Shown piece after piece: positions 1 to 64,000 of a DNA stretch of 64,000 bases. The first letter of the stretch is position 1. The number at the start of each line of letters is the position of its first letter. Origin of the DNA: Ruminococcaceae bacterium Marseille-P2935 (GTDB lineage: Bacteria; Bacillota; Clostridia; Oscillospirales; Ruminococcaceae); assembly GCA_900104565.1 (NCBI GenBank), contig LT629951.1:124001-188000 (forward strand), in the 5' to 3' direction. The notes under the pieces were generated by a model, which did not search any database, was not told the origin of the DNA, and worked only from the letters and a program-made list of their open reading frames with translations. The position numbers were made by a program, and so were the translations under genes.

Positions 1-1338
1 ATACTTTTGGCTTTATGTTTAACCGTTAGCCTTGCTGTACCGGCTTTTGCCGCAGTAGGTACGCCAAAAGTTTATGATGGAGTTACCGATACGTTGGTTC
101 TGTCAGGAGAATTTGCCGCCGACGGCTATGACGGCGCTGTCCAGGCTATAAACGGTGCGCAGTTAACCATTCGGGGTGATGGTTCCGTTCATGGCCAGCA
201 GAACGATAATCACAGCGGCTATGCCATGGCCGTCTGGGCTATTGGTTCAGGAACAAAAGTTGTCATTGAGGGCGGTTCCTATACCAATGAGCCGGATATA
301 TGGAGTAGCGACCAATCTCATGTCGACCTGATCTACGCTTCGAATGGCGCCAGCATCGAGATTACCGGCGGTACCTTCCAGTGCGTTACCCCTAAGTGGA
401 CATTAAACTGCAAAGATAACAGCGGTTCCGTGATTACTGTTAAGGGGGGCAGATTTTATCAGTTTGACCCCTCTAACGCGCAAGTTGCTCCTACCGGAAC
501 TACCGAAATTGTCGTAGCTGAAGGCTATAAGGTTGTACAGGATGGTGACTGGTATGAGGTAGTCGGTAACGACGATGTTATTGTCGAAGTTGTTCCTCCG
601 GAAGCGCCTAAGCCTGAAATTCCTGCTGATGCAGAGATCCCTGCTGATGCAGTCGATGCTATGAAGGAGGCCGGAAGCACCGTCAAGGTTCCGGTTGAAT
701 CTAACACCGAAATTATGGACGAAATAAATACTGCTGTTGAAAGTGCAAAAGACGCAGCAAAAGAAAAACTCTTAGCAGGTGGTGTTACGGTAGACCCGGG
801 TGACACTGTCAAGGTTTTTGGGCGTGCCTTTATAGATGTACAGCCCCAAAAGTATATAGAAAAAGGCAGTAATGTCGAGGTGGCTTTTGACATCACTCCC
901 AAGCTAGAACTGATCGCGGCAAAGGTTGTTGATGAAGCAATGCTTGATGATACAAACTCTGTTTCTATGGGTGTACAGCCTATTGCAGAAAATACTCAGA
1001 CCGAAGTGACCCTGACCCTTCCTGCAGCATTCCAGAACCAGCTCGTTTACATCGCGCATAAAGGACAGGTTTCCACTGCCAATGCGGATGCAAATGGTAC
1101 TATTACCTTTACAACGAATGGTTTTAGCCCATTCATCTTCTCCCTAACTGCGCCTACTTCGACCAGCAGCGATACCACTGATTGGTGGAACCCCGAGCCC
1201 GAGACTGAAGATAAAACCGTAGAGACCGAAAAACCCAACCCGGGTATGGGCGGCATGGGTATGCCAATTTGGTCGGTAGTAATGGCGGGCTGCAGCCTTG
1301 CGGCTGTTGCGGTAGCCTGTGGCAAAAAAAATAAATAG
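1..1338 (+). CDS. Secreted beta-helix-like surface protein, 5' partial
   Basis: The reading frame is open to the window edge, so the true start lies upstream. The first residues form the end of a signal peptide (hydrophobic stretch ending in a PAFA-A cleavage site), so the mature protein is exported. The N-terminal half has Gly/Ser/Asn-rich short strands with repeated EGGSY, TGGTF and KGGRF turns, as in right-handed parallel beta-helices of clostridial surface proteins. The C-terminal half carries an acidic helical segment, then a Gly/Met-rich linker, a membrane segment (starting MPIWSVVMAG) and a KKNK tail, so it is probably membrane-anchored outside the cell. No LPXTG motif is present. Two strong hairpins follow the stop. 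The function is unknown; adhesion or glycan contact is only a guess. Confidence 0.75.
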   Translation: MLLALCLTVSLAVPAFAAVGTPKVYDGVTDTLVLSGEFAADGYDGAVQAINGAQLTIRGDGSVHGQQNDNHSGYAMAVWAIGSGTKVVIEGGSYTNEPDIWSSDQSHVDLIYASNGASIEITGGTFQCVTPKWTLNCKDNSGSVITVKGGRFYQFDPSNAQVAPTGTTEIVVAEGYKVVQDGDWYEVVGNDDVIVEVVPPEAPKPEIPADAEIPADAVDAMKEAGSTVKVPVESNTEIMDEINTAVESAKDAAKEKLLAGGVTVDPGDTVKVFGRAFIDVQPQKYIEKGSNVEVAFDITPKLELIAAKVVDEAMLDDTNSVSMGVQPIAENTQTEVTLTLPAAFQNQLVYIAHKGQVSTANADANGTITFTTNGFSPFIFSLTAPTSTSSDTTDWWNPEPETEDKTVETEKPNPGMGGMGMPIWSVVMAGCSLAAVAVACGKKNK

Positions 1339-1365
1339 CTTAAAAACTTGTTTGCACAACAGACG

Positions 1366-1394
1366 CGGCGGCAGTTAAACTGCCGCCGTTTTTG
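1366..1394 (+). terminator. Intrinsic terminator of the surface-protein gene
   Basis: A perfect 10-bp GC-rich stem (CGGCGGCAGT/ACTGCCGCCG) with a 3-nt loop is followed by a T-run, 28 bases after the stop codon. Confidence 0.9.
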
Positions 1395-1403
1395 TTATTT
1401 GAC

Positions 1404-1437
1404 AAAAAAGTGGTCAGCATATGCTGGCCACTTTTTT
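1404..1437. terminator. Bidirectional terminator between converging genes
   Basis: A near-perfect palindrome of 2 x 17 bases (one G-T pair) has an A-run on the left and a T-run on the right. It can therefore stop both the plus-strand surface gene and the minus-strand kinase gene that ends at 1469. Confidence 0.85.
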
Positions 1438-1468
1438 ATAAATACTTGGTTTTTATTTTCCTGAAGCG

Positions 1469-3604
1469 TCACAGTGATAAAGGTTTGTCCGATCTTTTGA
1501 GGGAAGACTCTTTTTTTATAGACGAATTTTCAGCAGCCTTTAATTTGGGCAGCTTGACAATTACTTTAAACAGGTCGCCATCCACCATCACGCTAAGATG
1601 CCCATGGTGCAACCCGACAAAACTTTGCGCAATCGAAAGCCCCAGTCCCGAGCCTTCGGTGGAACGGGAAGTGTCTCCCCGTACAAAACGCTCCAAAATC
1701 TGCTCGGAGGCAAAGTTCATTTCATAACCTGCTATATTCTTAAAGCTGATGGAAACAAAGTTTTCATCCCCGGTAATTTCCACATATACCCGCGTACCGG
1801 CCAAAGAATATTTTAATGCGTTAATAATCAGGTTGGCAAAAACCCGGTGGAGTTTTTTTCCATCTCCATTTACGTAAATGGGCTCTTGCTGACCCGAAAC
1901 CTTGAAGGTAAGCTGTGAAGCGGAGATCTGTTCGTCCAGTTCGGCCATGGTCTGTTCCAGCAGTTCGCAGATATTGAGCTTCTCCAGGTTCAGCTCTACG
2001 TTGCCGCTGTTCACCTTCGAGATCTCGAACAGGTCCTGCACCATAGTTTTTAAGCGGTTTGATTTTTGACTGAGAATCCTTACGTAGTCATTGGCGTAAT
2101 CTGGGGTTAAATTCTCTTTTGAAAGCAGGTCGGTATAGTTTACAATGGACGTGAGCGGGGTCTTTAAATCATGCGAGACATTGGTAATTAGCTCTACCTT
2201 CATGCGCTCACTGGCCACCTGTTTTTTAACAGCATCTTTTAGGCCCCACTGGATCTGGTTTAAATTGCTGGATAAGGGGTATAAATCGTGAAAAGCGGGC
2301 AGATCCAGGCGGGTGGAATAATCCCCCTGTTTGATGCGTTCCACATGATCCATCACTTCGCCAATTTGGGAAATCAGCGTGCAATAGGAACGGAAGGCGG
2401 TAACAATTAAAAAAATACCGGCAAAAATACACCCCACGCAGAGGAAAAGGTCTAAAAAGATAAAGAATTCCCCATAAAAAGGAAATCCCCCGCTCATGGC
2501 CGCAATGAAAAATAAGATGGACATAATAACAAAGGCAATCTCGCCCAGAACAAACTGGGTAAAACGACGGCGCATTCTAGTTTGAAAAGGATAGCGCATC
2601 TGATAACGGTTATAGGACTTTCGTATCGAAGCGGCCATACAGGTTTTAAAGGTCGCGGTACCGTTAAAATACAAATCGCAGCAAAGGGAATAGAACAGCC
2701 AAAAAGCCCCCTCCATGAAAAGGAAAAAGAAGATGGCGCTAGACGGGTTGAAAAATTCGCTTAAAGGGGTTTCAATATAAACAGAAACTGCAATGATTGC
2801 CACAGCACCCAGCAGAATTTTAGCTTCGATCCACACATGGCTTAAAGACCGCGCGATGCGCTGATTGGATGCCAAGAGATGCTGCCGACGCAGGTAAACG
2901 GTAATCAGCAGTACGACCATGCTGCCGAACGAAATAGAGGCGGCACCAAAACATACCATGGCGGATTGCCAGGCATGGTGAGCGTCATAATAGTTTCCGG
3001 TTGGCAGCAGCATGTCATTGGCATTTACAGCAAGCATAACGGTTACGCTGCTTTGGTCAAACAGCTGCTGGTTGGAAGGCAGCGAAAATTGCCAATACCC
3101 AAAAGTATTAGAACCCATGTAAGAACGGATTGCGTTATACACTTCGTCATATTCCGGTATACCGTCCAGGGTGACGTCCAGGTGGGTTTTGCTGAATTCC
3201 ACAAACATGCTTTTGGTAGGGTCGTTCCGATACTGGTTTCGAAACTCTTCCAGGGTCAGGCAGGAGGAGTTGGTATAGTAATCATTGGTGGTTCGGTTAT
3301 AAATAATATAGCTGAAATTAGCTGCATTATAGTCCAGCTGCTCCCTCACGCTGCGAATATATTCGGGGTTGATCTCGTTATTTTCCGAGGTTAAATATGC
3401 GGGGGTAAACACCCCCACCGAATAGGCTGGCATTAAGTTTTTTACCGTGGTCAGAATAAAGTTGCTGGTACGGTTAAAGGGCTTGTAAAATTCGTTGCGT
3501 ACCGAGAACGCACCGGTAATAAAGGCGAATAATGCCAAAAAAGTTGCCAGAACCAACATAAAAATGGTACCGTTAAACCTAGATTTTTTCGATTTTGTAT
3601 CCAA
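1469..3604 (-). CDS. Sensor histidine kinase
   Basis: Membrane-bound two-component kinase of 711 residues. A membrane segment at about 14-34 is followed by an extracytoplasmic region (about 35-210), then five further hydrophobic segments (about 216-238, 262-278, 288-308, 351-370, 380-405). This is more than the usual two. A HAMP-like linker precedes a HisKA domain with the phospho-acceptor H478 in NVSHDLKTPL. The ATPase domain has the N-box around N595 and the G2 box GSGLGLSIAQ at 651-660. The start overlaps the response-regulator stop by about 26 bases, indicating one operon and translational coupling. The signal sensed is not evident. The extra membrane bundle may itself sense, or may contact a membrane partner. 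Confidence 0.93.
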   Translation of the reverse strand: MDTKSKKSRFNGTIFMLVLATFLALFAFITGAFSVRNEFYKPFNRTSNFILTTVKNLMPAYSVGVFTPAYLTSENNEINPEYIRSVREQLDYNAANFSYIIYNRTTNDYYTNSSCLTLEEFRNQYRNDPTKSMFVEFSKTHLDVTLDGIPEYDEVYNAIRSYMGSNTFGYWQFSLPSNQQLFDQSSVTVMLAVNANDMLLPTGNYYDAHHAWQSAMVCFGAASISFGSMVVLLITVYLRRQHLLASNQRIARSLSHVWIEAKILLGAVAIIAVSVYIETPLSEFFNPSSAIFFFLFMEGAFWLFYSLCCDLYFNGTATFKTCMAASIRKSYNRYQMRYPFQTRMRRRFTQFVLGEIAFVIMSILFFIAAMSGGFPFYGEFFIFLDLFLCVGCIFAGIFLIVTAFRSYCTLISQIGEVMDHVERIKQGDYSTRLDLPAFHDLYPLSSNLNQIQWGLKDAVKKQVASERMKVELITNVSHDLKTPLTSIVNYTDLLSKENLTPDYANDYVRILSQKSNRLKTMVQDLFEISKVNSGNVELNLEKLNICELLEQTMAELDEQISASQLTFKVSGQQEPIYVNGDGKKLHRVFANLIINALKYSLAGTRVYVEITGDENFVSISFKNIAGYEMNFASEQILERFVRGDTSRSTEGSGLGLSIAQSFVGLHHGHLSVMVDGDLFKVIVKLPKLKAAENSSIKKESSLKRSDKPLSL

Positions 3605-4277
3605 TCCCCCACACCACCTTCAGGTATTTTGGGTCGCTCGGGTTAATTTCTATCTTTTCACGAATACGGCGAATATGCACCGCAACGGTATTTTCGGGGT
3701 TGTAGCTGGGTTCATTCCAAACCTTCTCATAAATTTCATCAATAGAAAACACCCGGTTCTGGTTGCGCATCAGCAGCTCCAGAATTTTATATTCCATAGG
3801 GGTAAGCTTAACCGGTTCACCATCCACTGTGAGGGTTTTGCTTTCGCAGTCCATCACCAGGCCGCCGGTTGTCAGGGTGCTCTGAGAAGGTGCAGCCAGG
3901 TTGCCCAGGGTGACATAACGCCGCAGCTGGGATTTTACCCTGGCCACCAGCTCCAAAGGGTTAAACGGCTTGGTTATATAATCATCCGCTCCCATGTTAA
4001 GCCCAAGAATTTTATCGGTATCCTCAGATTTTGCAGAGATAAAAATAATGGGAATATTATTATCCTCCCGTATTTTTAGCGTAGCACGAATGCCGTCCAG
4101 CTTGGGCATCATCACATCCATCAGAATAAGGTGAACAGTATTTTCCGACAGTATTTCCAGCGCCTGCAGACCATCGTATGCCTTAAGCACATTCAGCCCC
4201 TCGTTTCGCAGGTAAATTTCAATGGACTGTACAATCTCCTTGTCGTCGTCTACCACCAAAATGGTCATATCCTTCAT
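3579..4277 (-). CDS. OmpR-family response regulator
   Basis: Receiver domain (VVDDD acidic pocket near the N-terminus, phospho-acceptor Asp in LILMDVMMPK, conserved Lys in FISAK) followed by a winged-helix DNA-binding domain ending in GIGYKI. It receives phosphate from the kinase encoded downstream and acts as a transcription factor. I place the start at the ATG at 4277, which has GGAAAGGTGG nine bases upstream, rather than at a TTG seven codons earlier. It is the first gene of the pair. A palindromic site lies about 55-80 bases upstream and could serve autoregulation. Confidence 0.93.
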   Translation of the reverse strand: MKDMTILVVDDDKEIVQSIEIYLRNEGLNVLKAYDGLQALEILSENTVHLILMDVMMPKLDGIRATLKIREDNNIPIIFISAKSEDTDKILGLNMGADDYITKPFNPLELVARVKSQLRRYVTLGNLAAPSQSTLTTGGLVMDCESKTLTVDGEPVKLTPMEYKILELLMRNQNRVFSIDEIYEKVWNEPSYNPENTVAVHIRRIREKIEINPSDPKYLKVVWGIGYKIEKI

Positions 4278-4329
4278 GTTGGTTTTCCACCTTTCCAAGT
4301 TTTAAATTCCTATATGGGTCTGGCTTTTT

Positions 4330-4355
4330 TATACTGCAATGGGCAGTATACTGCC
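4330..4355. promoter_or_regulatory. Palindromic candidate operator of the two-component operon
   Basis: TATACTGC, a 5-base gap and GCAGTATA form an inverted repeat, which overlaps the 14-base palindrome GGCAGTATACTGCC. GCAGTATA therefore occurs three times in 26 bases just upstream of the response-regulator gene. Binding by that regulator is an inference. Confidence 0.45.
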
Positions 4356-4761
4356 TGAGGCAAAGCTACCGGCTGATAAACAATAAAGTAATAATGCTGT
4401 ACATTAGAGTGTTTTTAGTGCTTTATTTATTTGCGTGCCGTATGCCTGACCTATAATATCCGTTTGTAATTCAGGGCTGAGCCTAATTAAAGTGCGGACA
4501 ATCCTTACACACGGCCATGACGGCATGCATTTTTATAGAACTGCTCTATGTAGGGGGCGCGGCATTTTTTTCGTTTCGAAAAACGTTGCGTTTACTAAGG
4601 ACAGCGCGTAGCTTCTCCGCAGGGGGCAAGCGCATCCTCATAGGGGCTGCTGTACAAGTATGCCATTGCGGTGGCAGGTATTTACATTCGCCGAAAGCAC
4701 CCCGGCATGCCGATGGGAACTATTACCTTTTGGCAGACTGTAGGGAAAAAGTATACCCACT

Positions 4762-4945
4762 GTTTTGCAGTTATGATACCATGAACACGAAGTGTGAATG
4801 GTATAATTGGCCATTGGGCCGCTTGTCGGCCTGGCCATGAAAGTATAATAGCCGCTTTGCGGTTATTATACCATGAATGCAAAGTTTGAGTGGTATCATT
4901 AGCTATTGGGCTGCTTGTCTGCCTGGCCATAAAAGTATAATAGCC
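4762..4945. repeat. Two tandem copies of a 92-bp repeat
   Basis: Units 4762-4853 and 4854-4945 match over their whole length with scattered differences, and a third unit begins at 4946. The repeat contains a hairpin whose arms are GTATAATAGCCGC and GCGGTTATTATAC around a TTT loop (4843-4871). The third unit (4935 on) is broken off after GCGGTTAT by the 252-bp repeat. No credible gene lies here. A diverged piece resembling the start of the 252-bp repeat lies near 4672-4705. Confidence 0.8.
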
Positions 4946-4958
4946 GCTTTGCGGTTAT

Positions 4959-5210
4959 CCCCTATGCGGGGGGCAGGTACTTTTACTCGTGTAAAAGTAC
5001 CCAAAACACGCTGCTCGCGCAGGGCTTTTCCTTGCACCTGAAACGGCTGACGCCTGGCTTCATGCCCTGCACAGTCGCCCTCGGCTGCACACGCTCCAAG
5101 CGCCCTGGTGGCTAACCGACAGCGCGTCGCAGTGCAGCGGACTACGGCCGTACCCTCGGGGCTTCCCGTGTTGGCATGACAAAAAACATCCGGCTAGCCG
5201 CTGGCAGGCA
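4959..5210. repeat. 252-bp dispersed repeat, copy A
   Basis: It starts with CCCCTATGCGGGG and a perfect 11-bp hairpin (4976-5001, arms GGTACTTTTAC/GTAAAAGTACC). A GC-rich body shared with copy B follows, ending in a GGCAGG-type sequence. Open frames inside it lack ribosome-binding sites and protein-like composition. It looks like a small non-coding mobile or REP-like element; its family is not known to me. Confidence 0.75.
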
Positions 5211-5322
5211 CAGGGCAGTAAGTGAAGAATTGGTAACAGGTAAGGTGATTCGTACCAAACTTGTATTAATGTTCTCGAAAACTATTTAGAATCTCTGATT
5301 TTATTTAGTGAGTGCGGCTATT

Positions 5323-5574
5323 CCCCTATGCGGGGGGCAGGTACTTTTACTCGTGTAAAAGTACCCAAAACACGCTGCTCGCGCAGGGCTTTTCTCGTTG
5401 CACCTGAAACGGCTGACGCCTGGCTTAATGCCCTGCACAGTCGTCCTCGGCTGCACATGCTCCAAGCGCCCTGGCTAACCGACAGCGCGTCGCAGTGCAG
5501 CGGACTACGGCCGTACCCTCGGGGCTTTCCATATAGGCTTTGCAAAAAACATCTGGCTACCCGTTGGCAGGTGC
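5323..5574. repeat. 252-bp dispersed repeat, copy B
   Basis: Direct repeat of copy A, differing by scattered substitutions and small indels (for example a missing TGG near 5474). Its hairpin is at 5340-5365. It lies about 110 bases after the end of copy A. Confidence 0.75.
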
Positions 5575-5589
5575 TGGCCATGGGAGTAA

Positions 5590-5618
5590 GTATAATAAGC
5601 GCTTTGCGGTTATTATAC
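5590..5618. repeat. Further copy of the hairpin from the 92-bp repeat
   Basis: Arms GTATAATAAGCGC and GCGGTTATTATAC (12 of 13 pairs) flank a TTT loop. It is the intact form of the hairpin interrupted at 4958. The rest of 5619-5893 shows no gene or clear structure. Confidence 0.6.
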
Positions 5619-5901
5619 CACAAGGTCGGTCAAAAGTTTCAATGTTTTGCAGTAAAACAGAACCGCAGGGCAGTAATTTTTCAAAATAGGTGCTCCCCGG
5701 CCCTACCCGCCATAAATTGGTCCACATTGCCCACCAGCATTTGCAGCGGCAGTTCAATAAAATTGGCCAGGTCAGCTTCATGAAATAGCCGGTTCTATTT
5801 AATTCCTGCAGGTTTTGCAAAACGGTTACCCCATTTGTTTTTAGTATACTGTGGACATCTTAAAAATTACTTTATGACGCCCTTACATTTTTCTTAATGA
5901 A

Positions 5902-5933
5902 AAACGCCTTTGAGGTACCCCTCAAAGGCGTTT
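5902..5933. terminator. Strong hairpin, probable terminator of the cell-wall gene
   Basis: A perfect 13-bp stem (AAACGCCTTTGAG and its complement) with a 6-nt loop. Its T-tracts are short on both sides. It lies about 230 bases beyond the stop of the minus-strand gene that ends at 6164, with nothing convincing between. Confidence 0.55.
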
Positions 5934-6163
5934 AAGACCAATGTTAATCCCGTTGCAATCATACCCTTCCAGGCACCTATTGTCAATGAGCCAAAAGATT
6001 TTTTGTGTAATATGACAATGAATGTTTGGTTTCTGTGTGCTGAGTGAGGAAGGGTATATTTAATGACCTTTGCTTTTTTGCTTTTCACCCGAATACGGAA
6101 AACAAGAGCTCTTTTAAAAGCGGTATAAATCAATGCTCATTGCCTTAAAATAATTGCTTTGAA

Positions 6164-7210
6164 TTACCCAAGCACGTAAATATTTACATTTCTAAGACCG
6201 TTTAAGCAGCTTTCCAAATAAGTGTCGTAAAAAAGGTCGATGTCCACTACATCTGCCAATAAGCCGGTGCCGGTATCGGCAGCAATGGCATACCCATAAA
6301 TAAAGCTGCCGTCTGCCGACGTGATATACAGCTTGGAACCATAGGGTATTTCATTGGGGTTAACGGCCACATGCCCCACAATGGCCTGGCGGCCGCTGGC
6401 GGTACGAGCGCCGGGGCGGGCGCTGTAACCGGTTGCCCGCTGATTGTAAAATACATTAGTATAGCCGATGGGAGCACCGTTTTGGTCAAAGGAATAGCCA
6501 AAATCCAACGGGGAAATAGCAACACGGGCACCCACCAGAACTTCGTGGTTTACGGGTTTTTTACTCACGTACTCGCCCACCAGCTGCCGTTCCTGAGGGA
6601 CACCGTCTACTGTACGTTCCTCATAGGTAAGGGTTTTCTCGCCAGCCTGACCCTGCTGTGTAACGCGGGTGTAGCCGGTGCGGTAAAGGCTGGTTTCCTT
6701 GGTTACTACCTCAAAGGGAATCTCCTCATATTCTTCTACTGTTACATAATCAACTCGCTGCACAACAATTTCATCACCAGCTTCCACTGGTTTTTCCGGC
6801 GCAAGGTTGATCAGATCGTTGGAATCCATGCTGACACCAGCCAGCAACAGGGCATCTTCAACCAAACCGTCAATCATCATTACCTCTTGGGTTGTGCCGT
6901 CAGCGGTTACCTTTACGGGAAATGCACGCTGGATATTAATTTCAGCCAGCTTTCCGTTATAACCGGAAAAATCCACCACATCGAATGCCATGGTTACGAT
7001 TCCCTCATCTTTGAGGATCTCATCCACATCCTGCTGGTGCAGAGAAAATTTTAAGGTGACGTCCTCGCCGTCACGGATATAAATTGCGTTGGCCATTTTG
7101 GAAATTTGAAACACCGTGACAGCCAGTATGATGGACAGCACACTTACCGCAAAGGAACGGCTCTTCAGGAATTTCCCAAAGGCGAGAACCTTCTTCAATA
7201 AGTTTTTCAT
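6164..7210 (-). CDS. YabE-like cell-wall protein with DUF348, G5 and 3D domains
   Basis: Exported protein of 348 residues. A basic N-terminus and membrane/signal segment (about 17-42) are followed by DUF348-type repeats (about 45-145), a G5 domain (about 150-230) and a C-terminal 3D domain (about 255-345). The 3D domain has the expected ATGYSA, TASG, VAVNP and AADTG motifs and is named for its aspartates. Relatives (YabE, YuiC, Rpf/MltA-like) cleave peptidoglycan during growth or spore germination; a lytic role here is inferred from family. I prefer the ATG at 7210, directly after GGAGG, to the ATG four codons earlier that contains this ribosome site. A consensus promoter and a 140-base leader precede it. 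Confidence 0.9.
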   Translation of the reverse strand: MKNLLKKVLAFGKFLKSRSFAVSVLSIILAVTVFQISKMANAIYIRDGEDVTLKFSLHQQDVDEILKDEGIVTMAFDVVDFSGYNGKLAEINIQRAFPVKVTADGTTQEVMMIDGLVEDALLLAGVSMDSNDLINLAPEKPVEAGDEIVVQRVDYVTVEEYEEIPFEVVTKETSLYRTGYTRVTQQGQAGEKTLTYEERTVDGVPQERQLVGEYVSKKPVNHEVLVGARVAISPLDFGYSFDQNGAPIGYTNVFYNQRATGYSARPGARTASGRQAIVGHVAVNPNEIPYGSKLYITSADGSFIYGYAIAADTGTGLLADVVDIDLFYDTYLESCLNGLRNVNIYVLG

Positions 7211-7350
7211 AACTACCTCCATTTCCCTGAACAGGATCAGACCAGTTCTGCCGTTACAGGGAATTCTGGAACACGCTGTGCGTATTCCGCCCGGTCGTAA
7301 AAATGTCGGAATTTACCGCTTACGGGAAATATTTCTAGTATGACCAGAGC
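7211..7350 (-). other. Structured 5' leader of the YabE-like gene
   Basis: About 140 bases lie between the predicted transcription start and the start codon. Several self-complementary stretches are visible, including a CCCTG/CAGGG pair near the gene. I looked for the c-di-AMP riboswitch, which often precedes such genes, and did not find its conserved core. Confidence 0.4.
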
Positions 7351-7356
7351 AGCCCA

Positions 7357-7385
7357 ATTATATTCAGGAAACCAGGTTGTGTCAA
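7357..7385 (-). promoter_or_regulatory. Consensus sigma-A promoter of the YabE-like gene
   Basis: On the minus strand, TTGACA (7385-7380), a 17-base spacer and TATAAT (7362-7357) match both consensus hexamers exactly. Strong constitutive expression is expected unless the leader controls it. Confidence 0.9.
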
Positions 7386-7589
7386 GAAAATGAACGGCGT
7401 AAAACTTTTGTAAGAAAGCTGTTTTTCCTTGATTTCAGGCCATTTTGAGACCATTTTGCCCGAAACTTGCGGCGACAGGGCCTGTTGTTTCTGTTCAAAA
7501 ATACCAAAATTTTCATATTATAAGGATGGTGTACAATTTTTATATAATATTATAATAAAATTGATAGTTTATATCATTTTTGCATAATA

Positions 7590-7642
7590 AAAAGCGATAT
7601 TGTAAACATATCTGCCTAAATGCAGTCTACAATATCGCTTTT
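7590..7642 (-). terminator. Terminator downstream of the PfkB kinase gene
   Basis: A perfect 15-bp stem (AAAAGCGATATTGTA and complement) with a 23-base loop. On the minus strand it is followed by TTTTTATTATG. It lies about 165 bases after the kinase stop. The bases from 7386 to 7589 show nothing else I can name. Confidence 0.6.
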
Positions 7643-7804
7643 GGAAAATTTTGACGAAGTGTGTCGCTAATTATTAGAGTAGGTTTTGTGTATGCTCCAA
7701 TATTTGTTCATGCTCCCCCCCGGACACAGGCAAAACGTTTGGATCAACCGGCTGAATTCTATTATCAGCTTTTTATTTATTGAATGATATAAAAGCCTTT
7801 TTAC

Positions 7805-8755
7805 TTAAAGTACCTGGTTCTTTTTGGGGTCCACAAGCTGTAAATAAGCATGAAGCCGTGTTTGAACCTCCCGCCTGCTTACCTGGGAAAGCTCGATTGA
7901 GAGCAGATGCTCTATGACAAAAGAAGAGGATACAATCCCCCGGACTGTACTGAGGAAAGGGTCTCGGTCTTTGATATAGCCTGCCATAAAGCCGCCGCAA
8001 AAGCTATCTCCGCAGCCGGTAATGTTAACCACCTTGCTGGGGCAGGGGGGCAGTTGCCAGGCTTTGCCTTCTTTGGGGCAATAGGTGAAAACACCCCGAT
8101 CCCCCATTTTAACGCAAAAAACCTGGACCGCATCGGTTACCAGCCGGTCAAGGTAAGGAATATACTCCAAAGGGTTTTGGGGCTGGGGTATCTGGAACAG
8201 CTCCCCTAATTCCTTTTCGCTTGGCAGAAAGCAGTTGACCCGTTTCATCTGTTCCATGCGGGCAGACAGCTCGTCAGCCGCAATAAATGGGTCGACGCTA
8301 ACGACCGCATCTGCCGGCAGGGAATTCAGCCAGTCTCCGTTTTCCTTCCTGGAGCAGGAAACCAGGTGATACCCCAGGCAGCTTCCCCGGTAATCTGCGG
8401 GCAGTTCATCAGGAGTAGGGGTCATCTGCCAATGTTCGCTGGACCCTTCTACAAAGTCGATCCGTTTTTTGTCCCCCTTCTCATCCAGGTAAACAAGGTC
8501 ATCTATAATGCCCACCAAATCCTGATGGCAGGTCACCCCCGAAAAATCAATGCCATAGGCTTCAAAGCGTTTCAGGGCATTTGTATCATAACGGTGCCCA
8601 ATGCGGGAAACCACACCAACGTCATCCATCCAAAAGGAGGCGCCGATTGCCGCATAAAGGCTGCCTCCTCCCGGCAGGCCGGAAATTCGTGTACCGTCAC
8701 AGCTGACAATATTATCGGTAGTAAGGTTGCCCACGCAGGCCAAACGAATAGACAT
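7805..8755 (-). CDS. PfkB/ribokinase-family sugar kinase
   Basis: Cytoplasmic kinase of 316 residues, normal for the family. It has the N-terminal substrate-binding motif (GGGSLYAAI near 28-37) and the C-terminal PfkB signature NITGCGDSFCGGF. The Asp of that signature is the catalytic base and the surrounding glycines form the anion hole. It should phosphorylate a sugar or sugar adduct with ATP; the substrate cannot be read. It diverges from the GntR/UTRA regulator and the SIS genes. PfkB kinase plus SIS deglycase plus UTRA regulator is the layout of fructosamine catabolism (FrlD, FrlB, FrlR), so a phosphorylated Amadori compound is one candidate. Ribosome site AGAGGG precedes the ATG. Confidence 0.88.
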   Translation of the reverse strand: MSIRLACVGNLTTDNIVSCDGTRISGLPGGGSLYAAIGASFWMDDVGVVSRIGHRYDTNALKRFEAYGIDFSGVTCHQDLVGIIDDLVYLDEKGDKKRIDFVEGSSEHWQMTPTPDELPADYRGSCLGYHLVSCSRKENGDWLNSLPADAVVSVDPFIAADELSARMEQMKRVNCFLPSEKELGELFQIPQPQNPLEYIPYLDRLVTDAVQVFCVKMGDRGVFTYCPKEGKAWQLPPCPSKVVNITGCGDSFCGGFMAGYIKDRDPFLSTVRGIVSSSFVIEHLLSIELSQVSRREVQTRLHAYLQLVDPKKNQVL

Positions 8756-8821
8756 CCCAGATTCCCTCTTTCCATTTGATCACCCATCGGTTTTTTCAAG
8801 ATACCGGACGGGATTTTTTTT

Positions 8822-8857
8822 ATTATAACAATATTTTTGCATCTCTTTCTATTGACA
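8822..8857 (-). promoter_or_regulatory. Promoter of the kinase gene with TGTCAATAGAAAGA motif
   Basis: Minus strand TGTCAATAGAAAGA begins at 8857, and TATAAT lies at 8827-8822. The distance between them is exactly that of the divergent plus-strand copy at 9083-9118. There is no TTGACA at the usual place. Confidence 0.55.
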
Positions 8858-8917
8858 GAATGGGAAAACAATCTGGCTGTTTTCCATCCACTACCACCAA
8901 CTTGATCTTATTTATGG

Positions 8918-8938
8918 GACAAGTCTCCTGGTCTTGTC
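8918..8938. promoter_or_regulatory. Candidate operator 1 in the divergent region
   Basis: Inverted repeat GACAAG, 9 bases, CTTGTC. It shares the half-site GGACAAGT with the second inverted repeat about 100 bases away. It may be a binding site of the GntR/UTRA regulator encoded next door. Confidence 0.35.
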
Positions 8939-9013
8939 TTCCCATGATGCCAGGCTGGTGTTTTGAAAAACCTATGTGGACCTGCATGAGGCTGTGGATT
9001 TTTGATCATTATA

Positions 9014-9044
9014 ACAACTTGTACCATATAGTTGGACAAGTTGT
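9014..9044. promoter_or_regulatory. Candidate operator 2 in the divergent region
   Basis: Perfect 9-bp inverted repeat ACAACTTGT, 13 bases, ACAAGTTGT. It lies upstream of the plus-strand promoter motif at 9083 and is the strongest palindrome between the kinase and regulator genes. Confidence 0.45.
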
Positions 9045-9082
9045 TGATTTTGAATTGAAATATGGGAAATAGTTTTCTGTAT

Positions 9083-9118
9083 TGTCAATGGAAAGAAGAA
9101 GGAGCAGGCTGATATAAT
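9083..9118 (+). promoter_or_regulatory. Promoter of the GntR/SIS genes with TGTCAATGGAAAGA motif
   Basis: TGTCAATGGAAAGA starts at 9083 and TATAAT is at 9113-9118, with the same 30-base offset as the minus-strand copy. A leader of about 170 bases follows before the GntR start. Confidence 0.55.
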
Positions 9119-9297
9119 GAAACTACAGGGTTCTGACCTGCCCCAACCCTTACATTATGCTGGGCTTTTCCTATATTAAATAATAAAAGTCCCGGAACAC
9201 AGCAAGCATACCAACCTTTCCCTTACCGGTGCCCTTTGCGTTTTTTTGCAGAAAGGTCCGGTTTTTAGAAAAAACCTAGGGAATCAGGAGATGACAC

Positions 9298-10014
9298 ATG
9301 CAAAGAAATTATAAATATAACCAAATTATTCAGCTGCTGACCAGGAGAATTATAGACCAGGAATACCCCCCGGGAACAAACATGCCCAGCGAACATGAGC
9401 TGATGGCGGAGCATGGCATTAGCCGCAATACCGCCAGGCATGTTTTAAATGGCCTGCAGGAGATGGGAATGATTCGTCGCCAGCGGGGCAAACGCGGCAT
9501 TGTAACCAACAGTAAAATTATTGACAATGTGGCAAAAAGCAGCCGTGTCAGTGAAATACTGGCGGAAAATAAACGTTTTTCTTACAGCAAGGTAATCTCC
9601 ATTTCCTTGGTGGAGGCCCCTGCTCAGGCAGCCGAGTTCCTTGGACTTTGCCCAGGTGACCCGGTGGTGCGCATCTACCGCCAAAGGTTGGCGGACCATC
9701 TTCCGCTGGTGATTAATGACACCTATTTAAACCCCAGTCCGTTTGGGTTTTTATTAAACAGCAATTTGGAAAATCTTTCTCTCAACAATTATATTCAGCG
9801 TACCGTTGGAATCCAGGCTGGGGCTGCAAGGCGCGACCTTGAAATTATTACCTTAACCGAAACGGAGGCCGGCCTGCTGGGGCGTCAGCCCGGGGATCCG
9901 GCGTTTTTGCAAACCCAATATTTGTGGGACAGCCAGGGCGCGCCCTTTTATTTTAACTGGTCCATTTACCGGGCCGATATGGTTAAATTTTCGTTTTCTT
10001 CCACGGGCAGCTAA
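9298..10014 (+). CDS. GntR-family regulator with UTRA ligand domain
   Basis: Transcription factor of 238 residues. The N-terminal winged helix (about 5-72) has the GntR signature PSEHELMAEHGISRNTAR. A UTRA ligand-binding domain (about 90-235) contains VVRIYRQR and LVINDTYL. UTRA domains usually bind phosphorylated sugars or related small molecules, which relieve repression. It is divergent from the kinase gene and heads the SIS/YjbQ gene row, so it probably controls both directions through the palindromes in the shared intergenic region. AGGAG lies 7 bases before the ATG. FrlR, NagR and similar repressors have this architecture; the actual ligand is unknown. Confidence 0.92.
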   Translation: MQRNYKYNQIIQLLTRRIIDQEYPPGTNMPSEHELMAEHGISRNTARHVLNGLQEMGMIRRQRGKRGIVTNSKIIDNVAKSSRVSEILAENKRFSYSKVISISLVEAPAQAAEFLGLCPGDPVVRIYRQRLADHLPLVINDTYLNPSPFGFLLNSNLENLSLNNYIQRTVGIQAGAARRDLEIITLTETEAGLLGRQPGDPAFLQTQYLWDSQGAPFYFNWSIYRADMVKFSFSSTGS

Positions 10015-10293
10015 AGCTTAGGGGCTCTTTAAGGCGAAGGGCCATGGTTCCACTGGGGAGGAGCCAGCCGGGGCAGACAGCCTCTGGGGCTTATTCCGTG
10101 AAGGGGGTGCCCGCTGGGAACCGCCCGGAAGGAAATGAGGCCTTGTACCGGCAAAACCCTGCAGTACCGGAAGCCTTTTGGCAAAGTGTACCTTGCCCGG
10201 CAATAACGCAGCCGCAGCGTAAGACTTTTGCTGAAACAGTATACTAAAAATTACACCGGGGTTTTCCGGGATAAAATGAAAGGAGACTACATT
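10015..10293 (+). other. Spacer between GntR and the first SIS gene
   Basis: No gene fits here. A TATACT at 10240-10245 could be a -10 box but lacks a good -35. The spacer may therefore hold a second promoter or only a leader. Confidence 0.3.
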
Positions 10294-11469
10294 ATGCATG
10301 AAACGATTCAATTGATGTTGGAAGAAATTGCGTCCCAGGGAAATTTATTTGACGCCAGCCGGGAGGATTTGATGATTCAGTGCCGCAGCCTGATCAAAGA
10401 GATTGGAGCAGACCGGATCAAAAAAGTTTATATCGCTGGCTGCGGAGATTCTTTTTATGCGGGAATTAACTGCCGGGACCTATTTTTGAAATACGCCGGC
10501 CTTCATACCGAGGCATGGCAGGCGCTGGAGTTTTCCCGGTATGTATGTAACTATGAGGTTGATGAAAGCTCGCTGGTCATCTGCATCTCCAACAGCGGCA
10601 AAGTTTCCCGTACGGTAGAATGTGCGATCCGTGCCCAGGAAAAAGGTGCCGTTGTTATAGGCTACACCAGTAATAAAGAAAGCCCGCTGGCCAAGGCCTG
10701 CTCTTACCAGGTGTTTACCACTGTTCCCCAGTATCAGAACATCCATATTCCAGGTACCTTCTCCTACGGGGCGTCTATGATGGGGCTGGTGTGCATGGCC
10801 ATTGCCCTGGGTGAAGCCAGAGGGGCGTTAAGCGGCAGCCAGGTAACAGAGCTGTGCGACTATATACATAAGCTGGGCAAGTGCGTCAAGCCAACGGTAG
10901 AGGCCTGTTCCCCAATGATTGAGCGCTATACCGACATTTACCTGGGAGAAGATTCCCCGCTGCGGGTGAAGCTGTTCCATTTTGTGGGCAGCGGCCCCAA
11001 CTGGGGCAATGCCCAGTATGCTTCCGAAAAGATGCTGGAATCCGCCCGGTTTGATGCGGTGTGCCAAGGCACCGAAGAGTGGGCCCATACCCAGTACTTT
11101 ACCACCCGGGTGGGCACCCATACGGTCATTTTGGCGCCAAGGGGAGAATCCCGTGAGCGGGCAATTGAAATTATGCAGGCGGTAACCGTTATGGACGGAA
11201 AGAAGATTGTAATTGGCGAAGACTCCGACCAGGAGCTGCGCCGTTCGGCAGATATTTACTTCCCTATCTGCGGCATGGAAAATATCCGCGAAGAATTTTC
11301 CCCGCTGCTTTACCCCCTTCCAATTGCGCTGTTGTCCATGCATTTGGGCAGGGTGCTGGGTGCACAGGCCTTTGGGTTTGACAAACCCTGGATATTGCAG
11401 GAAAACCTGCGCCAAATTTGGGAATCCAAAGTGGTTTCCCTTCAGGAGTCGAAGCAAGAGGATCGATGA
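10294..11469 (+). CDS. SIS-domain phosphosugar enzyme 1 (FrlB/GlmS-isomerase-like)
   Basis: Cytoplasmic protein of 391 residues with two SIS domains. The sugar-phosphate loop YIAGCGDSFYAG (near residue 50) and SNSGKVSRT (near 105) are intact. E249 and H265 are spaced 16 apart, as are the catalytic Glu/His pair of the GlmS isomerase domain and of FraB-type deglycases. This copy therefore looks catalytically complete. It lacks the glutaminase domain of GlmS. The ATG at 10294 has AAAGGAG eight bases upstream; a longer frame from 10228 is not supported. It is the first of three SIS paralogs alternating with YjbQ genes. Deglycase, isomerase or aminosugar deaminase are all possible. Confidence 0.87.
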   Translation: MHETIQLMLEEIASQGNLFDASREDLMIQCRSLIKEIGADRIKKVYIAGCGDSFYAGINCRDLFLKYAGLHTEAWQALEFSRYVCNYEVDESSLVICISNSGKVSRTVECAIRAQEKGAVVIGYTSNKESPLAKACSYQVFTTVPQYQNIHIPGTFSYGASMMGLVCMAIALGEARGALSGSQVTELCDYIHKLGKCVKPTVEACSPMIERYTDIYLGEDSPLRVKLFHFVGSGPNWGNAQYASEKMLESARFDAVCQGTEEWAHTQYFTTRVGTHTVILAPRGESRERAIEIMQAVTVMDGKKIVIGEDSDQELRRSADIYFPICGMENIREEFSPLLYPLPIALLSMHLGRVLGAQAFGFDKPWILQENLRQIWESKVVSLQESKQEDR

Positions 11470-11909
11470 AATCCGCCCGGCTGTTTTTCGGCCATATGAC
11501 GAAGAAAGCACGTACCCCCAACGCTGGCAGAAAGCTGAAGGTTTTTAGTTAAATACCTGTTTTTTTACAGCATGTTCCGCTATGCAGGAATGCCCGTGGT
11601 TTTGAAGGCCGGTTCACAATAGGAATTCCGTCTAAATTTTTATTCTGCCCGCAGGTGGCCGCACCTTTATTCCTGGCCTAATGGGCAGCCCATTTTATTT
11701 AGGCCGGTTTATTTTGTGTGTCGGCCCTGCAGGGCCGTGCATTTACGGCAATAGCTGGGGACGGCCTTAGCAGCCAATGGTTAACAGCGGCTTACGGTTT
11801 GTTTTTAAATAAAATGAAAAACCGCTCCGAGGGTGTTTGCTGCTTTGGCATGCCACAGGAGCGGTTTGTTCCGAAAACAGAAATACCAACTCATCCAGGA
11901 GGACAAGCA
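11470..11909 (+). other. Long leader of the second SIS gene, with hairpins
   Basis: No gene. It contains the 16-base palindrome CGGCCCTGCAGGGCCG (11722-11737) and a 10-bp stem AAACCGCTCC/GGAGCGGTTT with a 29-base loop (11819-11867). The second hairpin ends 30 bases before the ribosome site. It has no T-run, so it is more likely an mRNA stability or control element than a terminator. Confidence 0.4.
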
Positions 11910-13037
11910 ATGAACAAAACAGAGTATGATCACCCCGTTTTACGGCAGTGCCGCCTTACGCCAGGAATTGTAAAGACGGTGCTGGATGTTATGGATTATG
12001 ACAAGCTGGTAGATGTTTTACCAATCAAAGAGCTGTTTGACGCCCAGCAGATTGTGCTGTTGGCCAGCGGCCCGGAACTGCCGGCAGGCATAGCGGCCAA
12101 GGCTATTTTTGAAAGTGTGGTAAAAATGGACGTACGCGTGGCTACCACTTTGGAATTTTCCCGGTTTATAAACAGTAAGGAGCTGGGCTTTGCGCCGAAT
12201 ACCCCGCTGGTGGTAGCCCTTTCCATAACAGGGGACGAGGCCAGAATGACCGAGAGTATTCTGCGCGCTAACCGCTATGGTGCCAATACCCTGCTCATTA
12301 CCAACAGCCCCGACTCCCCTGCTGCAAGTAATGCAAAACATGTGCTGACGCTGCAGCTGCCAGAAGGAGATTGCAGCCAGGGGGCCTGTGCCCTCACGGC
12401 GCTTATGACAGCCCTTACAGCAATGATGCTAAGATTTGCCCGTGCCAGGAATAAGGCTACCATGCAGCAGATGACCGCGATGGAACAGGGCCTGAGGCAG
12501 TATGCCGATGATTGGCAGGCACTGCTGCCCCAAATGGAAGAACAGGCCGTCCAGCTGGCACAGTCCTGGAAAGGCCTGCGCGCCTATGATTTGATTGGAG
12601 ATTATGCCGATTTTGCAACAGCCCTGGCAGGCAGGGATCGTATCGCAGAATGCACCGGTGCCCATGCCGTCTGCAGCGACAGCGAAGACTGGTGCCATGT
12701 GAACTATTACCTCAGCCAGCCGGAACAGATTGGGCGGGCGGCGGTGGCAAATTCCGATACCCCTTCCTATGGCCGCGTAAAGGAAACGCTGCAGGCAGTA
12801 ACAGACCTGCAAAGCCCCTGTGTGGTAATCAGTGACCGGGATGGCCATGAGTTCCCGAAGGGTTGCCAGGTATTTACAGCCCCGAAACCTTCCCACTTCT
12901 GGATGGCGCCGCTGCTGCAGCACCTTCCGCTGGGCCTGATGGCGGGCTATATGGCTGCTTTGACCCATGAAACACCGCTCAACCCAAAAGAGATGGGATT
13001 TCACCCGGTAAAAGACAGCCAAATCCAGATTATTTAA
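11910..13037 (+). CDS. SIS-domain protein 2 with degenerate phosphosugar loop
   Basis: 375 residues, paralogous to its neighbours along its length. The Glu/His pair is kept (E247 and H263, 16 apart, in SEDWCH). The phosphosugar loop that reads GCGDS in copy 1 reads ASGPE here, and SNSGK is replaced by SITGD, so direct phosphosugar binding is doubtful. The ATG at 11910 has AGGAGG seven bases upstream; the longer upstream frame is leader. Twelve bases separate it from the next gene. It may be a partner subunit of copy 1 or 3, or bind a different ligand. Confidence 0.85.
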   Translation: MNKTEYDHPVLRQCRLTPGIVKTVLDVMDYDKLVDVLPIKELFDAQQIVLLASGPELPAGIAAKAIFESVVKMDVRVATTLEFSRFINSKELGFAPNTPLVVALSITGDEARMTESILRANRYGANTLLITNSPDSPAASNAKHVLTLQLPEGDCSQGACALTALMTALTAMMLRFARARNKATMQQMTAMEQGLRQYADDWQALLPQMEEQAVQLAQSWKGLRAYDLIGDYADFATALAGRDRIAECTGAHAVCSDSEDWCHVNYYLSQPEQIGRAAVANSDTPSYGRVKETLQAVTDLQSPCVVISDRDGHEFPKGCQVFTAPKPSHFWMAPLLQHLPLGLMAGYMAALTHETPLNPKEMGFHPVKDSQIQII

Positions 13038-13049
13038 GGGGGAATCGGT

Positions 13050-13454
13050 ATGATTGAAATGCAGGAAATCACCACCAAACAAAATGGTGTTCATAACATA
13101 ACCGCCCAGGTGAAAGAAATTGTTGCCCGAAGCGGGGTGAAAGACGGAATTGTTACCGTGCAGGTGCCCCACTCCACGGCAGGCGTTGTGGCAACCTCCT
13201 TCTATGACCCAAAGGTCATGGAGGATTTGATGGTCGAGGTAAAACGTCTTGTGCCTTCCCGAATTAATTTTCGGCATGAGGAAGCGCCGGACGATGCGGC
13301 AGGCCATATTAAATGCGCGCTGTTTGGTTCGTCAGTTACCTCCATTTTGAAAGACGGCGCTTTTGTGGCCGAGGACGCTTTGGGCTGGTTCCTATTGGAA
13401 TATGACGGGCCCCGAAACCGCCGGTTCTATGTATCGGTAATTGCAGACAGATAA
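13050..13454 (+). CDS. YjbQ-family protein 1 (UPF0047)
   Basis: 134 residues, a full-length YjbQ fold. Family motifs are present: PHSTAGV with H41, H76, AGHIK with H86, GSSVT, and the C-terminal LEYDGPRNRR. The conserved histidines form the presumed metal or active site. Some family members show weak thiamine-phosphate synthase activity, but the physiological reaction is not settled. Placement between SIS genes with 12-base gaps points to phosphosugar chemistry rather than thiamine synthesis. A second copy (14679-15095) sits after the third SIS gene. Confidence 0.88.
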   Translation: MIEMQEITTKQNGVHNITAQVKEIVARSGVKDGIVTVQVPHSTAGVVATSFYDPKVMEDLMVEVKRLVPSRINFRHEEAPDDAAGHIKCALFGSSVTSILKDGAFVAEDALGWFLLEYDGPRNRRFYVSVIADR

Positions 13455-13466
13455 GGAGGTTGTACT

Positions 13467-14666
13467 GTGTTAAATAAAGATTATCATCAAACATTCCTAA
13501 AACAGATTCGCTTAGCCCCTCAGTCAGTCTCCTGTATCGGCACTTTGGTGAGTCCCGGAGAACTGGAAAAGTCTGTTCCGGCAGAACAGCTAAAGGCGAC
13601 CAACCGGGTAATTCTCACCGGCTGCGGGGATGACTACTGTGCCGCACTGGCCGCAAAACCGCTGTATGAACAAATAGAAACCCCGTCGGGGATTCGCCCC
13701 GCAAACCGTACCGAGGCGGAACGCGGTATTGTGTTCAGCCGGTATTACGACACCTACCGCAAATTTTGGCTGGACGATCAAAACGCCGGCCCTAACCGCG
13801 TAAACCCATTGATCTGCTGCGTTTCTGTTTCAGGTTCCTCCAGCCGGGCGGTTGAGGTAATGAGGCGGGCGGGTAAATACCAAAGCGTACCGGTTGCATT
13901 TACCGGGGACTTACAAAATGATGTTGCAAAGTCTGCCCCCTATGCAGTTAACCTGAACGTTACTGCGCAGGACCAGATGCCCAGCGTATCCACTTATGTT
14001 GCGGCGCTCAGTGCACTTTGCCGTTTTGGGCTGCATTACTGTACAATAAAAGGGCAGTTAACCCCCAGCGCTGCCAGCCAGCAGTGGGACGCAGCGCTTC
14101 ATTATGCCGGATCTTTTACCAAAGAAGTAATGGACAGAATAGAAGAACAATCGCGTCAAATGGCACGGCATTGGGTAAATAGCGGCATGAAGCAAATGGA
14201 ACTGGTGGCAGATGGCCCGGACCATGCCACCGCGCTTTTGGGTTCTATTAAAATGGTGGAAAGCTTTGGTGGGCTGACCGATGTGACCGACAGCGAAGAA
14301 TGGTGCCGCCGAAACTATTTTGGCCGGTTTCCCCAGCAAACGGCAACCTTTGTCATTGCCAACCTCACATCCCCGTCCTTTGCCCGCACCTGCGAAATGA
14401 TACGCAGCGCTGTGGCAACGGGGCGTATGGTAGCGGTAATCACCGATGCACCGGAAGTTTATTTTCCCCGTCAGGCCCTGGTAATTCGTATGCCGGCTGC
14501 AAAATACCGGTGGTGCAGTCCGCTTTTGCAACACCTGCCTATGGACTTTGCGGCCGCATGGATTGCATCGCTGCAGAACATGCCTGCATACCGTACAGAC
14601 AACCCCCGGTATGGGAAGGATAAAAATGATATTCGCTTGCGCATGAGCCAAATTGTTACCCTTTGA
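13467..14666 (+). CDS. SIS-domain protein 3 lacking the catalytic histidine
   Basis: 399 residues with a GTG start, preceded by AAGGAGG seven bases upstream. The loop GCGDDYCAA resembles copy 1, and SVSGSSSRAV is a credible second loop. E265 is kept, but the position 16 residues later, His in copies 1 and 2, is R281 (EEWCRRNYF). It also has an insertion of about 17 residues after the first loop (PANRTEAERG region). It is therefore unlikely to catalyse the same reaction alone. It lies 12 bases from the genes on both sides, in one operon. Confidence 0.86.
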   Translation: MLNKDYHQTFLKQIRLAPQSVSCIGTLVSPGELEKSVPAEQLKATNRVILTGCGDDYCAALAAKPLYEQIETPSGIRPANRTEAERGIVFSRYYDTYRKFWLDDQNAGPNRVNPLICCVSVSGSSSRAVEVMRRAGKYQSVPVAFTGDLQNDVAKSAPYAVNLNVTAQDQMPSVSTYVAALSALCRFGLHYCTIKGQLTPSAASQQWDAALHYAGSFTKEVMDRIEEQSRQMARHWVNSGMKQMELVADGPDHATALLGSIKMVESFGGLTDVTDSEEWCRRNYFGRFPQQTATFVIANLTSPSFARTCEMIRSAVATGRMVAVITDAPEVYFPRQALVIRMPAAKYRWCSPLLQHLPMDFAAAWIASLQNMPAYRTDNPRYGKDKNDIRLRMSQIVTL

Positions 14667-14678
14667 GGAGGAAAAAGA

Positions 14679-15095
14679 ATGGCAACCTATATGGATAAAA
14701 TAGACATTTTAACAGAGTATGAAGGGTTTTACAATATTACCCCTATGGTACAACAGGTGATTGCACAGTCTGGAATCCGGGATGGATTCGTCATTCTGCA
14801 CTGCCTTCATTCCACTGCAGGGCTGCTGCTGTATACAGGTTGGGACCCATATGCCAGGCTGGATATGATGGAAGAAATGGACCGGCTGGTACCCACCCGC
14901 AATGATTTTCACCATGTGTACGACACCCCGACTGATGCCTCCGGGCATATCAAAAGCGGCTTGGTGGGGTGCAACCTTACCTTGATTGTAAAGGATGGCA
15001 AGGCGTTTGTAAGCTCGACCCAGGGGATTTGCCTGGCGGAATTTGACGGCCCCCGCCAGCGCCAGGTACATATGAAGGTCGTTTCGGACAATTAA
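14679..15095 (+). CDS. YjbQ-family protein 2 (UPF0047)
   Basis: 138 residues, paralog of the YjbQ protein at 13050. It keeps LHSTAGL with H44, H78/H79, SGHIK with H90 and AEFDGPRQRQ at the C-terminus, so all family histidines are present. It starts with ATG after GAGGAGG. It is the last gene of the operon, followed at once by a strong terminator. Two diverged YjbQ copies in one operon suggest a heteromer or two successive substrates; that is inference. Confidence 0.88.
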   Translation: MATYMDKIDILTEYEGFYNITPMVQQVIAQSGIRDGFVILHCLHSTAGLLLYTGWDPYARLDMMEEMDRLVPTRNDFHHVYDTPTDASGHIKSGLVGCNLTLIVKDGKAFVSSTQGICLAEFDGPRQRQVHMKVVSDN

Positions 15096-15107
15096 AAAGA
15101 TTCAAAG

Positions 15108-15138
15108 ACGGGCCATTGGTTTTCCAATGGCCCGTTTG
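15108..15138 (+). terminator. Terminator of the SIS/YjbQ operon
   Basis: Perfect 12-bp stem (ACGGGCCATTGG and complement) with a TTTT loop, ending in TTTG. It lies 13 bases after the last stop codon. Confidence 0.88.
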
Positions 15139-15689
15139 CAGCAATGCAAGCCAGAAGCTCCATTCAAAGCTTTCCTTGGCCCAAACAGTGACAAACAAAT
15201 GCTTATAGACCCTTCATAGCGCAAAAAAACAGGCCAACAGTCCTTGGATGCAAATACCCCCTTGATAGGTCCTGAGACGCCAATTGTTATGCCTGTAAAA
15301 GAAGCAGCCGTGCCCATGAAGCTGGTGCCGTCAAAGACGGTTGCCCTCGTTGAGGGTATATCAGCTGCCTTTTGATGAAGCAACAACGGCTTATGATGCG
15401 CTAGGGCAAAACCTGTTCATATCTGCAATATCAGCTGCTTCTAACCCCACTGTGCACAAACTACAAGTGGGATCAATAGCAAGCATTTGTCAACAAACGG
15501 GATGAACGGTTTTCGTAGAGGCGGCAAATGCGGGAGATGTCATAACCGTGTTGGTGTTTTCAGTTGAAATATCCAAGGCGGCGACCAGAGCAAGGCTGGC
15601 GGTACAAGGTATTAGTATGTTAAAACGCAAAAGCCCGCAGGCCAGATGTTTTACATGGAATGCTGCTTATAACCATTTAATATTTCCTA
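15139..15689. other. Gene-free stretch
   Basis: No supported gene, RNA or repeat. A minus-strand frame at 15102-15386 has no ribosome site and no recognisable protein, so it may be a decayed fragment at most. Confidence 0.4.
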
Positions 15690-16841
15690 TTATTTTCTAA
15701 AAAAACCTGATATTAAACCTGCCACCTTATTACTATTTTCAAGCTCTACAGCTTTGAACATGCATAGCTCATGACAACACATACATTCTATGCAGGTGTC
15801 ATAATCAATTAGTTTCGTATCCTTGTCAATGGCTTGAACCGGGCAGCTTTCTACACACATATTGCATTTTTTACACTTACTAGGATTAATTCTAGGATGT
15901 GTATCAAAAAAATCAATCACTTTTACCAGGGCTTTACTATTGCGCTTTTTTGCTCCTCTGAAACATTTGGGAAGTTTAAAATTCCCTAACCTGGGGACTT
16001 GTTCATAATCACCTATAAGTATGGTGCTTTTCAACCGACCTTCTCCCAGTTTCCGTTTCTGGGCTGTTTCCAGTATCGGTACATCTTCAACATCCATCCC
16101 CACCATTTTTGCAGCCACAGCATCCAATGCCAATGGATCTTCACTGATGAGGATTTTATTAGCCTGATAAAGGCTGCCTGCTGTGGGTCCCTCTCCTTGC
16201 ATTGCCAGAATGCCATCCATAATGTGAAGATTTATTTTAGTTGCTTTGTGTATATCGCAGATGATTTGCCCAAAGTTGATTGGATCAGGAGCCATCTTAT
16301 GATACTTCGCCTTCCTGAGCCCCGGTATGCATCCGAATACATTTTTTACAGCTCCGGAAAAAATTTGTGCCGAATGTGTTTTCAGCTTCGGCAAATTTAT
16401 AACCACGTCCGCATCGAACATTGGTTTTGCGATATACATTGTTTCTTCACACTGGCTTTCCGGTCTGACAGCCACCACACCTTCACGATCAAAATTTTTA
16501 ATTAAAGCGCCTTCCTCCTCCGCTACCCTTTCGTATCCTGCAACCTTGAAACCCTGTGCGGTAGGTGCTATTCCGGCTATAGCTCCACCCGAGCTATCAC
16601 CAATCCAAACATTGCAGTTCCTACCCTTTAATATCCTTATCATTGCTCTAACAAATTCTGAGTGTGTTACTGCCGCCGAATCAGATGGCTTGGGCCCAAT
16701 CAGATTTACTTTAAGGAGTACATTATCTTGGGGCTGAACAAATTTATCCCATCCGCCGAGCATTTCTACTGAACCATTGATTTTCTCAATTAGGGTTTCC
16801 AGTTCATAATTTTTACATTCCCGTATAATTACCTTACTCAT
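15690..16841 (-). CDS. DUF362 protein with C-terminal 2[4Fe-4S] ferredoxin domain
   Basis: 383 residues. The DUF362 domain (about 35-295) has VLLKVNLIG, WIGDSSGG and NLPKLKTH. A ferredoxin domain (about 325-370) carries two cysteine clusters, CKKCNMC...CPVQ and CIECMCCHELC, that can hold two [4Fe-4S] clusters. Such proteins are common in anaerobes and are presumed cytoplasmic redox proteins of unsettled function. The ATG at 16841 follows AAGGAG seven bases upstream; a start 18 codons earlier is not supported. It points towards the SIS operon and converges with it. Confidence 0.9.
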   Translation of the reverse strand: MSKVIIRECKNYELETLIEKINGSVEMLGGWDKFVQPQDNVLLKVNLIGPKPSDSAAVTHSEFVRAMIRILKGRNCNVWIGDSSGGAIAGIAPTAQGFKVAGYERVAEEEGALIKNFDREGVVAVRPESQCEETMYIAKPMFDADVVINLPKLKTHSAQIFSGAVKNVFGCIPGLRKAKYHKMAPDPINFGQIICDIHKATKINLHIMDGILAMQGEGPTAGSLYQANKILISEDPLALDAVAAKMVGMDVEDVPILETAQKRKLGEGRLKSTILIGDYEQVPRLGNFKLPKCFRGAKKRNSKALVKVIDFFDTHPRINPSKCKKCNMCVESCPVQAIDKDTKLIDYDTCIECMCCHELCMFKAVELENSNKVAGLISGFFRK

Positions 16842-17542
16842 GCTATTCTCCTTAATGCAAATTTTTGAAATGCTTGTTTTATCTCCAATGTACAAGCTTT
16901 ATCCTATCGATGTTTGTATCATTTCACCACCGATTAGGGGAAAAGCAATAAGGGTATTACAGGGTGTAGCCAAATTAATAGGTTTTTAAATTGTATTAAT
17001 CTTTGCTCGATTATATTAAGGAAAGTCAGCCATTGATATAGGGGAACACCAAAAGGGTACCGTCCAGATAGGAATTTCAATCTTCTTCTGGGTATTGAGA
17101 GCGTGGAATAGATTGAATTTGTCCGGTTCGGACATGCCATAAACTTTTTGAAAGCAGAGACAGCCAAAAGGACTGGCTATGTCCCTTTTCATTACCCTTG
17201 CCCATCTAATCAGAGGCAAATTGGTTAGTGCCGGCGCTCTCTGTTGTGCGTCAGACATAGTCTGTTTTTCCCGTAGGCAGTTTGGAATTTTTACTATCAT
17301 ACCACATACTGGTTGGGTTTTCCAGGTAGGAATTAGGTTGTGTTGGCAGTTTTGGTATCGTGATCCAATTAATTTTTTGTAACTTAACCGCATATTTAAA
17401 TATGTATTTTTCCCCTTGATAAGGCCTTCGAATGTAGAAGCCGGAATTTTTAGAAAAAGAAGCAGCCGGTGAAAGAATAATATAATGGTACTGTGTTTCA
17501 CCGATACCATAAAAGAATGGAACATGTTAGAACATAAAAAAA

Positions 17543-17575
17543 GACCCGCTCTATATTGAGCGGGTCAATTTTTTT
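17543..17575. terminator. Bidirectional terminator near the element end
   Basis: Perfect 9-bp stem GACCCGCTC/GAGCGGGTC with a 6-nt loop, an A-run before it and AATTTTTTT after it, so it can act on both strands. Confidence 0.8.
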
Positions 17576-17760
17576 AAGCAATAAAGACCAAATTACATAT
17601 GCGACTCTTAACAAACCGCATAGGTAAGCCAAATAATTGGTTGAAAAACTATCTCTTGGAGAACTGGGGAGCACGACGGGCTGCTTTGAGTCCGTATTCA
17701 AATCCTCTGAATGGCGATTTCCCTTGATTTTTCAAGGTTTTTCAGGGTATTCCACTAAAA

Positions 17761-17793
17761 TTGCCCCACCCTTTAATCATAAAAATGGGGGCA
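17761..17793 (-). terminator. Terminator of the integrase genes
   Basis: Minus strand TGCCCC, a long AT loop, GGGGCA and ATTTTA. It lies immediately beyond the stop codon of the downstream integrase. Confidence 0.5.
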
Positions 17794-17795
17794 CT

Positions 17796-19007
17796 CTAAG
17801 CACCCACGGGCGCGGAAAATGCGGCATTTACAACGCTCAAAAGGTGTTCGGGCTTATTATACTTCACCTGCGCATAGATGTCCATAGTTGTCTTGCTGTT
17901 TTCATGCCCCGCAAGATACTGAACTGTCTTTGGATCAACGCCAGCATACAAAAGATTGGTAATGTAGGTATGCCGTAGCTGATGTGGTGTAACGTCAAAA
18001 TCCAGACTATACACAAGTTTAGGATTGTTCTTCTGATGACCGCCAGGAATCGGCGTAACCTTGCATTTAATGCTTTGCCCATTTACATATTTGTAATAGG
18101 TGCGCTCCTTTGTAGACCGAACAACTACATACTGCCATAGCCTCTTAAACTGCGAATCGGCCAGCGGTTGCCCTTTGCTGTCTGCAATCACATATTCGGA
18201 TATGGATGTTGCTTTTACTTGCCTCAGACAATCTGCCAGACACTTTGGAATAGGAATGTCCCTCTGTGCCGCCTTCGTTTTCAATGTTGTCGAAATCACC
18301 GGCCTGTTGTGTTCCGTGCGCCATGCTCTCCTTACAGAAATATATGGCGTAGGTACATCCAGAAACACGCAATCCCACTGCAACGCAAGAATTTCTTCCC
18401 GCCGCAGGCCAGAATAAAGACCGATCATAATAAATACATACGGTGGCAGCTCTCGGACGGTTTCCAGAAGCAGCTTCACCTGTTCATCTGTCAAAGCATT
18501 TTTCTTTTTCCCCGGTTTACCTCCCTTTGCCGATATTCCCACACAAGGGTTATAGTCAAGGAGTTGGTTACGCTCCGCCGAATAAAACACACACTTCAAA
18601 AGCATATTGACCGTGCTGTATAACCCTGCTGATTTTTGGGATAATGGTATGAGTGCCAACCGAATATCGTCTGCTGTCACTTCTGACAAATACATATCTC
18701 CCAGAGGTTTCACAATATAGTTGTTCATATTCTGGGTATAGCCTTTCAAAGTGCTTGAAGATACCTTGGCTGACTGCATGAGCAGCCACTTCTCACAATA
18801 CTCAGCAACTGTCGGATGTTTTCTGCGGAAAACTGCCTCCTCTACTTGGCGTCGAGCTTCCAACTCTTTTTCATAAAGCTCCTCGCTCGTTTCAGCGTAT
18901 AAGTCTACTCTCTTACCGTCTGCGTCTGTAATCCGCGTCCTATAATACTGGATTCCTCTCCTCATAACAGTTCCATACTGAGGAATACTCACTTTTTTCT
19001 TAGCCAT
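17796..19007 (-). CDS. Tyrosine recombinase (ICE integrase) A
   Basis: 403 residues. An N-terminal arm-binding region, a core-binding SAM-like domain (about 60-160) and a catalytic domain hold the active-site set: Arg in YSGLRREE, His-x-x-Arg in HQLRH, His in LAGHENS and the nucleophile Tyr in MDIYAQVKY. It should integrate and excise the element by strand exchange. I start it at the ATG at 19007 (MAKKKVS) with AAGGAAC upstream; a 46-codon extension is not supported. It is a close paralog of integrase B directly upstream, and both share a 15-base element upstream of the start. Confidence 0.93.
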   Translation of the reverse strand: MAKKKVSIPQYGTVMRRGIQYYRTRITDADGKRVDLYAETSEELYEKELEARRQVEEAVFRRKHPTVAEYCEKWLLMQSAKVSSSTLKGYTQNMNNYIVKPLGDMYLSEVTADDIRLALIPLSQKSAGLYSTVNMLLKCVFYSAERNQLLDYNPCVGISAKGGKPGKKKNALTDEQVKLLLETVRELPPYVFIMIGLYSGLRREEILALQWDCVFLDVPTPYISVRRAWRTEHNRPVISTTLKTKAAQRDIPIPKCLADCLRQVKATSISEYVIADSKGQPLADSQFKRLWQYVVVRSTKERTYYKYVNGQSIKCKVTPIPGGHQKNNPKLVYSLDFDVTPHQLRHTYITNLLYAGVDPKTVQYLAGHENSKTTMDIYAQVKYNKPEHLLSVVNAAFSAPVGA

Positions 19008-19080
19008 GCTTTCAGTTCCTTTCCTATTATTATGTAGTTCAGCGCTGATACTATCTTTATACTGAAAATCCATGGCTCTT

Positions 19081-19095
19081 TCAAAGGTGCGATTT
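19081..19095 (-). repeat. 15-base element upstream of integrase A
   Basis: TCAAAGGTGCGATTT on the plus strand. It is identical to 20446-20460, which lies at a similar distance upstream of integrase B. It may be a shared control or recombinase-binding site, or a remnant of the duplication. Confidence 0.5.
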
Positions 19096-19148
19096 ATGTA
19101 ATAGCAAAAGGCGAGGGTTCCCCCTCGCCTTCGCAATGTTTTCATTTT

Positions 19149-20381
19149 TTACTGTGCTGTTCCATATTCGGCTTCGTCCCATTGAGCAAATGCGTCCGTT
19201 AAAACTCCTGCCAGTTCATCCGGCTTGTTATATTTAACTTTTGCATATATGTCCATGGTAATCTTGCTGCTCTCATGCCCTGCCAAATATTGAACTGTTT
19301 TAGGGTCTACTGATGAATGAATCAAATTGGTGATATAAGTGTGACGTAGTTGGTGCGGTGTAACATCAAAATCGAGGCTGTAAATCACTTTCCCGTTATG
19401 TGCTGCTTTTTCTCCGAGAACCGGATTGACGGTATGCTTCACACGTTTTCCGTTCTCATACCTATAATATACTCGAGGCTTTGCTGTTCTGGTAACGATA
19501 TACTGCCACAATCTCTTAAACTGCGTATAGGAAAGCGGCTCCCCATCCCGATTGGCGATCACATATTCTGATGTCGATTTTTTCTTTGCCTCTCTCAAAC
19601 AATCCGCCAAACGATCTGGAAGGGGGATATTCCTTTCCGCAGCTTTTGTCTTTAACTCTGTGAGAATAATTGGCCGGTTATGCTCTGTATGCCACGCTCT
19701 CCGAACCGTCAAATAGGGAGCCTCTGTGTCTAAATATACCGAATCCCATTGCAGCGCAAGAATTTCTTCACGCCTCAAACCGGCATACAAACCAATCATA
19801 ACAAACACATAGGGCGGTAATCCCTGAATAGCGTCTAAAAGCCGTTCTGCTTGTTCATCTGTCAACGCCTGTTTGTCCTCTTGAGGAATCCCGCCGCCTT
19901 TGGCATTGAGATATATTGTTGGGTTCGTATCAATGACATGACTTTCCTGTGCTGCGCGAAAAATGGACTTATACAGGATGATAACCGACTTATACACAGA
20001 TACGGATTTCTTTGAAACCGGAACAAGCGCAACCTGGATGTCGTCCAATGTTACTTCTGCCATCCTCTTTTGGCCCAGCTCCTTAATAATATGTCGCCGT
20101 ACCTTGGATGTGTAATCTGTCAATGTCGTATTACGAATATGGACAGACTGCATAAGCAACCACTTTTCACAATACTCTGCGACAGTAGGGGATTTTTGAC
20201 GGAATGTGATGTTGTCAACCTTCTCCAATGCCGCCATTTCCTTATCGTATAGTTCTTCACGAGTTTTGCCGTAAAGGATTACACGCTTACCCTCTGCGTC
20301 CTCAACATCGGTTCTATAATACTTATGACCGTTCACTTGAACTGTACCATATCTGGGGATTCGCTTTTTTCTTAAAGCCAT
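19149..20381 (-). CDS. Tyrosine recombinase (ICE integrase) B
   Basis: 410 residues, colinear with integrase A and with the same complete active site (Arg in YAGLRREE, HQLRH, LAGHESS, Tyr in MDIYAKVKY). The N-terminal arm-binding part (RIPRYGTVQVNGH) differs more. Tandem integrases may form a heteromer, or one may act on integration and the other on excision. The next gene upstream encodes an excisionase-like protein, whose last bases overlap the 15-base repeat element before this gene. Ribosome site GGAGG lies upstream of the ATG. Confidence 0.93.
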   Translation of the reverse strand: MALRKKRIPRYGTVQVNGHKYYRTDVEDAEGKRVILYGKTREELYDKEMAALEKVDNITFRQKSPTVAEYCEKWLLMQSVHIRNTTLTDYTSKVRRHIIKELGQKRMAEVTLDDIQVALVPVSKKSVSVYKSVIILYKSIFRAAQESHVIDTNPTIYLNAKGGGIPQEDKQALTDEQAERLLDAIQGLPPYVFVMIGLYAGLRREEILALQWDSVYLDTEAPYLTVRRAWHTEHNRPIILTELKTKAAERNIPLPDRLADCLREAKKKSTSEYVIANRDGEPLSYTQFKRLWQYIVTRTAKPRVYYRYENGKRVKHTVNPVLGEKAAHNGKVIYSLDFDVTPHQLRHTYITNLIHSSVDPKTVQYLAGHESSKITMDIYAKVKYNKPDELAGVLTDAFAQWDEAEYGTAQ

Positions 20382-20445
20382 TCCACCACCTCCAAAAATA
20401 ATTTTCAGCGCCGTACTCTTGTTTTATCAGAACGCGCCTATTTCA

Positions 20446-20460
20446 TCAAAGGTGCGATTT
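20446..20460 (-). repeat. 15-base element upstream of integrase B
   Basis: Identical copy of 19081-19095. It lies 65 bases upstream of the integrase B start, abutting the stop codon of the excisionase-like gene. Confidence 0.5.
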
Positions 20461-20682
20461 TTATCTTCGCACATTGCGATATGTTGCTCTTTTCTCTATT
20501 GGCTTCGCTCTGTGCGTACTTTTTGCGATATACTCCTGAAGGCTGGTATGGGTAAAATAGACGCAGCCATTAGGCACATACTGAATATAGGAAATCAAAC
20601 CGCTATTTCTGGCTTCATCCAGAGTGGTCAAACTGATTCCTAATATTTTTGCCGCCTCTTTACGGGTAATCAGTTTTTCCAT
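20461..20682 (-). CDS. Excisionase/MerR-type helix-turn-helix protein
   Basis: 73 residues, basic. The sequence LITRKEAAKILGISLTTLD is a MerR/Xis-type winged-helix start, as in the AlpA/excisionase helix-turn-helix family. It likely binds the element ends to direct excision and may affect integrase transcription. The ATG at 20682 has GAAGGTGAG upstream; this ribosome site is made from the last codons of the MazF-like gene, so the two are translationally coupled. It lies directly upstream of integrase B in the same transcript. Confidence 0.82.
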   Translation of the reverse strand: MEKLITRKEAAKILGISLTTLDEARNSGLISYIQYVPNGCVYFTHTSLQEYIAKSTHRAKPIEKRATYRNVRR

Positions 20683-20691
20683 ATTCAATAC

Positions 20692-21222
20692 TCACCTTCT
20701 CTCTGCTCTTTTGACAACTTCATAGTCAAAGCCGGGGCGCTGGCTGCAATAGGTGCAGATGTCCCGTTTCTGCTGCGCGGGGTTTACTCTCCTCAAATAA
20801 TAAGAGCCTGTGCCATAAAAGTTATTGGCACAGGCCGGGCAAAGGCACATGATTAAGTTTTCGGGAACCTCCTCGATCAGCCCCACACTGACGGCCAGGG
20901 CATGGTCGATCCTGCGGATGTGTTTTTCCTCCAGCCTGCCGATGTACGTCTCCAGCCGCTTTTTATCAATGGTGCGAAGCTGCTCTAAAAGAACAAGAGA
21001 GGGCAGCTCCAGGCCGCTTTCTGCTTTTAACAGGTAGTGGGTGGGGAGCTTGGCCTTTGCGTCCACCTTGCTGGAGATAGCAGCTACAATGACGGTGGGG
21101 CTGTATTTATTCCCCGTGTTGTTTTGAATGATGACAACAGGGCGATAGCCTTCCTGTTCAGAACCGATACCCCGGCCCAGATCGGCATAGTACATATCGC
21201 CGCGCAAGTATGTTTTGTTCAT
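20692..21222 (-). CDS. PemK/MazF-like toxin domain with Cys-rich C-terminal extension
   Basis: 176 residues; classical MazF is about 110-120. Residues 1-115 carry the PemK/MazF fold: GDMYYADLG, the conserved Arg in YRPVVII (R27), a VIVAAISS strand and LVLLEQLRTIDKKRL. Family members cut single-stranded RNA. The extra tail (about 120-176) has C126, C128, C131, C156 and C159, a probable zinc ribbon. No antitoxin gene adjoins it: upstream is a gene-free structured stretch, downstream is the excisionase. It may be an element regulator rather than an addiction toxin. Start ATG follows GGGAGG. Confidence 0.85.
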   Translation of the reverse strand: MNKTYLRGDMYYADLGRGIGSEQEGYRPVVIIQNNTGNKYSPTVIVAAISSKVDAKAKLPTHYLLKAESGLELPSLVLLEQLRTIDKKRLETYIGRLEEKHIRRIDHALAVSVGLIEEVPENLIMCLCPACANNFYGTGSYYLRRVNPAQQKRDICTYCSQRPGFDYEVVKRAERR

Positions 21223-21339
21223 GGTATTTGACCTCCCTTTTAAAAATTAGGCGGCAAAGGCCGCCTATGTAGAGGCCGTGCAGCAAAACAGAATGAAGGC
21301 CGGGGAGAGATAAAACAATTCTCCTGTTTTCATTGGCCT

Positions 21340-21760
21340 GTCCTGCTGTACGGCCCATATTTCAAAGCAAACCAATTTGTCCTCGACACCCCGGTTTGCT
21401 GCGGGAAGTCATCAAACGGCTGGCGGCTTGCCAGCTCCACGGGGAATCTCACCCCTCGCGTGGTTCTCACGCAACCGCCCCCATTGCCTGCGACGGATCA
21501 CGGCAAGAGCCGCTTCAACGCTCGGACGTTAGGCTGGACGGGAGTATCATTGTCCCCGCTGCTGGTCGTGGCCGTACCGGGAGCCATCCGGTACTGGCAG
21601 CCTGCTGTTTCTCGCTCCCTGCCAGGAAGTACAAACCAAAGACCTACTTCTCTTTTTCGGTGGAGTCTCGTTGTTTTCTTCCGGCAGATCACCGCGCAGC
21701 CGCCGCCTGGGCTTTGGCTTTCGCCAAAGCAGCGGGAATGTGCTTGATGATTGGGTATTC
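21340..21760. ncRNA. Candidate structured non-coding RNA or control region
   Basis: Gene-free, GC-rich stretch dense in hairpins: CTGGC/GCCAG (21420-21434), GTACCGG/CCGGTAC (21574-21594, perfect 7 bp) and CTTTGGC/GCCAAAG with a TTTC loop (21712-21729). Plus-strand frames across it are Pro/Ser/Arg-rich, overlap each other in different frames and lack ribosome sites. It lies between the MazF-like gene and the sigma-factor terminator. RNA class unknown; orientation not established. Confidence 0.35.
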
Positions 21761-21783
21761 GGTTTTCAAGGTTCCTGGAGAGG

Positions 21784-21827
21784 CCAAAAAAGAACCTCTC
21801 ACTCTATTTGCCGCTGAGTGAGAGGTT
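21784..21827 (-). terminator. Terminator of the sigma-factor gene
   Basis: 12-bp stem AACCTCTCACTC and complement (21793-21827) with an 11-base loop. On the minus strand it is followed by CTTTTTTGG. It lies 13 bases past the sigma gene stop. Confidence 0.85.
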
Positions 21828-21839
21828 TGACAACCCTGT

Positions 21840-22289
21840 TTACTCAAAAAATTTTTTTAATTTTTTGAGTATCCTGTTTTTCCGCTTCTGTATGGCCTGC
21901 CGGGAAACGCCCAGGTGCTTTGCCACTTCGCTTTCCGTTTTCCCGTCAAAGAACAGGGCATAGATCAACGCCCGTTCCTCTTTAGGGAGTTGCAAAAGCG
22001 CGGTATGTAGCTTGTCCAACGTAAGTTTTCGGAACACCACATCCTCCACGCTTTCTGCATTAGCTGCAAACTGACGGGCGTTTTCTTCCATGAGCCTGTC
22101 CAGGGAATCTTCCCGGCTGGGAATAACCTGTTTGATTTCACCGTTGCTGCCATAAATAAGACGTTCACACTTCAAATCTTTCTCAAAGTAACGCATTTTC
22201 CGGTCGCCCTTCATATAGGCGGCATACACTTCATCCGTGACCTCGATAAGTTGGCCGCGAACCCATATTCTTTTTTTGCCAGCGTCCAC
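21840..22289 (-). CDS. Sigma-70-like factor of the conjugative element
   Basis: 149 residues with a GTG start at 22289, preceded by GGAGG 8 bases upstream. The N-terminal part (KRIWVRGQLIEVTDEVYAAY) and SREDSLDRLMEENA are typical of Tn916 ORF8/Tn1549-type small sigma factors. The C-terminal region 4 helix-turn-helix (about 108-149) reads KTESEVAKHLGVSRQAIQ. It should direct RNA polymerase to element promoters. A longer open frame upstream (to 22604) covers hairpins and is leader, not protein. Confidence 0.87.
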   Translation of the reverse strand: MDAGKKRIWVRGQLIEVTDEVYAAYMKGDRKMRYFEKDLKCERLIYGSNGEIKQVIPSREDSLDRLMEENARQFAANAESVEDVVFRKLTLDKLHTALLQLPKEERALIYALFFDGKTESEVAKHLGVSRQAIQKRKNRILKKLKKFFE

Positions 22290-22501
22290 GCTGTGTACCT
22301 CCGTTTCGTCTGAATTTCGAGAAGAAGTCCAGACGGACGGCGGCCCTCTGCAACATGGAAGGCTTGTCCCACCGGGAAATACCAGAAAACCGCATTTACC
22401 GACAAAGTAAAAGCGCACACACCAAAAGGCGCGTGCGCTCGGCTGTTGGTTTTTGCCTGATGATGGGTAAGACCCGGAGAAAAGAAAAAAGTCTGTCGAA
22501 C

Positions 22502-22537
22502 AAAAAAATACCGCAATCCCCGTAAGGACTGCGGTAT
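22502..22537 (-). terminator. Intrinsic terminator/attenuator upstream of the sigma gene
   Basis: Stem ATACCGCA/TGCGGTAT extended by TCC/GGA. On the minus strand it is followed by TTTTTTTG. It lies between the cargo genes and the sigma gene, so it can insulate them or act as an attenuator in the sigma leader. Confidence 0.75.
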
Positions 22538-22832
22538 GTACGAAATATGGTTTTTGTTCGGTTGTGGGCGGGAAGCCGCCCGGCTTTTCTCTTTCTGGCT
22601 CCATGCTATCCCCTTATGGGGATAAGCTGACAAGCACCACCACCTTTCCCCAAATTGAAATGTTGATAGGGGTAGTATAATGTATAAAAAAGAGGAAACA
22701 GCGAGGCTTCAAAGAGGATTTGCATAGTTTCATCGCAAGTTTAGACACGTCCCGTGTGTGATTTGTCAAACACAAGCGACAAGATATGAGATTTGAAAAA
22801 CCGTCCCGAATGACCTCGCTTTATGGAAAGGA

Positions 22833-22862
22833 AAAGCGCAGCCTCTATCAAGACTGCGCTTT
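22833..22862 (-). terminator. Terminator of the cargo operon
   Basis: 9-bp stem AAAGCGCAG/CTGCGCTTT with a 12-base loop, eight bases after the wHTH stop. On the minus strand it is followed by TCCTTTCC. Confidence 0.65.
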
Positions 22863-22869
22863 GTGGATA

Positions 22870-23277
22870 TTATGAAGTTGTTTGAAAGCGATACCCGATT
22901 TCACGAATACTCTCGATGATAAAGGGATGGTGCGGATCGGCGGAATAGAGTTTTCTGCGTAGGTTTCGGACATGGTAGCCTACGGTGCCTCGTTCATTGA
23001 CAGTTAGAGCTTCGCCCCACACCTTTTCATAGATTTGGGAATAGCTTAATACCCGCCCATTATTAACTGCCAGCAGACAAAGGAGATTATATTCTTTTGT
23101 TGTTAAGGCCACTTCTTTCTGATTACAGCGCACCAGCCTTTGGCTGGGATCAATCTCAAGATCGGAGAGAGATAGCACCGGTTCCGAGGTAAGCTCCCAC
23201 TTTTTCAGCTCTGGATGAAGCTGCAAAAATGAAAGGAAATCTTCAAAAATCTTTTTTTCGTCCTCGTTCAGCTTCAT
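22870..23277 (-). CDS. Orphan OmpR/PhoB-type winged-helix protein
   Basis: 135 residues. An acidic helical N-terminus (about 1-35) precedes a Trans_reg_C winged helix (about 40-133: TTKEYNLLCLLAVN, YEKVWGEALT, YHVRNLRRKL, ending IREIGYRF). The receiver domain normally fused to it is missing, so control by phosphorylation is unlikely. I start at the ATG at 23277; the longer frame upstream is only the other-frame shadow of the DtxR gene. It is last in the row of cargo genes. Target promoters unknown. Confidence 0.8.
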   Translation of the reverse strand: MKLNEDEKKIFEDFLSFLQLHPELKKWELTSEPVLSLSDLEIDPSQRLVRCNQKEVALTTKEYNLLCLLAVNNGRVLSYSQIYEKVWGEALTVNERGTVGYHVRNLRRKLYSADPHHPFIIESIREIGYRFQTTS

Positions 23278-23332
23278 AATGATTATTTCTCCGATGGTAT
23301 CACCTCCTGGGCATTTGTCCAGGCAGCTTCTT

Positions 23333-23665
23333 TTAACTTGTTTCACTAATAACGTGTTCCAGCCTGCAAGCGTCCTGTGCTGCAATATCATGGGGAACAC
23401 CGGCCTCAATAAGCTGTCTGGTAAAAAACTGGTGCTTTTCATAGATTTGCTGGGCGATCTGCCAGCCTTGCTCTGTGAGGGAGAGTGTGCCATCGTCCTT
23501 TTTTAGTAGGCATTTCTTTTTAGACAGTTCCTTGACCGCTCGGCTCACGGAAGGCTTTTTTACATTCAAAAACTCCGCTACATCTACACAGCGGGCATAG
23601 CCCTTTTGCTGCTGAAGCACCAGCACAGCCTCCAAATAGTCCTCCATAGAAGATGTTAAGGGCAT
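23333..23665 (-). CDS. DtxR/MntR-family metal regulator, short form
   Basis: 110 residues. The N-terminal winged helix (about 5-65) and the start of the dimerisation/metal domain are present. Likely metal ligands are D9, E12, H78, C100, E103 and H104. Cys in the CRLEH motif is the iron-type DtxR/IdeR arrangement, whereas MntR has Glu there. The protein ends six residues after H104, so most of the dimerisation domain and any SH3-like domain are absent (family usual 140-230). The ATG at 23665 has AAAGGAGG upstream. It sits 37 bases after the MptD-like transporter gene, suggesting iron-dependent control of the cargo. Confidence 0.85.
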   Translation of the reverse strand: MPLTSSMEDYLEAVLVLQQQKGYARCVDVAEFLNVKKPSVSRAVKELSKKKCLLKKDDGTLSLTEQGWQIAQQIYEKHQFFTRQLIEAGVPHDIAAQDACRLEHVISETS

Positions 23666-23702
23666 ATAGCACACCTCCTTTTTTCTGAACAAATAAAGTT
23701 AT

Positions 23703-24290
23703 TTACACCATGCCAGCTTTCTGGAAATGTTTTTTGAGTAATTTCTTAGCAATAATCGCACCGATAAAAGCGCAAAGGCCAACAACAATAAGCATTATAA
23801 TAGCCGTTATAGGCGATACCAACGTCTGCAAAATCCCCAAATAGCTTTCGCCAAACATTCCTGCGTACTGTTCAAGCGTTTGTTTTGAGAAAAACAGGAA
23901 AGGAATATATGTTCCACTGAATGCTGCTAAAACCATGTAAATAATATAACTGATTGTAAGTGTCTTTCCATTCGTACAACCTGTTTTCCAGGCAATCAGC
24001 GCAGAAATAATCCCGGCAATAATACAGCAAATTATCATAGGTGGATAAAAACCATAAATCCCTGTTACTGCACAAAAAATGAATAATGCCCACGGTTTTT
24101 TCGTCTTAGCTGCCACAAGGAAGTATGTAATAGCTGCCAGTAATGCCCACAATGGGCTTACTACTAACATAGTATAGGGAGAAAAGGACAAAAACGCACA
24201 AAGAATATAAATGACAAGCGCACATACAGATAAAAGAGCTGTGACGATCAAGTCTCTTACTTGAAAGCCTTTTTTGTTTTCATTTTGCAT
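23703..24290 (-). CDS. MptD-family ECF transporter S component
   Basis: 195 residues, almost wholly membrane (about six segments), basic C-terminus (KKLLKKHF). It matches the MptD-type putative S component, the substrate-binding membrane subunit of an energy-coupling-factor importer. It is encoded directly after EcfT and the double ATPase, completing one ECF complex. The ATG at 24290 has AAGGAGG upstream, and the frame before it is not used. Substrate unknown; the DtxR and YbtPQ-like context suggests a metal or metallophore. Confidence 0.82.
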   Translation of the reverse strand: MQNENKKGFQVRDLIVTALLSVCALVIYILCAFLSFSPYTMLVVSPLWALLAAITYFLVAAKTKKPWALFIFCAVTGIYGFYPPMIICCIIAGIISALIAWKTGCTNGKTLTISYIIYMVLAAFSGTYIPFLFFSKQTLEQYAGMFGESYLGILQTLVSPITAIIMLIVVGLCAFIGAIIAKKLLKKHFQKAGMV

Positions 24291-24304
24291 GGAATAAATC
24301 CTCC

Positions 24305-25006
24305 TTAAAATAATGATATTGGCTGGAACGATGTCCATATGACAACCGCAAAAAGAGCAAGCATACCTATCAATAAAAGGCCGTCTCTCAAGCGGAAATC
24401 AACTAATATATAGTGAGTTTTTTTACAGGGATAGCTGATCCCTCGCGTTTCTGCCGATGCAGATAATTCAGTTGCTGTCATCAAAAGTCGCATAAGTATA
24501 GGAATTAAAAAGCCTTCGTATGTCTGCGCTGGATGACTTAACACTCGCCAGAAAGATAATCCCACACCCCTCGTTTTCATTCCCTGCTTTATATAAATCG
24601 CATCCTGTTTTAGAGATGGGAGAAACCGCAAAATAATAGCTATTGGAATCACAATGGCCTGGGGGATATGGCTCACTTGAAGCGAGGCTATCAATTCCGC
24701 TATTTCCGTAGTCTGAAATAAGATGTTCAAAGCGAGTGCAATGGTTAAAATCCTTAATAAGAAGAAAGTTATCACAGAAGATAAATGGATTGGAAGGATT
24801 TGTGCCAGCATAAGTAAGGCTATATAAGCCGTTAAAAATTTAATACTTGTTTTCCAAAGCCCACTCAGGAAGGAAAATAGGCAAACAACACCAAAAAGCA
24901 ATAGTCCTGTCAGACCACCACCTAAAGCAAATGCCAGCGCCGACGTCAACAAAATCAAAAGTAGTTTTATACGCGAATCGTAATATAAGCCATGATGTGT
25001 TCTCAT
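24305..25006 (-). CDS. ecfT: EcfT-type transmembrane coupling protein
   Basis: 233 residues, CbiQ/EcfT family. Four to six membrane segments are followed by the cytoplasmic coupling helices that bear the family's Ala-Arg-Gly type motif (here GMKTRGVGLS near 140 and SAETRGISYP near 190). It couples the ATPase to the S component. Start ATG at 25006 follows AAAGGTGG and touches the stop of the ATPase gene, while MptD starts 15 bases after its stop. That is tight operon packing. Confidence 0.87.
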   Translation of the reverse strand: MRTHHGLYYDSRIKLLLILLTSALAFALGGGLTGLLLFGVVCLFSFLSGLWKTSIKFLTAYIALLMLAQILPIHLSSVITFFLLRILTIALALNILFQTTEIAELIASLQVSHIPQAIVIPIAIILRFLPSLKQDAIYIKQGMKTRGVGLSFWRVLSHPAQTYEGFLIPILMRLLMTATELSASAETRGISYPCKKTHYILVDFRLRDGLLLIGMLALFAVVIWTSFQPISLF

Positions 25007-26503
25007 TTATTCACCACCTTTCATCATGAAATCCTTTACAATTTTGAATGTACTTTTCCCTGTCATTTGTAAATCATCTTTGATAATCCCTTCCTTCAAA
25101 AGCAAAGTGCGCGAGGCGGTCAGACTGATAAACTCCAGATCATGTGTAATAATAAAAACCACTTTCCCAGACTTGCGCAGAAAGTTAACAGCATTGGCAA
25201 CGGCATACATATTGTTCCAATCTAATCCACTTGTAGGCTCATCCAAAACGATGATTGGTTTTTCTGAAAGCATTGCGGCCCCTATTGTCAACCTCTGCTT
25301 TTGACCACCTGACAGAGCATACGGATGACAGTCTTTGAAATTTTCCAAATGAAGCATTTTCAAAATTCGAGACACTTTTTCATCTATGCCCGGAATCTTT
25401 TTGTTTCCTAACCTCAACTCCTCTGTCACACTGTCTGTATAAAGCTGGTGATCTGCTTCCTGCATAACAAAGTACACATAATCGGACAATTTTCGCTGCT
25501 TCACATTCTTTCCATCAATAAAGAACCCCCCTTGTCGACAACGAATCAAGCCGGACAGGATTTTTCCAAATGTTGTTTTTCCGCAGCCGTTTTCTCCAAC
25601 CAGAGCAATCGTTTCTCCCTTATGAGCTTCTATTGAAATGCTGTGAAGAAGCTCCGGCATAGCCTTATGTGAAAAACTCATGTTTTTAATTTGGAGAAAT
25701 ACTTCTGAATGCCCAATCGGCTCTATCTTTTCTATTTGTATCGTATTGAGATTTAACGGACGAAGCCTCCTGCTGCGCATTTGAGAAGCAGATAGCTTTG
25801 CCATCTCCTCACCTGTTAATTCTTCGCAGATTCGTCCCTCTTTCATAATTAAAAATCGATCTGCAAGCCCGTATAGATAGAATAGCCTGTGTTCGGAGAC
25901 AATGATTGTGTGTCCTGCGGCTTTCAAGGCAGAAAGGATTTTCCTCATCTGTAAAATTGCATGAATGTCTAAATTAGCCGATGGTTCGTCCAGTACATAA
26001 ATTTGAGGATTAAGCGTAGTCGCTGCAAGAAATGCGATTTTTTGCCTTTCTCCACTGGACAGAGTAAAAATATCTCTGTCTTTTAGATTTTCCATATCCA
26101 ATGATTGAAAGGCTCTGTCAACACGTTTGACGATTTCTTCATGAGGGATTCCATAATTTTCACAGGCGAACGCAACCTCGCTGGAGCTGTTAGTAGTAAA
26201 AAACTGACTGCGTGGGTCTTGAAAGATTGAGGCAATCTCCTTTCCAGCCTCACCAGCGTCTGATTCCTTAATGGATCGCCCTGACACAATAACTTCACCG
26301 GATAATACACCTTCAAAAAAGCGTGGAATCAAATTATTGATACACCTGGTTAACGTGGTCTTTCCACATCCACTTTGCCCGGTAATAACAAGAAATTCTC
26401 CCGATTTTATAGTAAGGTTTACATCCCTTAGATTTTCCTGTATCTGTCCTTCATATTGAAAAGAGGTATGCTCAAAGGATATAATTGGAATTTGTTTTTT
26501 CAT
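25007..26503 (-). CDS. Energy-coupling ATPase with two ABC domains
   Basis: 498 residues. Two complete nucleotide-binding domains lie in tandem. Domain 1 has Walker A GQSGCGKTT, signature LSSGERQ and Walker B YVLDEPSANLD. Domain 2 has GENGCGKTT, LSGGQKQR and IVLDEPTSGLD. It is therefore a fused EcfA-EcfA' that powers the EcfT/MptD importer at the membrane. The ATG at 26503 lies 12 bases after the upstream ABC gene stop. The fused form is usual next to MptD-type S components. Confidence 0.9.
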   Translation of the reverse strand: MKKQIPIISFEHTSFQYEGQIQENLRDVNLTIKSGEFLVITGQSGCGKTTLTRCINNLIPRFFEGVLSGEVIVSGRSIKESDAGEAGKEIASIFQDPRSQFFTTNSSSEVAFACENYGIPHEEIVKRVDRAFQSLDMENLKDRDIFTLSSGERQKIAFLAATTLNPQIYVLDEPSANLDIHAILQMRKILSALKAAGHTIIVSEHRLFYLYGLADRFLIMKEGRICEELTGEEMAKLSASQMRSRRLRPLNLNTIQIEKIEPIGHSEVFLQIKNMSFSHKAMPELLHSISIEAHKGETIALVGENGCGKTTFGKILSGLIRCRQGGFFIDGKNVKQRKLSDYVYFVMQEADHQLYTDSVTEELRLGNKKIPGIDEKVSRILKMLHLENFKDCHPYALSGGQKQRLTIGAAMLSEKPIIVLDEPTSGLDWNNMYAVANAVNFLRKSGKVVFIITHDLEFISLTASRTLLLKEGIIKDDLQMTGKSTFKIVKDFMMKGGE

Positions 26504-26514
26504 GGCGGCACACC

Positions 26515-28239
26515 TCATAACTTCCAACTGATGGATTTTTCCCGGCATTCCAGAAAAGTACGATAAACCCCTTCTTTTTTTGCCAATTCCTCATGAGTTC
26601 CGTGCTGAACAATATGCCCCTGGTCAATGACAACAATTTGATCTGCTGTCCGAACGGTGGATAGCCTGTGAGCAATGGAAATCAATGTTTTGTTTTTGGT
26701 TAGTTCAAAAATTGCGTCCAAAAGGGCTTTCTCATTTTCCGGGTCTACGCTGGATGTCGCTTCATCCAAAATAATGATGGGTGCGTCTTTCAATATTGCC
26801 CTTGCTATTGAGATTCTCTGTTTTTCACCTCCGGACAGGGTTGAACCTGCTTCTCCTATCATCGTTTCGTATCCTTGAGGGAGTGCCTCAATAAAATCAT
26901 GGCAACAAGCTCTTTTGGCTGCCGCCACTACTTCTGCATGAGACGCATTAGGTTTGCCAAATTTGATGTTGTTTTCAATCGTATCATTGAACAGGTACAC
27001 TTTTTGAAATACCATGCTTACATATGACAAAAGACTGTCGCAGGTAAATTCTCTTACGTCATGCCCTCCAATTTTAACACTGCCGGACTTTACATCCCAA
27101 AACCTTGCAATGATATTACACAAAGTTGTTTTTCCAGAACCTGACGGCCCAACGATAGCACAGGTAGAGTTTTGGGGAATTTTTAAGTTAATTCCATCCA
27201 AAATGGAACGGCTGTCATAAGCAAAAGTAACATCTTTTAGTTCAATCTCATATGATTTCAGAGCAATGTCCTTTCCGCCAACATCTAAAACTGGTATATC
27301 TGAGATAAGATCCAGCCGATCTAACTGCGTAGCAAGCATTTTACTCAAAAAAGCTCCATCATTCATCAGTTCCAGTTCCATAAACATTAAAAATGCACAG
27401 ATGATAAACAAAAGGCAATAGGGTAAGGTAATAACTCCCCATAAATAGAGTAGGGCTGAAAACAAAAATAATAGACAGCTTGTAATCTTAAATACGGCTT
27501 CATATATCTTCATAATTCCAGCAGTAGAGACTGTAACCGCTATATCGCTGCGACACTTGTTTTCAAAGGCTTGATCCACCTTTCCTTTCCCTTCTTTGCC
27601 TTTCCCAAATATGCGCAGAACAGAAATACCTTTTATATATTCTAACGCGCTCCCCACCAGCAATTCCTGGGCATTTTGCATATCTTCTGTATGTGCTCCG
27701 GCTCGTTTTTTTATCTGGCCCAACACAAGAATTCCTGCTAAAATTCCCGTTAAGGCTAAAAGGCCAATCTGCCAGCAAAATATACCCAACATTAACGTCA
27801 TGGCAAGTGCCTGAACAAAGCCCCCCACCAAAAAAGTCAATGCAAGCATACAATTTCCTTCCAGATCGGAAATTGTTGTTGTCAATACCGTTTGTACGGT
27901 GCCGAGATTGTTTTCTGTAAAATACCCCATCGGTGCCCGTTTTAGCTGATTTCCAATCTCAAGACGCTTTTCCCGAAAAATCTCATATCCAGACGCACTC
28001 ATAAACACATCGCTTAGATACTGAAATAAAAAACGGCCTAAAACACTAAGTACAATAATTCCAAATGCCTGTAAAATGACAGTTCCTGTCAAGTGTTCGA
28101 TATTCAACATTACCAATAGCACCGCAAAAAATACAAAGGCAGCGCAGCAGGATTTTAGAGCATTGAAGATCAACCCGACAATTACACGGGAACGATATTT
28201 TCCGGATAACCGTAAAATCCTTTTTATAATTGAAAACAT
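26515..28239 (-). CDS. ABC exporter-type half transporter 2 (YbtQ-like position)
   Basis: 574 residues. A six-helix membrane domain (about 15-310) precedes an ATPase domain with GPSGSGKTTL, LSGGEKQRISIARAIL, ILDEATSSVD and the H-loop IAHRLSTV. It likely pairs with the adjacent half transporter. Export-type folds of this pair include YbtPQ and IrtAB, which import siderophores. Start ATG follows GAAGGAGG, and it begins only two bases from the stop of the preceding gene. Confidence 0.88.
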   Translation of the reverse strand: MFSIIKRILRLSGKYRSRVIVGLIFNALKSCCAAFVFFAVLLVMLNIEHLTGTVILQAFGIIVLSVLGRFLFQYLSDVFMSASGYEIFREKRLEIGNQLKRAPMGYFTENNLGTVQTVLTTTISDLEGNCMLALTFLVGGFVQALAMTLMLGIFCWQIGLLALTGILAGILVLGQIKKRAGAHTEDMQNAQELLVGSALEYIKGISVLRIFGKGKEGKGKVDQAFENKCRSDIAVTVSTAGIMKIYEAVFKITSCLLFLFSALLYLWGVITLPYCLLFIICAFLMFMELELMNDGAFLSKMLATQLDRLDLISDIPVLDVGGKDIALKSYEIELKDVTFAYDSRSILDGINLKIPQNSTCAIVGPSGSGKTTLCNIIARFWDVKSGSVKIGGHDVREFTCDSLLSYVSMVFQKVYLFNDTIENNIKFGKPNASHAEVVAAAKRACCHDFIEALPQGYETMIGEAGSTLSGGEKQRISIARAILKDAPIIILDEATSSVDPENEKALLDAIFELTKNKTLISIAHRLSTVRTADQIVVIDQGHIVQHGTHEELAKKEGVYRTFLECREKSISWKL

Positions 28240-28240
28240 A

Positions 28241-29995
28241 TTAAAATCCTCCTTCCACTTGATCTGCTGAACTCACATAATCTCTCCATAACCTTTGATA
28301 AAGCGGGCATTTTGACAGAAGCTCTTTCTGTCTGCCGCAGCCGACAATCTTTCCATTTTCCACCACGAGGATTTGATCTGCATTCTGGATCGTTGCAAGA
28401 CGATGAGCCACTACAATAAGCGTTTTTCCTTTTACAAGCTTGCTGATAGCACTTTGAATGAGATATTCATTCTCTGGGTCAGCATAGGCTGTAGCTTCAT
28501 CAAGAATAATCACTCTTGCATTTTTAAGAATCGCTCTTGCAATAGTAATTCTCTGACGCTCTCCGCCAGAAAGTTTTTCTCCAGCGTCTCCGGCATTTGT
28601 ATCATATCCGTTTTCCAGATTTACGATAAAGTCATGACAGCAGGCAGCTTTCGCAGCAGCTACCACCTCATCGTCTGTCGCATCTGGCTTTCCGAGACGA
28701 ATGTTTTCACGGATACTTTCATCAAACAAAAAATTGTCCTGAGCCACATAACTGACCTCACCCATCAACTGGGCAAAAGGAATCTCTTTGATATTTTTTC
28801 CACCGAAAATGACCTCTCCCTTTGTAGCATCCCAAAAACCAGCCATGAGTTTTGCAATCGTTGATTTGCCGGAACCAGAAGGGCCGACAATCGCTGAAAC
28901 CGTGCAGGGTTTGATTTCAAAGGACACATTTTTCAGAACTTCTGTTTCATTATAAGCAAAAGAAACATTTTCAAAGCGATAGGCTGTTTCATCCAGTACA
29001 GCATTTTTTTCTGGACGGCTCAATTCCGGTTTCTCAATAAACTCTCGTATTTGGTCGAGGCAAGCTTTCACCATATTAAATTGTTCAGAATACTTCCCAA
29101 CTCGCATAAGCGGAGCAATAAATCCAATGGGAAGGATAATGCAAGTGATAAAATCTGACAGAGGTAATGTTCCAGTCATATAAAGCCATGCTCCAATCGG
29201 CAGCGTTCCCAGCAATGTTGTAGGCATTACAGCTTGAATCACGGCTGACCAAAGCCAACTTTGCTTCCACCAGGCCAGAGTGCTGTCGTGAAAGAAGTTG
29301 ATTGCACCTGTAAATTTACTATAAGAGGCGCTTCCTTGATTAAAAGCCTTAATAACCTCTATCCCGTTTACATACTCAACCAGCGTACTGTTCATCGCGT
29401 TTTGCGATTTCATGTAAGTAGTACTTTTGTTCACATAGTCTTTCATCATTCCAATGTATCCCAAAAGTCCGAGAGGAATTGTTATCAATGCCGCTAATCC
29501 CATGCGCCAGTCAAGAATAAATACCAGTAGTATACAGCACAGGGGAGCCACTATATTAGAGGTTATCTCAGGCATGAAATGAGCCATCGAATCCTCTAAC
29601 TTTGAAACCGTATCCGCCATCAAATTTTTGAAATTGCCGGTCGGTGTATCCAGCATAACGCCCATGGGCACCCGAAGCATCTTATCTGCAATCATACTAC
29701 GGATATTTTTCAATATTTTATATGTCGCCTTATGCGACATGAAAGAGGACTGGTATGTAAGCCATAGCTTTAATATCTGTCCACCCAAAGCAACCGCAAA
29801 CAAGATACATACATTTTGAATGGTCGCTGTTTTGTTAAATAATTCTGCAACTAATAATGACACTGCAATAAAGGGAGCCATCCCAAACAATTCTCCCAGC
29901 GTTGCAAGAAAGGTTGAAAGATATAGTTGCTTTTTATTATTTCCGGCATAATCCAGCAGTTGATGAATTGCTCCGGATTTCTTTTTCTTCTCCAT
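28241..29995 (-). CDS. ABC exporter-type half transporter 1 (YbtP-like position)
   Basis: 584 residues with the same layout as its partner: membrane domain (about 20-320), Walker A GPSGSGKST, signature LSGGERQRITIARAIL, Walker B ILDEATAYADPE and H-loop VAHRLATI. The D-loop reads ATAYADPE instead of the usual ATSSLDPE, so the two ATP sites of the heterodimer probably differ. The ATG at 29995 follows AAGGAGG; a 34-codon extension overlapping tetR is not supported. First transporter gene after the TetR regulator. Confidence 0.88.
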   Translation of the reverse strand: MEKKKKSGAIHQLLDYAGNNKKQLYLSTFLATLGELFGMAPFIAVSLLVAELFNKTATIQNVCILFAVALGGQILKLWLTYQSSFMSHKATYKILKNIRSMIADKMLRVPMGVMLDTPTGNFKNLMADTVSKLEDSMAHFMPEITSNIVAPLCCILLVFILDWRMGLAALITIPLGLLGYIGMMKDYVNKSTTYMKSQNAMNSTLVEYVNGIEVIKAFNQGSASYSKFTGAINFFHDSTLAWWKQSWLWSAVIQAVMPTTLLGTLPIGAWLYMTGTLPLSDFITCIILPIGFIAPLMRVGKYSEQFNMVKACLDQIREFIEKPELSRPEKNAVLDETAYRFENVSFAYNETEVLKNVSFEIKPCTVSAIVGPSGSGKSTIAKLMAGFWDATKGEVIFGGKNIKEIPFAQLMGEVSYVAQDNFLFDESIRENIRLGKPDATDDEVVAAAKAACCHDFIVNLENGYDTNAGDAGEKLSGGERQRITIARAILKNARVIILDEATAYADPENEYLIQSAISKLVKGKTLIVVAHRLATIQNADQILVVENGKIVGCGRQKELLSKCPLYQRLWRDYVSSADQVEGGF

Positions 29996-30063
29996 GAAAG
30001 AATCCTCCTTAAATAAGTTAGCAAAAACTAACCATTTGGTAAAAAATAAATGGCCAAAGCCAC

Positions 30064-30690
30064 TTATTTGAACGGAAGTCCTAATACACCATACCATCCA
30101 TAATGCTGGAATTTTATGATGTTTTTTACGTAATCCTCCGCTTTTTCATAAGGAACATCGTGCAAAATACACTCGCATAGTGCAGTAATATAGCCATGTG
30201 TCAAAATATGTATTTCTATATCGCTTGGCAGGTATTTTGTATATCCCGCTTCATATGCCGCTTTTACAAATTCGGAATTCTGCTTCGCATATTGGTTTGT
30301 AATTTCTTCTATAAAATTTTCGACGCGAGAGCCTTTGCTGCATTTCAACAAGAGCTGAAATTCCTCTAAATGATCGTACATATAGTTAATGTATGTCATG
30401 GCCTGCATATATGACGCTTCAACAGAATCCCTCTCAATGGCTTCTCTAATTCCAACTTTATCGTAAGGCTCTGCATTATCCATAAAATCTAATGTATAAT
30501 GGTAGACATCTTCAATCAAAGCCAAAAATAGCGCTTCTTTATCCTTGAAATGACGATATACTGCACCTGTTGTAACCTTTGCAGCGGTAACAATATCTTT
30601 AAGTTGCGCTGCCTGAAAGCCTTTTTTAAGGAATTCTGCTTTCGCACATTCCATAATCCGCTCTTTTGTCAAGTCGGAGCAATAACTCAA
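30064..30690 (-). CDS. TetR-family regulator of the cargo operon
   Basis: 208 residues. The N-terminal TetR helix-turn-helix (about 8-55) reads ERIMECAKAEFLKKGF...VTTGAVYRHFKDKEAL, followed by an all-helical ligand domain. The start codon is TTG at 30690, seven bases after AGGAGG. It heads the transporter genes and has its own promoter and a palindrome just upstream, so it probably represses its own operon. Ligand unknown; TetR-controlled ABC exporters often answer to the transported molecule. Confidence 0.88.
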   Translation of the reverse strand: MSYCSDLTKERIMECAKAEFLKKGFQAAQLKDIVTAAKVTTGAVYRHFKDKEALFLALIEDVYHYTLDFMDNAEPYDKVGIREAIERDSVEASYMQAMTYINYMYDHLEEFQLLLKCSKGSRVENFIEEITNQYAKQNSEFVKAAYEAGYTKYLPSDIEIHILTHGYITALCECILHDVPYEKAEDYVKNIIKFQHYGWYGVLGLPFK

Positions 30691-30727
30691 AATATTTCCT
30701 CCTTTCTTAGATAAACATTTTATTTAA

Positions 30728-30742
30728 GATAATCGGATTATC
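30728..30742. promoter_or_regulatory. Palindromic operator upstream of tetR
   Basis: GATAATC, one base, GATTATC: a perfect 7-bp inverted repeat located 12-26 bases downstream of the -10 box. It is well placed for the TetR or the iron-type DtxR protein of the same operon. Confidence 0.55.
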
Positions 30743-30753
30743 AAACAAAAGTT

Positions 30754-30782
30754 AGAATAGCATATTTTTGTTTTACTGTCAA
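30754..30782 (-). promoter_or_regulatory. Sigma-A promoter of the cargo operon
   Basis: Minus strand TTGACA (30782-30777), 17-base spacer, TATTCT (30759-30754). Confidence 0.8.
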
Positions 30783-30826
30783 GTGGAGCCTACTCTTATT
30801 TTGTTATTTCGCCTGATTTCTATGTA

Positions 30827-30861
30827 CCCAGCCGCGCAGGCGGCTGGGCTTCTTCTTTTTT
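30827..30861 (+). terminator. Hairpin with plus-strand T-tract between cargo and transfer genes
   Basis: 9-bp stem CCCAGCCGC/GCGGCTGGG followed by CTTCTTCTTTTTT on the plus strand. For the minus-strand CHAP gene ending at 30869 it gives only the stem, so its main direction is uncertain. Confidence 0.55.
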
Positions 30862-30868
30862 GAGGCTG

Positions 30869-32653
30869 TTAATAAGCAGGGGTGCCGTACCCATAAATCT
30901 CATAGTATCCCACGGGGTAGCTGTTCTGGCGCACGGAATCACCGGAGTTGCCCTCCACGGTGTAGACGCGGCCATTCTCCACCTTCTCCACAATCCCTAC
31001 ATGGTCGGATGAGCCGTCCTGGCCTCCATCATCCCAATCGAAAAAGATGATGTCACCGGGGCGCGGCTCGTAGCTGTTGTCCTGCCACAGCCCGCGCTCC
31101 TTAAACCAGGGTACACCCTGGGACGCACAGGCCGCAAACTTCGGAATAACACCAGCGTCGATATAGCCGCACTCATTGGCACACCAGCTCACAAAGCAGG
31201 CGCACCATTCCACACGGCTGTCAAAGCCGTACCAGCTCCAATAGGGCGCACCGCCCGTATTCCCCACCTGGGAGAGCGCCACGGTGACGATCTCGCCGTC
31301 GCCTCCGGTAATGCCATAAAGCACCTGGCTCCAGAGGGAACTGTTCTCATCGGCCAGAAGCTCTGCCATCTGTTCCCGTTGATCTTCGTGAAAACTGAAC
31401 TGATTGGCCATTTCCTCCGCCGTCTTGTGGCTGACCGTGATATACAGATAGGTGCGGGTGACGGTGACTTCTGTTTCCACGATATTCCCATGCCCGTCAT
31501 CGGATGTTTCAATGATGGTTTCCGTCTTGGTAGAGGTGCTGGATGAGATCTCATTCATCTGCCAGAAAATATCCTTTAAGAGCTGCTTTTTGGAGTCATC
31601 CATGGTGGCGACTTCCTGGGCAGCGTCCGGGTCGGTGGTGGTTTTCACCGCATAAACCGCAAGCACCTCTTTCCAAACCGCCCGGCTGCCGGACATCTCC
31701 AACACATCGTAGGTGTGGGAAGTTTTGATTTCCTCCAGCTTTTCCTCGTACTCGGCGTTGATCTCCTGCACAGCGGTCTGCATGGTCTGCCCGGTGCCGG
31801 AGTCCTCCCCGGAGAAGAAAATCCCAAAGCAGGAGCCGATAATCATGCCAATGAGGCAGATCACAATAATCACCAGCACCGCAACCCAGCCGCCCGCAGC
31901 GATGGCAGCAATCAGCGCCTTTGTTGCTGCTATGATGGCTTTCACCGCTGCGATGGTGGCCTTGACCGCCACCTTTGCCGCAGTCACAGCCGCTTTCGCC
32001 GCAACGCGGGCAGCATGGGCGGCAGCTCTGGCGGCCCTGGCTGTGGCCTGGGCTGTTTTTTGAGCCGTTTTTGCTGCTTGCTGGGTAGTCTTGATACTGG
32101 CTTTGGCTGTCTTTTCCGCCGTCTTGATGGATTTGCTGGCGGTTTTCACCGTCCCTTTGGCAGTAGAGGACGCCTGCTTGATGGTCTTGCGGCTCCTGTC
32201 CACTGTTTTAATGCTTTTCTGGCCCCGATCCAGTGTCTTGACAGCCCCGCGCTCCTGCCGGATGGTTTTCACCGGCTCCGAAAGACGGTCTGCGGCCTGT
32301 CTGGTCTGTCTTGCCGCCTGCTTCTCCGCTTGTTTTTTAGGCTGTTCGGCTGCGGCCTTGTGCTTCTGGATTTTTTCTTTGACCTTGGAAATGTTCTCTT
32401 TGGTGGTCTTAACCCCTTTGCGGCCCTGCTTGTCAAATTGGTGGACAGCTTCACGGGCCGTGTTTTCAACCCCGGAAGAAATGCGGTCGGACGCATACTC
32501 GCCGGGAGAGCCTTCCTCTGCATACAGGCCATGCTCGCCCTTGTCTTTGGTGCGGATATATGCTTCTTTCATCCGTTCTGAAGCAACCGCCGCTTTATCA
32601 ATCGCCTTGATCGTCTTATCCGCAACACTCCTTGTCTTAATACCCTTGCCCAT
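30869..32653 (-). CDS. CHAP-domain cell-wall hydrolase of the conjugation machine
   Basis: 594 residues. A long Lys/Ala/Thr-rich helical N-terminus (about 1-255, many KT-A-K repeats, coiled-coil-like) leads to a single membrane segment (about 257-285). An extracellular linker and a C-terminal CHAP domain (about 465-594) follow, with the catalytic Cys in [10 protein letters not shown] and His in SDHVGIV. Such proteins open peptidoglycan for the transfer apparatus, like Tn916 ORF14. The ATG at 32653 follows AAGGAGG. Large antisense frames here arise from the Ala-rich composition. Confidence 0.9.
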
Positions 32654-32686
32654 AGGCTTCACCTCCTTCCCAGGGCGGGCGCGTCC

Positions 32687-33469
32687 TTATGCGTCAAGCA
32701 GCTTTGCCACCACAACCATCCTGCCGTTTGTCCGGGAATATTCACAGGTGGAGAGGGTAATGAGCTTGTCGCCATATTCCGCAGTCACGCCCGTATCATA
32801 AAGGGCCAGCGCCTTGCACTCTGCAATATACTCGTCAAAAGCCTCGGCGCTCTCCGCATTGACAAAGTGGTAATACTTGAAACCCTCCCCGGAATAGGCC
32901 ACCGTCTTAAAGGCGGCGATCACCTCATACTCGCCAAAGCTGTCCAGGGTATCAAAACAGATGGTCTTATGCTCCCGGTAAAAATCCTCGCTTGCATACT
33001 TGCACAGGTCTGAGAACATTGTGCCGTTGTTCATGTGGTGGCCGTACAACACCAGATTGTCGGAAATGCCAACGTCGCAGTTTTCGGCCAGATAAGGCAC
33101 GCCGTAACTGCTGTACGATTTGTCAAAGGCGTGTTTGAGGTAAAAATCCGGGCTGTCTTTGGTCTGCATGACAGGGTAATCAATCCGGGTGCCGGGGATG
33201 GAAACCCAGCCCACCAGGTCGCTGTTTTTGGCGTACACATCAGCGTATTTCTCAAACGCAGTTACTTCTTCCGTGGCCGGGGCGTTTTCCAGCTCCAGCG
33301 CGGGCAGCTCCACATCCTCCTTTATCAGCTCCGCCACTTCTTCAAAGGCTTCGGCGCTCTGCTTCTGGTCGAGATATTCACGGGCCAGCATAGCCCCGGA
33401 GAAAAGGAAAAGGGCGGCACAAAAGGCCGCCCCTGCGATCATCCGTCTGGTTTTCACTTTATCACTCAT
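32687..33469 (-). CDS. srtB: Class B sortase
   Basis: 260 residues. A membrane anchor (about 10-28) precedes a sortase B catalytic domain with H144 (LYGHHMNNGTMF), C242 (LSTCEYS) and R250 (NGR). It cleaves a sorting motif and links proteins to the cell wall or to pilin partners outside the membrane. The likely client is the Cna-B adhesin at the far end of this element, which ends in a TPKTG motif. It lies between the CHAP hydrolase and the DUF6674-like protein in the transfer module. Confidence 0.93.
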   Translation of the reverse strand: MSDKVKTRRMIAGAAFCAALFLFSGAMLAREYLDQKQSAEAFEEVAELIKEDVELPALELENAPATEEVTAFEKYADVYAKNSDLVGWVSIPGTRIDYPVMQTKDSPDFYLKHAFDKSYSSYGVPYLAENCDVGISDNLVLYGHHMNNGTMFSDLCKYASEDFYREHKTICFDTLDSFGEYEVIAAFKTVAYSGEGFKYYHFVNAESAEAFDEYIAECKALALYDTGVTAEYGDKLITLSTCEYSRTNGRMVVVAKLLDA

Positions 33470-33489
33470 TTTCTTTACCCTCCTTGTCC

Positions 33490-34242
33490 TTATCGCGCTT
33501 GCTCTTTGCTGGCTGCCTGCCGGTGCGGTGCGTCCGGGGCCGCTTTCAGTTCCCGCAGCTCCAATTTTACGGATGATTTCTCACTGCCTGCTTTTTCAGC
33601 CAGCCGGGCCGCGCCGCGCTCCATCCCGGAAAAGGTCTTGCCGCAGGACAGAAACAGGCCCCGCAGCTTGGCAAGCACGCCTTTGTCGGCCTCCAGCTCC
33701 TGGGCCTGCTGTACTTCTTTGCCTGCAAGGGCGCGCCCGGCGCTTTTCATGTGGATTCCCGCCTGATGCAGCTCCTCCCGGAATACATCCAGCTTCCCGG
33801 CGCATTGCTCCATCGCCTTGCCGGCATGAGAGAAGCCGTGTTCCATGCGCGAGAGAACGGCGGGAATACGCAAAGCCTGCACCGCATGACGCAGGGCGGA
33901 GCGCCCCTTTTCCTGAAAGGTCTGCACCATGCGCCCGGCAGAGGAAATGAGGTTTGCCTTGGCGGTGGAAACCATCGCTTTTACCTGCTGGATTTTGCCT
34001 TCCGCCGCTGTCACAAGCTGCGCGCATTTGGCCCGGATTCCCTTGTCGTGGAGCTTGCCAACCTCCAAACGGATTTCTTTCATCTCCTCCATCATCTGGG
34101 CCAGCTTATCCTCCATGCCGTCGATATACCCCACCAGGGCCTGCACTTCTTCCTTCTGCCTTTGAAGGTTGTTTTTCTCCAGCACAGAGAGAAGCTCGAT
34201 GATCTGGGGATGTTCCCCCAGCGTATAGGTCAATTCAGCCAT
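33490..34242 (-). CDS. DUF6674-like coiled-coil protein
   Basis: 250 residues, soluble, mostly helical with long charged stretches (about 10-65 and 85-215), and no signal peptide. It matches the conserved Tn1549-type element protein I know as DUF6674; function not known. It lies between the sortase and a DUF6075-like gene. Lys-rich basic middle part could bind nucleic acid, but this is speculation. Confidence 0.7.
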   Translation of the reverse strand: MAELTYTLGEHPQIIELLSVLEKNNLQRQKEEVQALVGYIDGMEDKLAQMMEEMKEIRLEVGKLHDKGIRAKCAQLVTAAEGKIQQVKAMVSTAKANLISSAGRMVQTFQEKGRSALRHAVQALRIPAVLSRMEHGFSHAGKAMEQCAGKLDVFREELHQAGIHMKSAGRALAGKEVQQAQELEADKGVLAKLRGLFLSCGKTFSGMERGAARLAEKAGSEKSSVKLELRELKAAPDAPHRQAASKEQAR

Positions 34243-34266
34243 CTTATTTTCCTCCTATCAAAGCCA

Positions 34267-34677
34267 TTATCGGGCTGGTTCCGCCTGCTTTCTGGCAGGC
34301 GGCAGCTCCCGGCAGTATTCCGGGTAACGGATTTTCATGCCCTCCATGAAATAGGGGGCAAACTCGCAGCAGAACAGATCTTCCGGGGAATAGGCGTTGC
34401 TGTGTTCCGGCTCGGTATAGCCGTTCCAAAGGTTAAAGGCCAAACGGCACACCCGGACGGTGCCGCTGGTCTGCCAACCGCCGTGCATACCCTCCGGTTT
34501 GATACAGTCCTGCTTGAAATCAAACATCTGGCGGATGTTGGCCCGTGTTTCCGGGGCAATCCCCATGACATAAAAGAAAGACTGATGATAGCAGTCATTT
34601 TTCCGGGCCTCACTCATCATCCGCAAAAAGAAATCGCGGTGTTCTGCGGACGCAAACCGGATATTGAGCCTGTTCAT
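34267..34677 (-). CDS. DUF6075-like conserved element protein
   Basis: 136 residues, cytoplasmic. It contains HRDFFLRMM, DCYHQSFFYVMGI and FDFKQDCIKPEG, and the latter half has Asn/Trp-rich FNLWNG. It is of the type common directly downstream of VirB4 in Tn1549-like elements. The start overlaps the VirB4 stop by four bases. No biochemical role is known. Confidence 0.72.
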   Translation of the reverse strand: MNRLNIRFASAEHRDFFLRMMSEARKNDCYHQSFFYVMGIAPETRANIRQMFDFKQDCIKPEGMHGGWQTSGTVRVCRLAFNLWNGYTEPEHSNAYSPEDLFCCEFAPYFMEGMKIRYPEYCRELPPARKQAEPAR

Positions 34678-37031
34678 ACCAAAACCTCCTCGCCGCCGAA
34701 CACGCCCTCACCGGGCTTGGTGGTCATCAGGGCATACAGCTTTGTATTGCGCGGGAAACGGTTGACAAAAGGCACCAGTGCGCTGCCGTAGCGGATGAGG
34801 CCGCAGCCCGCGTCCGCGTTGGTGACATAGCTCATCTGCTCCTTAGAGATATTGAGGAGCTTGGAGAGCTTTTCCCGGTCGGAAGCCGCCTGGTTGAGCA
34901 TGACGATAAATTCCGAGTTACTGAGCATGGTGCTGGCCTGGACGGAATCCAAAAGGTACTCCACGTTCTGGGTAATGGCCGTAGGATAAGCGCCGCGCTT
35001 TCTGAACTGCCGCCATGCGCTGTTAAAGAAAATACCGCTTTGCTCATTTTCAAACATCACATGGAACTCGTCGATAAAGACGTGGGTGCGCTTGCCTCGT
35101 TTCCAGTTGAGAGTCACGCGGTTCAAGATGGTGTCGGTGATGACGAGGGAACCGGCTGGCTTTAGCTGCTCGCCCAGGCCGTGGATGTCGAACACCACAT
35201 AGGGCTTATTCAAATCCACCGTGCTGTCGCGGCCAAAGATGTCCAGGGAGCCGGTGGTGTAAAGCTCCAGGGAAAGGGCGATCTCCTTTGCCTTTTCCTC
35301 CGGCTGCTCCAGCAGCTTGTTCCGCAGGTCGCAGAGAGTGGCGGCCCGGCCCTCTTTTTCCGCCTCCGGGTAAACAAGGGCGGTGCAGCGGTCGATGATG
35401 GATTTATGCTGCGGCCCCACGCCGCGCTTGTCGATCTGCTCGATGAGGGACATAACAAACTGCGACTTCTCCACAATGGGATTCTGCTCGCCGTAACCCT
35501 CCACCATATACATGGAATTGAGCTTGTCTTTTCCGCCTGCCACCAGGTGGGCCACCGTAGCCTTTTCGCGGCCCAGGGCTTTCACCAGTGCGCCAAACTC
35601 GCCCTCCGGGTCACAAATGAGGATTTCATCATTGGCGTAATTGGGATGGAGCATAAGGAAGGCGATCAGCTCTTTCACCGCAAAAGATTTTCCCGCGCCG
35701 GGAACGCCCAGGTAAAAAGCCGACTGGTTTAACAGGTTCGCCTTGTTGCACATGATGAGGTTGTGGGAAATAGCGTTCTCCCCAAAGTAAATGCCGCCCT
35801 TGTCCTGGATCTCCTGCACCTTAAAGGGGATGAACACCGCCAAACTCTCGGTGGTGAGGGTACGGAAGGCGTTGATTTTGCGCACCCCAATGGGCAGGGC
35901 CGTGTTCAGCCCGTCAAGCTGCTGGAACTTGAGAACCGCAAGCTGGCACATATGCTTTCTTGCCACGGAAAGCACCGCCTCGGTGTCACTGTCAAGCTGC
36001 TCCTTGGTGTCGGCGGTGATCGCCAGGGTAATCACCGCAAACATCATGCGCTGGTCACGGGTGGTGAGATCGTCCAGGAACTCCTTGCTCTCTTTGCGCT
36101 GAAGCTCCATGTCATAGGGCACCACGGCGGAAAAGTTGTTATTGGCATTTTGGCGTCTTTGCCAGTTGGTGATGTTCGTTTCCACGCCCAATAAGCGGTT
36201 TTCTACCTCCCGCACAGCCTCATCCGTAGGCACCGGAACCACGTCAATGGAGAACATCAGATTGCGGTTGAAATCCGTAAGCTCCGTCACCATGTTGTCC
36301 TTGATATAGCTGGCAAAATCCTTGAGGAACAACACCCGGCAAAACTTGTCACCCAGCTTCACATAGTCGCTGTTCTTCTCCATGCTGTCGGGGCAGATAT
36401 AGTCCTTGAAATCGTGGCCGCGCTTTGCCATAGCCGCCAAATCAAAGGAGAACTCTGCCTCCTCGCCCTGGCGGTAGAAATCGTGCAGGATACGTAGCCT
36501 TTCGGAAGCGTCCAGCTCCACGCACTTGGAACCCAGGGCGGCAAAGTGAGAAATGAGGTCGGCCCCCACGCGGGAAAAGTAGGCGCGGGCCTCCTCAATA
36601 TCTTTCTTCACCACAGAGATGGTGATATATTTCTCCTGGGTGATTCCATTGGCCCCGGTGGCCTTATCGAGCAGCATTTGATTGTATTCCCTGCGGTACT
36701 CGTCCCGGAAGTCCTCCTGCATAGGCATGAGGATGGAGTTTTCAAAGTTTGCCTTATTCGTCCTCCGGTTGTTGATGGTGATTTTCGTCACCGCTCCAGA
36801 ATCCAGGGAGTTGAGAAGCTCCGAGTAGATGAGGAACATACTCTCTTTATCCTCGCGGCTTGCCACCAGATAATTGATGTCGCTGAACTGATAGGTTTTG
36901 GAGAACTTGTTTCCGGTCAAAAAAATGCCGTCCTGCCAGATACGGCGGACGGGGATCACATCCTGCACCTTCCGGGGTACGGTATATCGCTCCTTGTCCT
37001 GCTTGGACATGGTTTTCAACGTTTTAATCAT
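34674..37031 (-). CDS. virB4: VirB4-type conjugation ATPase
   Basis: 785 residues, the usual size. The N-terminal VirB4 domain and the C-terminal ATPase carry Walker A GVPGAGKS (near residue 442) and Walker B HVFIDEFH (near 655). It powers type IV secretion assembly and substrate transfer at the inner face of the membrane. Start ATG after GGAAGGAGG overlaps the PrgI gene stop by eight bases. It is the energy core of the transfer module with PrgI and the VirB6-like protein. Confidence 0.95.
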   Translation of the reverse strand: MIKTLKTMSKQDKERYTVPRKVQDVIPVRRIWQDGIFLTGNKFSKTYQFSDINYLVASREDKESMFLIYSELLNSLDSGAVTKITINNRRTNKANFENSILMPMQEDFRDEYRREYNQMLLDKATGANGITQEKYITISVVKKDIEEARAYFSRVGADLISHFAALGSKCVELDASERLRILHDFYRQGEEAEFSFDLAAMAKRGHDFKDYICPDSMEKNSDYVKLGDKFCRVLFLKDFASYIKDNMVTELTDFNRNLMFSIDVVPVPTDEAVREVENRLLGVETNITNWQRRQNANNNFSAVVPYDMELQRKESKEFLDDLTTRDQRMMFAVITLAITADTKEQLDSDTEAVLSVARKHMCQLAVLKFQQLDGLNTALPIGVRKINAFRTLTTESLAVFIPFKVQEIQDKGGIYFGENAISHNLIMCNKANLLNQSAFYLGVPGAGKSFAVKELIAFLMLHPNYANDEILICDPEGEFGALVKALGREKATVAHLVAGGKDKLNSMYMVEGYGEQNPIVEKSQFVMSLIEQIDKRGVGPQHKSIIDRCTALVYPEAEKEGRAATLCDLRNKLLEQPEEKAKEIALSLELYTTGSLDIFGRDSTVDLNKPYVVFDIHGLGEQLKPAGSLVITDTILNRVTLNWKRGKRTHVFIDEFHVMFENEQSGIFFNSAWRQFRKRGAYPTAITQNVEYLLDSVQASTMLSNSEFIVMLNQAASDREKLSKLLNISKEQMSYVTNADAGCGLIRYGSALVPFVNRFPRNTKLYALMTTKPGEGVFGGEEVLV

Positions 37032-37437
37032 GGGTTGCCTCCTTCCGCTTGTAAAACTGTTTCGGCTCTTTGGGCTGCTTTCTGACGGGCCGCCCGGTCT
37101 GCCGCCCCTCGATCACATCTTTCAAAGCAGCATAGTAATAGTTGCCGTCCTCAAACTTTATCTCCTTTGGCTCCAGCATTTCCGAGCGCAGCCACGCCCA
37201 GATGAATTGTTCCGCCGTCATGCCGTGGTAGGTGATAAACCCCAGCATGGCAAAGGGGGACGCGCCCAAAATGCAAACCCAGGAAAGGGTTTCCACGCCA
37301 AAGTAGGGGCGCAGGAGAAAGTAAAGGCCCACGGCCACGCCGCAGGCCAGAATGGAAAAAATGAATTGCCGCATACTCAAACCGAAAAACATGGATTCGG
37401 TGTAGTTGCGGATTTCGCGGTTGATCTTGACTTCCAA
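37024..37437 (-). CDS. prgI: PrgI-family (VirB3-like) membrane protein
   Basis: 137 residues. The start motif VKINREIRNYTE is typical of PrgI. Two membrane segments (about 22-42 and 50-68) precede a soluble tail. PrgI stands for VirB3 in Gram-positive type IV systems and partners VirB4. TTG start codon with GGGAGG seven bases upstream. Overlaps the VirB4 start. Confidence 0.9.
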   Translation of the reverse strand: MEVKINREIRNYTESMFFGLSMRQFIFSILACGVAVGLYFLLRPYFGVETLSWVCILGASPFAMLGFITYHGMTAEQFIWAWLRSEMLEPKEIKFEDGNYYYAALKDVIEGRQTGRPVRKQPKEPKQFYKRKEATHD

Positions 37438-37451
37438 AATGCCACCTCCCG

Positions 37452-37985
37452 TTATCGCTCAAACTCTTTTTTCTGCTTGCCCTGCGCCCCTCTGACAGCC
37501 TGCCGGTCATAGAGCTTCATCACATCCATGCCGTCATAGTCCGCCAGACGGGCCAGTTGCACCCTGGTAACGCCGTGCTGCTTGCAGTAGTGCAAATAGC
37601 TCTGCATACCTGCCTGGTGTTCGATCCCGCCCTGTAAATCTTCGATTTCATACCAGGCGCAGGCATGGGCCTCCGGCGACATACAAGCCAGGGAATATCC
37701 TTGCTCCAAAGGCTCAAACAGGTCGGAATCGTAAGTGAAGCACTCGCCGTAATGCGCAAAAGGCTGGTCGTTTTCCCGCAGCGGATGGAACCGCACCATA
37801 TCGTCCTCAAAGGACGCATAGGCTATCACGTCCTCCGGGGAAGCCTTGCTGCCCTTGACCAGCAGATAGTCGATTTTGTAGTTTTCCTCATCCGGCACAT
37901 CCAGCCCCCGGTTCCATTGATAGGATTCGGTACGCTTTAGGGCGCGCCCGGCAAGCCTCATCAGCTTTTCTTTGCTCATGTTCAA
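37452..37985 (-). CDS. Conserved ICE protein of unknown function
   Basis: 177 residues, acidic and soluble. The middle (DVIAYASFEDDMVRFHPL) and GITRVQL-like ARLADYDGMDVMKLYDR regions are of a kind seen in Tn1549-type elements, with no assigned role. A TTG at 37985 (GGAGGG seven bases before) or the ATG two codons later could start it. The C-terminus EFER is encoded just before the PrgI ribosome site. Confidence 0.65.
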   Translation of the reverse strand: MNMSKEKLMRLAGRALKRTESYQWNRGLDVPDEENYKIDYLLVKGSKASPEDVIAYASFEDDMVRFHPLRENDQPFAHYGECFTYDSDLFEPLEQGYSLACMSPEAHACAWYEIEDLQGGIEHQAGMQSYLHYCKQHGVTRVQLARLADYDGMDVMKLYDRQAVRGAQGKQKKEFER

Positions 37986-38036
37986 AACATATCCCTCCGT
38001 TTCTTAACGCTCCCGGCCCTTTTGCCGGGAAGATTT

Positions 38037-38381
38037 CTAAAACAGCCGAGAGGCAGCTTCTTTCTGTTCCTCCAGCCGCGCCATTTTCCATTCCTCCCTC
38101 AACGTCTTTGTGCTTTCGGGCTGTTTTTCGCCGGGGAGAAGATAGGTTTTCCCGTTCCGCTCGGCAGCGTGGGTGGGATAGCCCATGACTTTCAGCGCCT
38201 TCTGCACCTCCAGGACGTGTTCCGGCTTGGGCTGGCAAACGCCCAGATTGCGGTAGATCTGAAACTCGCCGTACCACGGCTCATTCTGAAAGTTGTCGGC
38301 GCGGAAGAACACATCCTCCCGGATGTCCTCAAGAGGCGTTTCCAGCACCTTGCGGCAAACCTCGTTTCTTGTATCGTCCAT
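38037..38381 (-). CDS. Small conserved ICE protein of unknown function
   Basis: 114 residues. The ATG at 38381 has AAAGGAGG upstream; the longer frame before it overlaps the VirB6-like gene and is not real. Features: EVCRKVLETPLEDI, FQIYRNLGV and EVQKALKVMGYP. Soluble, charged. It lies between the VirB6-like gene and the 177-residue protein. Confidence 0.65.
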   Translation of the reverse strand: MDDTRNEVCRKVLETPLEDIREDVFFRADNFQNEPWYGEFQIYRNLGVCQPKPEHVLEVQKALKVMGYPTHAAERNGKTYLLPGEKQPESTKTLREEWKMARLEEQKEAASRLF

Positions 38382-38395
38382 TGACTTTTCCTCCT

Positions 38396-39232
38396 TTACA
38401 GGCCCATCATCTCGCGCACCACGCGGTCGGCCATCTTCACAGCGCCTACAAGCACCAGCATATTGAACAGCAGCTCGCCCACATAGCTCCACACCTGGGT
38501 AACTGCCGCCGCGTTGGGGTCAACCGCAGGGGGTGAAGCCGCGAACAGGGAGAAGATAATGCAGGCCAGCACGATGATTGCCCCCTCCAGGCACACGGCG
38601 GCATAGCTTTTGATGAAGCTCTTGCCCACGTTCTGGCTGGGTTCCCCGCCAAAGGTGGACAGAGGCACCGGCGCGATGGCCGTGTATAAATAGAGCTTAA
38701 AAAACCGCCCGTAGACGGTCATAATCATAATGAAGCTGAGAACGGTGATGAACAGCCCGCCGATGAGCGTCACCGCCCACAAAGGGATACTCTCAAAGAA
38801 GCCGCAGCTTTCCACCGCGTCAATGATCTCCTGTGGGAGAACGGTCTGCTGTGCGGTTCCAAAGCCCGCCGCGTTCATAATGGTGGAAACAAGGCCCTGG
38901 ACAATGTTAAAGAGGGCCATCATCAGCTCCAGCCCATAGGTCACGACACCCTTGGCAATGGCAAACCGGATGAACAGCTTTAAGGCGTGTTCCGGCTTTT
39001 TCACCTCGGCAAAGCTGCCGCAGGTTTTCACAATCCCGATGACAAAGAACAGCACCAGAAGCGCAAGGCCGATAGCCCGCACCGCGTCGTGGATGTTGAC
39101 GATCACACTCCAGATGGAGCCGCCCTTAAACTGCTCCGGGCTTTGGGTGATAAGCTGCCAGATTTCAGACAGATACTTGTTCCAGGTGTCAAGGGCATTT
39201 TGCAGGTTTTGCACAACCCAGTTATCGGACAT
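38396..39232 (-). CDS. VirB6/TrbL-like membrane protein
   Basis: 278 residues with about six membrane segments (near 45-70, 90-115, 150-178, 180-200, 215-240, 250-270). It contains VVREMMGL at the end and FKLYLYTAIAPVPLSTFGG, which is typical of the CD0411/TrbL-like component of Tn916-Tn1549 transfer systems. It should form the channel in the membrane. ATG after AAAGGAGG. Confidence 0.88.
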   Translation of the reverse strand: MSDNWVVQNLQNALDTWNKYLSEIWQLITQSPEQFKGGSIWSVIVNIHDAVRAIGLALLVLFFVIGIVKTCGSFAEVKKPEHALKLFIRFAIAKGVVTYGLELMMALFNIVQGLVSTIMNAAGFGTAQQTVLPQEIIDAVESCGFFESIPLWAVTLIGGLFITVLSFIMIMTVYGRFFKLYLYTAIAPVPLSTFGGEPSQNVGKSFIKSYAAVCLEGAIIVLACIIFSLFAASPPAVDPNAAAVTQVWSYVGELLFNMLVLVGAVKMADRVVREMMGL

Positions 39233-39301
39233 TCAAAGACCTCCTTTCCGGCAGAAACAGGGGCGGGCCGCTGTGGCCCGCCCCTATGCCGCCGTTTTTC
39301 A

Positions 39302-39655
39302 TCAGCCGGTAATCAGGGTTAAGATTTCTTTAGCAAAGGTAATCACAACGCCGCCTGCCAAAGTGAGGAAGCCGTTGGCTCTCTGGCTGGGGTCATGGGA
39401 TTTGAGAGAGAGGCCGATCTGCACCACGCCGAAGCCCAGCAGGATCATACCAATAGCCCGGATGAGGCCGAAAATGAAGTCGCTGAGGTTGTTGATAACC
39501 GTCAAGGGGTCGCTGGCAGCAAAGGCCGTGGTGGTGCAGCAGCACAGCATAAGCACCAGGGCCGAGTAGACGGTAAGGGCGCTTTTGCCCTTTTTGCTCA
39601 TAGGCAGGCTGCGGGTTTCCTTGTTCTTCTTGCTTTCCTTGTTAAACAGTTTCAT
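39302..39655 (-). CDS. Maff2-family small membrane protein (VirB2-like position)
   Basis: 117 residues. A basic start is followed by a signal-like hydrophobic segment ending AFAASD, and two further membrane segments (about 60-80 and 95-112). Maff2 proteins occupy the place of the pilin-like VirB2 in this ICE family; a pilin role is an inference. The ATG at 39655 has AAGGAGG upstream and lies inside the end of the VirD4 gene, so the genes overlap by 14 bases. Confidence 0.82.
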   Translation of the reverse strand: MKLFNKESKKNKETRSLPMSKKGKSALTVYSALVLMLCCCTTTAFAASDPLTVINNLSDFIFGLIRAIGMILLGFGVVQIGLSLKSHDPSQRANGFLTLAGGVVITFAKEILTLITG

Positions 39656-41462
39656 TTTGCTTTTCCTCCTTGAATTGAAAGATTTTCTCCATGTCCTCGT
39701 CGGACAGAAGCTCACAGGTCACATCCGGCTCCTTGAGATTTGCAAGGTCGCCGGGGGTAAGGCGGCTGATGGTCAAGCCCGCCACAGCGTTTTCCGTGCC
39801 GCCGTGGGCATAGGCTGGCGCGCCGCCATCGGTGGTGTATTTCACATTGGGGTGCTTTAGCAATTCGTACTTTTCATCCATCAGCGGCGGCTCGCCCCGG
39901 ATAAAGAGCAGGGCCAGGCGGTTGTCCAGCATACGCACCTCGTCCGGGGTCATCAGCTCCCGGCCCGTGATCTGGTTGTTGGTAGAGTAGCTGCCCGAAT
40001 GGCCGGTACTCTTGCCGTAGGTGTCCAGCCAGAGGGTGCTTTTGCCCAGATAGCTTTCCGAGATGAGCTTGTGGGTGGACGATTCGTTGCCGCCCAGGTA
40101 GAGAAATTCATCGCAGTTGCCCATGATGGATTCCCATTGTTTCTCGTACAGCGCCTTGAGCTGGGCGATGTTCTGGATGATGATGGACACAGAAATATTC
40201 CGTGAGCGCATGGTAGCCAGCAGCTTGTCGAAATCATCGGGCAGGCTGACATTGGCAAACTCGTCCATCAAAAAATGCACCGGCACAGGCAGGCTCCCGC
40301 CGTGTACCCGGTCGGCGCTGTAAAACAATTCCTGAAAGGTGCTGGCATACAAAAGGCTCACTAAAAAATTGAAGCTGGCGTCGTTGTCCGGGATGAGGGC
40401 AAAGAGCGCCACTTTCTTTTCCCCCAGGCTGGCAAGCTCCAGCTCGTCGGTGGCCGTGAGGGCCGCCACGGATGAAAGGTTGAACTTCTCCAGACGTGAA
40501 GCAAGCGTGATCTGGATGGATTTTAAGGTCTTGGCGCTGCCGGAGCGGTAGTCCTTGTAATACTTCACCGCGATGTGGTCGGGGGAGCGCATTTCCAGCC
40601 GTTCAAACAGCTCATCCAGCGGGGATTGATAGCTGTCGTCGTCCTCCCGCACCTCACCGGCCCGCAGCATTTCCATGACCATGGGGAAGTTTTTCTCGTC
40701 CTCCGGGGCCTCGTAGTGGAGATAGAACACCAGCGCCATAAGAAGCATACTGGCCGCCGTATCCCAGAAGGGGTCGTTTGACTGGCTCCCTTTGGGGGTG
40801 GTGGCTTTGAACAGGTTCGTCACCATCTTCTGCACATCGTTGTCGTTTTTCAGATAGGCAAAGGGGTTATAACAGTGGCTTTTGTTCATGTTCAAAAGGT
40901 CAACCACCTTAATCTCATAGCCCTGCCGTTCCAGCAGGCCGCCGCAGTCCCGCAGCAGCTCTCCTTTGCAGTCCAGGATGAAAAAAGAGGTGTTGGCCTG
41001 GCAGATATTGACCTTTGCATAAAAGCGGCTTTTTCCCGCGCCGCTGCCGCCGCAGACCAGGGTGTTTAACGTCCTGCGGTGCTTTTTCCCGTCCAGCCCC
41101 ATGCGGACGTGCTGGGTAAAAATGCGGTTTTGAAACGGGTTTTTATCCCGGTATTTCCGGTTCACGGCCCGCGGATCGCCCCATTTGGCGGAGCCGTGTT
41201 CCTCGCCCCTGCGGTAGTTGCGCCTGGATGAGAGGTAAATGCCAATGCCCAGCCCGTAGGCGGCAATAAAAATGAGGACAGTTTTTACACTGTCCTCACA
41301 CCATGCAATCTGAAAGGGATGGTTCATTGCCGCAGGCAGGGCCTCCAGGATTTCGGAAAGCCCCCCGGAAAGAGAGGGCGCAATGAGCAGGGCAAGCCAG
41401 ACTGCCGGGATCAGCCCCAGGGCATAGAGCCAGGGGCCTCCCGTTTTGTTATCGGGCTTCAT
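39642..41462 (-). CDS. virD4: VirD4/TraG coupling protein
   Basis: 606 residues. Two N-terminal membrane segments (about 12-32 and 55-75) precede a TraG/VirD4 ATPase with Walker A CGGSGAGKSRF (near 135) and Walker B FLMDEFANVS (near 400). It docks the relaxase-DNA complex at the secretion channel. I use the ATG at 41462 (MKPDNK), inside the end of the 65-residue gene, over an upstream TTG. It ends in EEKQNETV, overlapping the Maff2 start. Confidence 0.94.
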   Translation of the reverse strand: MKPDNKTGGPWLYALGLIPAVWLALLIAPSLSGGLSEILEALPAAMNHPFQIAWCEDSVKTVLIFIAAYGLGIGIYLSSRRNYRRGEEHGSAKWGDPRAVNRKYRDKNPFQNRIFTQHVRMGLDGKKHRRTLNTLVCGGSGAGKSRFYAKVNICQANTSFFILDCKGELLRDCGGLLERQGYEIKVVDLLNMNKSHCYNPFAYLKNDNDVQKMVTNLFKATTPKGSQSNDPFWDTAASMLLMALVFYLHYEAPEDEKNFPMVMEMLRAGEVREDDDSYQSPLDELFERLEMRSPDHIAVKYYKDYRSGSAKTLKSIQITLASRLEKFNLSSVAALTATDELELASLGEKKVALFALIPDNDASFNFLVSLLYASTFQELFYSADRVHGGSLPVPVHFLMDEFANVSLPDDFDKLLATMRSRNISVSIIIQNIAQLKALYEKQWESIMGNCDEFLYLGGNESSTHKLISESYLGKSTLWLDTYGKSTGHSGSYSTNNQITGRELMTPDEVRMLDNRLALLFIRGEPPLMDEKYELLKHPNVKYTTDGGAPAYAHGGTENAVAGLTISRLTPGDLANLKEPDVTCELLSDEDMEKIFQFKEEKQNETV

Positions 41463-41646
41463 CACGCCGCTTCGCTTTCCTGTCTTTTTGGGATGGGGCG
41501 TCAATGGTTTTGAGAAGCACGTCCTCCACCGGGCCGGGGTCGCGCTGTTCCTCCAGCAGATCGTTTCGCAGTTCGTTGAGGGCGCGGATCATAATGCCAT
41601 GCTCGTATCTGTCCAGCGTGAGGACAACCTTTTCCTGTCGTTCCAT
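41449..41646 (-). CDS. Small conserved ICE protein (DUF5720-like)
   Basis: 65 residues, very charged: KVVLTLDRYEHGIMIRALNE followed by a basic tail. ATG with GGAGG eight bases upstream. It overlaps the VirD4 start. Similar small proteins lie before VirD4 in related elements; the family number is from memory and the function is unknown. Confidence 0.72.
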   Translation of the reverse strand: MERQEKVVLTLDRYEHGIMIRALNELRNDLLEEQRDPGPVEDVLLKTIDAPSQKDRKAKRRDEAR

Positions 41647-41660
41647 TCATTCAGCCTCCT

Positions 41661-42584
41661 TTACCGTTCCTGTTCTTTCTGCCTGCCCGCGCGTGAGAGG
41701 CCCATGGCCCTTGCCATGCGCCCGTTGATCTCCTTAAACGTGTCGCGCATATCGGTGAGGGCTGCCGGGATTTCCTCCTTGGGGTCTTGCCCCTGAAGCA
41801 CGCCGTCCAGCCGGGAGATGTTGTAGCCTCCCGCTTCCACGCCGTACCTCTGGCAGAGCATATAGCTGACGGCATAGGCTTTGTAGCCTTCGGTTTCGCG
41901 GGAATACTCTGCGTTGCTGCGGGCAAGCTGGGCATTGGCAAGCTCCAGAGAGACGCAGCGGAAGATGTCCGGCGCGTCCATGCCCTTTTTCACCAGGATG
42001 GCGTTCTGTTCCGGGTCGAACATGGCCCCGCGCCCCTGGCCGGGCAGCTCCTCCACCGCGCGGATGGGCACGGGGGAATTGCTGATGAGGGCCTTTAAGA
42101 GCAGGCGGTCGTCGTAGCTCACCTGGGGCTGGGCCTCGTCCCGCGCCGTGGTCTGGGAAATGTCAAAGACCTCCTTGGCATAGAAGTTCTGGCCCACGCT
42201 GCCGTCCTCGCGGCGGTATGCCTTGCCCGGCTCTAAAATGATGATGGGCAGGCGCTTTTCCTCTTCCAGAATCTCAACGCCCTGGGAAGCCCACTCCTTG
42301 TAGCCGCCCACACGTTTAGCGTTGGGGCATTGCTCCCCGATGAGGATGGCGTTGCGGGCGGAGTGGAAGGGGAAGCGGCTCTGGGTGTCCAGATATGCCT
42401 TCATGTCGCCGTGCCCTTCGGAAAACGCGCCGAACACCCTGTCCAGGGTGGCGTAGGCTTCCTTGCGCTGCTTTTCCTCGCGGATCTGCCACCACTGTTT
42501 TTTCGGCTTCTCCTTTTGCGGCTCCGGCTTCTCGGTGGCCTCCGGCTGGGGCTGCTGTTCAAACAGATCGTCAAAGTTATTCAT
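41661..42584 (-). CDS. ArdC-like protein with inactive zincin motif
   Basis: 307 residues. After a Pro/Glu-rich start comes an ArdC N-terminal-like region (about 45-120: FHSARNAILIGEQCP, GGYKEWASQG, PIIILEP). Then follows a region that lines up with the IrrE/ArdC metallopeptidase. The HExxH zinc motif of that family is replaced by LELAN (residues 213-217), so both zinc histidines are gone. ArdC proteins bind single-stranded DNA and protect incoming DNA from restriction; a protective role during transfer is inferred. Coupled to the PcfB gene upstream. Confidence 0.72.
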   Translation of the reverse strand: MNNFDDLFEQQPQPEATEKPEPQKEKPKKQWWQIREEKQRKEAYATLDRVFGAFSEGHGDMKAYLDTQSRFPFHSARNAILIGEQCPNAKRVGGYKEWASQGVEILEEEKRLPIIILEPGKAYRREDGSVGQNFYAKEVFDISQTTARDEAQPQVSYDDRLLLKALISNSPVPIRAVEELPGQGRGAMFDPEQNAILVKKGMDAPDIFRCVSLELANAQLARSNAEYSRETEGYKAYAVSYMLCQRYGVEAGGYNISRLDGVLQGQDPKEEIPAALTDMRDTFKEINGRMARAMGLSRAGRQKEQER

Positions 42585-42590
42585 GGCCGA

Positions 42591-43403
42591 TTACCTCTCT
42601 TTCGATTTTGGTTTCTTTTTGGGCTTGGGCGGCTGGTGCCGCGTGGTTTTCTGGGCCGCCCTCTTTTGGGGTGCAGCCGGTTCCTCCCTCTTTGCAGCCT
42701 CCGCCTCTTTCTTCCGCTGGGCCTGGATGTCACGAAGCTCCTGACGGACAGACGGCTTCTGCGGCTCATCAGAAGTACCCCTTGCGGACTTGCTGCTGTT
42801 CTCTGAGATAGGCGCGGACGGATGGGATTTTTCCTCCGCTGGGGTAAAAGGGACGCTTTTCTCCGCAGAGGGGTTTTCCGGCTGGCTTTTCTCTTTTTGG
42901 GCTGGTTTTTCCATCAGCTCGTCTAAGAGCCTGTCGTCCTCGCTCTTTTCCGGGGCGGCTTTTTCCGGGGCCTGCGGCTCGCCGCCGCGCTCCTCGCGGG
43001 ATTTTTCGATGTCCTCCTTGATGGACGCCGTATCCACCACCGTGAGGTTGAACTTATCCACGATCCGGTTGGCCCTCGCCGCGTCGTCCTCGAACACCAG
43101 GATGTCGATGGTATCGTCCCCCTTCCTCACCGGGATGGGGGCATACAAAATGCCGTAGCCCTTGGCCTGCCTGGCAAACTCCGGGCAGTCCTCTTTTTTG
43201 AGGGTGTAAACCTTTAAGGGCCGCTTTTCCCGCAGCATGGCCTCAATGCGGGCCTTGCCTTTTGTTTTCTTCTGGTCTTTCAAAATGGTATAAAGGGCTG
43301 CGGCCAGATTTTTAGCGGCAACGCCGGTGATCTTAAGGGCAACCTCCGCGCCCTCAAGGCTCATGCGCACCACCTGCTCCGCCGCGTCGCCTGCGTGATT
43401 CAT
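42591..43403 (-). CDS. pcfB: PcfB-family protein (DUF3801)
   Basis: 270 residues. The N-terminal 130 residues form the PcfB/DUF3801 domain (EGAEVALKITGVAAKNLAAA, KVYTLKKEDC, YAPIPVRK). The remainder is a disordered Pro/Glu/Lys tail ending SKER. PcfB of pCF10 assists the relaxosome and coupling protein. It lies directly after the relaxase gene, whose final codons supply its ribosome site. Confidence 0.86.
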   Translation of the reverse strand: MNHAGDAAEQVVRMSLEGAEVALKITGVAAKNLAAALYTILKDQKKTKGKARIEAMLREKRPLKVYTLKKEDCPEFARQAKGYGILYAPIPVRKGDDTIDILVFEDDAARANRIVDKFNLTVVDTASIKEDIEKSREERGGEPQAPEKAAPEKSEDDRLLDELMEKPAQKEKSQPENPSAEKSVPFTPAEEKSHPSAPISENSSKSARGTSDEPQKPSVRQELRDIQAQRKKEAEAAKREEPAAPQKRAAQKTTRHQPPKPKKKPKSKER

Positions 43404-43409
43404 AACCGA

Positions 43410-44846
43410 TCATCTCCTTTCCAGCCGTTTCCTCCGGCCTTGTTCCTCGCGGGTTTTCTCTGTTTTTCCAGCCTGCTGTTCCTCGCGGGCAGCCCGTATC
43501 TTTTCTTTGAGGGAGAGGGAGCGCGCCGCAATGTCCTCACACAGCTTCACCTCCCGGCGCAGGGCTTTGATCTGCGCAGAAAGGGCGGAAACCTCCGCCC
43601 GGATTTGTTCCTGCCGGGCAGGGTCGGCAAGCGCCTCCTTGGTGCGCAGCTTCCGGTACAGGTTTTTCCGCTGTTCGGTCAGGCTGACAAGCCGGGCTTC
43701 CACATCCGATTGGTAGGCGCTGAGTTGCTCCAGGGTGTCAACGCGCTGGCGGGAAAGCAGCCTTGCCTCGTCCGTCAATTCCTCTGCCCGGATCAAGTCA
43801 TTCCGCAGCGCGTGGGGCACATGGCCCCGCTGCCGGTTCTGCTTTTGGGGGAATACCCCTAAAAGGTAGCAGTAGTGGAAGTAGAGGGCGCGAAAGCCCG
43901 TGACCTTCCTGGCCTGCTTCAAGTCCCCCAAAAGCCTGCACCGCCTCGGCTCCGGCGTTTCCACCCTCTGAGGGCGGCGCTGGGCCAGAATCCGTTTGCG
44001 GATGTTCTCCAGAGAGTAGTCCTCGCCTAAATTGCGCACCAATTTCCTGCCATGGGGCCGGTCGTAAGGGCGCACCGTGATGTCTTTCCCCACCTTGATG
44101 TCGTAGCCCATCTGCCGCAGGCGGTAAAAAAACTGCCTCTCCGTCATCGACTGGCGGATGGCAGCGTCTACATCGGCTTTGATGAGGGAGAGATAAGTGG
44201 GGCGGCCCTCCTGCTCGGCCCGCCATTCCCCGTAGTGTTTGGATTTTCCACGCTTTGGATTTTCAATGACAGAAAGCCCATACTCCCGGCACAGCCGGTC
44301 AGATTCCCTCTGCATGTCGAAGTAATCCTTTTCCGTGCGGTGGTATTTGATCCCGTCGAGAAACGAAACCGTGTTCACCACAAAATGGTTGTGCAGGTGG
44401 TGGGCCTTGTCTAAATGGGTGGCAACCAGCACCTGGTATTTCTCGCCCCACAATGCCTTTGCCAGCTTCAGCCCGATCTCGTGGGCCATTTCCGGGGTGG
44501 CCTCGCCGGGGGCAAAGCTCTGGTAGCCGTGGTAGGCTACGGTGCCTTCCTCCTTGCCGAACCGCTTTTTGACGGCGATCATCTCATCGCGGGCGGTGGT
44601 GGGGCTGCAATTCACCCCGGACACAAACCGCTGCATGACGGGCACATCCTCATCGTCCACCGCAATCTTTCCCGTTTTCTTCTGCTGGACGGCGTACTCA
44701 ATCACATCGGAGAGGCCCTGGGCCTCCTTGCCGTCCATGCCCTGTTTCTCGTAGGCGGCAGGGTTTTCGGTCTTATCCGGGTTTTCGATATAGATGAGAA
44801 CCTTGCCCAGCCAGCCGTTCACCCGCCAGATAGACGTGGTAGCCAT
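43410..44846 (-). CDS. MOBP-type relaxase
   Basis: 478 residues. Relaxase domain in the first half, with the metal-binding histidine cluster H144 and H150-x-H152-x-H154 in THLDKAHHLHNHF, and an upstream YHGYQSF region that could hold the nicking tyrosine. A coiled-coil/basic C-terminal part (about 350-478) follows. It nicks oriT and leads the strand into the recipient. MobC is encoded four bases upstream, and the candidate oriT lies just beyond MobC and a DUF3789 gene. Confidence 0.92.
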   Translation of the reverse strand: MATTSIWRVNGWLGKVLIYIENPDKTENPAAYEKQGMDGKEAQGLSDVIEYAVQQKKTGKIAVDDEDVPVMQRFVSGVNCSPTTARDEMIAVKKRFGKEEGTVAYHGYQSFAPGEATPEMAHEIGLKLAKALWGEKYQVLVATHLDKAHHLHNHFVVNTVSFLDGIKYHRTEKDYFDMQRESDRLCREYGLSVIENPKRGKSKHYGEWRAEQEGRPTYLSLIKADVDAAIRQSMTERQFFYRLRQMGYDIKVGKDITVRPYDRPHGRKLVRNLGEDYSLENIRKRILAQRRPQRVETPEPRRCRLLGDLKQARKVTGFRALYFHYCYLLGVFPQKQNRQRGHVPHALRNDLIRAEELTDEARLLSRQRVDTLEQLSAYQSDVEARLVSLTEQRKNLYRKLRTKEALADPARQEQIRAEVSALSAQIKALRREVKLCEDIAARSLSLKEKIRAAREEQQAGKTEKTREEQGRRKRLERR

Positions 44847-44850
44847 TGCT

Positions 44851-45180
44851 TTACTCCATAGGCTTTGGCAAAATCACCGCCCTGGTGATGTCCCGGATGA
44901 GCTGGTCAAACTTCCGTGTTTCTTCCTCGTAGCGGCGCTCGTCTATGACGCCCAGCACATGGGCTTTCTGGGCGATCTGGTTTAAGTTGTTTCCAATGCC
45001 GTGCAACTCCCGTATAAAGTCAAAGTATGCCGGGGGCGGCGCGTCCTGGGGAACCAGGCCGTTTATCAGGTGGCGCAGGTACACCTCGCGGGAAAGCCCG
45101 CTGCGCTTCACCTTTTTGTTGAAGGCTTCCGCCTCTTTTTTGTCCAGCCAAAACTGGACGTGTACGTTGCGTTTTCTCAT
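44851..45180 (-). CDS. mobC: MobC-like relaxosome protein
   Basis: 109 residues. A ribbon-helix-helix-like start (NVHVQFWLDKKEAEAFNKKV, SGLSREVYLRHLI) is followed by the MobC helix with IGNNLNQIAQKAH, the family signature. It should bind oriT and open it for the relaxase. The ATG at 45180 overlaps the stop of DUF3789 (ATGA). Confidence 0.88.
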   Translation of the reverse strand: MRKRNVHVQFWLDKKEAEAFNKKVKRSGLSREVYLRHLINGLVPQDAPPPAYFDFIRELHGIGNNLNQIAQKAHVLGVIDERRYEEETRKFDQLIRDITRAVILPKPME

Positions 45181-45290
45181 TCCTCCGAATCCTCCTTCCT
45201 GCCTAAGCGGTTGATTTGAAGCAGGCACATAATCAGCACGCCGAACACGCCGCCCAGCAGAAACCCAATGGCAAAAAACAATCCTTCCAT
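45177..45290 (-). CDS. DUF3789-like single-pass membrane peptide
   Basis: 37 residues, one membrane helix (GLFFAIGFLLGGVFGVLIM) and a short charged tail. ATG with GGAGG six bases upstream; the stop overlaps the MobC start. It fits the DUF3789 family of tiny Tn1549-element proteins. First gene after the candidate oriT. Role unknown. Confidence 0.75.
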   Translation of the reverse strand: MEGLFFAIGFLLGGVFGVLIMCLLQINRLGRKEDSEE

Positions 45291-45318
45291 AGAAAACCTC
45301 CGTTCTGATAAAGGGGTA

Positions 45319-45409
45319 TTAGGGGGCGTTCCCCCTAACAAGCTGCCTTTGTGGTATCACAAAGGCGATGCTTGCTGGTACATATACATTCCATTCCCCG
45401 CAGGGGAAT
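45319..45409. other. Candidate origin of transfer (oriT)
   Basis: The 140-base gap before the DUF3789-mobC-relaxase genes holds three perfect hairpins in 91 bases: TTAGGGGG/CCCCCTAA (45319-45338), GCCTTTGTG/CACAAAGGC (45345-45366) and ATTCCCC/GGGGAAT (45393-45409). Inverted repeats next to relaxase and MobC genes are the usual layout of oriT. The nick site is not identified. Confidence 0.6.
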
Positions 45410-45431
45410 ACCGAACGCCCGAAAAAACAAT

Positions 45432-45623
45432 TCATCGTTCGCCCCGGTCGCGGCTGCGGCCTCTGGGGTAGAACTCCACATCCCTGAAGCTGTCTGCGTC
45501 CAGGATATATTCGCCGTTTTTCCATCGCTCTTCCACCATCCGGCGGTCCTCCTCGCGGCTCGCTGCCTCCACCGTGACCGTCATTTCCATCGTCTCTCGA
45601 ATTGCAATGTCATACTCGTTCAT
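45432..45623 (-). CDS. DpnD/PcfM-family small protein
   Basis: 63 residues: YDIAIRETMEMTVTVEA followed by EERWKNGEYILDADSF and an Arg-rich tail. This is the pattern of DpnD/PcfM proteins of unknown function in conjugative elements. The ATG at 45623 follows AAAGGAG; the longer frame upstream is not supported. It lies on the far side of the candidate oriT from the relaxase genes. Confidence 0.8.
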   Translation of the reverse strand: MNEYDIAIRETMEMTVTVEAASREEDRRMVEERWKNGEYILDADSFRDVEFYPRGRSRDRGER

Positions 45624-45709
45624 TGGCCTGCACTCCTTTCTGATTCTAAACTTGGGCAACAAAAAAGAGCGCCCTTTTTCAGAACGCTCTCCAATCGGAT
45701 GTTTTAATT

Positions 45710-47107
45710 TCATCTTGCCTTTTCCTGTTTTTGACGGCGGCGGGTGGGGATGGCAAGGAGCTTCCGCACTCGGCCCTCCAGGTGCTTCTCAATGGCCTGC
45801 AAGTGTTCCTCCGGCAGATTGAGGCTTTCATGCCGTTTGAACCGGAAGCCGATCATCCGCCGAAGCTGCTCTTTCTGTCTGGCCCCCATGACCTCCGCGC
45901 ACACCTCCTCATAGGAGATGTTGTAGGGGTTGGAACGGGTTTTCGCATACTCGTCCAGATGGGCATAGTCCTCTTTTCCCGCATAGCAGAACAAGGAAAG
46001 CCCGTTGTCAAAGACAGGGGCCGGGGCGATAATCTTCCCACTGTGGTTGTCACGCAGAACGCCGAAGTTGCCAAAGTGCCGATCCTCGTTGTAGATCAGC
46101 GCGTCGAACACCAGCATACTGCAAAGCTGCTCGGAAAACTCCGTCCCCAGCTTCTCGTACCAGGCAAGGCAGGCAGCTATTCCTCCGGTGCGCACAATCC
46201 GCCCAATGGGGATATATGCCGTGTCGATGTTCGTAAACAGCTCACACTTCGAGGCCGTAATGCCTTTCCAGTTCTCCAGATCGTAGTGGACGGCGTTTAA
46301 CCCCATGGTTTCCGCAACCTGCGACGCATAGTATTCGCAGTAGGGTTCCCGGCCTGCGTTGGACGCGCCGGTGGTGCCGCCTTTATAAAGATAAATCCCG
46401 TCCTGCTCCACATAGCGCCACGCTTTGGGCAGCATACCGCCTGTGGTAAGCTCCGGGGAAGTGGTAAATGCCTGACGGCTTCCGCCCGCGCCGGTGTAGG
46501 CCACCAGGGCCAGAATCTCGGAAAAGCGGTTTTCATAAAGGTTGTATTGGGAAAACTTCCCCTCAAACCCCTCCGGCACCACCCAATAGCTGTCGTTCAA
46601 AGACAGCCCCTTGCAAACGTCAATGATCCCCTTGGTATCGTTATGGCTGAGGCCCAGGGTTTTCAGAATCTCATCCACAAAGGCGCGGTTTTTGGGAATC
46701 ACCCGCCGCTCCAGCCAGTGAATAACGCCCTCGCCGGTGCGCTCCATATCCAGGGGCAGTAAGTGGGTCTGTTCCTCATTGGTATAAAGGATTTCGGCCA
46801 CCAGGCCGGACAATCCCTGCTTCTCCATTGAAAAGCGCATAAGCTCCGTGTCGTAGATACGCAGACTGTAAATGTTGCTCATAGGTTCCTCCTTGTCGTC
46901 CAAAAGAAGGGAAACGTCTTTCCCCAGCGCGGACGCAATCTTCAAAATCATATCCAGCGTGGGATTCTGCACACCGCTTTCCAGGCGGCAGATATTGGAG
47001 CGCTGGGTTCCCACACGCCTTGCAAGCTCCGCCTGAGAAACGCCCTGTTCCAGCCGGGCCTCTACAAGCTGGGCAATAATTTTTTGCCGTCCATGCAGTT
47101 CATCCAT
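45710..47107 (-). CDS. XRE helix-turn-helix fused to HipA-like kinase
   Basis: 465 residues. Residues 10-67 form an XRE DNA-binding domain (SQAELARRVGTQRSNICRLE). Residues about 78-440 resemble a HipA-type Ser/Thr kinase: possible ATP Lys K242 (YLYKGGT), catalytic loop YNEDRHFGNFG with D342 and N347, metal-binding D367 in APVFDNGLSLF. In HipBA systems the DNA-binding antitoxin and the kinase toxin are separate proteins; here one chain carries both. A perfect 11-bp palindrome lies 16-43 bases before the start, as expected for autorepression. It may be a toxin, an element regulator or both. GAGGTGAG precedes the ATG. Confidence 0.82.
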   Translation of the reverse strand: MDELHGRQKIIAQLVEARLEQGVSQAELARRVGTQRSNICRLESGVQNPTLDMILKIASALGKDVSLLLDDKEEPMSNIYSLRIYDTELMRFSMEKQGLSGLVAEILYTNEEQTHLLPLDMERTGEGVIHWLERRVIPKNRAFVDEILKTLGLSHNDTKGIIDVCKGLSLNDSYWVVPEGFEGKFSQYNLYENRFSEILALVAYTGAGGSRQAFTTSPELTTGGMLPKAWRYVEQDGIYLYKGGTTGASNAGREPYCEYYASQVAETMGLNAVHYDLENWKGITASKCELFTNIDTAYIPIGRIVRTGGIAACLAWYEKLGTEFSEQLCSMLVFDALIYNEDRHFGNFGVLRDNHSGKIIAPAPVFDNGLSLFCYAGKEDYAHLDEYAKTRSNPYNISYEEVCAEVMGARQKEQLRRMIGFRFKRHESLNLPEEHLQAIEKHLEGRVRKLLAIPTRRRQKQEKAR

Positions 47108-47122
47108 GTTCTCACCTCGTCT

Positions 47123-47150
47123 ATAATGTTATCATAAAAGATAACATTAT
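47123..47150. promoter_or_regulatory. Operator palindrome of the XRE-HipA gene
   Basis: ATAATGTTATC, 6 bases, GATAACATTAT: a perfect 11-bp inverted repeat covering the likely core promoter of the XRE-HipA gene. Confidence 0.75.
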
Positions 47151-47179
47151 GCAAGGCGAATGACAATATCACCTTTCGC

Positions 47180-48151
47180 TCATCGTTCTTGCTCCTTTCC
47201 TTTCGCGCCCCGGATAGGAATACCCAGCCTTCGGCACAGGTAGTCGTTCACATCCTTTCCCCTGGGCGGCGGGCAGTTTTTGACCTCGTATTCTTTGGAG
47301 ATCACTGTCTGGATGGCTTCGGCGGCCATCCTGCCGGGGCCGTCGTTGTCCAGATGGAGATAGACGGTTTTCACATGAGGATAATCCTCTAAAAAACGGG
47401 TGAGGGCCACAGGCAGCTTGCTCTCCGCAATCTTTTTCTTCGGCTGATATACCCCGGCCAAAGACAGCAGGTTGTGCTGTTTCCAGTCGATTCCGTCCAG
47501 CCTGCAAAGGCTGGCATAGGACATGACATCAATGGCACACTCACACAGATGGACAGCCGGATTTTTCCCGCAGGCGGGCAGGGCAAAGGAATAGTGCTTG
47601 TCGCTGCCGCTTAAATCCCCGTGGAACCGGCCCTCGCTGATCCCTCGCAGGCAGCCAAACCGCGCTTTTCCGGTTTTGTCAAAGCCGACGAACACCACAT
47701 TTCCATGGCCCTTATTCCGGCTCTCATAAATGCGCCCGGTCTGGACGCAGAAGTCCAGCACCTCCATGGAAATCCCACGGCCTTTGAGGTAGTCCAGCAT
47801 AGCCTGGTTGTTTGGGGCGGGCGGCGGCAAAAGCAGGTGCTTCGGTTTTTCTTCCCTTGGAACGGACGTAAAGGACGGCGGCGGGGCGGCAGCCCTGCCG
47901 GCAACGGCCTCCATTGCCTCCATGAAAGAACAGCCCTTGACTTTGATGAGGTAGTCCAGCGCGCTGTAACCGCCGATCCCACGGGAAAACCAGCACCATT
48001 TGCCATTGGAAATACGCAGGCTGTCGTGTTCCCTGGTGCAGTAGACATTGCCGGAAACATGGACAAGCTCCTGCGGCTCACAGGCTTGTAGATAGGTGAA
48101 CAAGTCCACCTCCCGCGCTTTTTCGATCTCCTCCTGGTTGTAAAAAGGCAT
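47180..48151 (-). CDS. DUF3991/TOPRIM primase-like protein
   Basis: 323 residues. The N-terminus (about 1-75) resembles a CHC2-type zinc region of DnaG-like proteins (VYCTREHDSLRISNGKWCWF, SALDYLIKVKG). DUF3991 follows (about 110-190), then a TOPRIM domain (about 200-300) with LCECAIDVMSY and YLHLDNDGPGR, the metal-binding acidic motifs. It may prime or process element DNA after transfer. The ATG at 48151 comes directly after the T-run of a large hairpin; AAGGGGG twelve bases before is the only ribosome-site candidate and is buried in that hairpin. Confidence 0.82.
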   Translation of the reverse strand: MPFYNQEEIEKAREVDLFTYLQACEPQELVHVSGNVYCTREHDSLRISNGKWCWFSRGIGGYSALDYLIKVKGCSFMEAMEAVAGRAAAPPPSFTSVPREEKPKHLLLPPPAPNNQAMLDYLKGRGISMEVLDFCVQTGRIYESRNKGHGNVVFVGFDKTGKARFGCLRGISEGRFHGDLSGSDKHYSFALPACGKNPAVHLCECAIDVMSYASLCRLDGIDWKQHNLLSLAGVYQPKKKIAESKLPVALTRFLEDYPHVKTVYLHLDNDGPGRMAAEAIQTVISKEYEVKNCPPPRGKDVNDYLCRRLGIPIRGAKGKEQER

Positions 48152-48230
48152 AAAAAAATACAGCCCCCTTCCCATAGCCACAAATTAGCTGCCCGCATGG
48201 GGCAACCGGCTATGTAAAGGGGGCTGTATT
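48152..48230 (-). terminator. Large hairpin with T-run abutting the TOPRIM gene start
   Basis: A perfect 14-bp stem (48157-48170 with 48217-48230) is extended by a further 7 bp (48173-48179 with 48208-48214). The loop holds a small TGCCC/GGGCA hairpin. On the minus strand the stem runs into seven T and the next base is the A of the ATG. It looks like an intrinsic terminator or attenuator that also hides the ribosome site. Confidence 0.65.
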
Positions 48231-48237
48231 CTTCGGA

Positions 48238-48271
48238 TATGTAAAAGGCCGACTGGACTATTCCAATCGGC
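48238..48271 (-). repeat. 34-bp direct repeat R1, terminator-like, after the methyltransferase gene
   Basis: 31 of 34 bases match R2 (48995-49028). On the minus strand it forms GCCGATTGGA/TCCAGTCGGC with one wobble pair, followed by CTTTTACATA. Confidence 0.75.
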
Positions 48272-48292
48272 CCCGTGAAAGCGTACAATTAT

Positions 48293-48916
48293 TTATTTCA
48301 TCGCCATGATACAAAGCCGATGCTTTGTTTCGTCATGGTCAACGATAATCTTTGAAAAGCCAGCGTCTTTCAAAAAATTAGAAAGCTGTGCTTTATCAAA
48401 AATCTGCAAGCCCTCTATGACATCCAGCCACTTTTCATCACTTCTATTTGTACCGTCAGATTCATTTACAATCAAAAACAAGCCATTCGGTTTTAATACT
48501 CGACAGACTTCCCGGAAACTTTCTGTAGGCCCCGGCCAAAAATAGACGGTTTCAAAGGCTGTGGCCAGATCAAAACTATTTTCTGAAAAAGGCAGTGTAG
48601 CGACATCTCCCTGCAATACCTGGCACCTCTTATGTTGGATTTCCCGCCGATTGACCTGTTTTGTTTTTTCTACGGACACCTCAGAATAATCCAACGCGGT
48701 CAACGTCGCCTTTGGAAAATTATTAAGAAGCTGGGCCGCATTGCGTCCGCCACCGCAGCCTAATTCTATGATCGTCTGGGGCTGGATAGAAGATAAATGC
48801 CTTATGCCCCAGTCGGACACCCCCGCATGAGCTTTATTCATTCCGCTTACCATCATCTTTCCTAATATCCCGTCCGGCTTCCGGGTATTACTAAAATATT
48901 TTTTTATCAGTCCCAT
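48293..48916 (-). CDS. Class I SAM-dependent methyltransferase
   Basis: 207 residues, Methyltransf_11 type. SAM motif I is IIELGCGGGRNAAQLL (near 50), motif II TALDYS, motif III VLQGDVATLPF, post motif VCRVLKPNGLFLIV. No DNA-methylase NPPY motif is seen, so a small molecule or protein is the likely substrate. It is more AT-rich than its neighbours, has its own -10-like TATAAT (minus strand 48965-48960), and is bracketed by two copies of a 34-bp terminator repeat. It looks like an acquired cassette. GAGGTAAGG precedes the ATG. Confidence 0.88.
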   Translation of the reverse strand: MGLIKKYFSNTRKPDGILGKMMVSGMNKAHAGVSDWGIRHLSSIQPQTIIELGCGGGRNAAQLLNNFPKATLTALDYSEVSVEKTKQVNRREIQHKRCQVLQGDVATLPFSENSFDLATAFETVYFWPGPTESFREVCRVLKPNGLFLIVNESDGTNRSDEKWLDVIEGLQIFDKAQLSNFLKDAGFSKIIVDHDETKHRLCIMAMK

Positions 48917-48994
48917 TTTCCTTACCTCTGAAATGAATTAGTTGTAGCTAACCGCTTTTATTATACAGCACTTTTTTGAAAAAGTCCATCTTGG

Positions 48995-49028
48995 TATGTA
49001 AAAGGCCGACTGGATTGCTCCAATCGGC
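48995..49028 (-). repeat. 34-bp direct repeat R2, terminator-like, after the helicase gene
   Basis: Same hairpin and CTTTTACATA tail as R1. It lies ten bases after the stop codon of the giant helicase gene, so it is likely the original terminator that was duplicated. Confidence 0.75.
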
Positions 49029-49037
49029 ACAGGGGAA

Positions 49038-52000
49038 TCAACGCTCCAATCCCACAACCTTCCGTTCCGGGACTTCTTCGCCCTCATCGGGAACGCTGTC
49101 AATGAGCGTCTTGTCTTTCTCATCCACTTTCAGCAGGACGTTCAGTTCATTCAATCGGGCGGTTTTTTCCGCCAGCTCCTCCTCGCGGGCAAAGGGCGCG
49201 CCCAATTCAGCGCGGGCATTTTCAAGCTGCCCTTTTGTTTCCTCCAGGCTGCTTTGCTCTGCCTGCAAGCTCCCCGCAAGGTTTTCAAGGGCATTGTCCA
49301 GACGGGCGATATTGCCGAACACATCCGCGCCCAGCGTCACCGTATGGGAGAGGGTGCCTTTCAGGGTAATGCGGTACTCGTTGCTGATACCATCATAGGC
49401 CAGCACCATGGAAAAGCCCCTGTATTCTCCCAGCAAAACCGCGTCGGAGCCAGTCATTTTGCTGCAAACGTCGATGATAGCTTTGCCAGCGTCCTCTTTT
49501 TCGGCATACTGTTTGCCCTCGATCACCATGCCGCAGAAGCCCTCTTGACCTTTCGGATGGGCGGCTGCCAGCGCCACATCCTTCTCATAGCCCGCAATCC
49601 GTTCTGTAATCCGAGCGATGTCTGCCGGGTATTCGCGCAGCACCAGCTCCTCCAGGGAATACCGCTGATTGAGATAGCTGGCCTTGAGCATATTGAGCTT
49701 TGCCACCTCCATATCCAAATTGCATTTTTCAATGATGAGAGGGTTGCCGGTGGCCAGCGCCTTGATCTCGGAATAGCTGAGGGCCGTTTCGTCCACATCC
49801 TCTGCCACTCGGACAGGGGCCTTGCTGGTCATGATCTGAGCAATGAATTTCTGCTTGTTTTCCACAAGCTGGTAAAGGTAAGCGTCAAACGTACCCTCGG
49901 TTACATAGCGGAAGATTTCCACCTCCTCGTTTTCATTCCCCTGACGGACAATACGGCCCAGCCGCTGCTGAAGGTCGGAAGGCCGCCAGGGGCAATCCAG
50001 ATCGTGCAGGGCGATCAGCCTGTCCTGTACGTTAGTGCCAGCGCCCATCTTCTGAGTGCTTCCCATCAGCACTCGTATCTGCCCGGCACGGACTTTCGCA
50101 AACAGCGCCTTCTTTTTTACCTCACTGTCGGCGTCATGGATGAACGCGATCTCATCCTCCGGGATACCCTGCTCCATGAGCTTCTTTTTCAGATCGTCAT
50201 ATACGTTGAAAGAGCCGTCTTTGGTGGGCGTGGACAGATCGCAGAATACAAGCTGGGTCGAACGCTGTTCTTTGGTCTGTTCCCAGATTTTGTAGACGTT
50301 CCGGGCGCAGACAGCCACCTTGCCGTTTGGGTCGTCGGCAGCCAGCGGGTTGATAAGACGCATATCCAGGGCCAGCTTGCGCCCGTCATTGGTAATGCGC
50401 AGCATATTGTCCACATGGGGGTCAACGCCTCCATCCCGGATTTTTTCCGCCCGTTCCGCCAGCCCTTTCACCATCTCCTGCTGAAGCTCGGACGGCTTGA
50501 TAACCTCTGTGTGAAAGTTGGCCTTTGGCACGGGAAGATGGAGCATATCTGCCGTCTGGATGTCGGCCACCTGTTTGAAAGCGGCCATCAGCTCCGGCAG
50601 ATTGAAAAACTTGGCAAACCGGGTCTTGGCCCGATAACCGGTGCCTTCCGGGGACAGCTCGATGGCGGTGATGGTTTCTCCAAAGTCGCTGGCCCAATCG
50701 TCAAAATGGATGAGGCCCATTTCCTGCAACAGCCCGTACTGCAAATACCGCTGGATGGTGTAAAGCTCCACCATACTGTTCGAGATGGGGGTGCCTGTGG
50801 CAAAAATTGTGCCGCGCCCTCCGGTGAGTTCATCCAGATAGCGACATTTCATAAAGAGGTCGGAACTTTTCTGCGCTTCGGTCTGGGCGATCCCGCCTAC
50901 GTTGCGCATTTTCGTCATTAAAAAGAGGTTCTTAAAATAATGGCTCTCATCCACAAACAGGCGGTCAACGCCGAGCTGCTCAAACGTCACCACATCGTCC
51001 TTGCGGCTCTGGTCGTTCAGTTTTTCCAGCTTTGCCTCTAAGGATTTCCGGGTGCGCTCCATCTGCTTGACGGTGTAGCGTTCCGCCTTCTGTGCTTTGG
51101 CCTGTTCAATGCCAAACAGGATTTCATCAATCTGCTGCTGTAAAATGGCCTGCTGGCGCTCGGCGCTCATGGGGATTTTCTCAAACTGGCTGTGGCCGAT
51201 GATAACCGCGTCATAGTCGCCGGTGGCAATACGGCTGCAAAACTTCTTGCGGTTTTGTGTTTCAAAGTCTTTTTTCGTAGCAACCAGAATATTGGCGCTG
51301 GGATAGAGCTGGAGCCATTCCGCCGCCCATTGTTCCGTGAGATGGTTTGGCACCACCACAAGCGACTTGGTGCAAAGCCCCAGCCGTTTCATCTCCATGG
51401 CGGCGGCCACCATTTCAAAGGTTTTGCCCGCGCCTACCTCGTGAGCCAGCAGGGTATTCCCGCCGTACATAACATGGGCGATGGCATTGATCTGGTGGGG
51501 CCGCAGCGTAATTGCCGGGTTCATGCCCTCGAAACGGATATGCTGGCCGTCGTATTCACGGGGACGGCTGGAATTGAAGGTTTCGTTGTAGATGGCGCAC
51601 AGCCGTTCCCTGCGGTCGATGTCTTTCCAAACCCACTCGGAAAACCTCTGCTTGATAAGCTCCTGCCTGTCCTGGGCGATAGCGGTTTCTTTTTTGTTGA
51701 GAACCGGCTTTTTATTGCCATGTTCGTCCTCGATATAATCAAAAACCCGCACATCCTTCTGGTTCAGGGTTTGCTCCAGGATGTGGTAGGCGCTCATGCG
51801 CTTGGTGCCGTAGGTGGTGTTAGCCTTGACATTGGCCCGGTCAAAGTTTTTCTCGGTGATATTCCACTGGCCGGTGGACTCGGAGCGCAGGATTTTGATA
51901 CGATTCTGGGCCTGCCCATAGGGAGTGAGCAGCTCCACCATAAACTGCTGATATACGTCGATAGGAACCCAATTCGCGCCAATACGCACACCGATCTCCC

Positions 52001-55000
52001 CAGCGCCCAGGTCGTGAGGCTGGACAGCCTCCAAAGCCTCCACCTGTTTACGGGCGGCTGCCTTTTGGCTGTCCGGGGCCGCCTCCAGAAAGGCTTTTGC
52101 CATCCGCAGCTTGCGGCGTACATTCCCCGAAAGGTATTCGTCCGCCGTCACGGGGGAAAAGGCTTGCAGGCTGAGGGAAGCTCCCCGCAGCCTGTCCGGG
52201 TTTTCCGGGCCTTCGATGTTGCGGAAAATCACGCCGGAAAGCTCGGCCTCCAGTTCCTCCGGGGATTTGCCGGAAAGCTGGGCCATATACTCCATGTCTA
52301 CACGGGCTTTCTCTGCAATCGAAACAGCCAGGGCCTCGCTGGCGGTGTCCACGCTGGTCACAGCCACATGGGGCCGGATGGTGCGTTTGGTGAACATATC
52401 CGTTTTTCTTTTTAGGCTGCCATCTTCGTCCAGCACCTCCAGAGAACACAAAAGGCAATAGCTGGAGTCCTCCGAAAAGGCCAGTTTATTGCCCCGGCTG
52501 CTGATAAGGCCGTATTTTTTTGTGAAGCTGTCATACAGGGTATTGAGCTTTGCCTGCTCCTCTTTGACGTCTGCGTCCGGATAGCCTTCGGTCTGGTAGT
52601 CGATGAGCCGGCGCACACATTCCCGCAGCTCGATCATGCCCCGGATTCGGTTTTCCGCCGTCACGGATACCTCCAAAGGGTGCATACGGCTGTTTTCCCG
52701 ATAGTACACCTGTCCATCCACAACGGTATAACTAAAGTTCCTGACATTCGGGTCGGCGGGGATGGAGCGGTCTTCCTCCTCGTCCAGTTCCTCCAGCTCG
52801 TAGGGCTTGATCTCCGCCTGCAAAAACTGGACGGCTTCGGCAAGCAGCTCTGACAGGTCGGCCCCCTCGCGGGCTTTGCAGGCGCTGTCCGGGCCAAACC
52901 GCGTGGATTCCATCACCATGTCGCCTAAAACCATCTCCGGGTGCTGCACAAAATAGCTGTTCATGCGGATGCCGTTTTCATCCGTATCCAAATGCAGCCA
53001 ATCCGGCTCCAAATCCGTGATATGGTCGCGCTTTTGCAGAAAGAGGATGTCGCTGGTGACTTTTGTTCCGGCATTTTGCTTGAAGGTGTTGTCCGGCAGG
53101 CGGATAGCGCCAATCAAATCGGCGCGCTGGGCCAGATATTTGCGGACGGCAGAGTTTTCCTTGTCCATGGTTCCCTTGCTGGTAACAAAAGCAATAACCC
53201 CTCCGGGCCGCACCTTGTCCAGCGCCTTCCCAAAGAAATAGTCGTGGATGAGCCAGTGGTGCTTGTCGTACCGCTTATCTATCACCTTGAAATCCCCAAA
53301 GGGGACGTTGCCCACCGCTACATCAAAGAAGCTGTCGGGCATTTGCACCTTTTCAAAGCCGTTCACGGAAATGCTGGCATTCTGGTAAAGCTGCTGGGCG
53401 ATTCTGCCGCTGATACTGTCCAGCTCCACACCGTAGGTTTTGCTGCCTGCCATATCTGCCGGGAGAAGCCCCAAAAAGTTGCCGGTGCCGCAGGATGGCT
53501 CTAAGATATTGCCCTGCTGGAAGCCCATCTGGGAGAGAGCCTTGTAGATTCCCCGGATGACAACGGGCGGGGTATAAAAGGCGGTGAGGGAGCTGGCCCT
53601 TGCCGCCGCGTACTCGTCCTCGTCCAAAAGGCTTTTCAGTTCCTGGTAATGGGGGCTGGTTTCTTCAAAGCAGTCCGCAAGGCCACCCCAGCCCACATAG
53701 CGGGATAGCGCCTCCTGTTCTTCCGGGGTAGCCAGCCGTTCCTCGGCCTCGATCTGCTTCAAGGTACGGATGGCGGCTGCGTTAGCTGCATATTTTTCGC
53801 TGGGTGTGCCATGCCCCAGGGCGTCATCAGTGATATGAAAATCATGGCGCTGTTCCCTGGGGATTTCCGGGTGTAGAGGGGCAAAGGTCACGCGCTCACG
53901 GCGGGGGCGCTTGGGCAACTGCGGGAGCATTCTTTCTTTTAGAGGTTGTAATTCTGCCTGTTCCTCTGGGGAGAGAGCCTGTGCAGCTTGCTCGATTGCA
54001 TATTGATTGGGGAAGTTCCTGAAAACGCACAGCCATCTGTTTTCATGAATGTCATAGACGGCAGCGCCCTCGTAGGCAAAGTCGCTTTCCCCCTCCATAA
54101 CGCCGTCCACATACTTCTGTGCAGCCTGTTCCGCTTCTGCAAGCGTTTGATACCTCTGCTTGTCTACAAACCCTTTCTCCTCGTTAGGATACACGACTAC
54201 TTGATAAGGCGGGGCCATCAGGCGGTCATAGCGCCCTATATCCTCCGGGGCAAGCCATTCCGGTTTTTCAGGGAGAGCAGCATATAATTCCCGCATTTTA
54301 TCAAGATGCGTTCTTACATATCCAGACCAAAGGTGCTTTTCCGCCCGTTTGCCAGCCCCCAGAAAGTAATCGCAGTCGGCTTTTAGGCGGCTCAACAGCC
54401 GGTAATTCTCCTGAGAAGCCGGATCACCGTTAAAAATGTGGATGGATTCCAGTTCTTCCTCTGAAGCAGAGATAAGGTTATCAAAGACCAGTTCCTCCAG
54501 CTCGTTTTGGATGAGTTCCTCCAGGCTCTTGTACTGCCTGCGCTCCAGGAATTCGCCGTTCAGATACCTCTCTATGCGGAAGTTGACCAGATCAGCGTTG
54601 ACCTGGATGGGGATTTTCTCATCTGTAATAGTGGTGTAGGCAAGACCCACATTCCCCAGGTCGCTGAAATCAGCAGGCTCGTTGTATTCATCCTCACAAA
54701 ACTCGTTAATCAGATCCTTTGCCTTTTCCAGAAGTTCTGTATCCGGTTCCTCTGTCAAAAACTCACGCTCAATAAAGCCTGCAATTTCCCGGTTGCTTCC
54801 TTCGCCTCCGTGGGCTTGGTATTCGGCAATGCCGTCTGCGATCAATTCTTCGGAAGCCACAAACCCAGCTTCTTCCAGATACCCCGCAATTTCTTCCCGC
54901 TGGGCCTGTTCCGGGGTGAGTGCCGGGGGCAGCTCCTCCATTTCTTCTATACAAAGGGTGATGTCTGCCGCGATTTCTTCCTCCGGGTCGGCATGGTCGA

Positions 55001-58000
55001 GGAAAGATTGCAGAAGCCTTCGGATTTCCTCACGCCGGGCCGGGTCATGGAGCTGTTCTGCAATGGTTTCTACTGCCTGCGCGTCGGTATCCCCATAGCC
55101 CATCCGGGAGCCGTCAAACTCGCCAATAAAATACAGCACTTGGGCCGCCAGCTTGGAATAGGGGTCTGCGGCTTCTTCTTTTTGGGGTGGTTCCTGCACT
55201 TTGGGCGGCGTGTGAAACACGGGCGCGTCCTGAGTGGCGGAAACCGTCATTTCTGAGGTGTCGGCAATATGCTGAATCTGATCCCGCACCGTCTGGGGCA
55301 TTTCCTCATCATAAAATTGCACGGTGCGGTCGGGGGCGATATGGGCCACCGTTTTGTAATCCCCGTGTTCTTCCTCCAGCCTGTTCCAGACAGTGAGGCC
55401 GTTCCCCAGATGTCCATAGCCCAGGTCATAGGCTTTTTCCGGGGGCATGGCGGGGGCCGCAGGCTCCTTGTGTTCCGCAAAGAGGGTAAAAGTACCCTGC
55501 CGGAACGCAGAAAGGTTTTCAAAGGCTGTTTGCCGCCACTTATACATCCGGTCGTCCTGCGGGGTGGCTTCCCACACCGGCACCATCATCTGGTAGATTT
55601 CCTCCACGCGGGCCGGGTCGTCAAGCTGCGGCTCGATGAGCTTCACCGCGTCCCAATAGTCAAAGCCAAACGGATAGGGGTGCGGCTGCTCCTGGGGTAC
55701 GTTCTCAAAGAAAGTGTGGATGTTCCGGGCAAGCTGGTGTTTTTCATACTGCGGCATAGCGGCCCGGTCATCCTCGGATAAAAACCGCCCCTGGGCGATC
55801 ATGGCGCTGACGCGCTTTTCCACCGCGTTCCATTTCAGCTCCACCTTGGCGTAAGGCTCTGTGATACTGCCATGGCTGAAATGGACGCCCTTGCCGGGCT
55901 GATAGGTCACGTTGTCATTTCCGCCATGATACCCGCTGTATTCCCCATGGTAATTCTTTAAGAAATCCTCGCGCTCCCTGCGGTCTGTGTGGTTGCGGTA
56001 AAAGGAATACACTGCCAGCCGGTAGTCGGTGCTGCGTTTTCCTCCGCGCAAAAGTCTGTCAATCTCATCCATGGAGATATACAAACGCCGCTGAGGGTCA
56101 TAACTTTCAGCGGCGGTAAAGTGCAGAGGTTCCCGCTGTAAATCTGTAAGCTGTGCTTGCAGCACAAGAGGCCGATAAAAACGGAAACGCAGAATGTCCG
56201 GGTTATCCTGATAGGCTGCGGCAAACGCTTCATATTCGGAGAGGATGGCCTGTAAGCTATCTTCCCGGCCTAACAGCCCTGCGATTTCCTCCACTGCCTC
56301 CGGGAATCCACCTGGTTTATCATAGATGGCTCGCAATGAGGGGAAAAACCGCTTTTCTTCATCCTCAATGTCACGGAACATCAGCAGCAGCCGGTCGGCC
56401 AGGTCATGGATTTCATAGTGATCTACTTGGTCAAGCTCGCTCTGGGGCATATACCGCCCCAGCTCCAGCAGTTCCCGGATACGGGCTGCCGCCTGTTCCC
56501 AGGAGATAAGCGTGGCGCTGGAACCCTGGGCGCTCTCGCCCCCGGCTATGCGGATTCCTTCGGCATTGTACCAGACAGCATACTTGCGCCCATCCAGACA
56601 GAAGCCCGCGCCGTTTTCCCCATAGTGTTCTGCAAGGAAACGGGCGTTGTCTGGCTTATCCTTTTTGAAATAGGCGCAGATGGTGAGGCGGCTGTTCTCA
56701 TGGTTGGAGCCGATACAAAGTGCCTCATCGATCACCTGCTGGGGCAGCGCATGAGAAAAGAGGGAAATCTGGTTTCCGCCTTCCGACTGCGGCTGGCTGA
56801 AAACTCCAAAATCAAAGAGGGACATCTGCTGGCCCTCCTGTGTGGGGAGCTTGCGGATGTCCGTCTGGATAAAGTATTCTTTTTTGTCGATGAGCTGGGC
56901 TGTCCATTCCGCCACCAAACCCCAGGAAAACACGGCTTCTTTGGTGCGAGATGGGTAAGAGCCTTCCCACATGAGCAGCCCGTCCTCCTGCGGCTTATAC
57001 CCCAGGCGCTGCCCATCTGCAATGATTTCGGTGTACCTGTCCTGGTAAGCCGTTTTCAGATAATCGGCCCGTTCCTGCGTATCCTGGTGGACGGAGAAGA
57101 AAAGCTCGATCTGCTGTTTCTTATACTTGAGGTCATCGTCCTTATTGGCGATAACGGCCATGATCTGCTTTTCATCCAAAAAAGCGGGCAGCTCTGGGCT
57201 GTCCGCTTCCTCTGCATTTAGGGTGCTGGGCTGTTCCGGTTCGGAAATTAGTTGTAAATCAGCTCTTTCAGTATGATCTCCTCCGCTGCGTTCTGAAGGT
57301 TGTTCATCAGCCCTACCCACTTCATCGGGTCGCGCTCCTTCAGCTCCTCCGTCACGCCGTTCTCTTTGGCCATCTGTGTCACCATCTGCTCCATCTGGCG
57401 CTGGGCCGTCTGCTCGATCTCCGCCAGATGGCTGGAGAGCTGCCCGCTGGTCAACAGGTTCGTGTAGGTGATCCTGCGGTGTTCTTTCAGAAACTTCTTC
57501 CGAAGCAATGCGTATTTCCCAGAGGGAGCCTCCGGCTCCTGCGGGGGCAGAAGGTTCGGCAGGTTGTAGTCGCCCTGTCTCGTGTATGTGATCCCGTTCA
57601 TTCTCAAAACTCCTTTCTGACGGCTGGTTTCTCTGTTCAGTTACAGCATACTGGATTTGCGGCTGGCCTGCAAATGTGCGATTCTCTTTTTGGGGCTGTC
57701 TTTGCAGGGCGAGGACGGTGCGGGAAATCTCGGAAAGGCACATCTGGGAGATGTCGCCGGTGGCCACGCCCAGGGCGTTGAGGGTTTCCGGCGTGTTAAA
57801 ATTCAGCACATCCCGGAAATCCTCATCCTCAAAGGTTCCGGCAGGGTCAAGGCCGCAGCGCACCATGAGCATATATCCAATGCTGTTTTCCAGGGCCTTG
57901 CGGTACAGGACTTCCACGTTGTATTCGTCCAATTCCTCTAAAAAGCTGCCTTCCGTAACGGTTTTCAGTTCGGAGAGGTAGTCCTGGATGTTATCCTCCA

Positions 58001-58448
58001 CTGCGTTTTTCGCCGCAGAGAGCAGGGCCGCGCCCAAATCCTCCTTATGCTCCAGCTCGCCAAAGCTGTTCTCCAGCGTTTCGATGATTTCCGGTTCATA
58101 TTCCGGCCTCACAGCCCAAAGAGGGATGGACTGGGGGAAGTTCCCCTCATGGGTGTCGGAAATGTCAAAGTAATATTTCAGCCGGGGCCTGCCCGTATGC
58201 TCGCCGTCAAAAACAGCAATGCCATTCGCGCCCCGGTTTACCCAGCGCCCAAACCGTTTATTCCATCGCTCGATCTCCAGGACGGCGGTGGCGTCCGGGC
58301 GCTGGGCATAGACAAGCAACTGCTCATCAAAGGAAAGACGGTAGTTGCGGCAGGCTGAGGCAAGAAATGCCTGCCACTGTGCCGGAGCTGTCACACTTCG
58401 CTGGGTTTCATGGTACAGCTCCGTCAATGCTTTGTATCGTATCGCCAT
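49038..58448 (-). CDS. Giant N6-adenine-methylase/SNF2 helicase fusion protein
   Basis: 3136 residues in one intact frame. The N-terminal region (about 1-280) has FLASACRNYRLSFDEQLLVYAQRP. Residues 283-400 are low-complexity Gly/Arg/Asp/Pro, exactly where tnpV lies in another frame. Several conserved linker regions follow, then an N6-type methylase (motif I EPSCGTGNF near 1649; NVPF near 1713 in place of NPPF/Y) and an SNF2-like helicase (HEVGAGKT near 2334, VDESHYF near 2499, QQRLGRIVRQG near 2826). Such proteins are hallmarks of Tn1549-type elements and may protect or remodel incoming DNA. The ATG at 58448 follows AAGGAGG. Methylase activity is uncertain because of the altered NPPY motif. 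Confidence 0.93.
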   Translation of the reverse strand: MAIRYKALTELYHETQRSVTAPAQWQAFLASACRNYRLSFDEQLLVYAQRPDATAVLEIERWNKRFGRWVNRGANGIAVFDGEHTGRPRLKYYFDISDTHEGNFPQSIPLWAVRPEYEPEIIETLENSFGELEHKEDLGAALLSAAKNAVEDNIQDYLSELKTVTEGSFLEELDEYNVEVLYRKALENSIGYMLMVRCGLDPAGTFEDEDFRDVLNFNTPETLNALGVATGDISQMCLSEISRTVLALQRQPQKENRTFAGQPQIQYAVTEQRNQPSERSFENERDHIHETGRLQPAEPSAPAGAGGSLWEIRIASEEVSERTPQDHLHEPVDQRAALQPSGGDRADGPAPDGADGDTDGQRERRDGGAEGARPDEVGRADEQPSERSGGDHTERADLQLISEPEQPSTLNAEEADSPELPAFLDEKQIMAVIANKDDDLKYKKQQIELFFSVHQDTQERADYLKTAYQDRYTEIIADGQRLGYKPQEDGLLMWEGSYPSRTKEAVFSWGLVAEWTAQLIDKKEYFIQTDIRKLPTQEGQQMSLFDFGVFSQPQSEGGNQISLFSHALPQQVIDEALCIGSNHENSRLTICAYFKKDKPDNARFLAEHYGENGAGFCLDGRKYAVWYNAEGIRIAGGESAQGSSATLISWEQAAARIRELLELGRYMPQSELDQVDHYEIHDLADRLLLMFRDIEDEEKRFFPSLRAIYDKPGGFPEAVEEIAGLLGREDSLQAILSEYEAFAAAYQDNPDILRFRFYRPLVLQAQLTDLQREPLHFTAAESYDPQRRLYISMDEIDRLLRGGKRSTDYRLAVYSFYRNHTDRREREDFLKNYHGEYSGYHGGNDNVTYQPGKGVHFSHGSITEPYAKVELKWNAVEKRVSAMIAQGRFLSEDDRAAMPQYEKHQLARNIHTFFENVPQEQPHPYPFGFDYWDAVKLIEPQLDDPARVEEIYQMMVPVWEATPQDDRMYKWRQTAFENLSAFRQGTFTLFAEHKEPAAPAMPPEKAYDLGYGHLGNGLTVWNRLEEEHGDYKTVAHIAPDRTVQFYDEEMPQTVRDQIQHIADTSEMTVSATQDAPVFHTPPKVQEPPQKEEAADPYSKLAAQVLYFIGEFDGSRMGYGDTDAQAVETIAEQLHDPARREEIRRLLQSFLDHADPEEEIAADITLCIEEMEELPPALTPEQAQREEIAGYLEEAGFVASEELIADGIAEYQAHGGEGSNREIAGFIEREFLTEEPDTELLEKAKDLINEFCEDEYNEPADFSDLGNVGLAYTTITDEKIPIQVNADLVNFRIERYLNGEFLERRQYKSLEELIQNELEELVFDNLISASEEELESIHIFNGDPASQENYRLLSRLKADCDYFLGAGKRAEKHLWSGYVRTHLDKMRELYAALPEKPEWLAPEDIGRYDRLMAPPYQVVVYPNEEKGFVDKQRYQTLAEAEQAAQKYVDGVMEGESDFAYEGAAVYDIHENRWLCVFRNFPNQYAIEQAAQALSPEEQAELQPLKERMLPQLPKRPRRERVTFAPLHPEIPREQRHDFHITDDALGHGTPSEKYAANAAAIRTLKQIEAEERLATPEEQEALSRYVGWGGLADCFEETSPHYQELKSLLDEDEYAAARASSLTAFYTPPVVIRGIYKALSQMGFQQGNILEPSCGTGNFLGLLPADMAGSKTYGVELDSISGRIAQQLYQNASISVNGFEKVQMPDSFFDVAVGNVPFGDFKVIDKRYDKHHWLIHDYFFGKALDKVRPGGVIAFVTSKGTMDKENSAVRKYLAQRADLIGAIRLPDNTFKQNAGTKVTSDILFLQKRDHITDLEPDWLHLDTDENGIRMNSYFVQHPEMVLGDMVMESTRFGPDSACKAREGADLSELLAEAVQFLQAEIKPYELEELDEEEDRSIPADPNVRNFSYTVVDGQVYYRENSRMHPLEVSVTAENRIRGMIELRECVRRLIDYQTEGYPDADVKEEQAKLNTLYDSFTKKYGLISSRGNKLAFSEDSSYCLLCSLEVLDEDGSLKRKTDMFTKRTIRPHVAVTSVDTASEALAVSIAEKARVDMEYMAQLSGKSPEELEAELSGVIFRNIEGPENPDRLRGASLSLQAFSPVTADEYLSGNVRRKLRMAKAFLEAAPDSQKAAARKQVEALEAVQPHDLGAGEIGVRIGANWVPIDVYQQFMVELLTPYGQAQNRIKILRSESTGQWNITEKNFDRANVKANTTYGTKRMSAYHILEQTLNQKDVRVFDYIEDEHGNKKPVLNKKETAIAQDRQELIKQRFSEWVWKDIDRRERLCAIYNETFNSSRPREYDGQHIRFEGMNPAITLRPHQINAIAHVMYGGNTLLAHEVGAGKTFEMVAAAMEMKRLGLCTKSLVVVPNHLTEQWAAEWLQLYPSANILVATKKDFETQNRKKFCSRIATGDYDAVIIGHSQFEKIPMSAERQQAILQQQIDEILFGIEQAKAQKAERYTVKQMERTRKSLEAKLEKLNDQSRKDDVVTFEQLGVDRLFVDESHYFKNLFLMTKMRNVGGIAQTEAQKSSDLFMKCRYLDELTGGRGTIFATGTPISNSMVELYTIQRYLQYGLLQEMGLIHFDDWASDFGETITAIELSPEGTGYRAKTRFAKFFNLPELMAAFKQVADIQTADMLHLPVPKANFHTEVIKPSELQQEMVKGLAERAEKIRDGGVDPHVDNMLRITNDGRKLALDMRLINPLAADDPNGKVAVCARNVYKIWEQTKEQRSTQLVFCDLSTPTKDGSFNVYDDLKKKLMEQGIPEDEIAFIHDADSEVKKKALFAKVRAGQIRVLMGSTQKMGAGTNVQDRLIALHDLDCPWRPSDLQQRLGRIVRQGNENEEVEIFRYVTEGTFDAYLYQLVENKQKFIAQIMTSKAPVRVAEDVDETALSYSEIKALATGNPLIIEKCNLDMEVAKLNMLKASYLNQRYSLEELVLREYPADIARITERIAGYEKDVALAAAHPKGQEGFCGMVIEGKQYAEKEDAGKAIIDVCSKMTGSDAVLLGEYRGFSMVLAYDGISNEYRITLKGTLSHTVTLGADVFGNIARLDNALENLAGSLQAEQSSLEETKGQLENARAELGAPFAREEELAEKTARLNELNVLLKVDEKDKTLIDSVPDEGEEVPERKVVGLER
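57248..57601 (-). CDS. tnpV: TnpV nested in another frame of the helicase gene
   Basis: 117 residues, same strand as the helicase but shifted frame. It carries the TnpV pattern: TYTRQGDYNLPNL, then KEHRRITYTNLLTSG, a helical middle and WVGLMNNLQNAAEEII near the C-terminus. AAAGGAG lies eight bases before the ATG at 57601, so translation initiation is credible. The protein looks natural while the overlapping helicase segment is low-complexity, so this frame is the conserved one here. Function of TnpV unknown. Confidence 0.8.
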   Translation of the reverse strand: MNGITYTRQGDYNLPNLLPPQEPEAPSGKYALLRKKFLKEHRRITYTNLLTSGQLSSHLAEIEQTAQRQMEQMVTQMAKENGVTEELKERDPMKWVGLMNNLQNAAEEIILKELIYN

Positions 58449-58468
58449 CGGTTGCACCTCCTTTTTTG

Positions 58469-58777
58469 TTATTCTTTTTCTGTGTTTTTCAGCTCCGCGC
58501 TGTAATCTCGATCCGGGTCATACTGCCTGCAAAGGGTAAGCAGAAGCAGCCAGATGGTTTCTCCGGCTTCGCTGGGGTACAGCCGCAGATCCACGCAGGA
58601 CGCTCCATATCCATCTGTAAAAGGCGTTCCGTAGGCCATACATTTGGAGAACAGCCGTTGTGCCATCTGGCGGTATTCCTCATACGGATTGTTTTGGGCG
58701 TGTTCACGCAGAAGCGTAAGCAGAAGATTAAACCATGTGGTGTGTGTTTCCAGTTTTACGGGCGGCAGATTTGCCAT
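58469..58777 (-). CDS. Conserved small ICE protein
   Basis: 102 residues, soluble: LETHTTWFNLLLTLLREHA, YGTPFTDGYGASCVDLRLYPSE and an acidic end. It fits a family common just upstream of the giant helicase in such elements; no function known. The ATG at 58777 has GGAAAGGTAGGTGAG upstream, made from the last codons (Glu-Arg-stop) of the preceding gene. Confidence 0.72.
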   Translation of the reverse strand: MANLPPVKLETHTTWFNLLLTLLREHAQNNPYEEYRQMAQRLFSKCMAYGTPFTDGYGASCVDLRLYPSEAGETIWLLLLTLCRQYDPDRDYSAELKNTEKE

Positions 58778-58786
58778 TTTTCTCAC

Positions 58787-59746
58787 CTACCTTTCCAATG
58801 ACGCAGCTTTGCGCTGTCGGGATTTGACTGGTTGACCCTGCTCATCGTAGTTTTTGGGGTCTGCGGCAGGGGTCTGCCATCCGAACATGGAGCCGGCCAG
58901 CATGGCGGCCTCCTGCGCTTTGGTGACACCGTTTTTCACATTGCAGTCATCCGCGAACTCCCGATTCTGTCTGGCGTCGGGGGTTGAAAAATCATAGCAG
59001 GGGCTGTATCCATTTTCACCCCTGGTTAGGAGAATCAGTTCCCCGGATGAAGGAAGTACGCTGAAGCATTGTGCAGGCAGAGAGGAGCGTAGGGGAATGA
59101 CGGTGCTGCCGTTTCGTTCCATCATCTCAGCGAATTGATAGACATGACAGAGGTTATCCCATCCACCGCCAATCTCCATATGGCACTCGTCAATATACCG
59201 GCAGCTTCGGTCAACATGACTGCCATCGGAACGCTGAATACGGATGTGGTCGCCGTCTGGAATACGGAACAGCTCCCTGCCGCTGGAAGCCATAAATCGA
59301 ATGCCTTCTTGGGCCTTCTCTATGTGGTGTTCTAAAAACCGGGCAACGTAGGCGTAGAGGTAAAAGTTATAATCTCCATAGTTGAGATTACACCGCAGCA
59401 TATAGGTGTGCTGGGACGTTTGCACCTTAAAACCATACTCGGTGCAGTAGTTCCCCTCAAATTCAGCCTCTGGATGTTGACAGCAGAACCTGTTCATGCT
59501 GGCCCGGCTACAAAGCAGCCCATCCTTTTCCCGCAAGGCGTTGACCACTTCGTCAAACTCCGCCTTGAACTCACCGTCCTTATATTCCTTTCGGCGGTCG
59601 AACCAGGAAGTATAAAACTCTTGCCCAGCGCCAAAATCCCCGCGCAGATAGCCGATACAGCCCGTTTGACCCTCGATCTGACTGCTCTGGCTGTATGCGT
59701 ACAGCCGTTCCTCCGGGGTCATGCTGGTAATTTGAAACTTCATCAT
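58787..59746 (-). CDS. Conserved ICE protein with YSQSSQIEGQTGCIGYLRGDFG motif type
   Basis: 319 residues, cytoplasmic. The N-terminal motif RLYAYSQSSQIEGQTGCIG with GYLRGDFG recurs in polyvalent proteins of Tn1549-type elements. The middle is Cys/Tyr-rich (YCTEYGFKVQTSQHTYMLRC). The C-terminus has TKAQEAAMLAGSMFGWQTP, a further element-associated motif. Not assigned a function. Start overlaps the previous gene stop (ATGATGA) with AAGGAG inside that gene's last codons. Confidence 0.7.
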   Translation of the reverse strand: MMKFQITSMTPEERLYAYSQSSQIEGQTGCIGYLRGDFGAGQEFYTSWFDRRKEYKDGEFKAEFDEVVNALREKDGLLCSRASMNRFCCQHPEAEFEGNYCTEYGFKVQTSQHTYMLRCNLNYGDYNFYLYAYVARFLEHHIEKAQEGIRFMASSGRELFRIPDGDHIRIQRSDGSHVDRSCRYIDECHMEIGGGWDNLCHVYQFAEMMERNGSTVIPLRSSLPAQCFSVLPSSGELILLTRGENGYSPCYDFSTPDARQNREFADDCNVKNGVTKAQEAAMLAGSMFGWQTPAADPKNYDEQGQPVKSRQRKAASLER

Positions 59747-60399
59747 CGTTCACGCTCCTTGTGTTTTGCAGTTTTTGAGTGGGGAGTCCGCGCCTTTTCC
59801 GCCCTCATCTTTTCCCGTGCCTGCCAGTATTCCGGGTGGAAGGTTTGCAGGCTGTCGTTAATCACAGCCTCGTATTCCCCAGGGGCAAAATACTCGTTGA
59901 CAGGCGCTTGATACAGCCCTCTGTCCATCAGCTCCCGCAAAGCCACCGGCGCGGCGCAGTCCTCCTCAAAGCAAAGGTAGCCGCGCTCCATAAAGCCGCA
60001 GGTCTTGGCCTCCTTGCAAAGCACCTTGTCCGCAAGCTCCCGGCTGACCATAACCCCGCCATGGCCTGCGGTGCTGACGGAATAAGCGCCGGGGCAAAGG
60101 GTGTGGCAGGTCTGGATTTCTCCCCAGGGGGAATCGGCGGGTTCCAGCTCCATCTTGTTGGGATCAATGCCGCGCTGCTCCAGATATTGAACCTCCTCAT
60201 GCGCCCGCGCTACCAAATCCTTTTGCGCGTCAAACAGGCTGCTGAAATAGTGGCCCCAGTAGTAATCCGTCCGGTCTTTGCATTTCCAGGTAACGAATTG
60301 CTGAGGCGCTGTCAAATGGACGCCCAATACAAACTCGCTTTCGCCCACATGGCAGGAATCCGTTATGACATATCCTGCATTTTCTCTGTAATCCATCAT
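59743..60399 (-). CDS. DUF7007-like conserved ICE protein
   Basis: 218 residues. GEIQTCHTLCPGAYSVSTAGHGGVMVS and YLCFEEDCAAPVAL resemble the DUF7007 type (a sequence in which a His-Gly-Gly turn and an acidic EED motif are kept). The N-terminal half (CHVGESEFVLGVH) is similar in layout to the next upstream protein (LHIGDREIVLGEN), so the two may be distant paralogs. Basic tail KERER doubles as the next gene's ribosome site. Confidence 0.68.
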   Translation of the reverse strand: MMDYRENAGYVITDSCHVGESEFVLGVHLTAPQQFVTWKCKDRTDYYWGHYFSSLFDAQKDLVARAHEEVQYLEQRGIDPNKMELEPADSPWGEIQTCHTLCPGAYSVSTAGHGGVMVSRELADKVLCKEAKTCGFMERGYLCFEEDCAAPVALRELMDRGLYQAPVNEYFAPGEYEAVINDSLQTFHPEYWQAREKMRAEKARTPHSKTAKHKERER

Positions 60400-61019
60400 C
60401 GTTCACGCTCCTTATTGGTTTTCTTTTGAGCCTGTTCCTGCTGGATGGCAGTAAGCCCATGCCTGGCCCAGCCGGGAAGGTTTTCCGGCTCCATCGTTCC
60501 CATCACATCCATGCGCTCATACCGGCTCTCTTTGCCGGTATAGAGATCAATGCAAAAACAGGCGGTGCCCCGGCTGTGGGGAGAAGCGCCAAAGCCGCCC
60601 GTGCAGAGCTTGAGTTGATGGGTTGCCCTGCGGTATTCCCGGCGCAGCACATCCGGCTTTACCACCACGATTTTTCCATGCAGATCATCCTCACCGGAAA
60701 GAGGGGTGCAGCTCTCCGCTGTGATAAGGCGGTCGTTTATGCCCTGTATGCGGGGCTTGTTCAGTTCTATGCGGGTTTTCTGCGCTTGCTCGGCAACCCG
60801 CCGGCCGAACAGCTCTGCAATCTCTGGGAAATCATCACTTGCCATCACTTCGCTGTATTCTGCAAACAAAGCATTTTGACGGCAAAAGGCGCACATATAC
60901 TTCATGCCGGTTTCATCCCGTGGATTTTCCCCCAGAACAATCTCCCGGTCGCCTATATGCAGCCCTTGGATGATCTCATAATCACCGGCCATGCGTTTTT
61001 CCTGTAAATCATCGTTCAT
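60396..61019 (-). CDS. Conserved ICE protein of unknown function
   Basis: 207 residues. LHIGDREIVLGEN, MKYMCAFCRQN (a Cys pair) and CTPLSGEDDLHGKIVVV are its clearest stretches. Ends NKERER, giving the ribosome site of the following gene. Start overlaps the previous gene by four bases (GATGA type). No recognised enzyme motif. Confidence 0.65.
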   Translation of the reverse strand: MNDDLQEKRMAGDYEIIQGLHIGDREIVLGENPRDETGMKYMCAFCRQNALFAEYSEVMASDDFPEIAELFGRRVAEQAQKTRIELNKPRIQGINDRLITAESCTPLSGEDDLHGKIVVVKPDVLRREYRRATHQLKLCTGGFGASPHSRGTACFCIDLYTGKESRYERMDVMGTMEPENLPGWARHGLTAIQQEQAQKKTNKERER

Positions 61020-61258
61020 CTCTTTGCCTCCGTTTCGCTCAAAATAAACGCCTTGATTTCCTTTACACTGGCGAAATCCCGTTCATCCCCTGTGAGGTAG
61101 CGCACCGCCTCCTGCCATTGAGAGAACGGATAGGCATTTTCCTCCATCCGGCGTAGGTCGGACAGCGCCATCCGGCGCAGGAACGGTGCAAGATTGAGGT
61201 CGGAAATGTAGCAGCCGCGCCGGGCCGCCAGGACGTCCAATATATGCAGCTCGCTCAT
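61016..61258 (-). CDS. Small conserved ICE protein
   Basis: 80 residues, acidic and helical: ILDVLAARRGCYISDLNLAP and YPFSQWQEAVRYLTG. The ATG at 61258 follows GGAGG eight bases upstream; the Gly/Arg-rich extension in the longer frame is an other-frame shadow. Overlaps neighbours on both sides by four bases. Confidence 0.68.
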   Translation of the reverse strand: MSELHILDVLAARRGCYISDLNLAPFLRRMALSDLRRMEENAYPFSQWQEAVRYLTGDERDFASVKEIKAFILSETEAKR

Positions 61259-61494
61259 GGGCGCACCTCCATCCCTCCCGCCTCTTTCAGAAGCTCCTCC
61301 ACCAGCCTGCCGCTGCGGATTTTGTTGCGGTCGGCCAGCACCTTGTTCTGGACGCACAGCACCGCCCGGATGTTGGGGACGGTAATGCCGGGGATCTCCA
61401 CCATCTCCTCCGGGGTGACGGTGAGAAGCTGCACCGGGGAATAGCCCGCCTGGGCGAAAATGCGGAACAGCCGCTGTTCAAATGGTTCTTTCAT
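61255..61494 (-). CDS. Small helix-hairpin-helix-like ICE protein
   Basis: 79 residues. TPEEMVEIPGITVPNIRAVL resembles a helix-hairpin-helix, a non-specific DNA-binding fold. ATG start, four-base overlap with the next gene. A DNA role is an inference from that motif only. Confidence 0.65.
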   Translation of the reverse strand: MKEPFEQRLFRIFAQAGYSPVQLLTVTPEEMVEIPGITVPNIRAVLCVQNKVLADRNKIRSGRLVEELLKEAGGMEVRP

Positions 61495-61529
61495 CTGCCA
61501 TCAAGCTCCTTTCCAGTTCTTTTTTGGGT

Positions 61530-61561
61530 ATGTAAGAGGGGCGGCCCCGTATGGCCGCCCC
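61530..61561 (-). terminator. Hairpin after the 29-residue peptide gene
   Basis: Perfect 9-bp stem GGGGCGGCC/GGCCGCCCC with a 6-nt loop, followed on the minus strand by TCTTACATAC. The tail resembles that of the R1/R2 hairpins (CTTTTACATA). Confidence 0.5.
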
Positions 61562-61572
61562 TGTGGCTTCTG

Positions 61573-61662
61573 CTATTTCTTCCGGCTTCTGATTTTAAGG
61601 AAGATCAGCCCGCCGATGATGAAAAGAACAAGCCCGATGGCAATGATTGCTTTTAATTCCAT
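61573..61662 (-). CDS. 29-residue single-pass membrane peptide
   Basis: Begins MELKAIIAIGLVLFIIGG and ends in KIRSRKK: one membrane helix with a basic tail. AGGAGG lies eight bases before the ATG. It sits between the adhesin gene and the run of coupled small genes. Function unknown. Confidence 0.7.
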   Translation of the reverse strand: MELKAIIAIGLVLFIIGGLIFLKIRSRKK

Positions 61663-61695
61663 GATGATTTCCTCCTGACACAAATTCAAACCGCC

Positions 61696-64000
61696 TTATT
61701 CAGCGGATTTGTTACCCTTTTTTCTCTTGTTCACATATCCCAGAATACCCAGCGTGGCAGCGCCCGCAGCGGACACGCCCATGAGGGCCATCCAAAGCCA
61801 CGGCTTGCTGTCATCGCCGGTTTTCGGTGTGTCGCGCAGTTCATTGTGCATTTGCGCCACAGTGGTCTTATCCGCCAGGATTGTCACCGTCTTATCCGCA
61901 GGCAGCACATAGCTGGCGCTGGCCCCGTCCGACACCTCGGACACGGTGTAATCGCCTACGCGCAGGCCCTCGATGTGGATTTCACCGTTTTTATCGGTTT
62001 TGAAGGTCTGGTCGTAACCGTTCGCGCCCGTCACGCGGAAGGAGAAGCCCTCCACCTTGCCGTCGCTGGATGTCTTTTCAATCCGCAGGGAGCCGGTCTG
62101 GGCCGCGTTGACAAAGCCTTTTCCGGCCTCGTTCTCTACCTCGTAGATTTTGCCGTGTTCGGCGATCTCCACATAGTAGGCGTTTTCATCCAGCAGGAAG
62201 CCCTCCGGCGCTTTGGTTTCCTTTACGAACACGCCGCCGTAGAGGATATGGGCCATCTCATAAATGCCGGTGCTGGTTTCCTCCATCTTGCCCAGCAGTT
62301 CGTCGCCCTCGTCCAGCTCCTTATTTCCATTGGTATCGCGGTACACCTCGAACTCGGCCCCGGTGAGCTTGTTGTCCGGGTAGTCCTTATCCACTTTCGT
62401 GAGCCGCAGGTTGCCGTAAATGCGCTCGTTGGCAAGGGAGATTTCCACTACCTGCCCATCTTCCTCCACAGTGACGGGGATGACCTCATCAGAGAGAATG
62501 AAGCCTGCCGGGCTTTCCAGCTCTTTTAATACCCAATCCCCAAAAGGCACATCCGCGAAAGAGAAGCTGCCGTCCTCCGCAGAGGTGGCGGTGGCAAGGG
62601 CGTTTTCTGCGGTAAACTCGGTTTCATCGCTCTGAAAGAGGCCGATCACAGCCCTGGAAAGGCCCGTGCCATTCTCATCGGTTTTGAGGCCCCGGATTTC
62701 ACCGCGGATCAGCTCATTGGAAACAGCCTCGCCATTGTTGGCGGCAATCTCCACCACGGCCAGGGAAGGCCCGCCGTATTCAAAGCTGAACGGGAAGGTT
62801 TCACCATTCAGCAGGTAATGGCTGTCGGTGGACAGCTCCTTCAGATAGAAGCTGCCAAAAGGCAGGTCGGTCTTGCACATGGCCTGGCCGTTCTCATCCA
62901 CAGAAACGATTTCCAGAAGCCCGTCTGCCGGGATGATGGAGCCGTCCGCTGCGGTGATGTCCTCCTGGGCATAGAGGCCAAAGGTAACAGCGGTGATTTC
63001 GCCATTCATGCCAATACCAAAGGTTTCATCCTGCTCCAGTACCTTGTCAAGCGTCACAAGGGCTTTCTGGCGCTGGTTGTAGAAGCTGGCAGAAGTTTCG
63101 GTGATTTCGACTTCCTGGCCTGCATACACAAGCTCCACCTCGGTGATATTCTCGCCGGTGTCCGCCATGCCGTGGGGGAACTCGATTTCTTTCACCTGGA
63201 ATTTGCCCAGGTAGAGAGGCTGGCTCTGGGCCGTCCCGTCCTCCCCGGTGGTGATGGTGTCCACCACTTCGCCCGCAGAATAGCGCAGGGTGCCGTCCGG
63301 CGTGTAGACGTCCTCCAAAGCTGTGATCTCAAACACCGCGCCCGGCAGGCCGGTCACTTCGTACACCGGCTGATAAACGCCCTCGTTTTCCTGCACGGAT
63401 GAGAATACTTCGCCGGTTTTGCTGACCTTGATAACGCCTTTCTGGGCCATGTTGGACTTGGTGACTTCGATGACTGTCACGCCGCCCTCCTCGGTAGAAT
63501 TGTCCTCGGTCACATCAAAATACACAGGGGTGCTGTCCAGCACATAGCCATAGGGGGCCTGCACCTCCACCAGCGAATAGCCGGAGCCATACTCCAGCTT
63601 TTCCGGGGTGACAAGATAGCCCTCGGCATTGGTGTAAAAGGTATCAATCGTGGTGGGCGTCGGATAGGTGAAGGTCATTTCCACCTTGCTGCCATCCGGG
63701 CGGTAAATCTGGAAGCCTGCGCCCGCATAGGGGATGGTGACGCCGGTTTCCGCGTCCACCTTGACTACTTTTATATAGCTTTCAAAGGCTGCATTGTTGA
63801 TGAGATAGCGGTAGGTCTGCCCGTCCTGGGAGATATACACCTCAAAATCATCCATCAGCTCCCGGCCCTCCCAGCCTTTGGTCTGATGGACGATATACGT
63901 TCCATAGGGCAGCTTTTTCGACTGCGCAAAGCCATTCTCATCACAAACAAGAACATCGCGCTCGGAGTCCTTTGCCGCGTCATAGCTGCCCGCAGCTTTC
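61696..64000 (-). CDS. Cna-B/SpaA-type cell-wall adhesin, 5' end beyond window
   Basis: The frame is open through the window edge at 64000, so the N-terminus is missing; at least 767 residues are visible. It is built of about six or seven Cna-B (SpaA-like) beta-sandwich domains, with recurring openings of the KVDAETG, VTKVDKD and RIEKTSSDG kind whose Lys can form isopeptide bonds. The C-terminus has the sorting motif TPKTG, then a membrane helix and the tail KRKKGNKSAE. It should be anchored to the wall by a sortase, likely the class B enzyme encoded in this element. It may help donor-recipient contact or gut adhesion. Confidence 0.9.
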   Translation of the reverse strand, partial: KAAGSYDAAKDSERDVLVCDENGFAQSKKLPYGTYIVHQTKGWEGRELMDDFEVYISQDGQTYRYLINNAAFESYIKVVKVDAETGVTIPYAGAGFQIYRPDGSKVEMTFTYPTPTTIDTFYTNAEGYLVTPEKLEYGSGYSLVEVQAPYGYVLDSTPVYFDVTEDNSTEEGGVTVIEVTKSNMAQKGVIKVSKTGEVFSSVQENEGVYQPVYEVTGLPGAVFEITALEDVYTPDGTLRYSAGEVVDTITTGEDGTAQSQPLYLGKFQVKEIEFPHGMADTGENITEVELVYAGQEVEITETSASFYNQRQKALVTLDKVLEQDETFGIGMNGEITAVTFGLYAQEDITAADGSIIPADGLLEIVSVDENGQAMCKTDLPFGSFYLKELSTDSHYLLNGETFPFSFEYGGPSLAVVEIAANNGEAVSNELIRGEIRGLKTDENGTGLSRAVIGLFQSDETEFTAENALATATSAEDGSFSFADVPFGDWVLKELESPAGFILSDEVIPVTVEEDGQVVEISLANERIYGNLRLTKVDKDYPDNKLTGAEFEVYRDTNGNKELDEGDELLGKMEETSTGIYEMAHILYGGVFVKETKAPEGFLLDENAYYVEIAEHGKIYEVENEAGKGFVNAAQTGSLRIEKTSSDGKVEGFSFRVTGANGYDQTFKTDKNGEIHIEGLRVGDYTVSEVSDGASASYVLPADKTVTILADKTTVAQMHNELRDTPKTGDDSKPWLWMALMGVSAAGAATLGILGYVNKRKKGNKSAE

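Follow-up and report, generated by a model that had tools for sequence, protein, structure and literature searches.

We found that genes for SIS proteins and genes for YjbQ (UPF0047) proteins form a conserved and previously undescribed pair. In a scan of named genomes that used relatives of one SIS protein, SIS2, as the query and was blind to YjbQ, YjbQ accompanied SIS in 58 of 76 loci. We counted 93 SIS genes followed by a YjbQ neighbor; the gap was no longer than 60 bases in 87 cases and had a median of 12 bases. The order thus recurs beyond what chance would give. These loci span several Bacillota families and a spirochaete, and they come from gut and soil bacteria. Paenibacillus paeoniae (L077) and Bacillus sp. 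FJAT-50079 (L081) are two tractable bacteria with homologs. YjbQ was missing from 18 of the 76 SIS loci and is therefore dispensable in some. Genes in G+C-rich loci were called with profile guidance. Co-occurrence was scored in the named-genome scan rather than in a class-wide survey of 343 genomes, which held no other member of the SIS module above 150 bits. The original prediction had taken SIS and YjbQ to be dedicated partners in a conserved neighborhood and had proposed a genome search for their co-occurrence; that search has now been run, and the recurring ordered pairing agrees with it.

The cluster that led to the scan lies in a 64,000-nucleotide stretch of DNA from Ruminococcaceae bacterium Marseille-P2935, which we call the window. 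Its seven genes are all open and complete, and each scores above the curated Pfam cut-off. The PfkB kinase gene (7805-8755, minus strand; PF00294) is divergent from the rest of the cluster, which lies on the plus strand. There, a GntR/UTRA regulator (9298-10014; PF00392 and PF07702) is followed by SIS1 (10294-11469; PF01380), a GlmS-isomerase-like double-SIS protein, and then by two double-SIS subunits that alternate with YjbQ proteins: SIS2 or SIS-a (11910-13037; PF01380), YjbQ1 (13050-13454; PF01894, TIGR00149), SIS3 or SIS-b (13467-14666; PF01380) and YjbQ2 (14679-15095; PF01894). A phylogenetic tree shows YjbQ2 to be an ortholog of the YjbQ in second position at other loci with this alternating order. 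The three spacers from SIS2 to YjbQ2 are 12 bases each, as compared with 279 bases between the regulator and SIS1 and 440 bases between SIS1 and SIS2. Thus, coordinates and Pfam matches bear out the predicted layout of a divergent kinase and regulator followed by SIS-SIS-YjbQ-SIS-YjbQ with 12-base gaps. An integrative element adjoins the cluster. Elsewhere in the host genome, a further SIS-YjbQ pair is located at C7:170946-172522 (locus L036), and one host SIS-YjbQ pair adjoins a tryptophanase/tyrosine phenol-lyase gene and an NhaC antiporter gene.

Both YjbQ proteins are clear members of their family. YjbQ1 and YjbQ2 scored 99 and 106 bits against PF01894 (cut-off 27) and 103 and 100 bits against TIGR00149 (cut-off 67.75), and each retains all nine conserved residues that we checked. 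The model of YjbQ1 (pLDDT 95.7) matched solved YjbQ folds over its full length with Z-scores of 18-21, and in a remote fold search only YjbQ itself stood out, the next matches being at a background Z of about 5. The PDB holds nine distinct solved YjbQ sequences, and the solved YjbQ/UPF0047 proteins (1xbf, 1vmf, 1vmj and others) share this fold and are all of unknown or putative function. The family spans bacteria and archaea, and 10 of the 14 genomes used as controls have it. In the tree, the SIS-linked YjbQs group on a single branch (support 88) separate from the sampled lone YjbQs, and they carry the same conserved His/Lys/Glu/Asp/Arg set as a lone YjbQ of the host (L038). Because this branch keeps the ordinary YjbQ residues, solving the module should reveal the role of the family, and the module provides the first clear biochemical context for these widespread, unexplained proteins. 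Papers that name YjbQ or UPF0047 describe no SIS partner in their titles and abstracts, and the literature on SIS with nucleoside hydrolase, BtpA, PfkB or ADP-ribosylglycohydrolase yielded nothing relevant.

To our knowledge, YjbQ has no settled role other than a weak thiamin phosphate synthase activity. The module could then serve thiamin salvage or synthesis, with YjbQ as thiamin phosphate synthase, and we regard this explanation as extremely improbable. The NCBIfam name of YjbQ and the weak activity reported for the family (Morett 2008, as cited in PMC4731195) speak for it, as does a 5-FTHF cyclo-ligase-family gene between SIS and YjbQ in two loci (L085 and L096). Against it, an Rfam scan of 7-16 kb gave no match, and therefore no TPP riboswitch is present there; no thi gene is among the named recurrent neighbors, and SIS has no role in thiamin synthesis.

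The SIS proteins of the window correspond to the isomerase part of GlmS. At 375-399 amino acids they lack the glutaminase domain, and they share with GlmS/GFAT the isomerase fold and the spacing of the catalytic lysine, glutamate and histidine. They differ from GlmS in being paired with YjbQ; they reach at most 87 bits against GlmS equivalogs with cut-offs of 381-418, and the C-terminal Lys603 segment of GlmS falls outside the matched region. SIS1, which scored 87 bits against the GlmS-domain model, retains all checked catalytic residues and has an ortholog (66%) in L219 and a paralog (49%) paired with a PfkB gene at C7:646-649 kb of the host. The AlphaFold model of SIS2 (pLDDT 93.5) was matched by GlmS/GFAT isomerase domains with Z-scores of 38-41 at 18-20% identity, and by FraB/FrlB folds with Z-scores of 28-31. 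The composite site proposed below supposes that the catalytic histidine of GlmS is contributed in trans; in the open-text papers, we found no statement supporting an in-trans histidine for GlmS or FraB.

Using the published GlmS catalytic residues (PMC9272926), we found that the equivalents of Lys485, Glu488 and His504 are kept in nearly all SIS relatives, although these counts are biased because the patterns used to choose loci contain the His or the GDS motif. The SIS proteins also keep the catalytic residues of FraB. The spacing is that of GlmS, with the lysine three residues before the glutamate and 16 residues from glutamate to histidine. In the window, this set is split between two proteins. 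SIS2 has lost the GCGDS phosphate loop (ASGPEL instead) and has arginine at Lys244, while Glu247 and His263 are kept. SIS3 has an intact pocket (GCGDD, SxSG, Lys262 and Glu265) and an arginine in place of the catalytic histidine (CRRNY versus CHINY). The histidine is thus found in SIS2, and the lysine, the glutamate and the pocket in SIS3. A complementary loss has also occurred independently in the unrelated locus L127, which has no YjbQ. Because the losses are complementary in the window and repeated in L127, we infer that SIS2 and SIS3 are probably two halves of one obligate heterodimer with a single composite site.

Altered motifs in SIS2 and SIS3 could also mean that the copy in the window is a decaying, inactive remnant, since each lacks residues kept by nearly all relatives, and the neighboring integrative element fits such a history. 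Every reading frame is intact, however, SIS2 and SIS3 have lost complementary residues, a pattern repeated in L127, and SIS1 and both YjbQs retain the checked catalytic residues; decay therefore appears quite improbable. The putative heterodimer makes the module a clear test case for half-dead paralog pairs that form one active site. Among the YjbQ partners, too, a dead copy often accompanies an intact one, and loci carry one, two or three YjbQs, or a fused two plus one, so the number of YjbQs is not one per active SIS. Of the predicted SIS-YjbQ functional pairs, then, the pairing stands and the one-to-one correspondence does not, as the SIS duplicates look like heterodimer halves.

The original prediction also proposed that the cluster follows the frl/fra logic for fructosamine (Amadori) compounds, with a kinase, a deglycase and YjbQ as their partner. 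The toolkit is indeed identical, since the frl/fra/gfr systems combine a PfkB kinase, a SIS enzyme and UTRA/GntR-type control. FraB and FrlB share the SIS fold and are dimers (PMC9609667). The catalytic triad is common to FraB, and one host PfkB (L220) weakly matches the fructoselysine-6-kinase model (65 bits, cut-off 247). The PfkB of the window scored 28 bits against that cut-off of 247, SIS1 scored 31 bits as a fructoselysine-6-phosphate deglycase (cut-off 430), and SIS2 and SIS3 gave no match. In contrast to frl/fra/gfr, the module has two or three SIS paralogs, YjbQ and a nucleoside context; GlmS-type structures outrank FrlB/FraB for SIS2, and around the SIS-YjbQ relatives we saw nucleoside genes and no fructosamine-type gene context. 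We conclude that the window proteins fall outside the frl/fra families by model score, that the fructosamine pathway is improbable and that the frl/fra logic is unsupported. As for the broader proposal of a phosphorylated sugar-amine substrate, the retained GlmS and FraB catalytic residues make a phosphosugar plausible, and it is the fructosamine part that lacks support.

The relatives of the module are found among genes for nucleoside use. A nucleoside importer or an N-glycoside-splitting gene is also present in 41 of the 58 YjbQ-bearing loci, the other 17 having no such gene within reach, and 19 of 34 loci have a nucleoside hydrolase close to the module, versus 2.4 expected from genome counts. 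Confirmed neighbor families are IU_nuc_hydro, Bmp/PnrA, Nuc_deoxyrib_tr, PNP_UDP_1, ADP_ribosyl_GH, PRA isomerase-like and BtpA; DeoC, DeoD and DeoB near relatives each exceed their equivalog cut-offs. Within the window's own clade, one locus reads BMP-ATPase-permease-permease-PfkB-SIS-YjbQ-SIS-YjbQ (L060), and in another hydrolases flank the module on both sides (L068). The host genome encodes six full-length nucleoside hydrolases and five BMP proteins, and contains a BMP-PsuG-PfkB locus and PfkB-SIS-BMP ABC-BtpA loci. In the window, neither a transporter nor a nucleoside enzyme adjoins the cluster, and the nucleoside link here therefore rests on the relatives. The module may mark nucleoside-using gut bacteria. 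One genome gave up to 56 nucleoside hydrolase matches.

With this context, we give an even chance to SIS2-YjbQ1-SIS3-YjbQ2 being one hetero-oligomeric enzyme system that draws on nucleosides or related N-ribosides for their sugar. A BMP/PnrA-type ABC importer encoded elsewhere in the host genome would bring in a nucleoside-like compound. A PfkB kinase, together with a nucleoside hydrolase or an enzyme of similar action, would turn this compound into a phosphorylated (deoxy)ribosyl product, either a pentose phosphate or the amine adduct of one. The SIS2/SIS3 heterodimer, working at a single composite site to which SIS3 contributes the pocket and SIS2 the histidine, would then shift a proton between C1 and C2 by GlmS-like chemistry (an aldose/ketose or Amadori-type rearrangement). 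We can only guess at the YjbQ reaction: the oligomer might attack this intermediate, too, at its anomeric carbon, by ring opening or by making or breaking the C1-N bond. The more specific version, in which the SIS heterodimer and a YjbQ homo- or heterotrimer dismantle a phosphorylated N-riboside and YjbQ is the component that breaks or remakes the C1-N bond, is one we hold tentatively and with some doubt. If true, it would supply the first physiological reaction for YjbQ and a new nucleoside catabolic route.

Two known systems resemble this scheme. Pseudouridine catabolism (PsuK-PsuG; host C5:59-65 kb) likewise has its PfkB-family kinase encoded next to a BMP ABC importer and includes an enzyme that acts on the phosphorylated product; in the module, SIS-YjbQ replaces PsuG. 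The pentose bisphosphate route (PfkB ribose-1-phosphate kinase and e2b2) applies the same kinase and isomerase logic to a nucleoside sugar, but its isomerase is non-homologous to SIS and the PfkB of the module is no R1P-kinase equivalog. A plain pentose-phosphate route, in which nucleoside sugar is released and phosphorylated, SIS does no more than interconvert aldose and ketose, YjbQ is simply a mutarotase analogous to RbsD, and there is no sugar-amine chemistry, strikes us as rather unlikely. In its favor, an e2b2-like gene, for a ribose-1,5-bisphosphate-isomerase-like protein, holds the equivalent place by a BMP ABC importer, PfkB and BtpA in host locus L221, DeoC adjoins PfkB-SIS-YjbQ in L086, and 10 loci encode a psicose-epimerase-like TIM barrel. 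However, SIS is closest to the amine-handling GlmS/NagB-II/FraB enzymes, a phosphoribosylanthranilate-isomerase-like (Amadori) protein is present in seven loci, and ordinary ribose needs no system of this kind.

The kinase of the window scored 56 bits against PF00294 (cut-off 25.8) and has the phosphate-transfer motif GCGDSF. It falls in no characterized subfamily, all NCBIfam equivalogs (including ribokinase, PsuK, R1P kinase and frlD) being far below cut-off, and its closest relative in the host genome, at 32%, is the PfkB of a PfkB-SIS1 pair. GntR regulators recur near the module in 20 related loci, and in the proposed pathway the UTRA-GntR protein would sense a phosphorylated intermediate. 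A repeat search identified a perfect 10-base inverted repeat, AACAACTTGT-N13-ACAAGTTGTT, at 9013-9045 in the kinase/regulator intergenic region. The repeat is a candidate operator; a half-site pattern was not enriched within the window. The same search revealed a hairpin with a 10/10 stem at 11819-11867 on the plus strand, directly 5' of SIS2, which is possibly a terminator or attenuator.

The seven genes of the original prediction were all found in the window, intact and in the order claimed, and PfkB, GntR plus UTRA, three SIS and two UPF0047/YjbQ proteins all passed the cut-off when the window proteins were searched against Pfam. The likely start codons of SIS1 (10294) and SIS2 (11910) each have a ribosome site ahead of them. 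The predicted 12-base spacing is exact at each SIS2–YjbQ1–SIS3–YjbQ2 junction, and 440 bases with a hairpin within separate SIS1 from these four genes. The host genome (2.67 Mb, completeness rating 100%; the window is C6:124001-188000) belongs to a family that takes in Neobittarella, Bittarella and Fournierella-type genomes. Ordinary chromosomal genes lie upstream of the cluster, and an integrative conjugative element (17796-64000) begins about 2.7 kb downstream of its end. The element carries integrases (17796-20381), a 3136-aa ORF (49038-58448) and genes of conjugation type. After the cluster stands a DUF362/ferredoxin gene (15690-16895) with a third-position G+C of 0.36 against 0.54-0.61 in the cluster, and this much lower value suggests a different origin. 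We rejected a thiamin locus, because window 7-16 kb gave no Rfam match and thus no TPP riboswitch.

We scanned 84,980 bacterial and archaeal species with a profile (A1) of SIS2 relatives that held no YjbQ information, and obtained 76 distinct loci. The conserved SIS–YjbQ neighbourhood expected for a dedicated partnership was evident, with YjbQ accompanying SIS in 58 of the 76. Across 93 SIS-to-YjbQ steps in these loci the median gap was 12 bases, and 87 fell within 60 bases. The gene arrangements, with S for SIS and Y for YjbQ, were S-Y (17 loci), S-Y-S-Y (16), S-(YY fusion)-S-Y (10), S-Y-Y-S-Y and S-Y-S-Y-Y (3 each), and minor forms. Carriers belong to Oscillospiraceae, Erysipelotrichaceae, Lachnospiraceae, Christensenella, Peptococcaceae and Paenibacillus/Bacillus, and one to Sphaerochaetaceae (Spirochaetota). 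In a tree, a branch with support 88 separated the 58 SIS-linked YjbQs tested from 32 lone YjbQs. The duplication is old, because all four window genes have position-specific orthologs in L041, L044, L045 and L046; YjbQ1 shares 52-61% with its own counterparts there and YjbQ2 47-59%, versus 38-47% across types. The system is rare in the host's class: among 343 sampled genomes, 148 have some YjbQ and the host alone has SIS proteins of the module kind, the next-best SIS matches being mostly GlmS-length proteins of 600 residues. We found no description of a SIS–YjbQ system in the open-licence papers searched.

To characterize the surroundings, we clustered the neighbour genes of the 76 loci and named cluster representatives with Pfam and NCBIfam. 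PfkB kinases were present in 51 loci, nucleoside hydrolases (PF01156) in 30, BMP/PnrA-type ABC importers in 20-25, sugar-type ABC importers in 21 and GntR regulators in 20. BtpA and nucleoside-deoxyribosyltransferase-like proteins occurred in 13 loci each, and nucleoside phosphorylase-like proteins, a psicose-epimerase-like TIM barrel and each of two kinds of ADP-ribosylglycohydrolase in 10. Equivalog-level matches identified DeoD and DeoB in L091 and DeoC in L086. Among the 58 YjbQ-bearing loci, 41 include one or more genes for nucleoside import or N-glycoside splitting. A nucleoside hydrolase lay near the module in 19 of 34 loci versus 2.4 expected, with no simulation above 10; the expectation was computed from genome counts because hydrolase families are huge in some carriers (Neobittarella has 56 matches), and the enrichment overstates independence because related genomes share ancestry. 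The association is seen across several families. Within the window's own clade, L060 reads BMP–ATPase–permease–permease–PfkB–SIS–YjbQ–SIS–YjbQ; in L068 hydrolases are present on either side as well. The hydrolase expansions in Neobittarella and relatives are very large, at 56, 34 and 21 PF01156 matches in G636, G637 and G640. In one 18-kb Neobittarella region (L225, C5:308-326 kb), which adjoins an isochorismatase-family hydrolase, the PfkB-SIS-BtpA set occurs twice, along with a BMP protein.

The host itself encodes six full-length nucleoside hydrolases, one broken copy, and five BMP proteins. In its nucleoside locus L222, a BMP importer accompanies phosphorylases and a hydrolase. L223 is of the pseudouridine type, BMP ABC–PsuG–PfkB, and L220 and L039 both read PfkB–SIS–BMP ABC–BtpA. 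The window cluster, which has no importer of its own, fits as one among these parallel systems, and putatively it breaks down nucleoside sugar in the manner of a kinase–isomerase branch. In another genome (L219) a SIS1 ortholog (66%) lies near methylthioribose kinase and isomerase genes, again a nucleoside-derived pentose context. The exception is the host's second SIS–YjbQ pair (L036), which adjoins an NhaC antiporter gene and, 0.3 kb past the pair, a tryptophanase/tyrosine phenol-lyase-like gene (11808-13202); the latter hints at a possible role for an aromatic amino acid, or its adduct, in this copy.

The SIS profile is alignable with GFAT/GlmS isomerase domains, and the predicted SIS2 model (pLDDT 93.5) matched these domains at Z 38-41, ahead of NagB-II (29-33), FrlB (31) and FraB (28). 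GlmS identity was rejected for the cluster SIS proteins, which have no glutaminase domain and score far under cut-off. Membership of the frl/fra fructosamine family, as originally proposed, was not borne out by profile scores, the available tests. Lys244, Glu247 and His263 of SIS correspond with identical spacing to Lys485, Glu488 and His504 of GlmS in E. coli numbering. Their equivalents are nearly invariant across loci, a count that is biased, each scan pattern having contained the His motif or the GDS motif. In GlmS both Glu488 and His504 take part in catalysis (PMC9272926), and the E214A variant of FraB has no activity (PMC10100877).

In the window, the GCGDS loop and Lys244 are gone from SIS2, which retains the His; SIS3 retains loop, Lys and Glu, with Arg in place of its His. 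The same split occurs in the unrelated locus L127, where the first SIS lacks loop, SxSG, Lys and Glu and keeps the His, and the second keeps all four and lacks the His. In L115 the His is the sole survivor in the first SIS, and the second is intact. The GlmS active-site His reportedly comes from the neighbouring subunit, a finding attributed to Teplyakov in 1998. FraB and FrlB are active as dimers (PMC9609667). The simplest inference is an obligate heterodimer of SIS2-type and SIS3-type subunits with catalysis at one composite site. YjbQ runs parallel: loci with two or three copies keep at least one intact (with Asp for Glu117 in L083 and L093), and partner copies are often dead (L056, L060, L068, L103, L107, L092). 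In several YjbQ crystals the chain number is 3 or 6, and loci with three YjbQ domains beside two SIS genes would be consistent with a trimer of YjbQ and a dimer of SIS.

The most likely target of the module is a phosphorylated (deoxy)ribosyl compound, at its C1 end. SIS would catalyze a C1–C2 proton shift, and YjbQ would open the ring of the same compound or act on its C1–N bond. Where PMC4731195 cites Morett 2008, a weak thiamin phosphate synthase activity is reported for YjbQ; C–N chemistry is plausible, and no more, because that activity forms a C–N bond. The substrate may be an amine adduct of a pentose phosphate, favoured by a phosphoribosylanthranilate-isomerase-like neighbour in 7 of the 76 loci, Erysipelotrichaceae in every case. 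It may instead be a plain pentose phosphate, favoured by the ribose-1,5-bisphosphate-isomerase-like gene in the host's parallel locus L221 (BMP ABC–PfkB–isomerase-like–BtpA). There is a real chance of new chemistry at the YjbQ step.

Several variant architectures were observed. Tandem YjbQ-YjbQ fusions of 266-277 aa occur in L076, L078, L080, L083, L084, L092-L094, L101, L110, L115 and L125, the first half having no conserved histidines in several. HAD(Cof-type)-SIS fusions of 640-657 aa stand without YjbQ in L119, L126 and L128-L131, beside ADP-ribosylglycohydrolase, sugar ABC importer and TIM-barrel genes. Two Christensenella-type loci carry a 5-formyltetrahydrofolate cyclo-ligase-family gene between SIS and YjbQ (L085 11185-11934; L096 11193-11951). 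Elsewhere in the host genome, an intergenic sequence (translation TGAGTFTRVKVP) is repeated at window 5318-5783 and at L038 9158-9508 and 10934-11284, the L038 copies lying on both sides of a tandemly duplicated glycosyltransferase gene.
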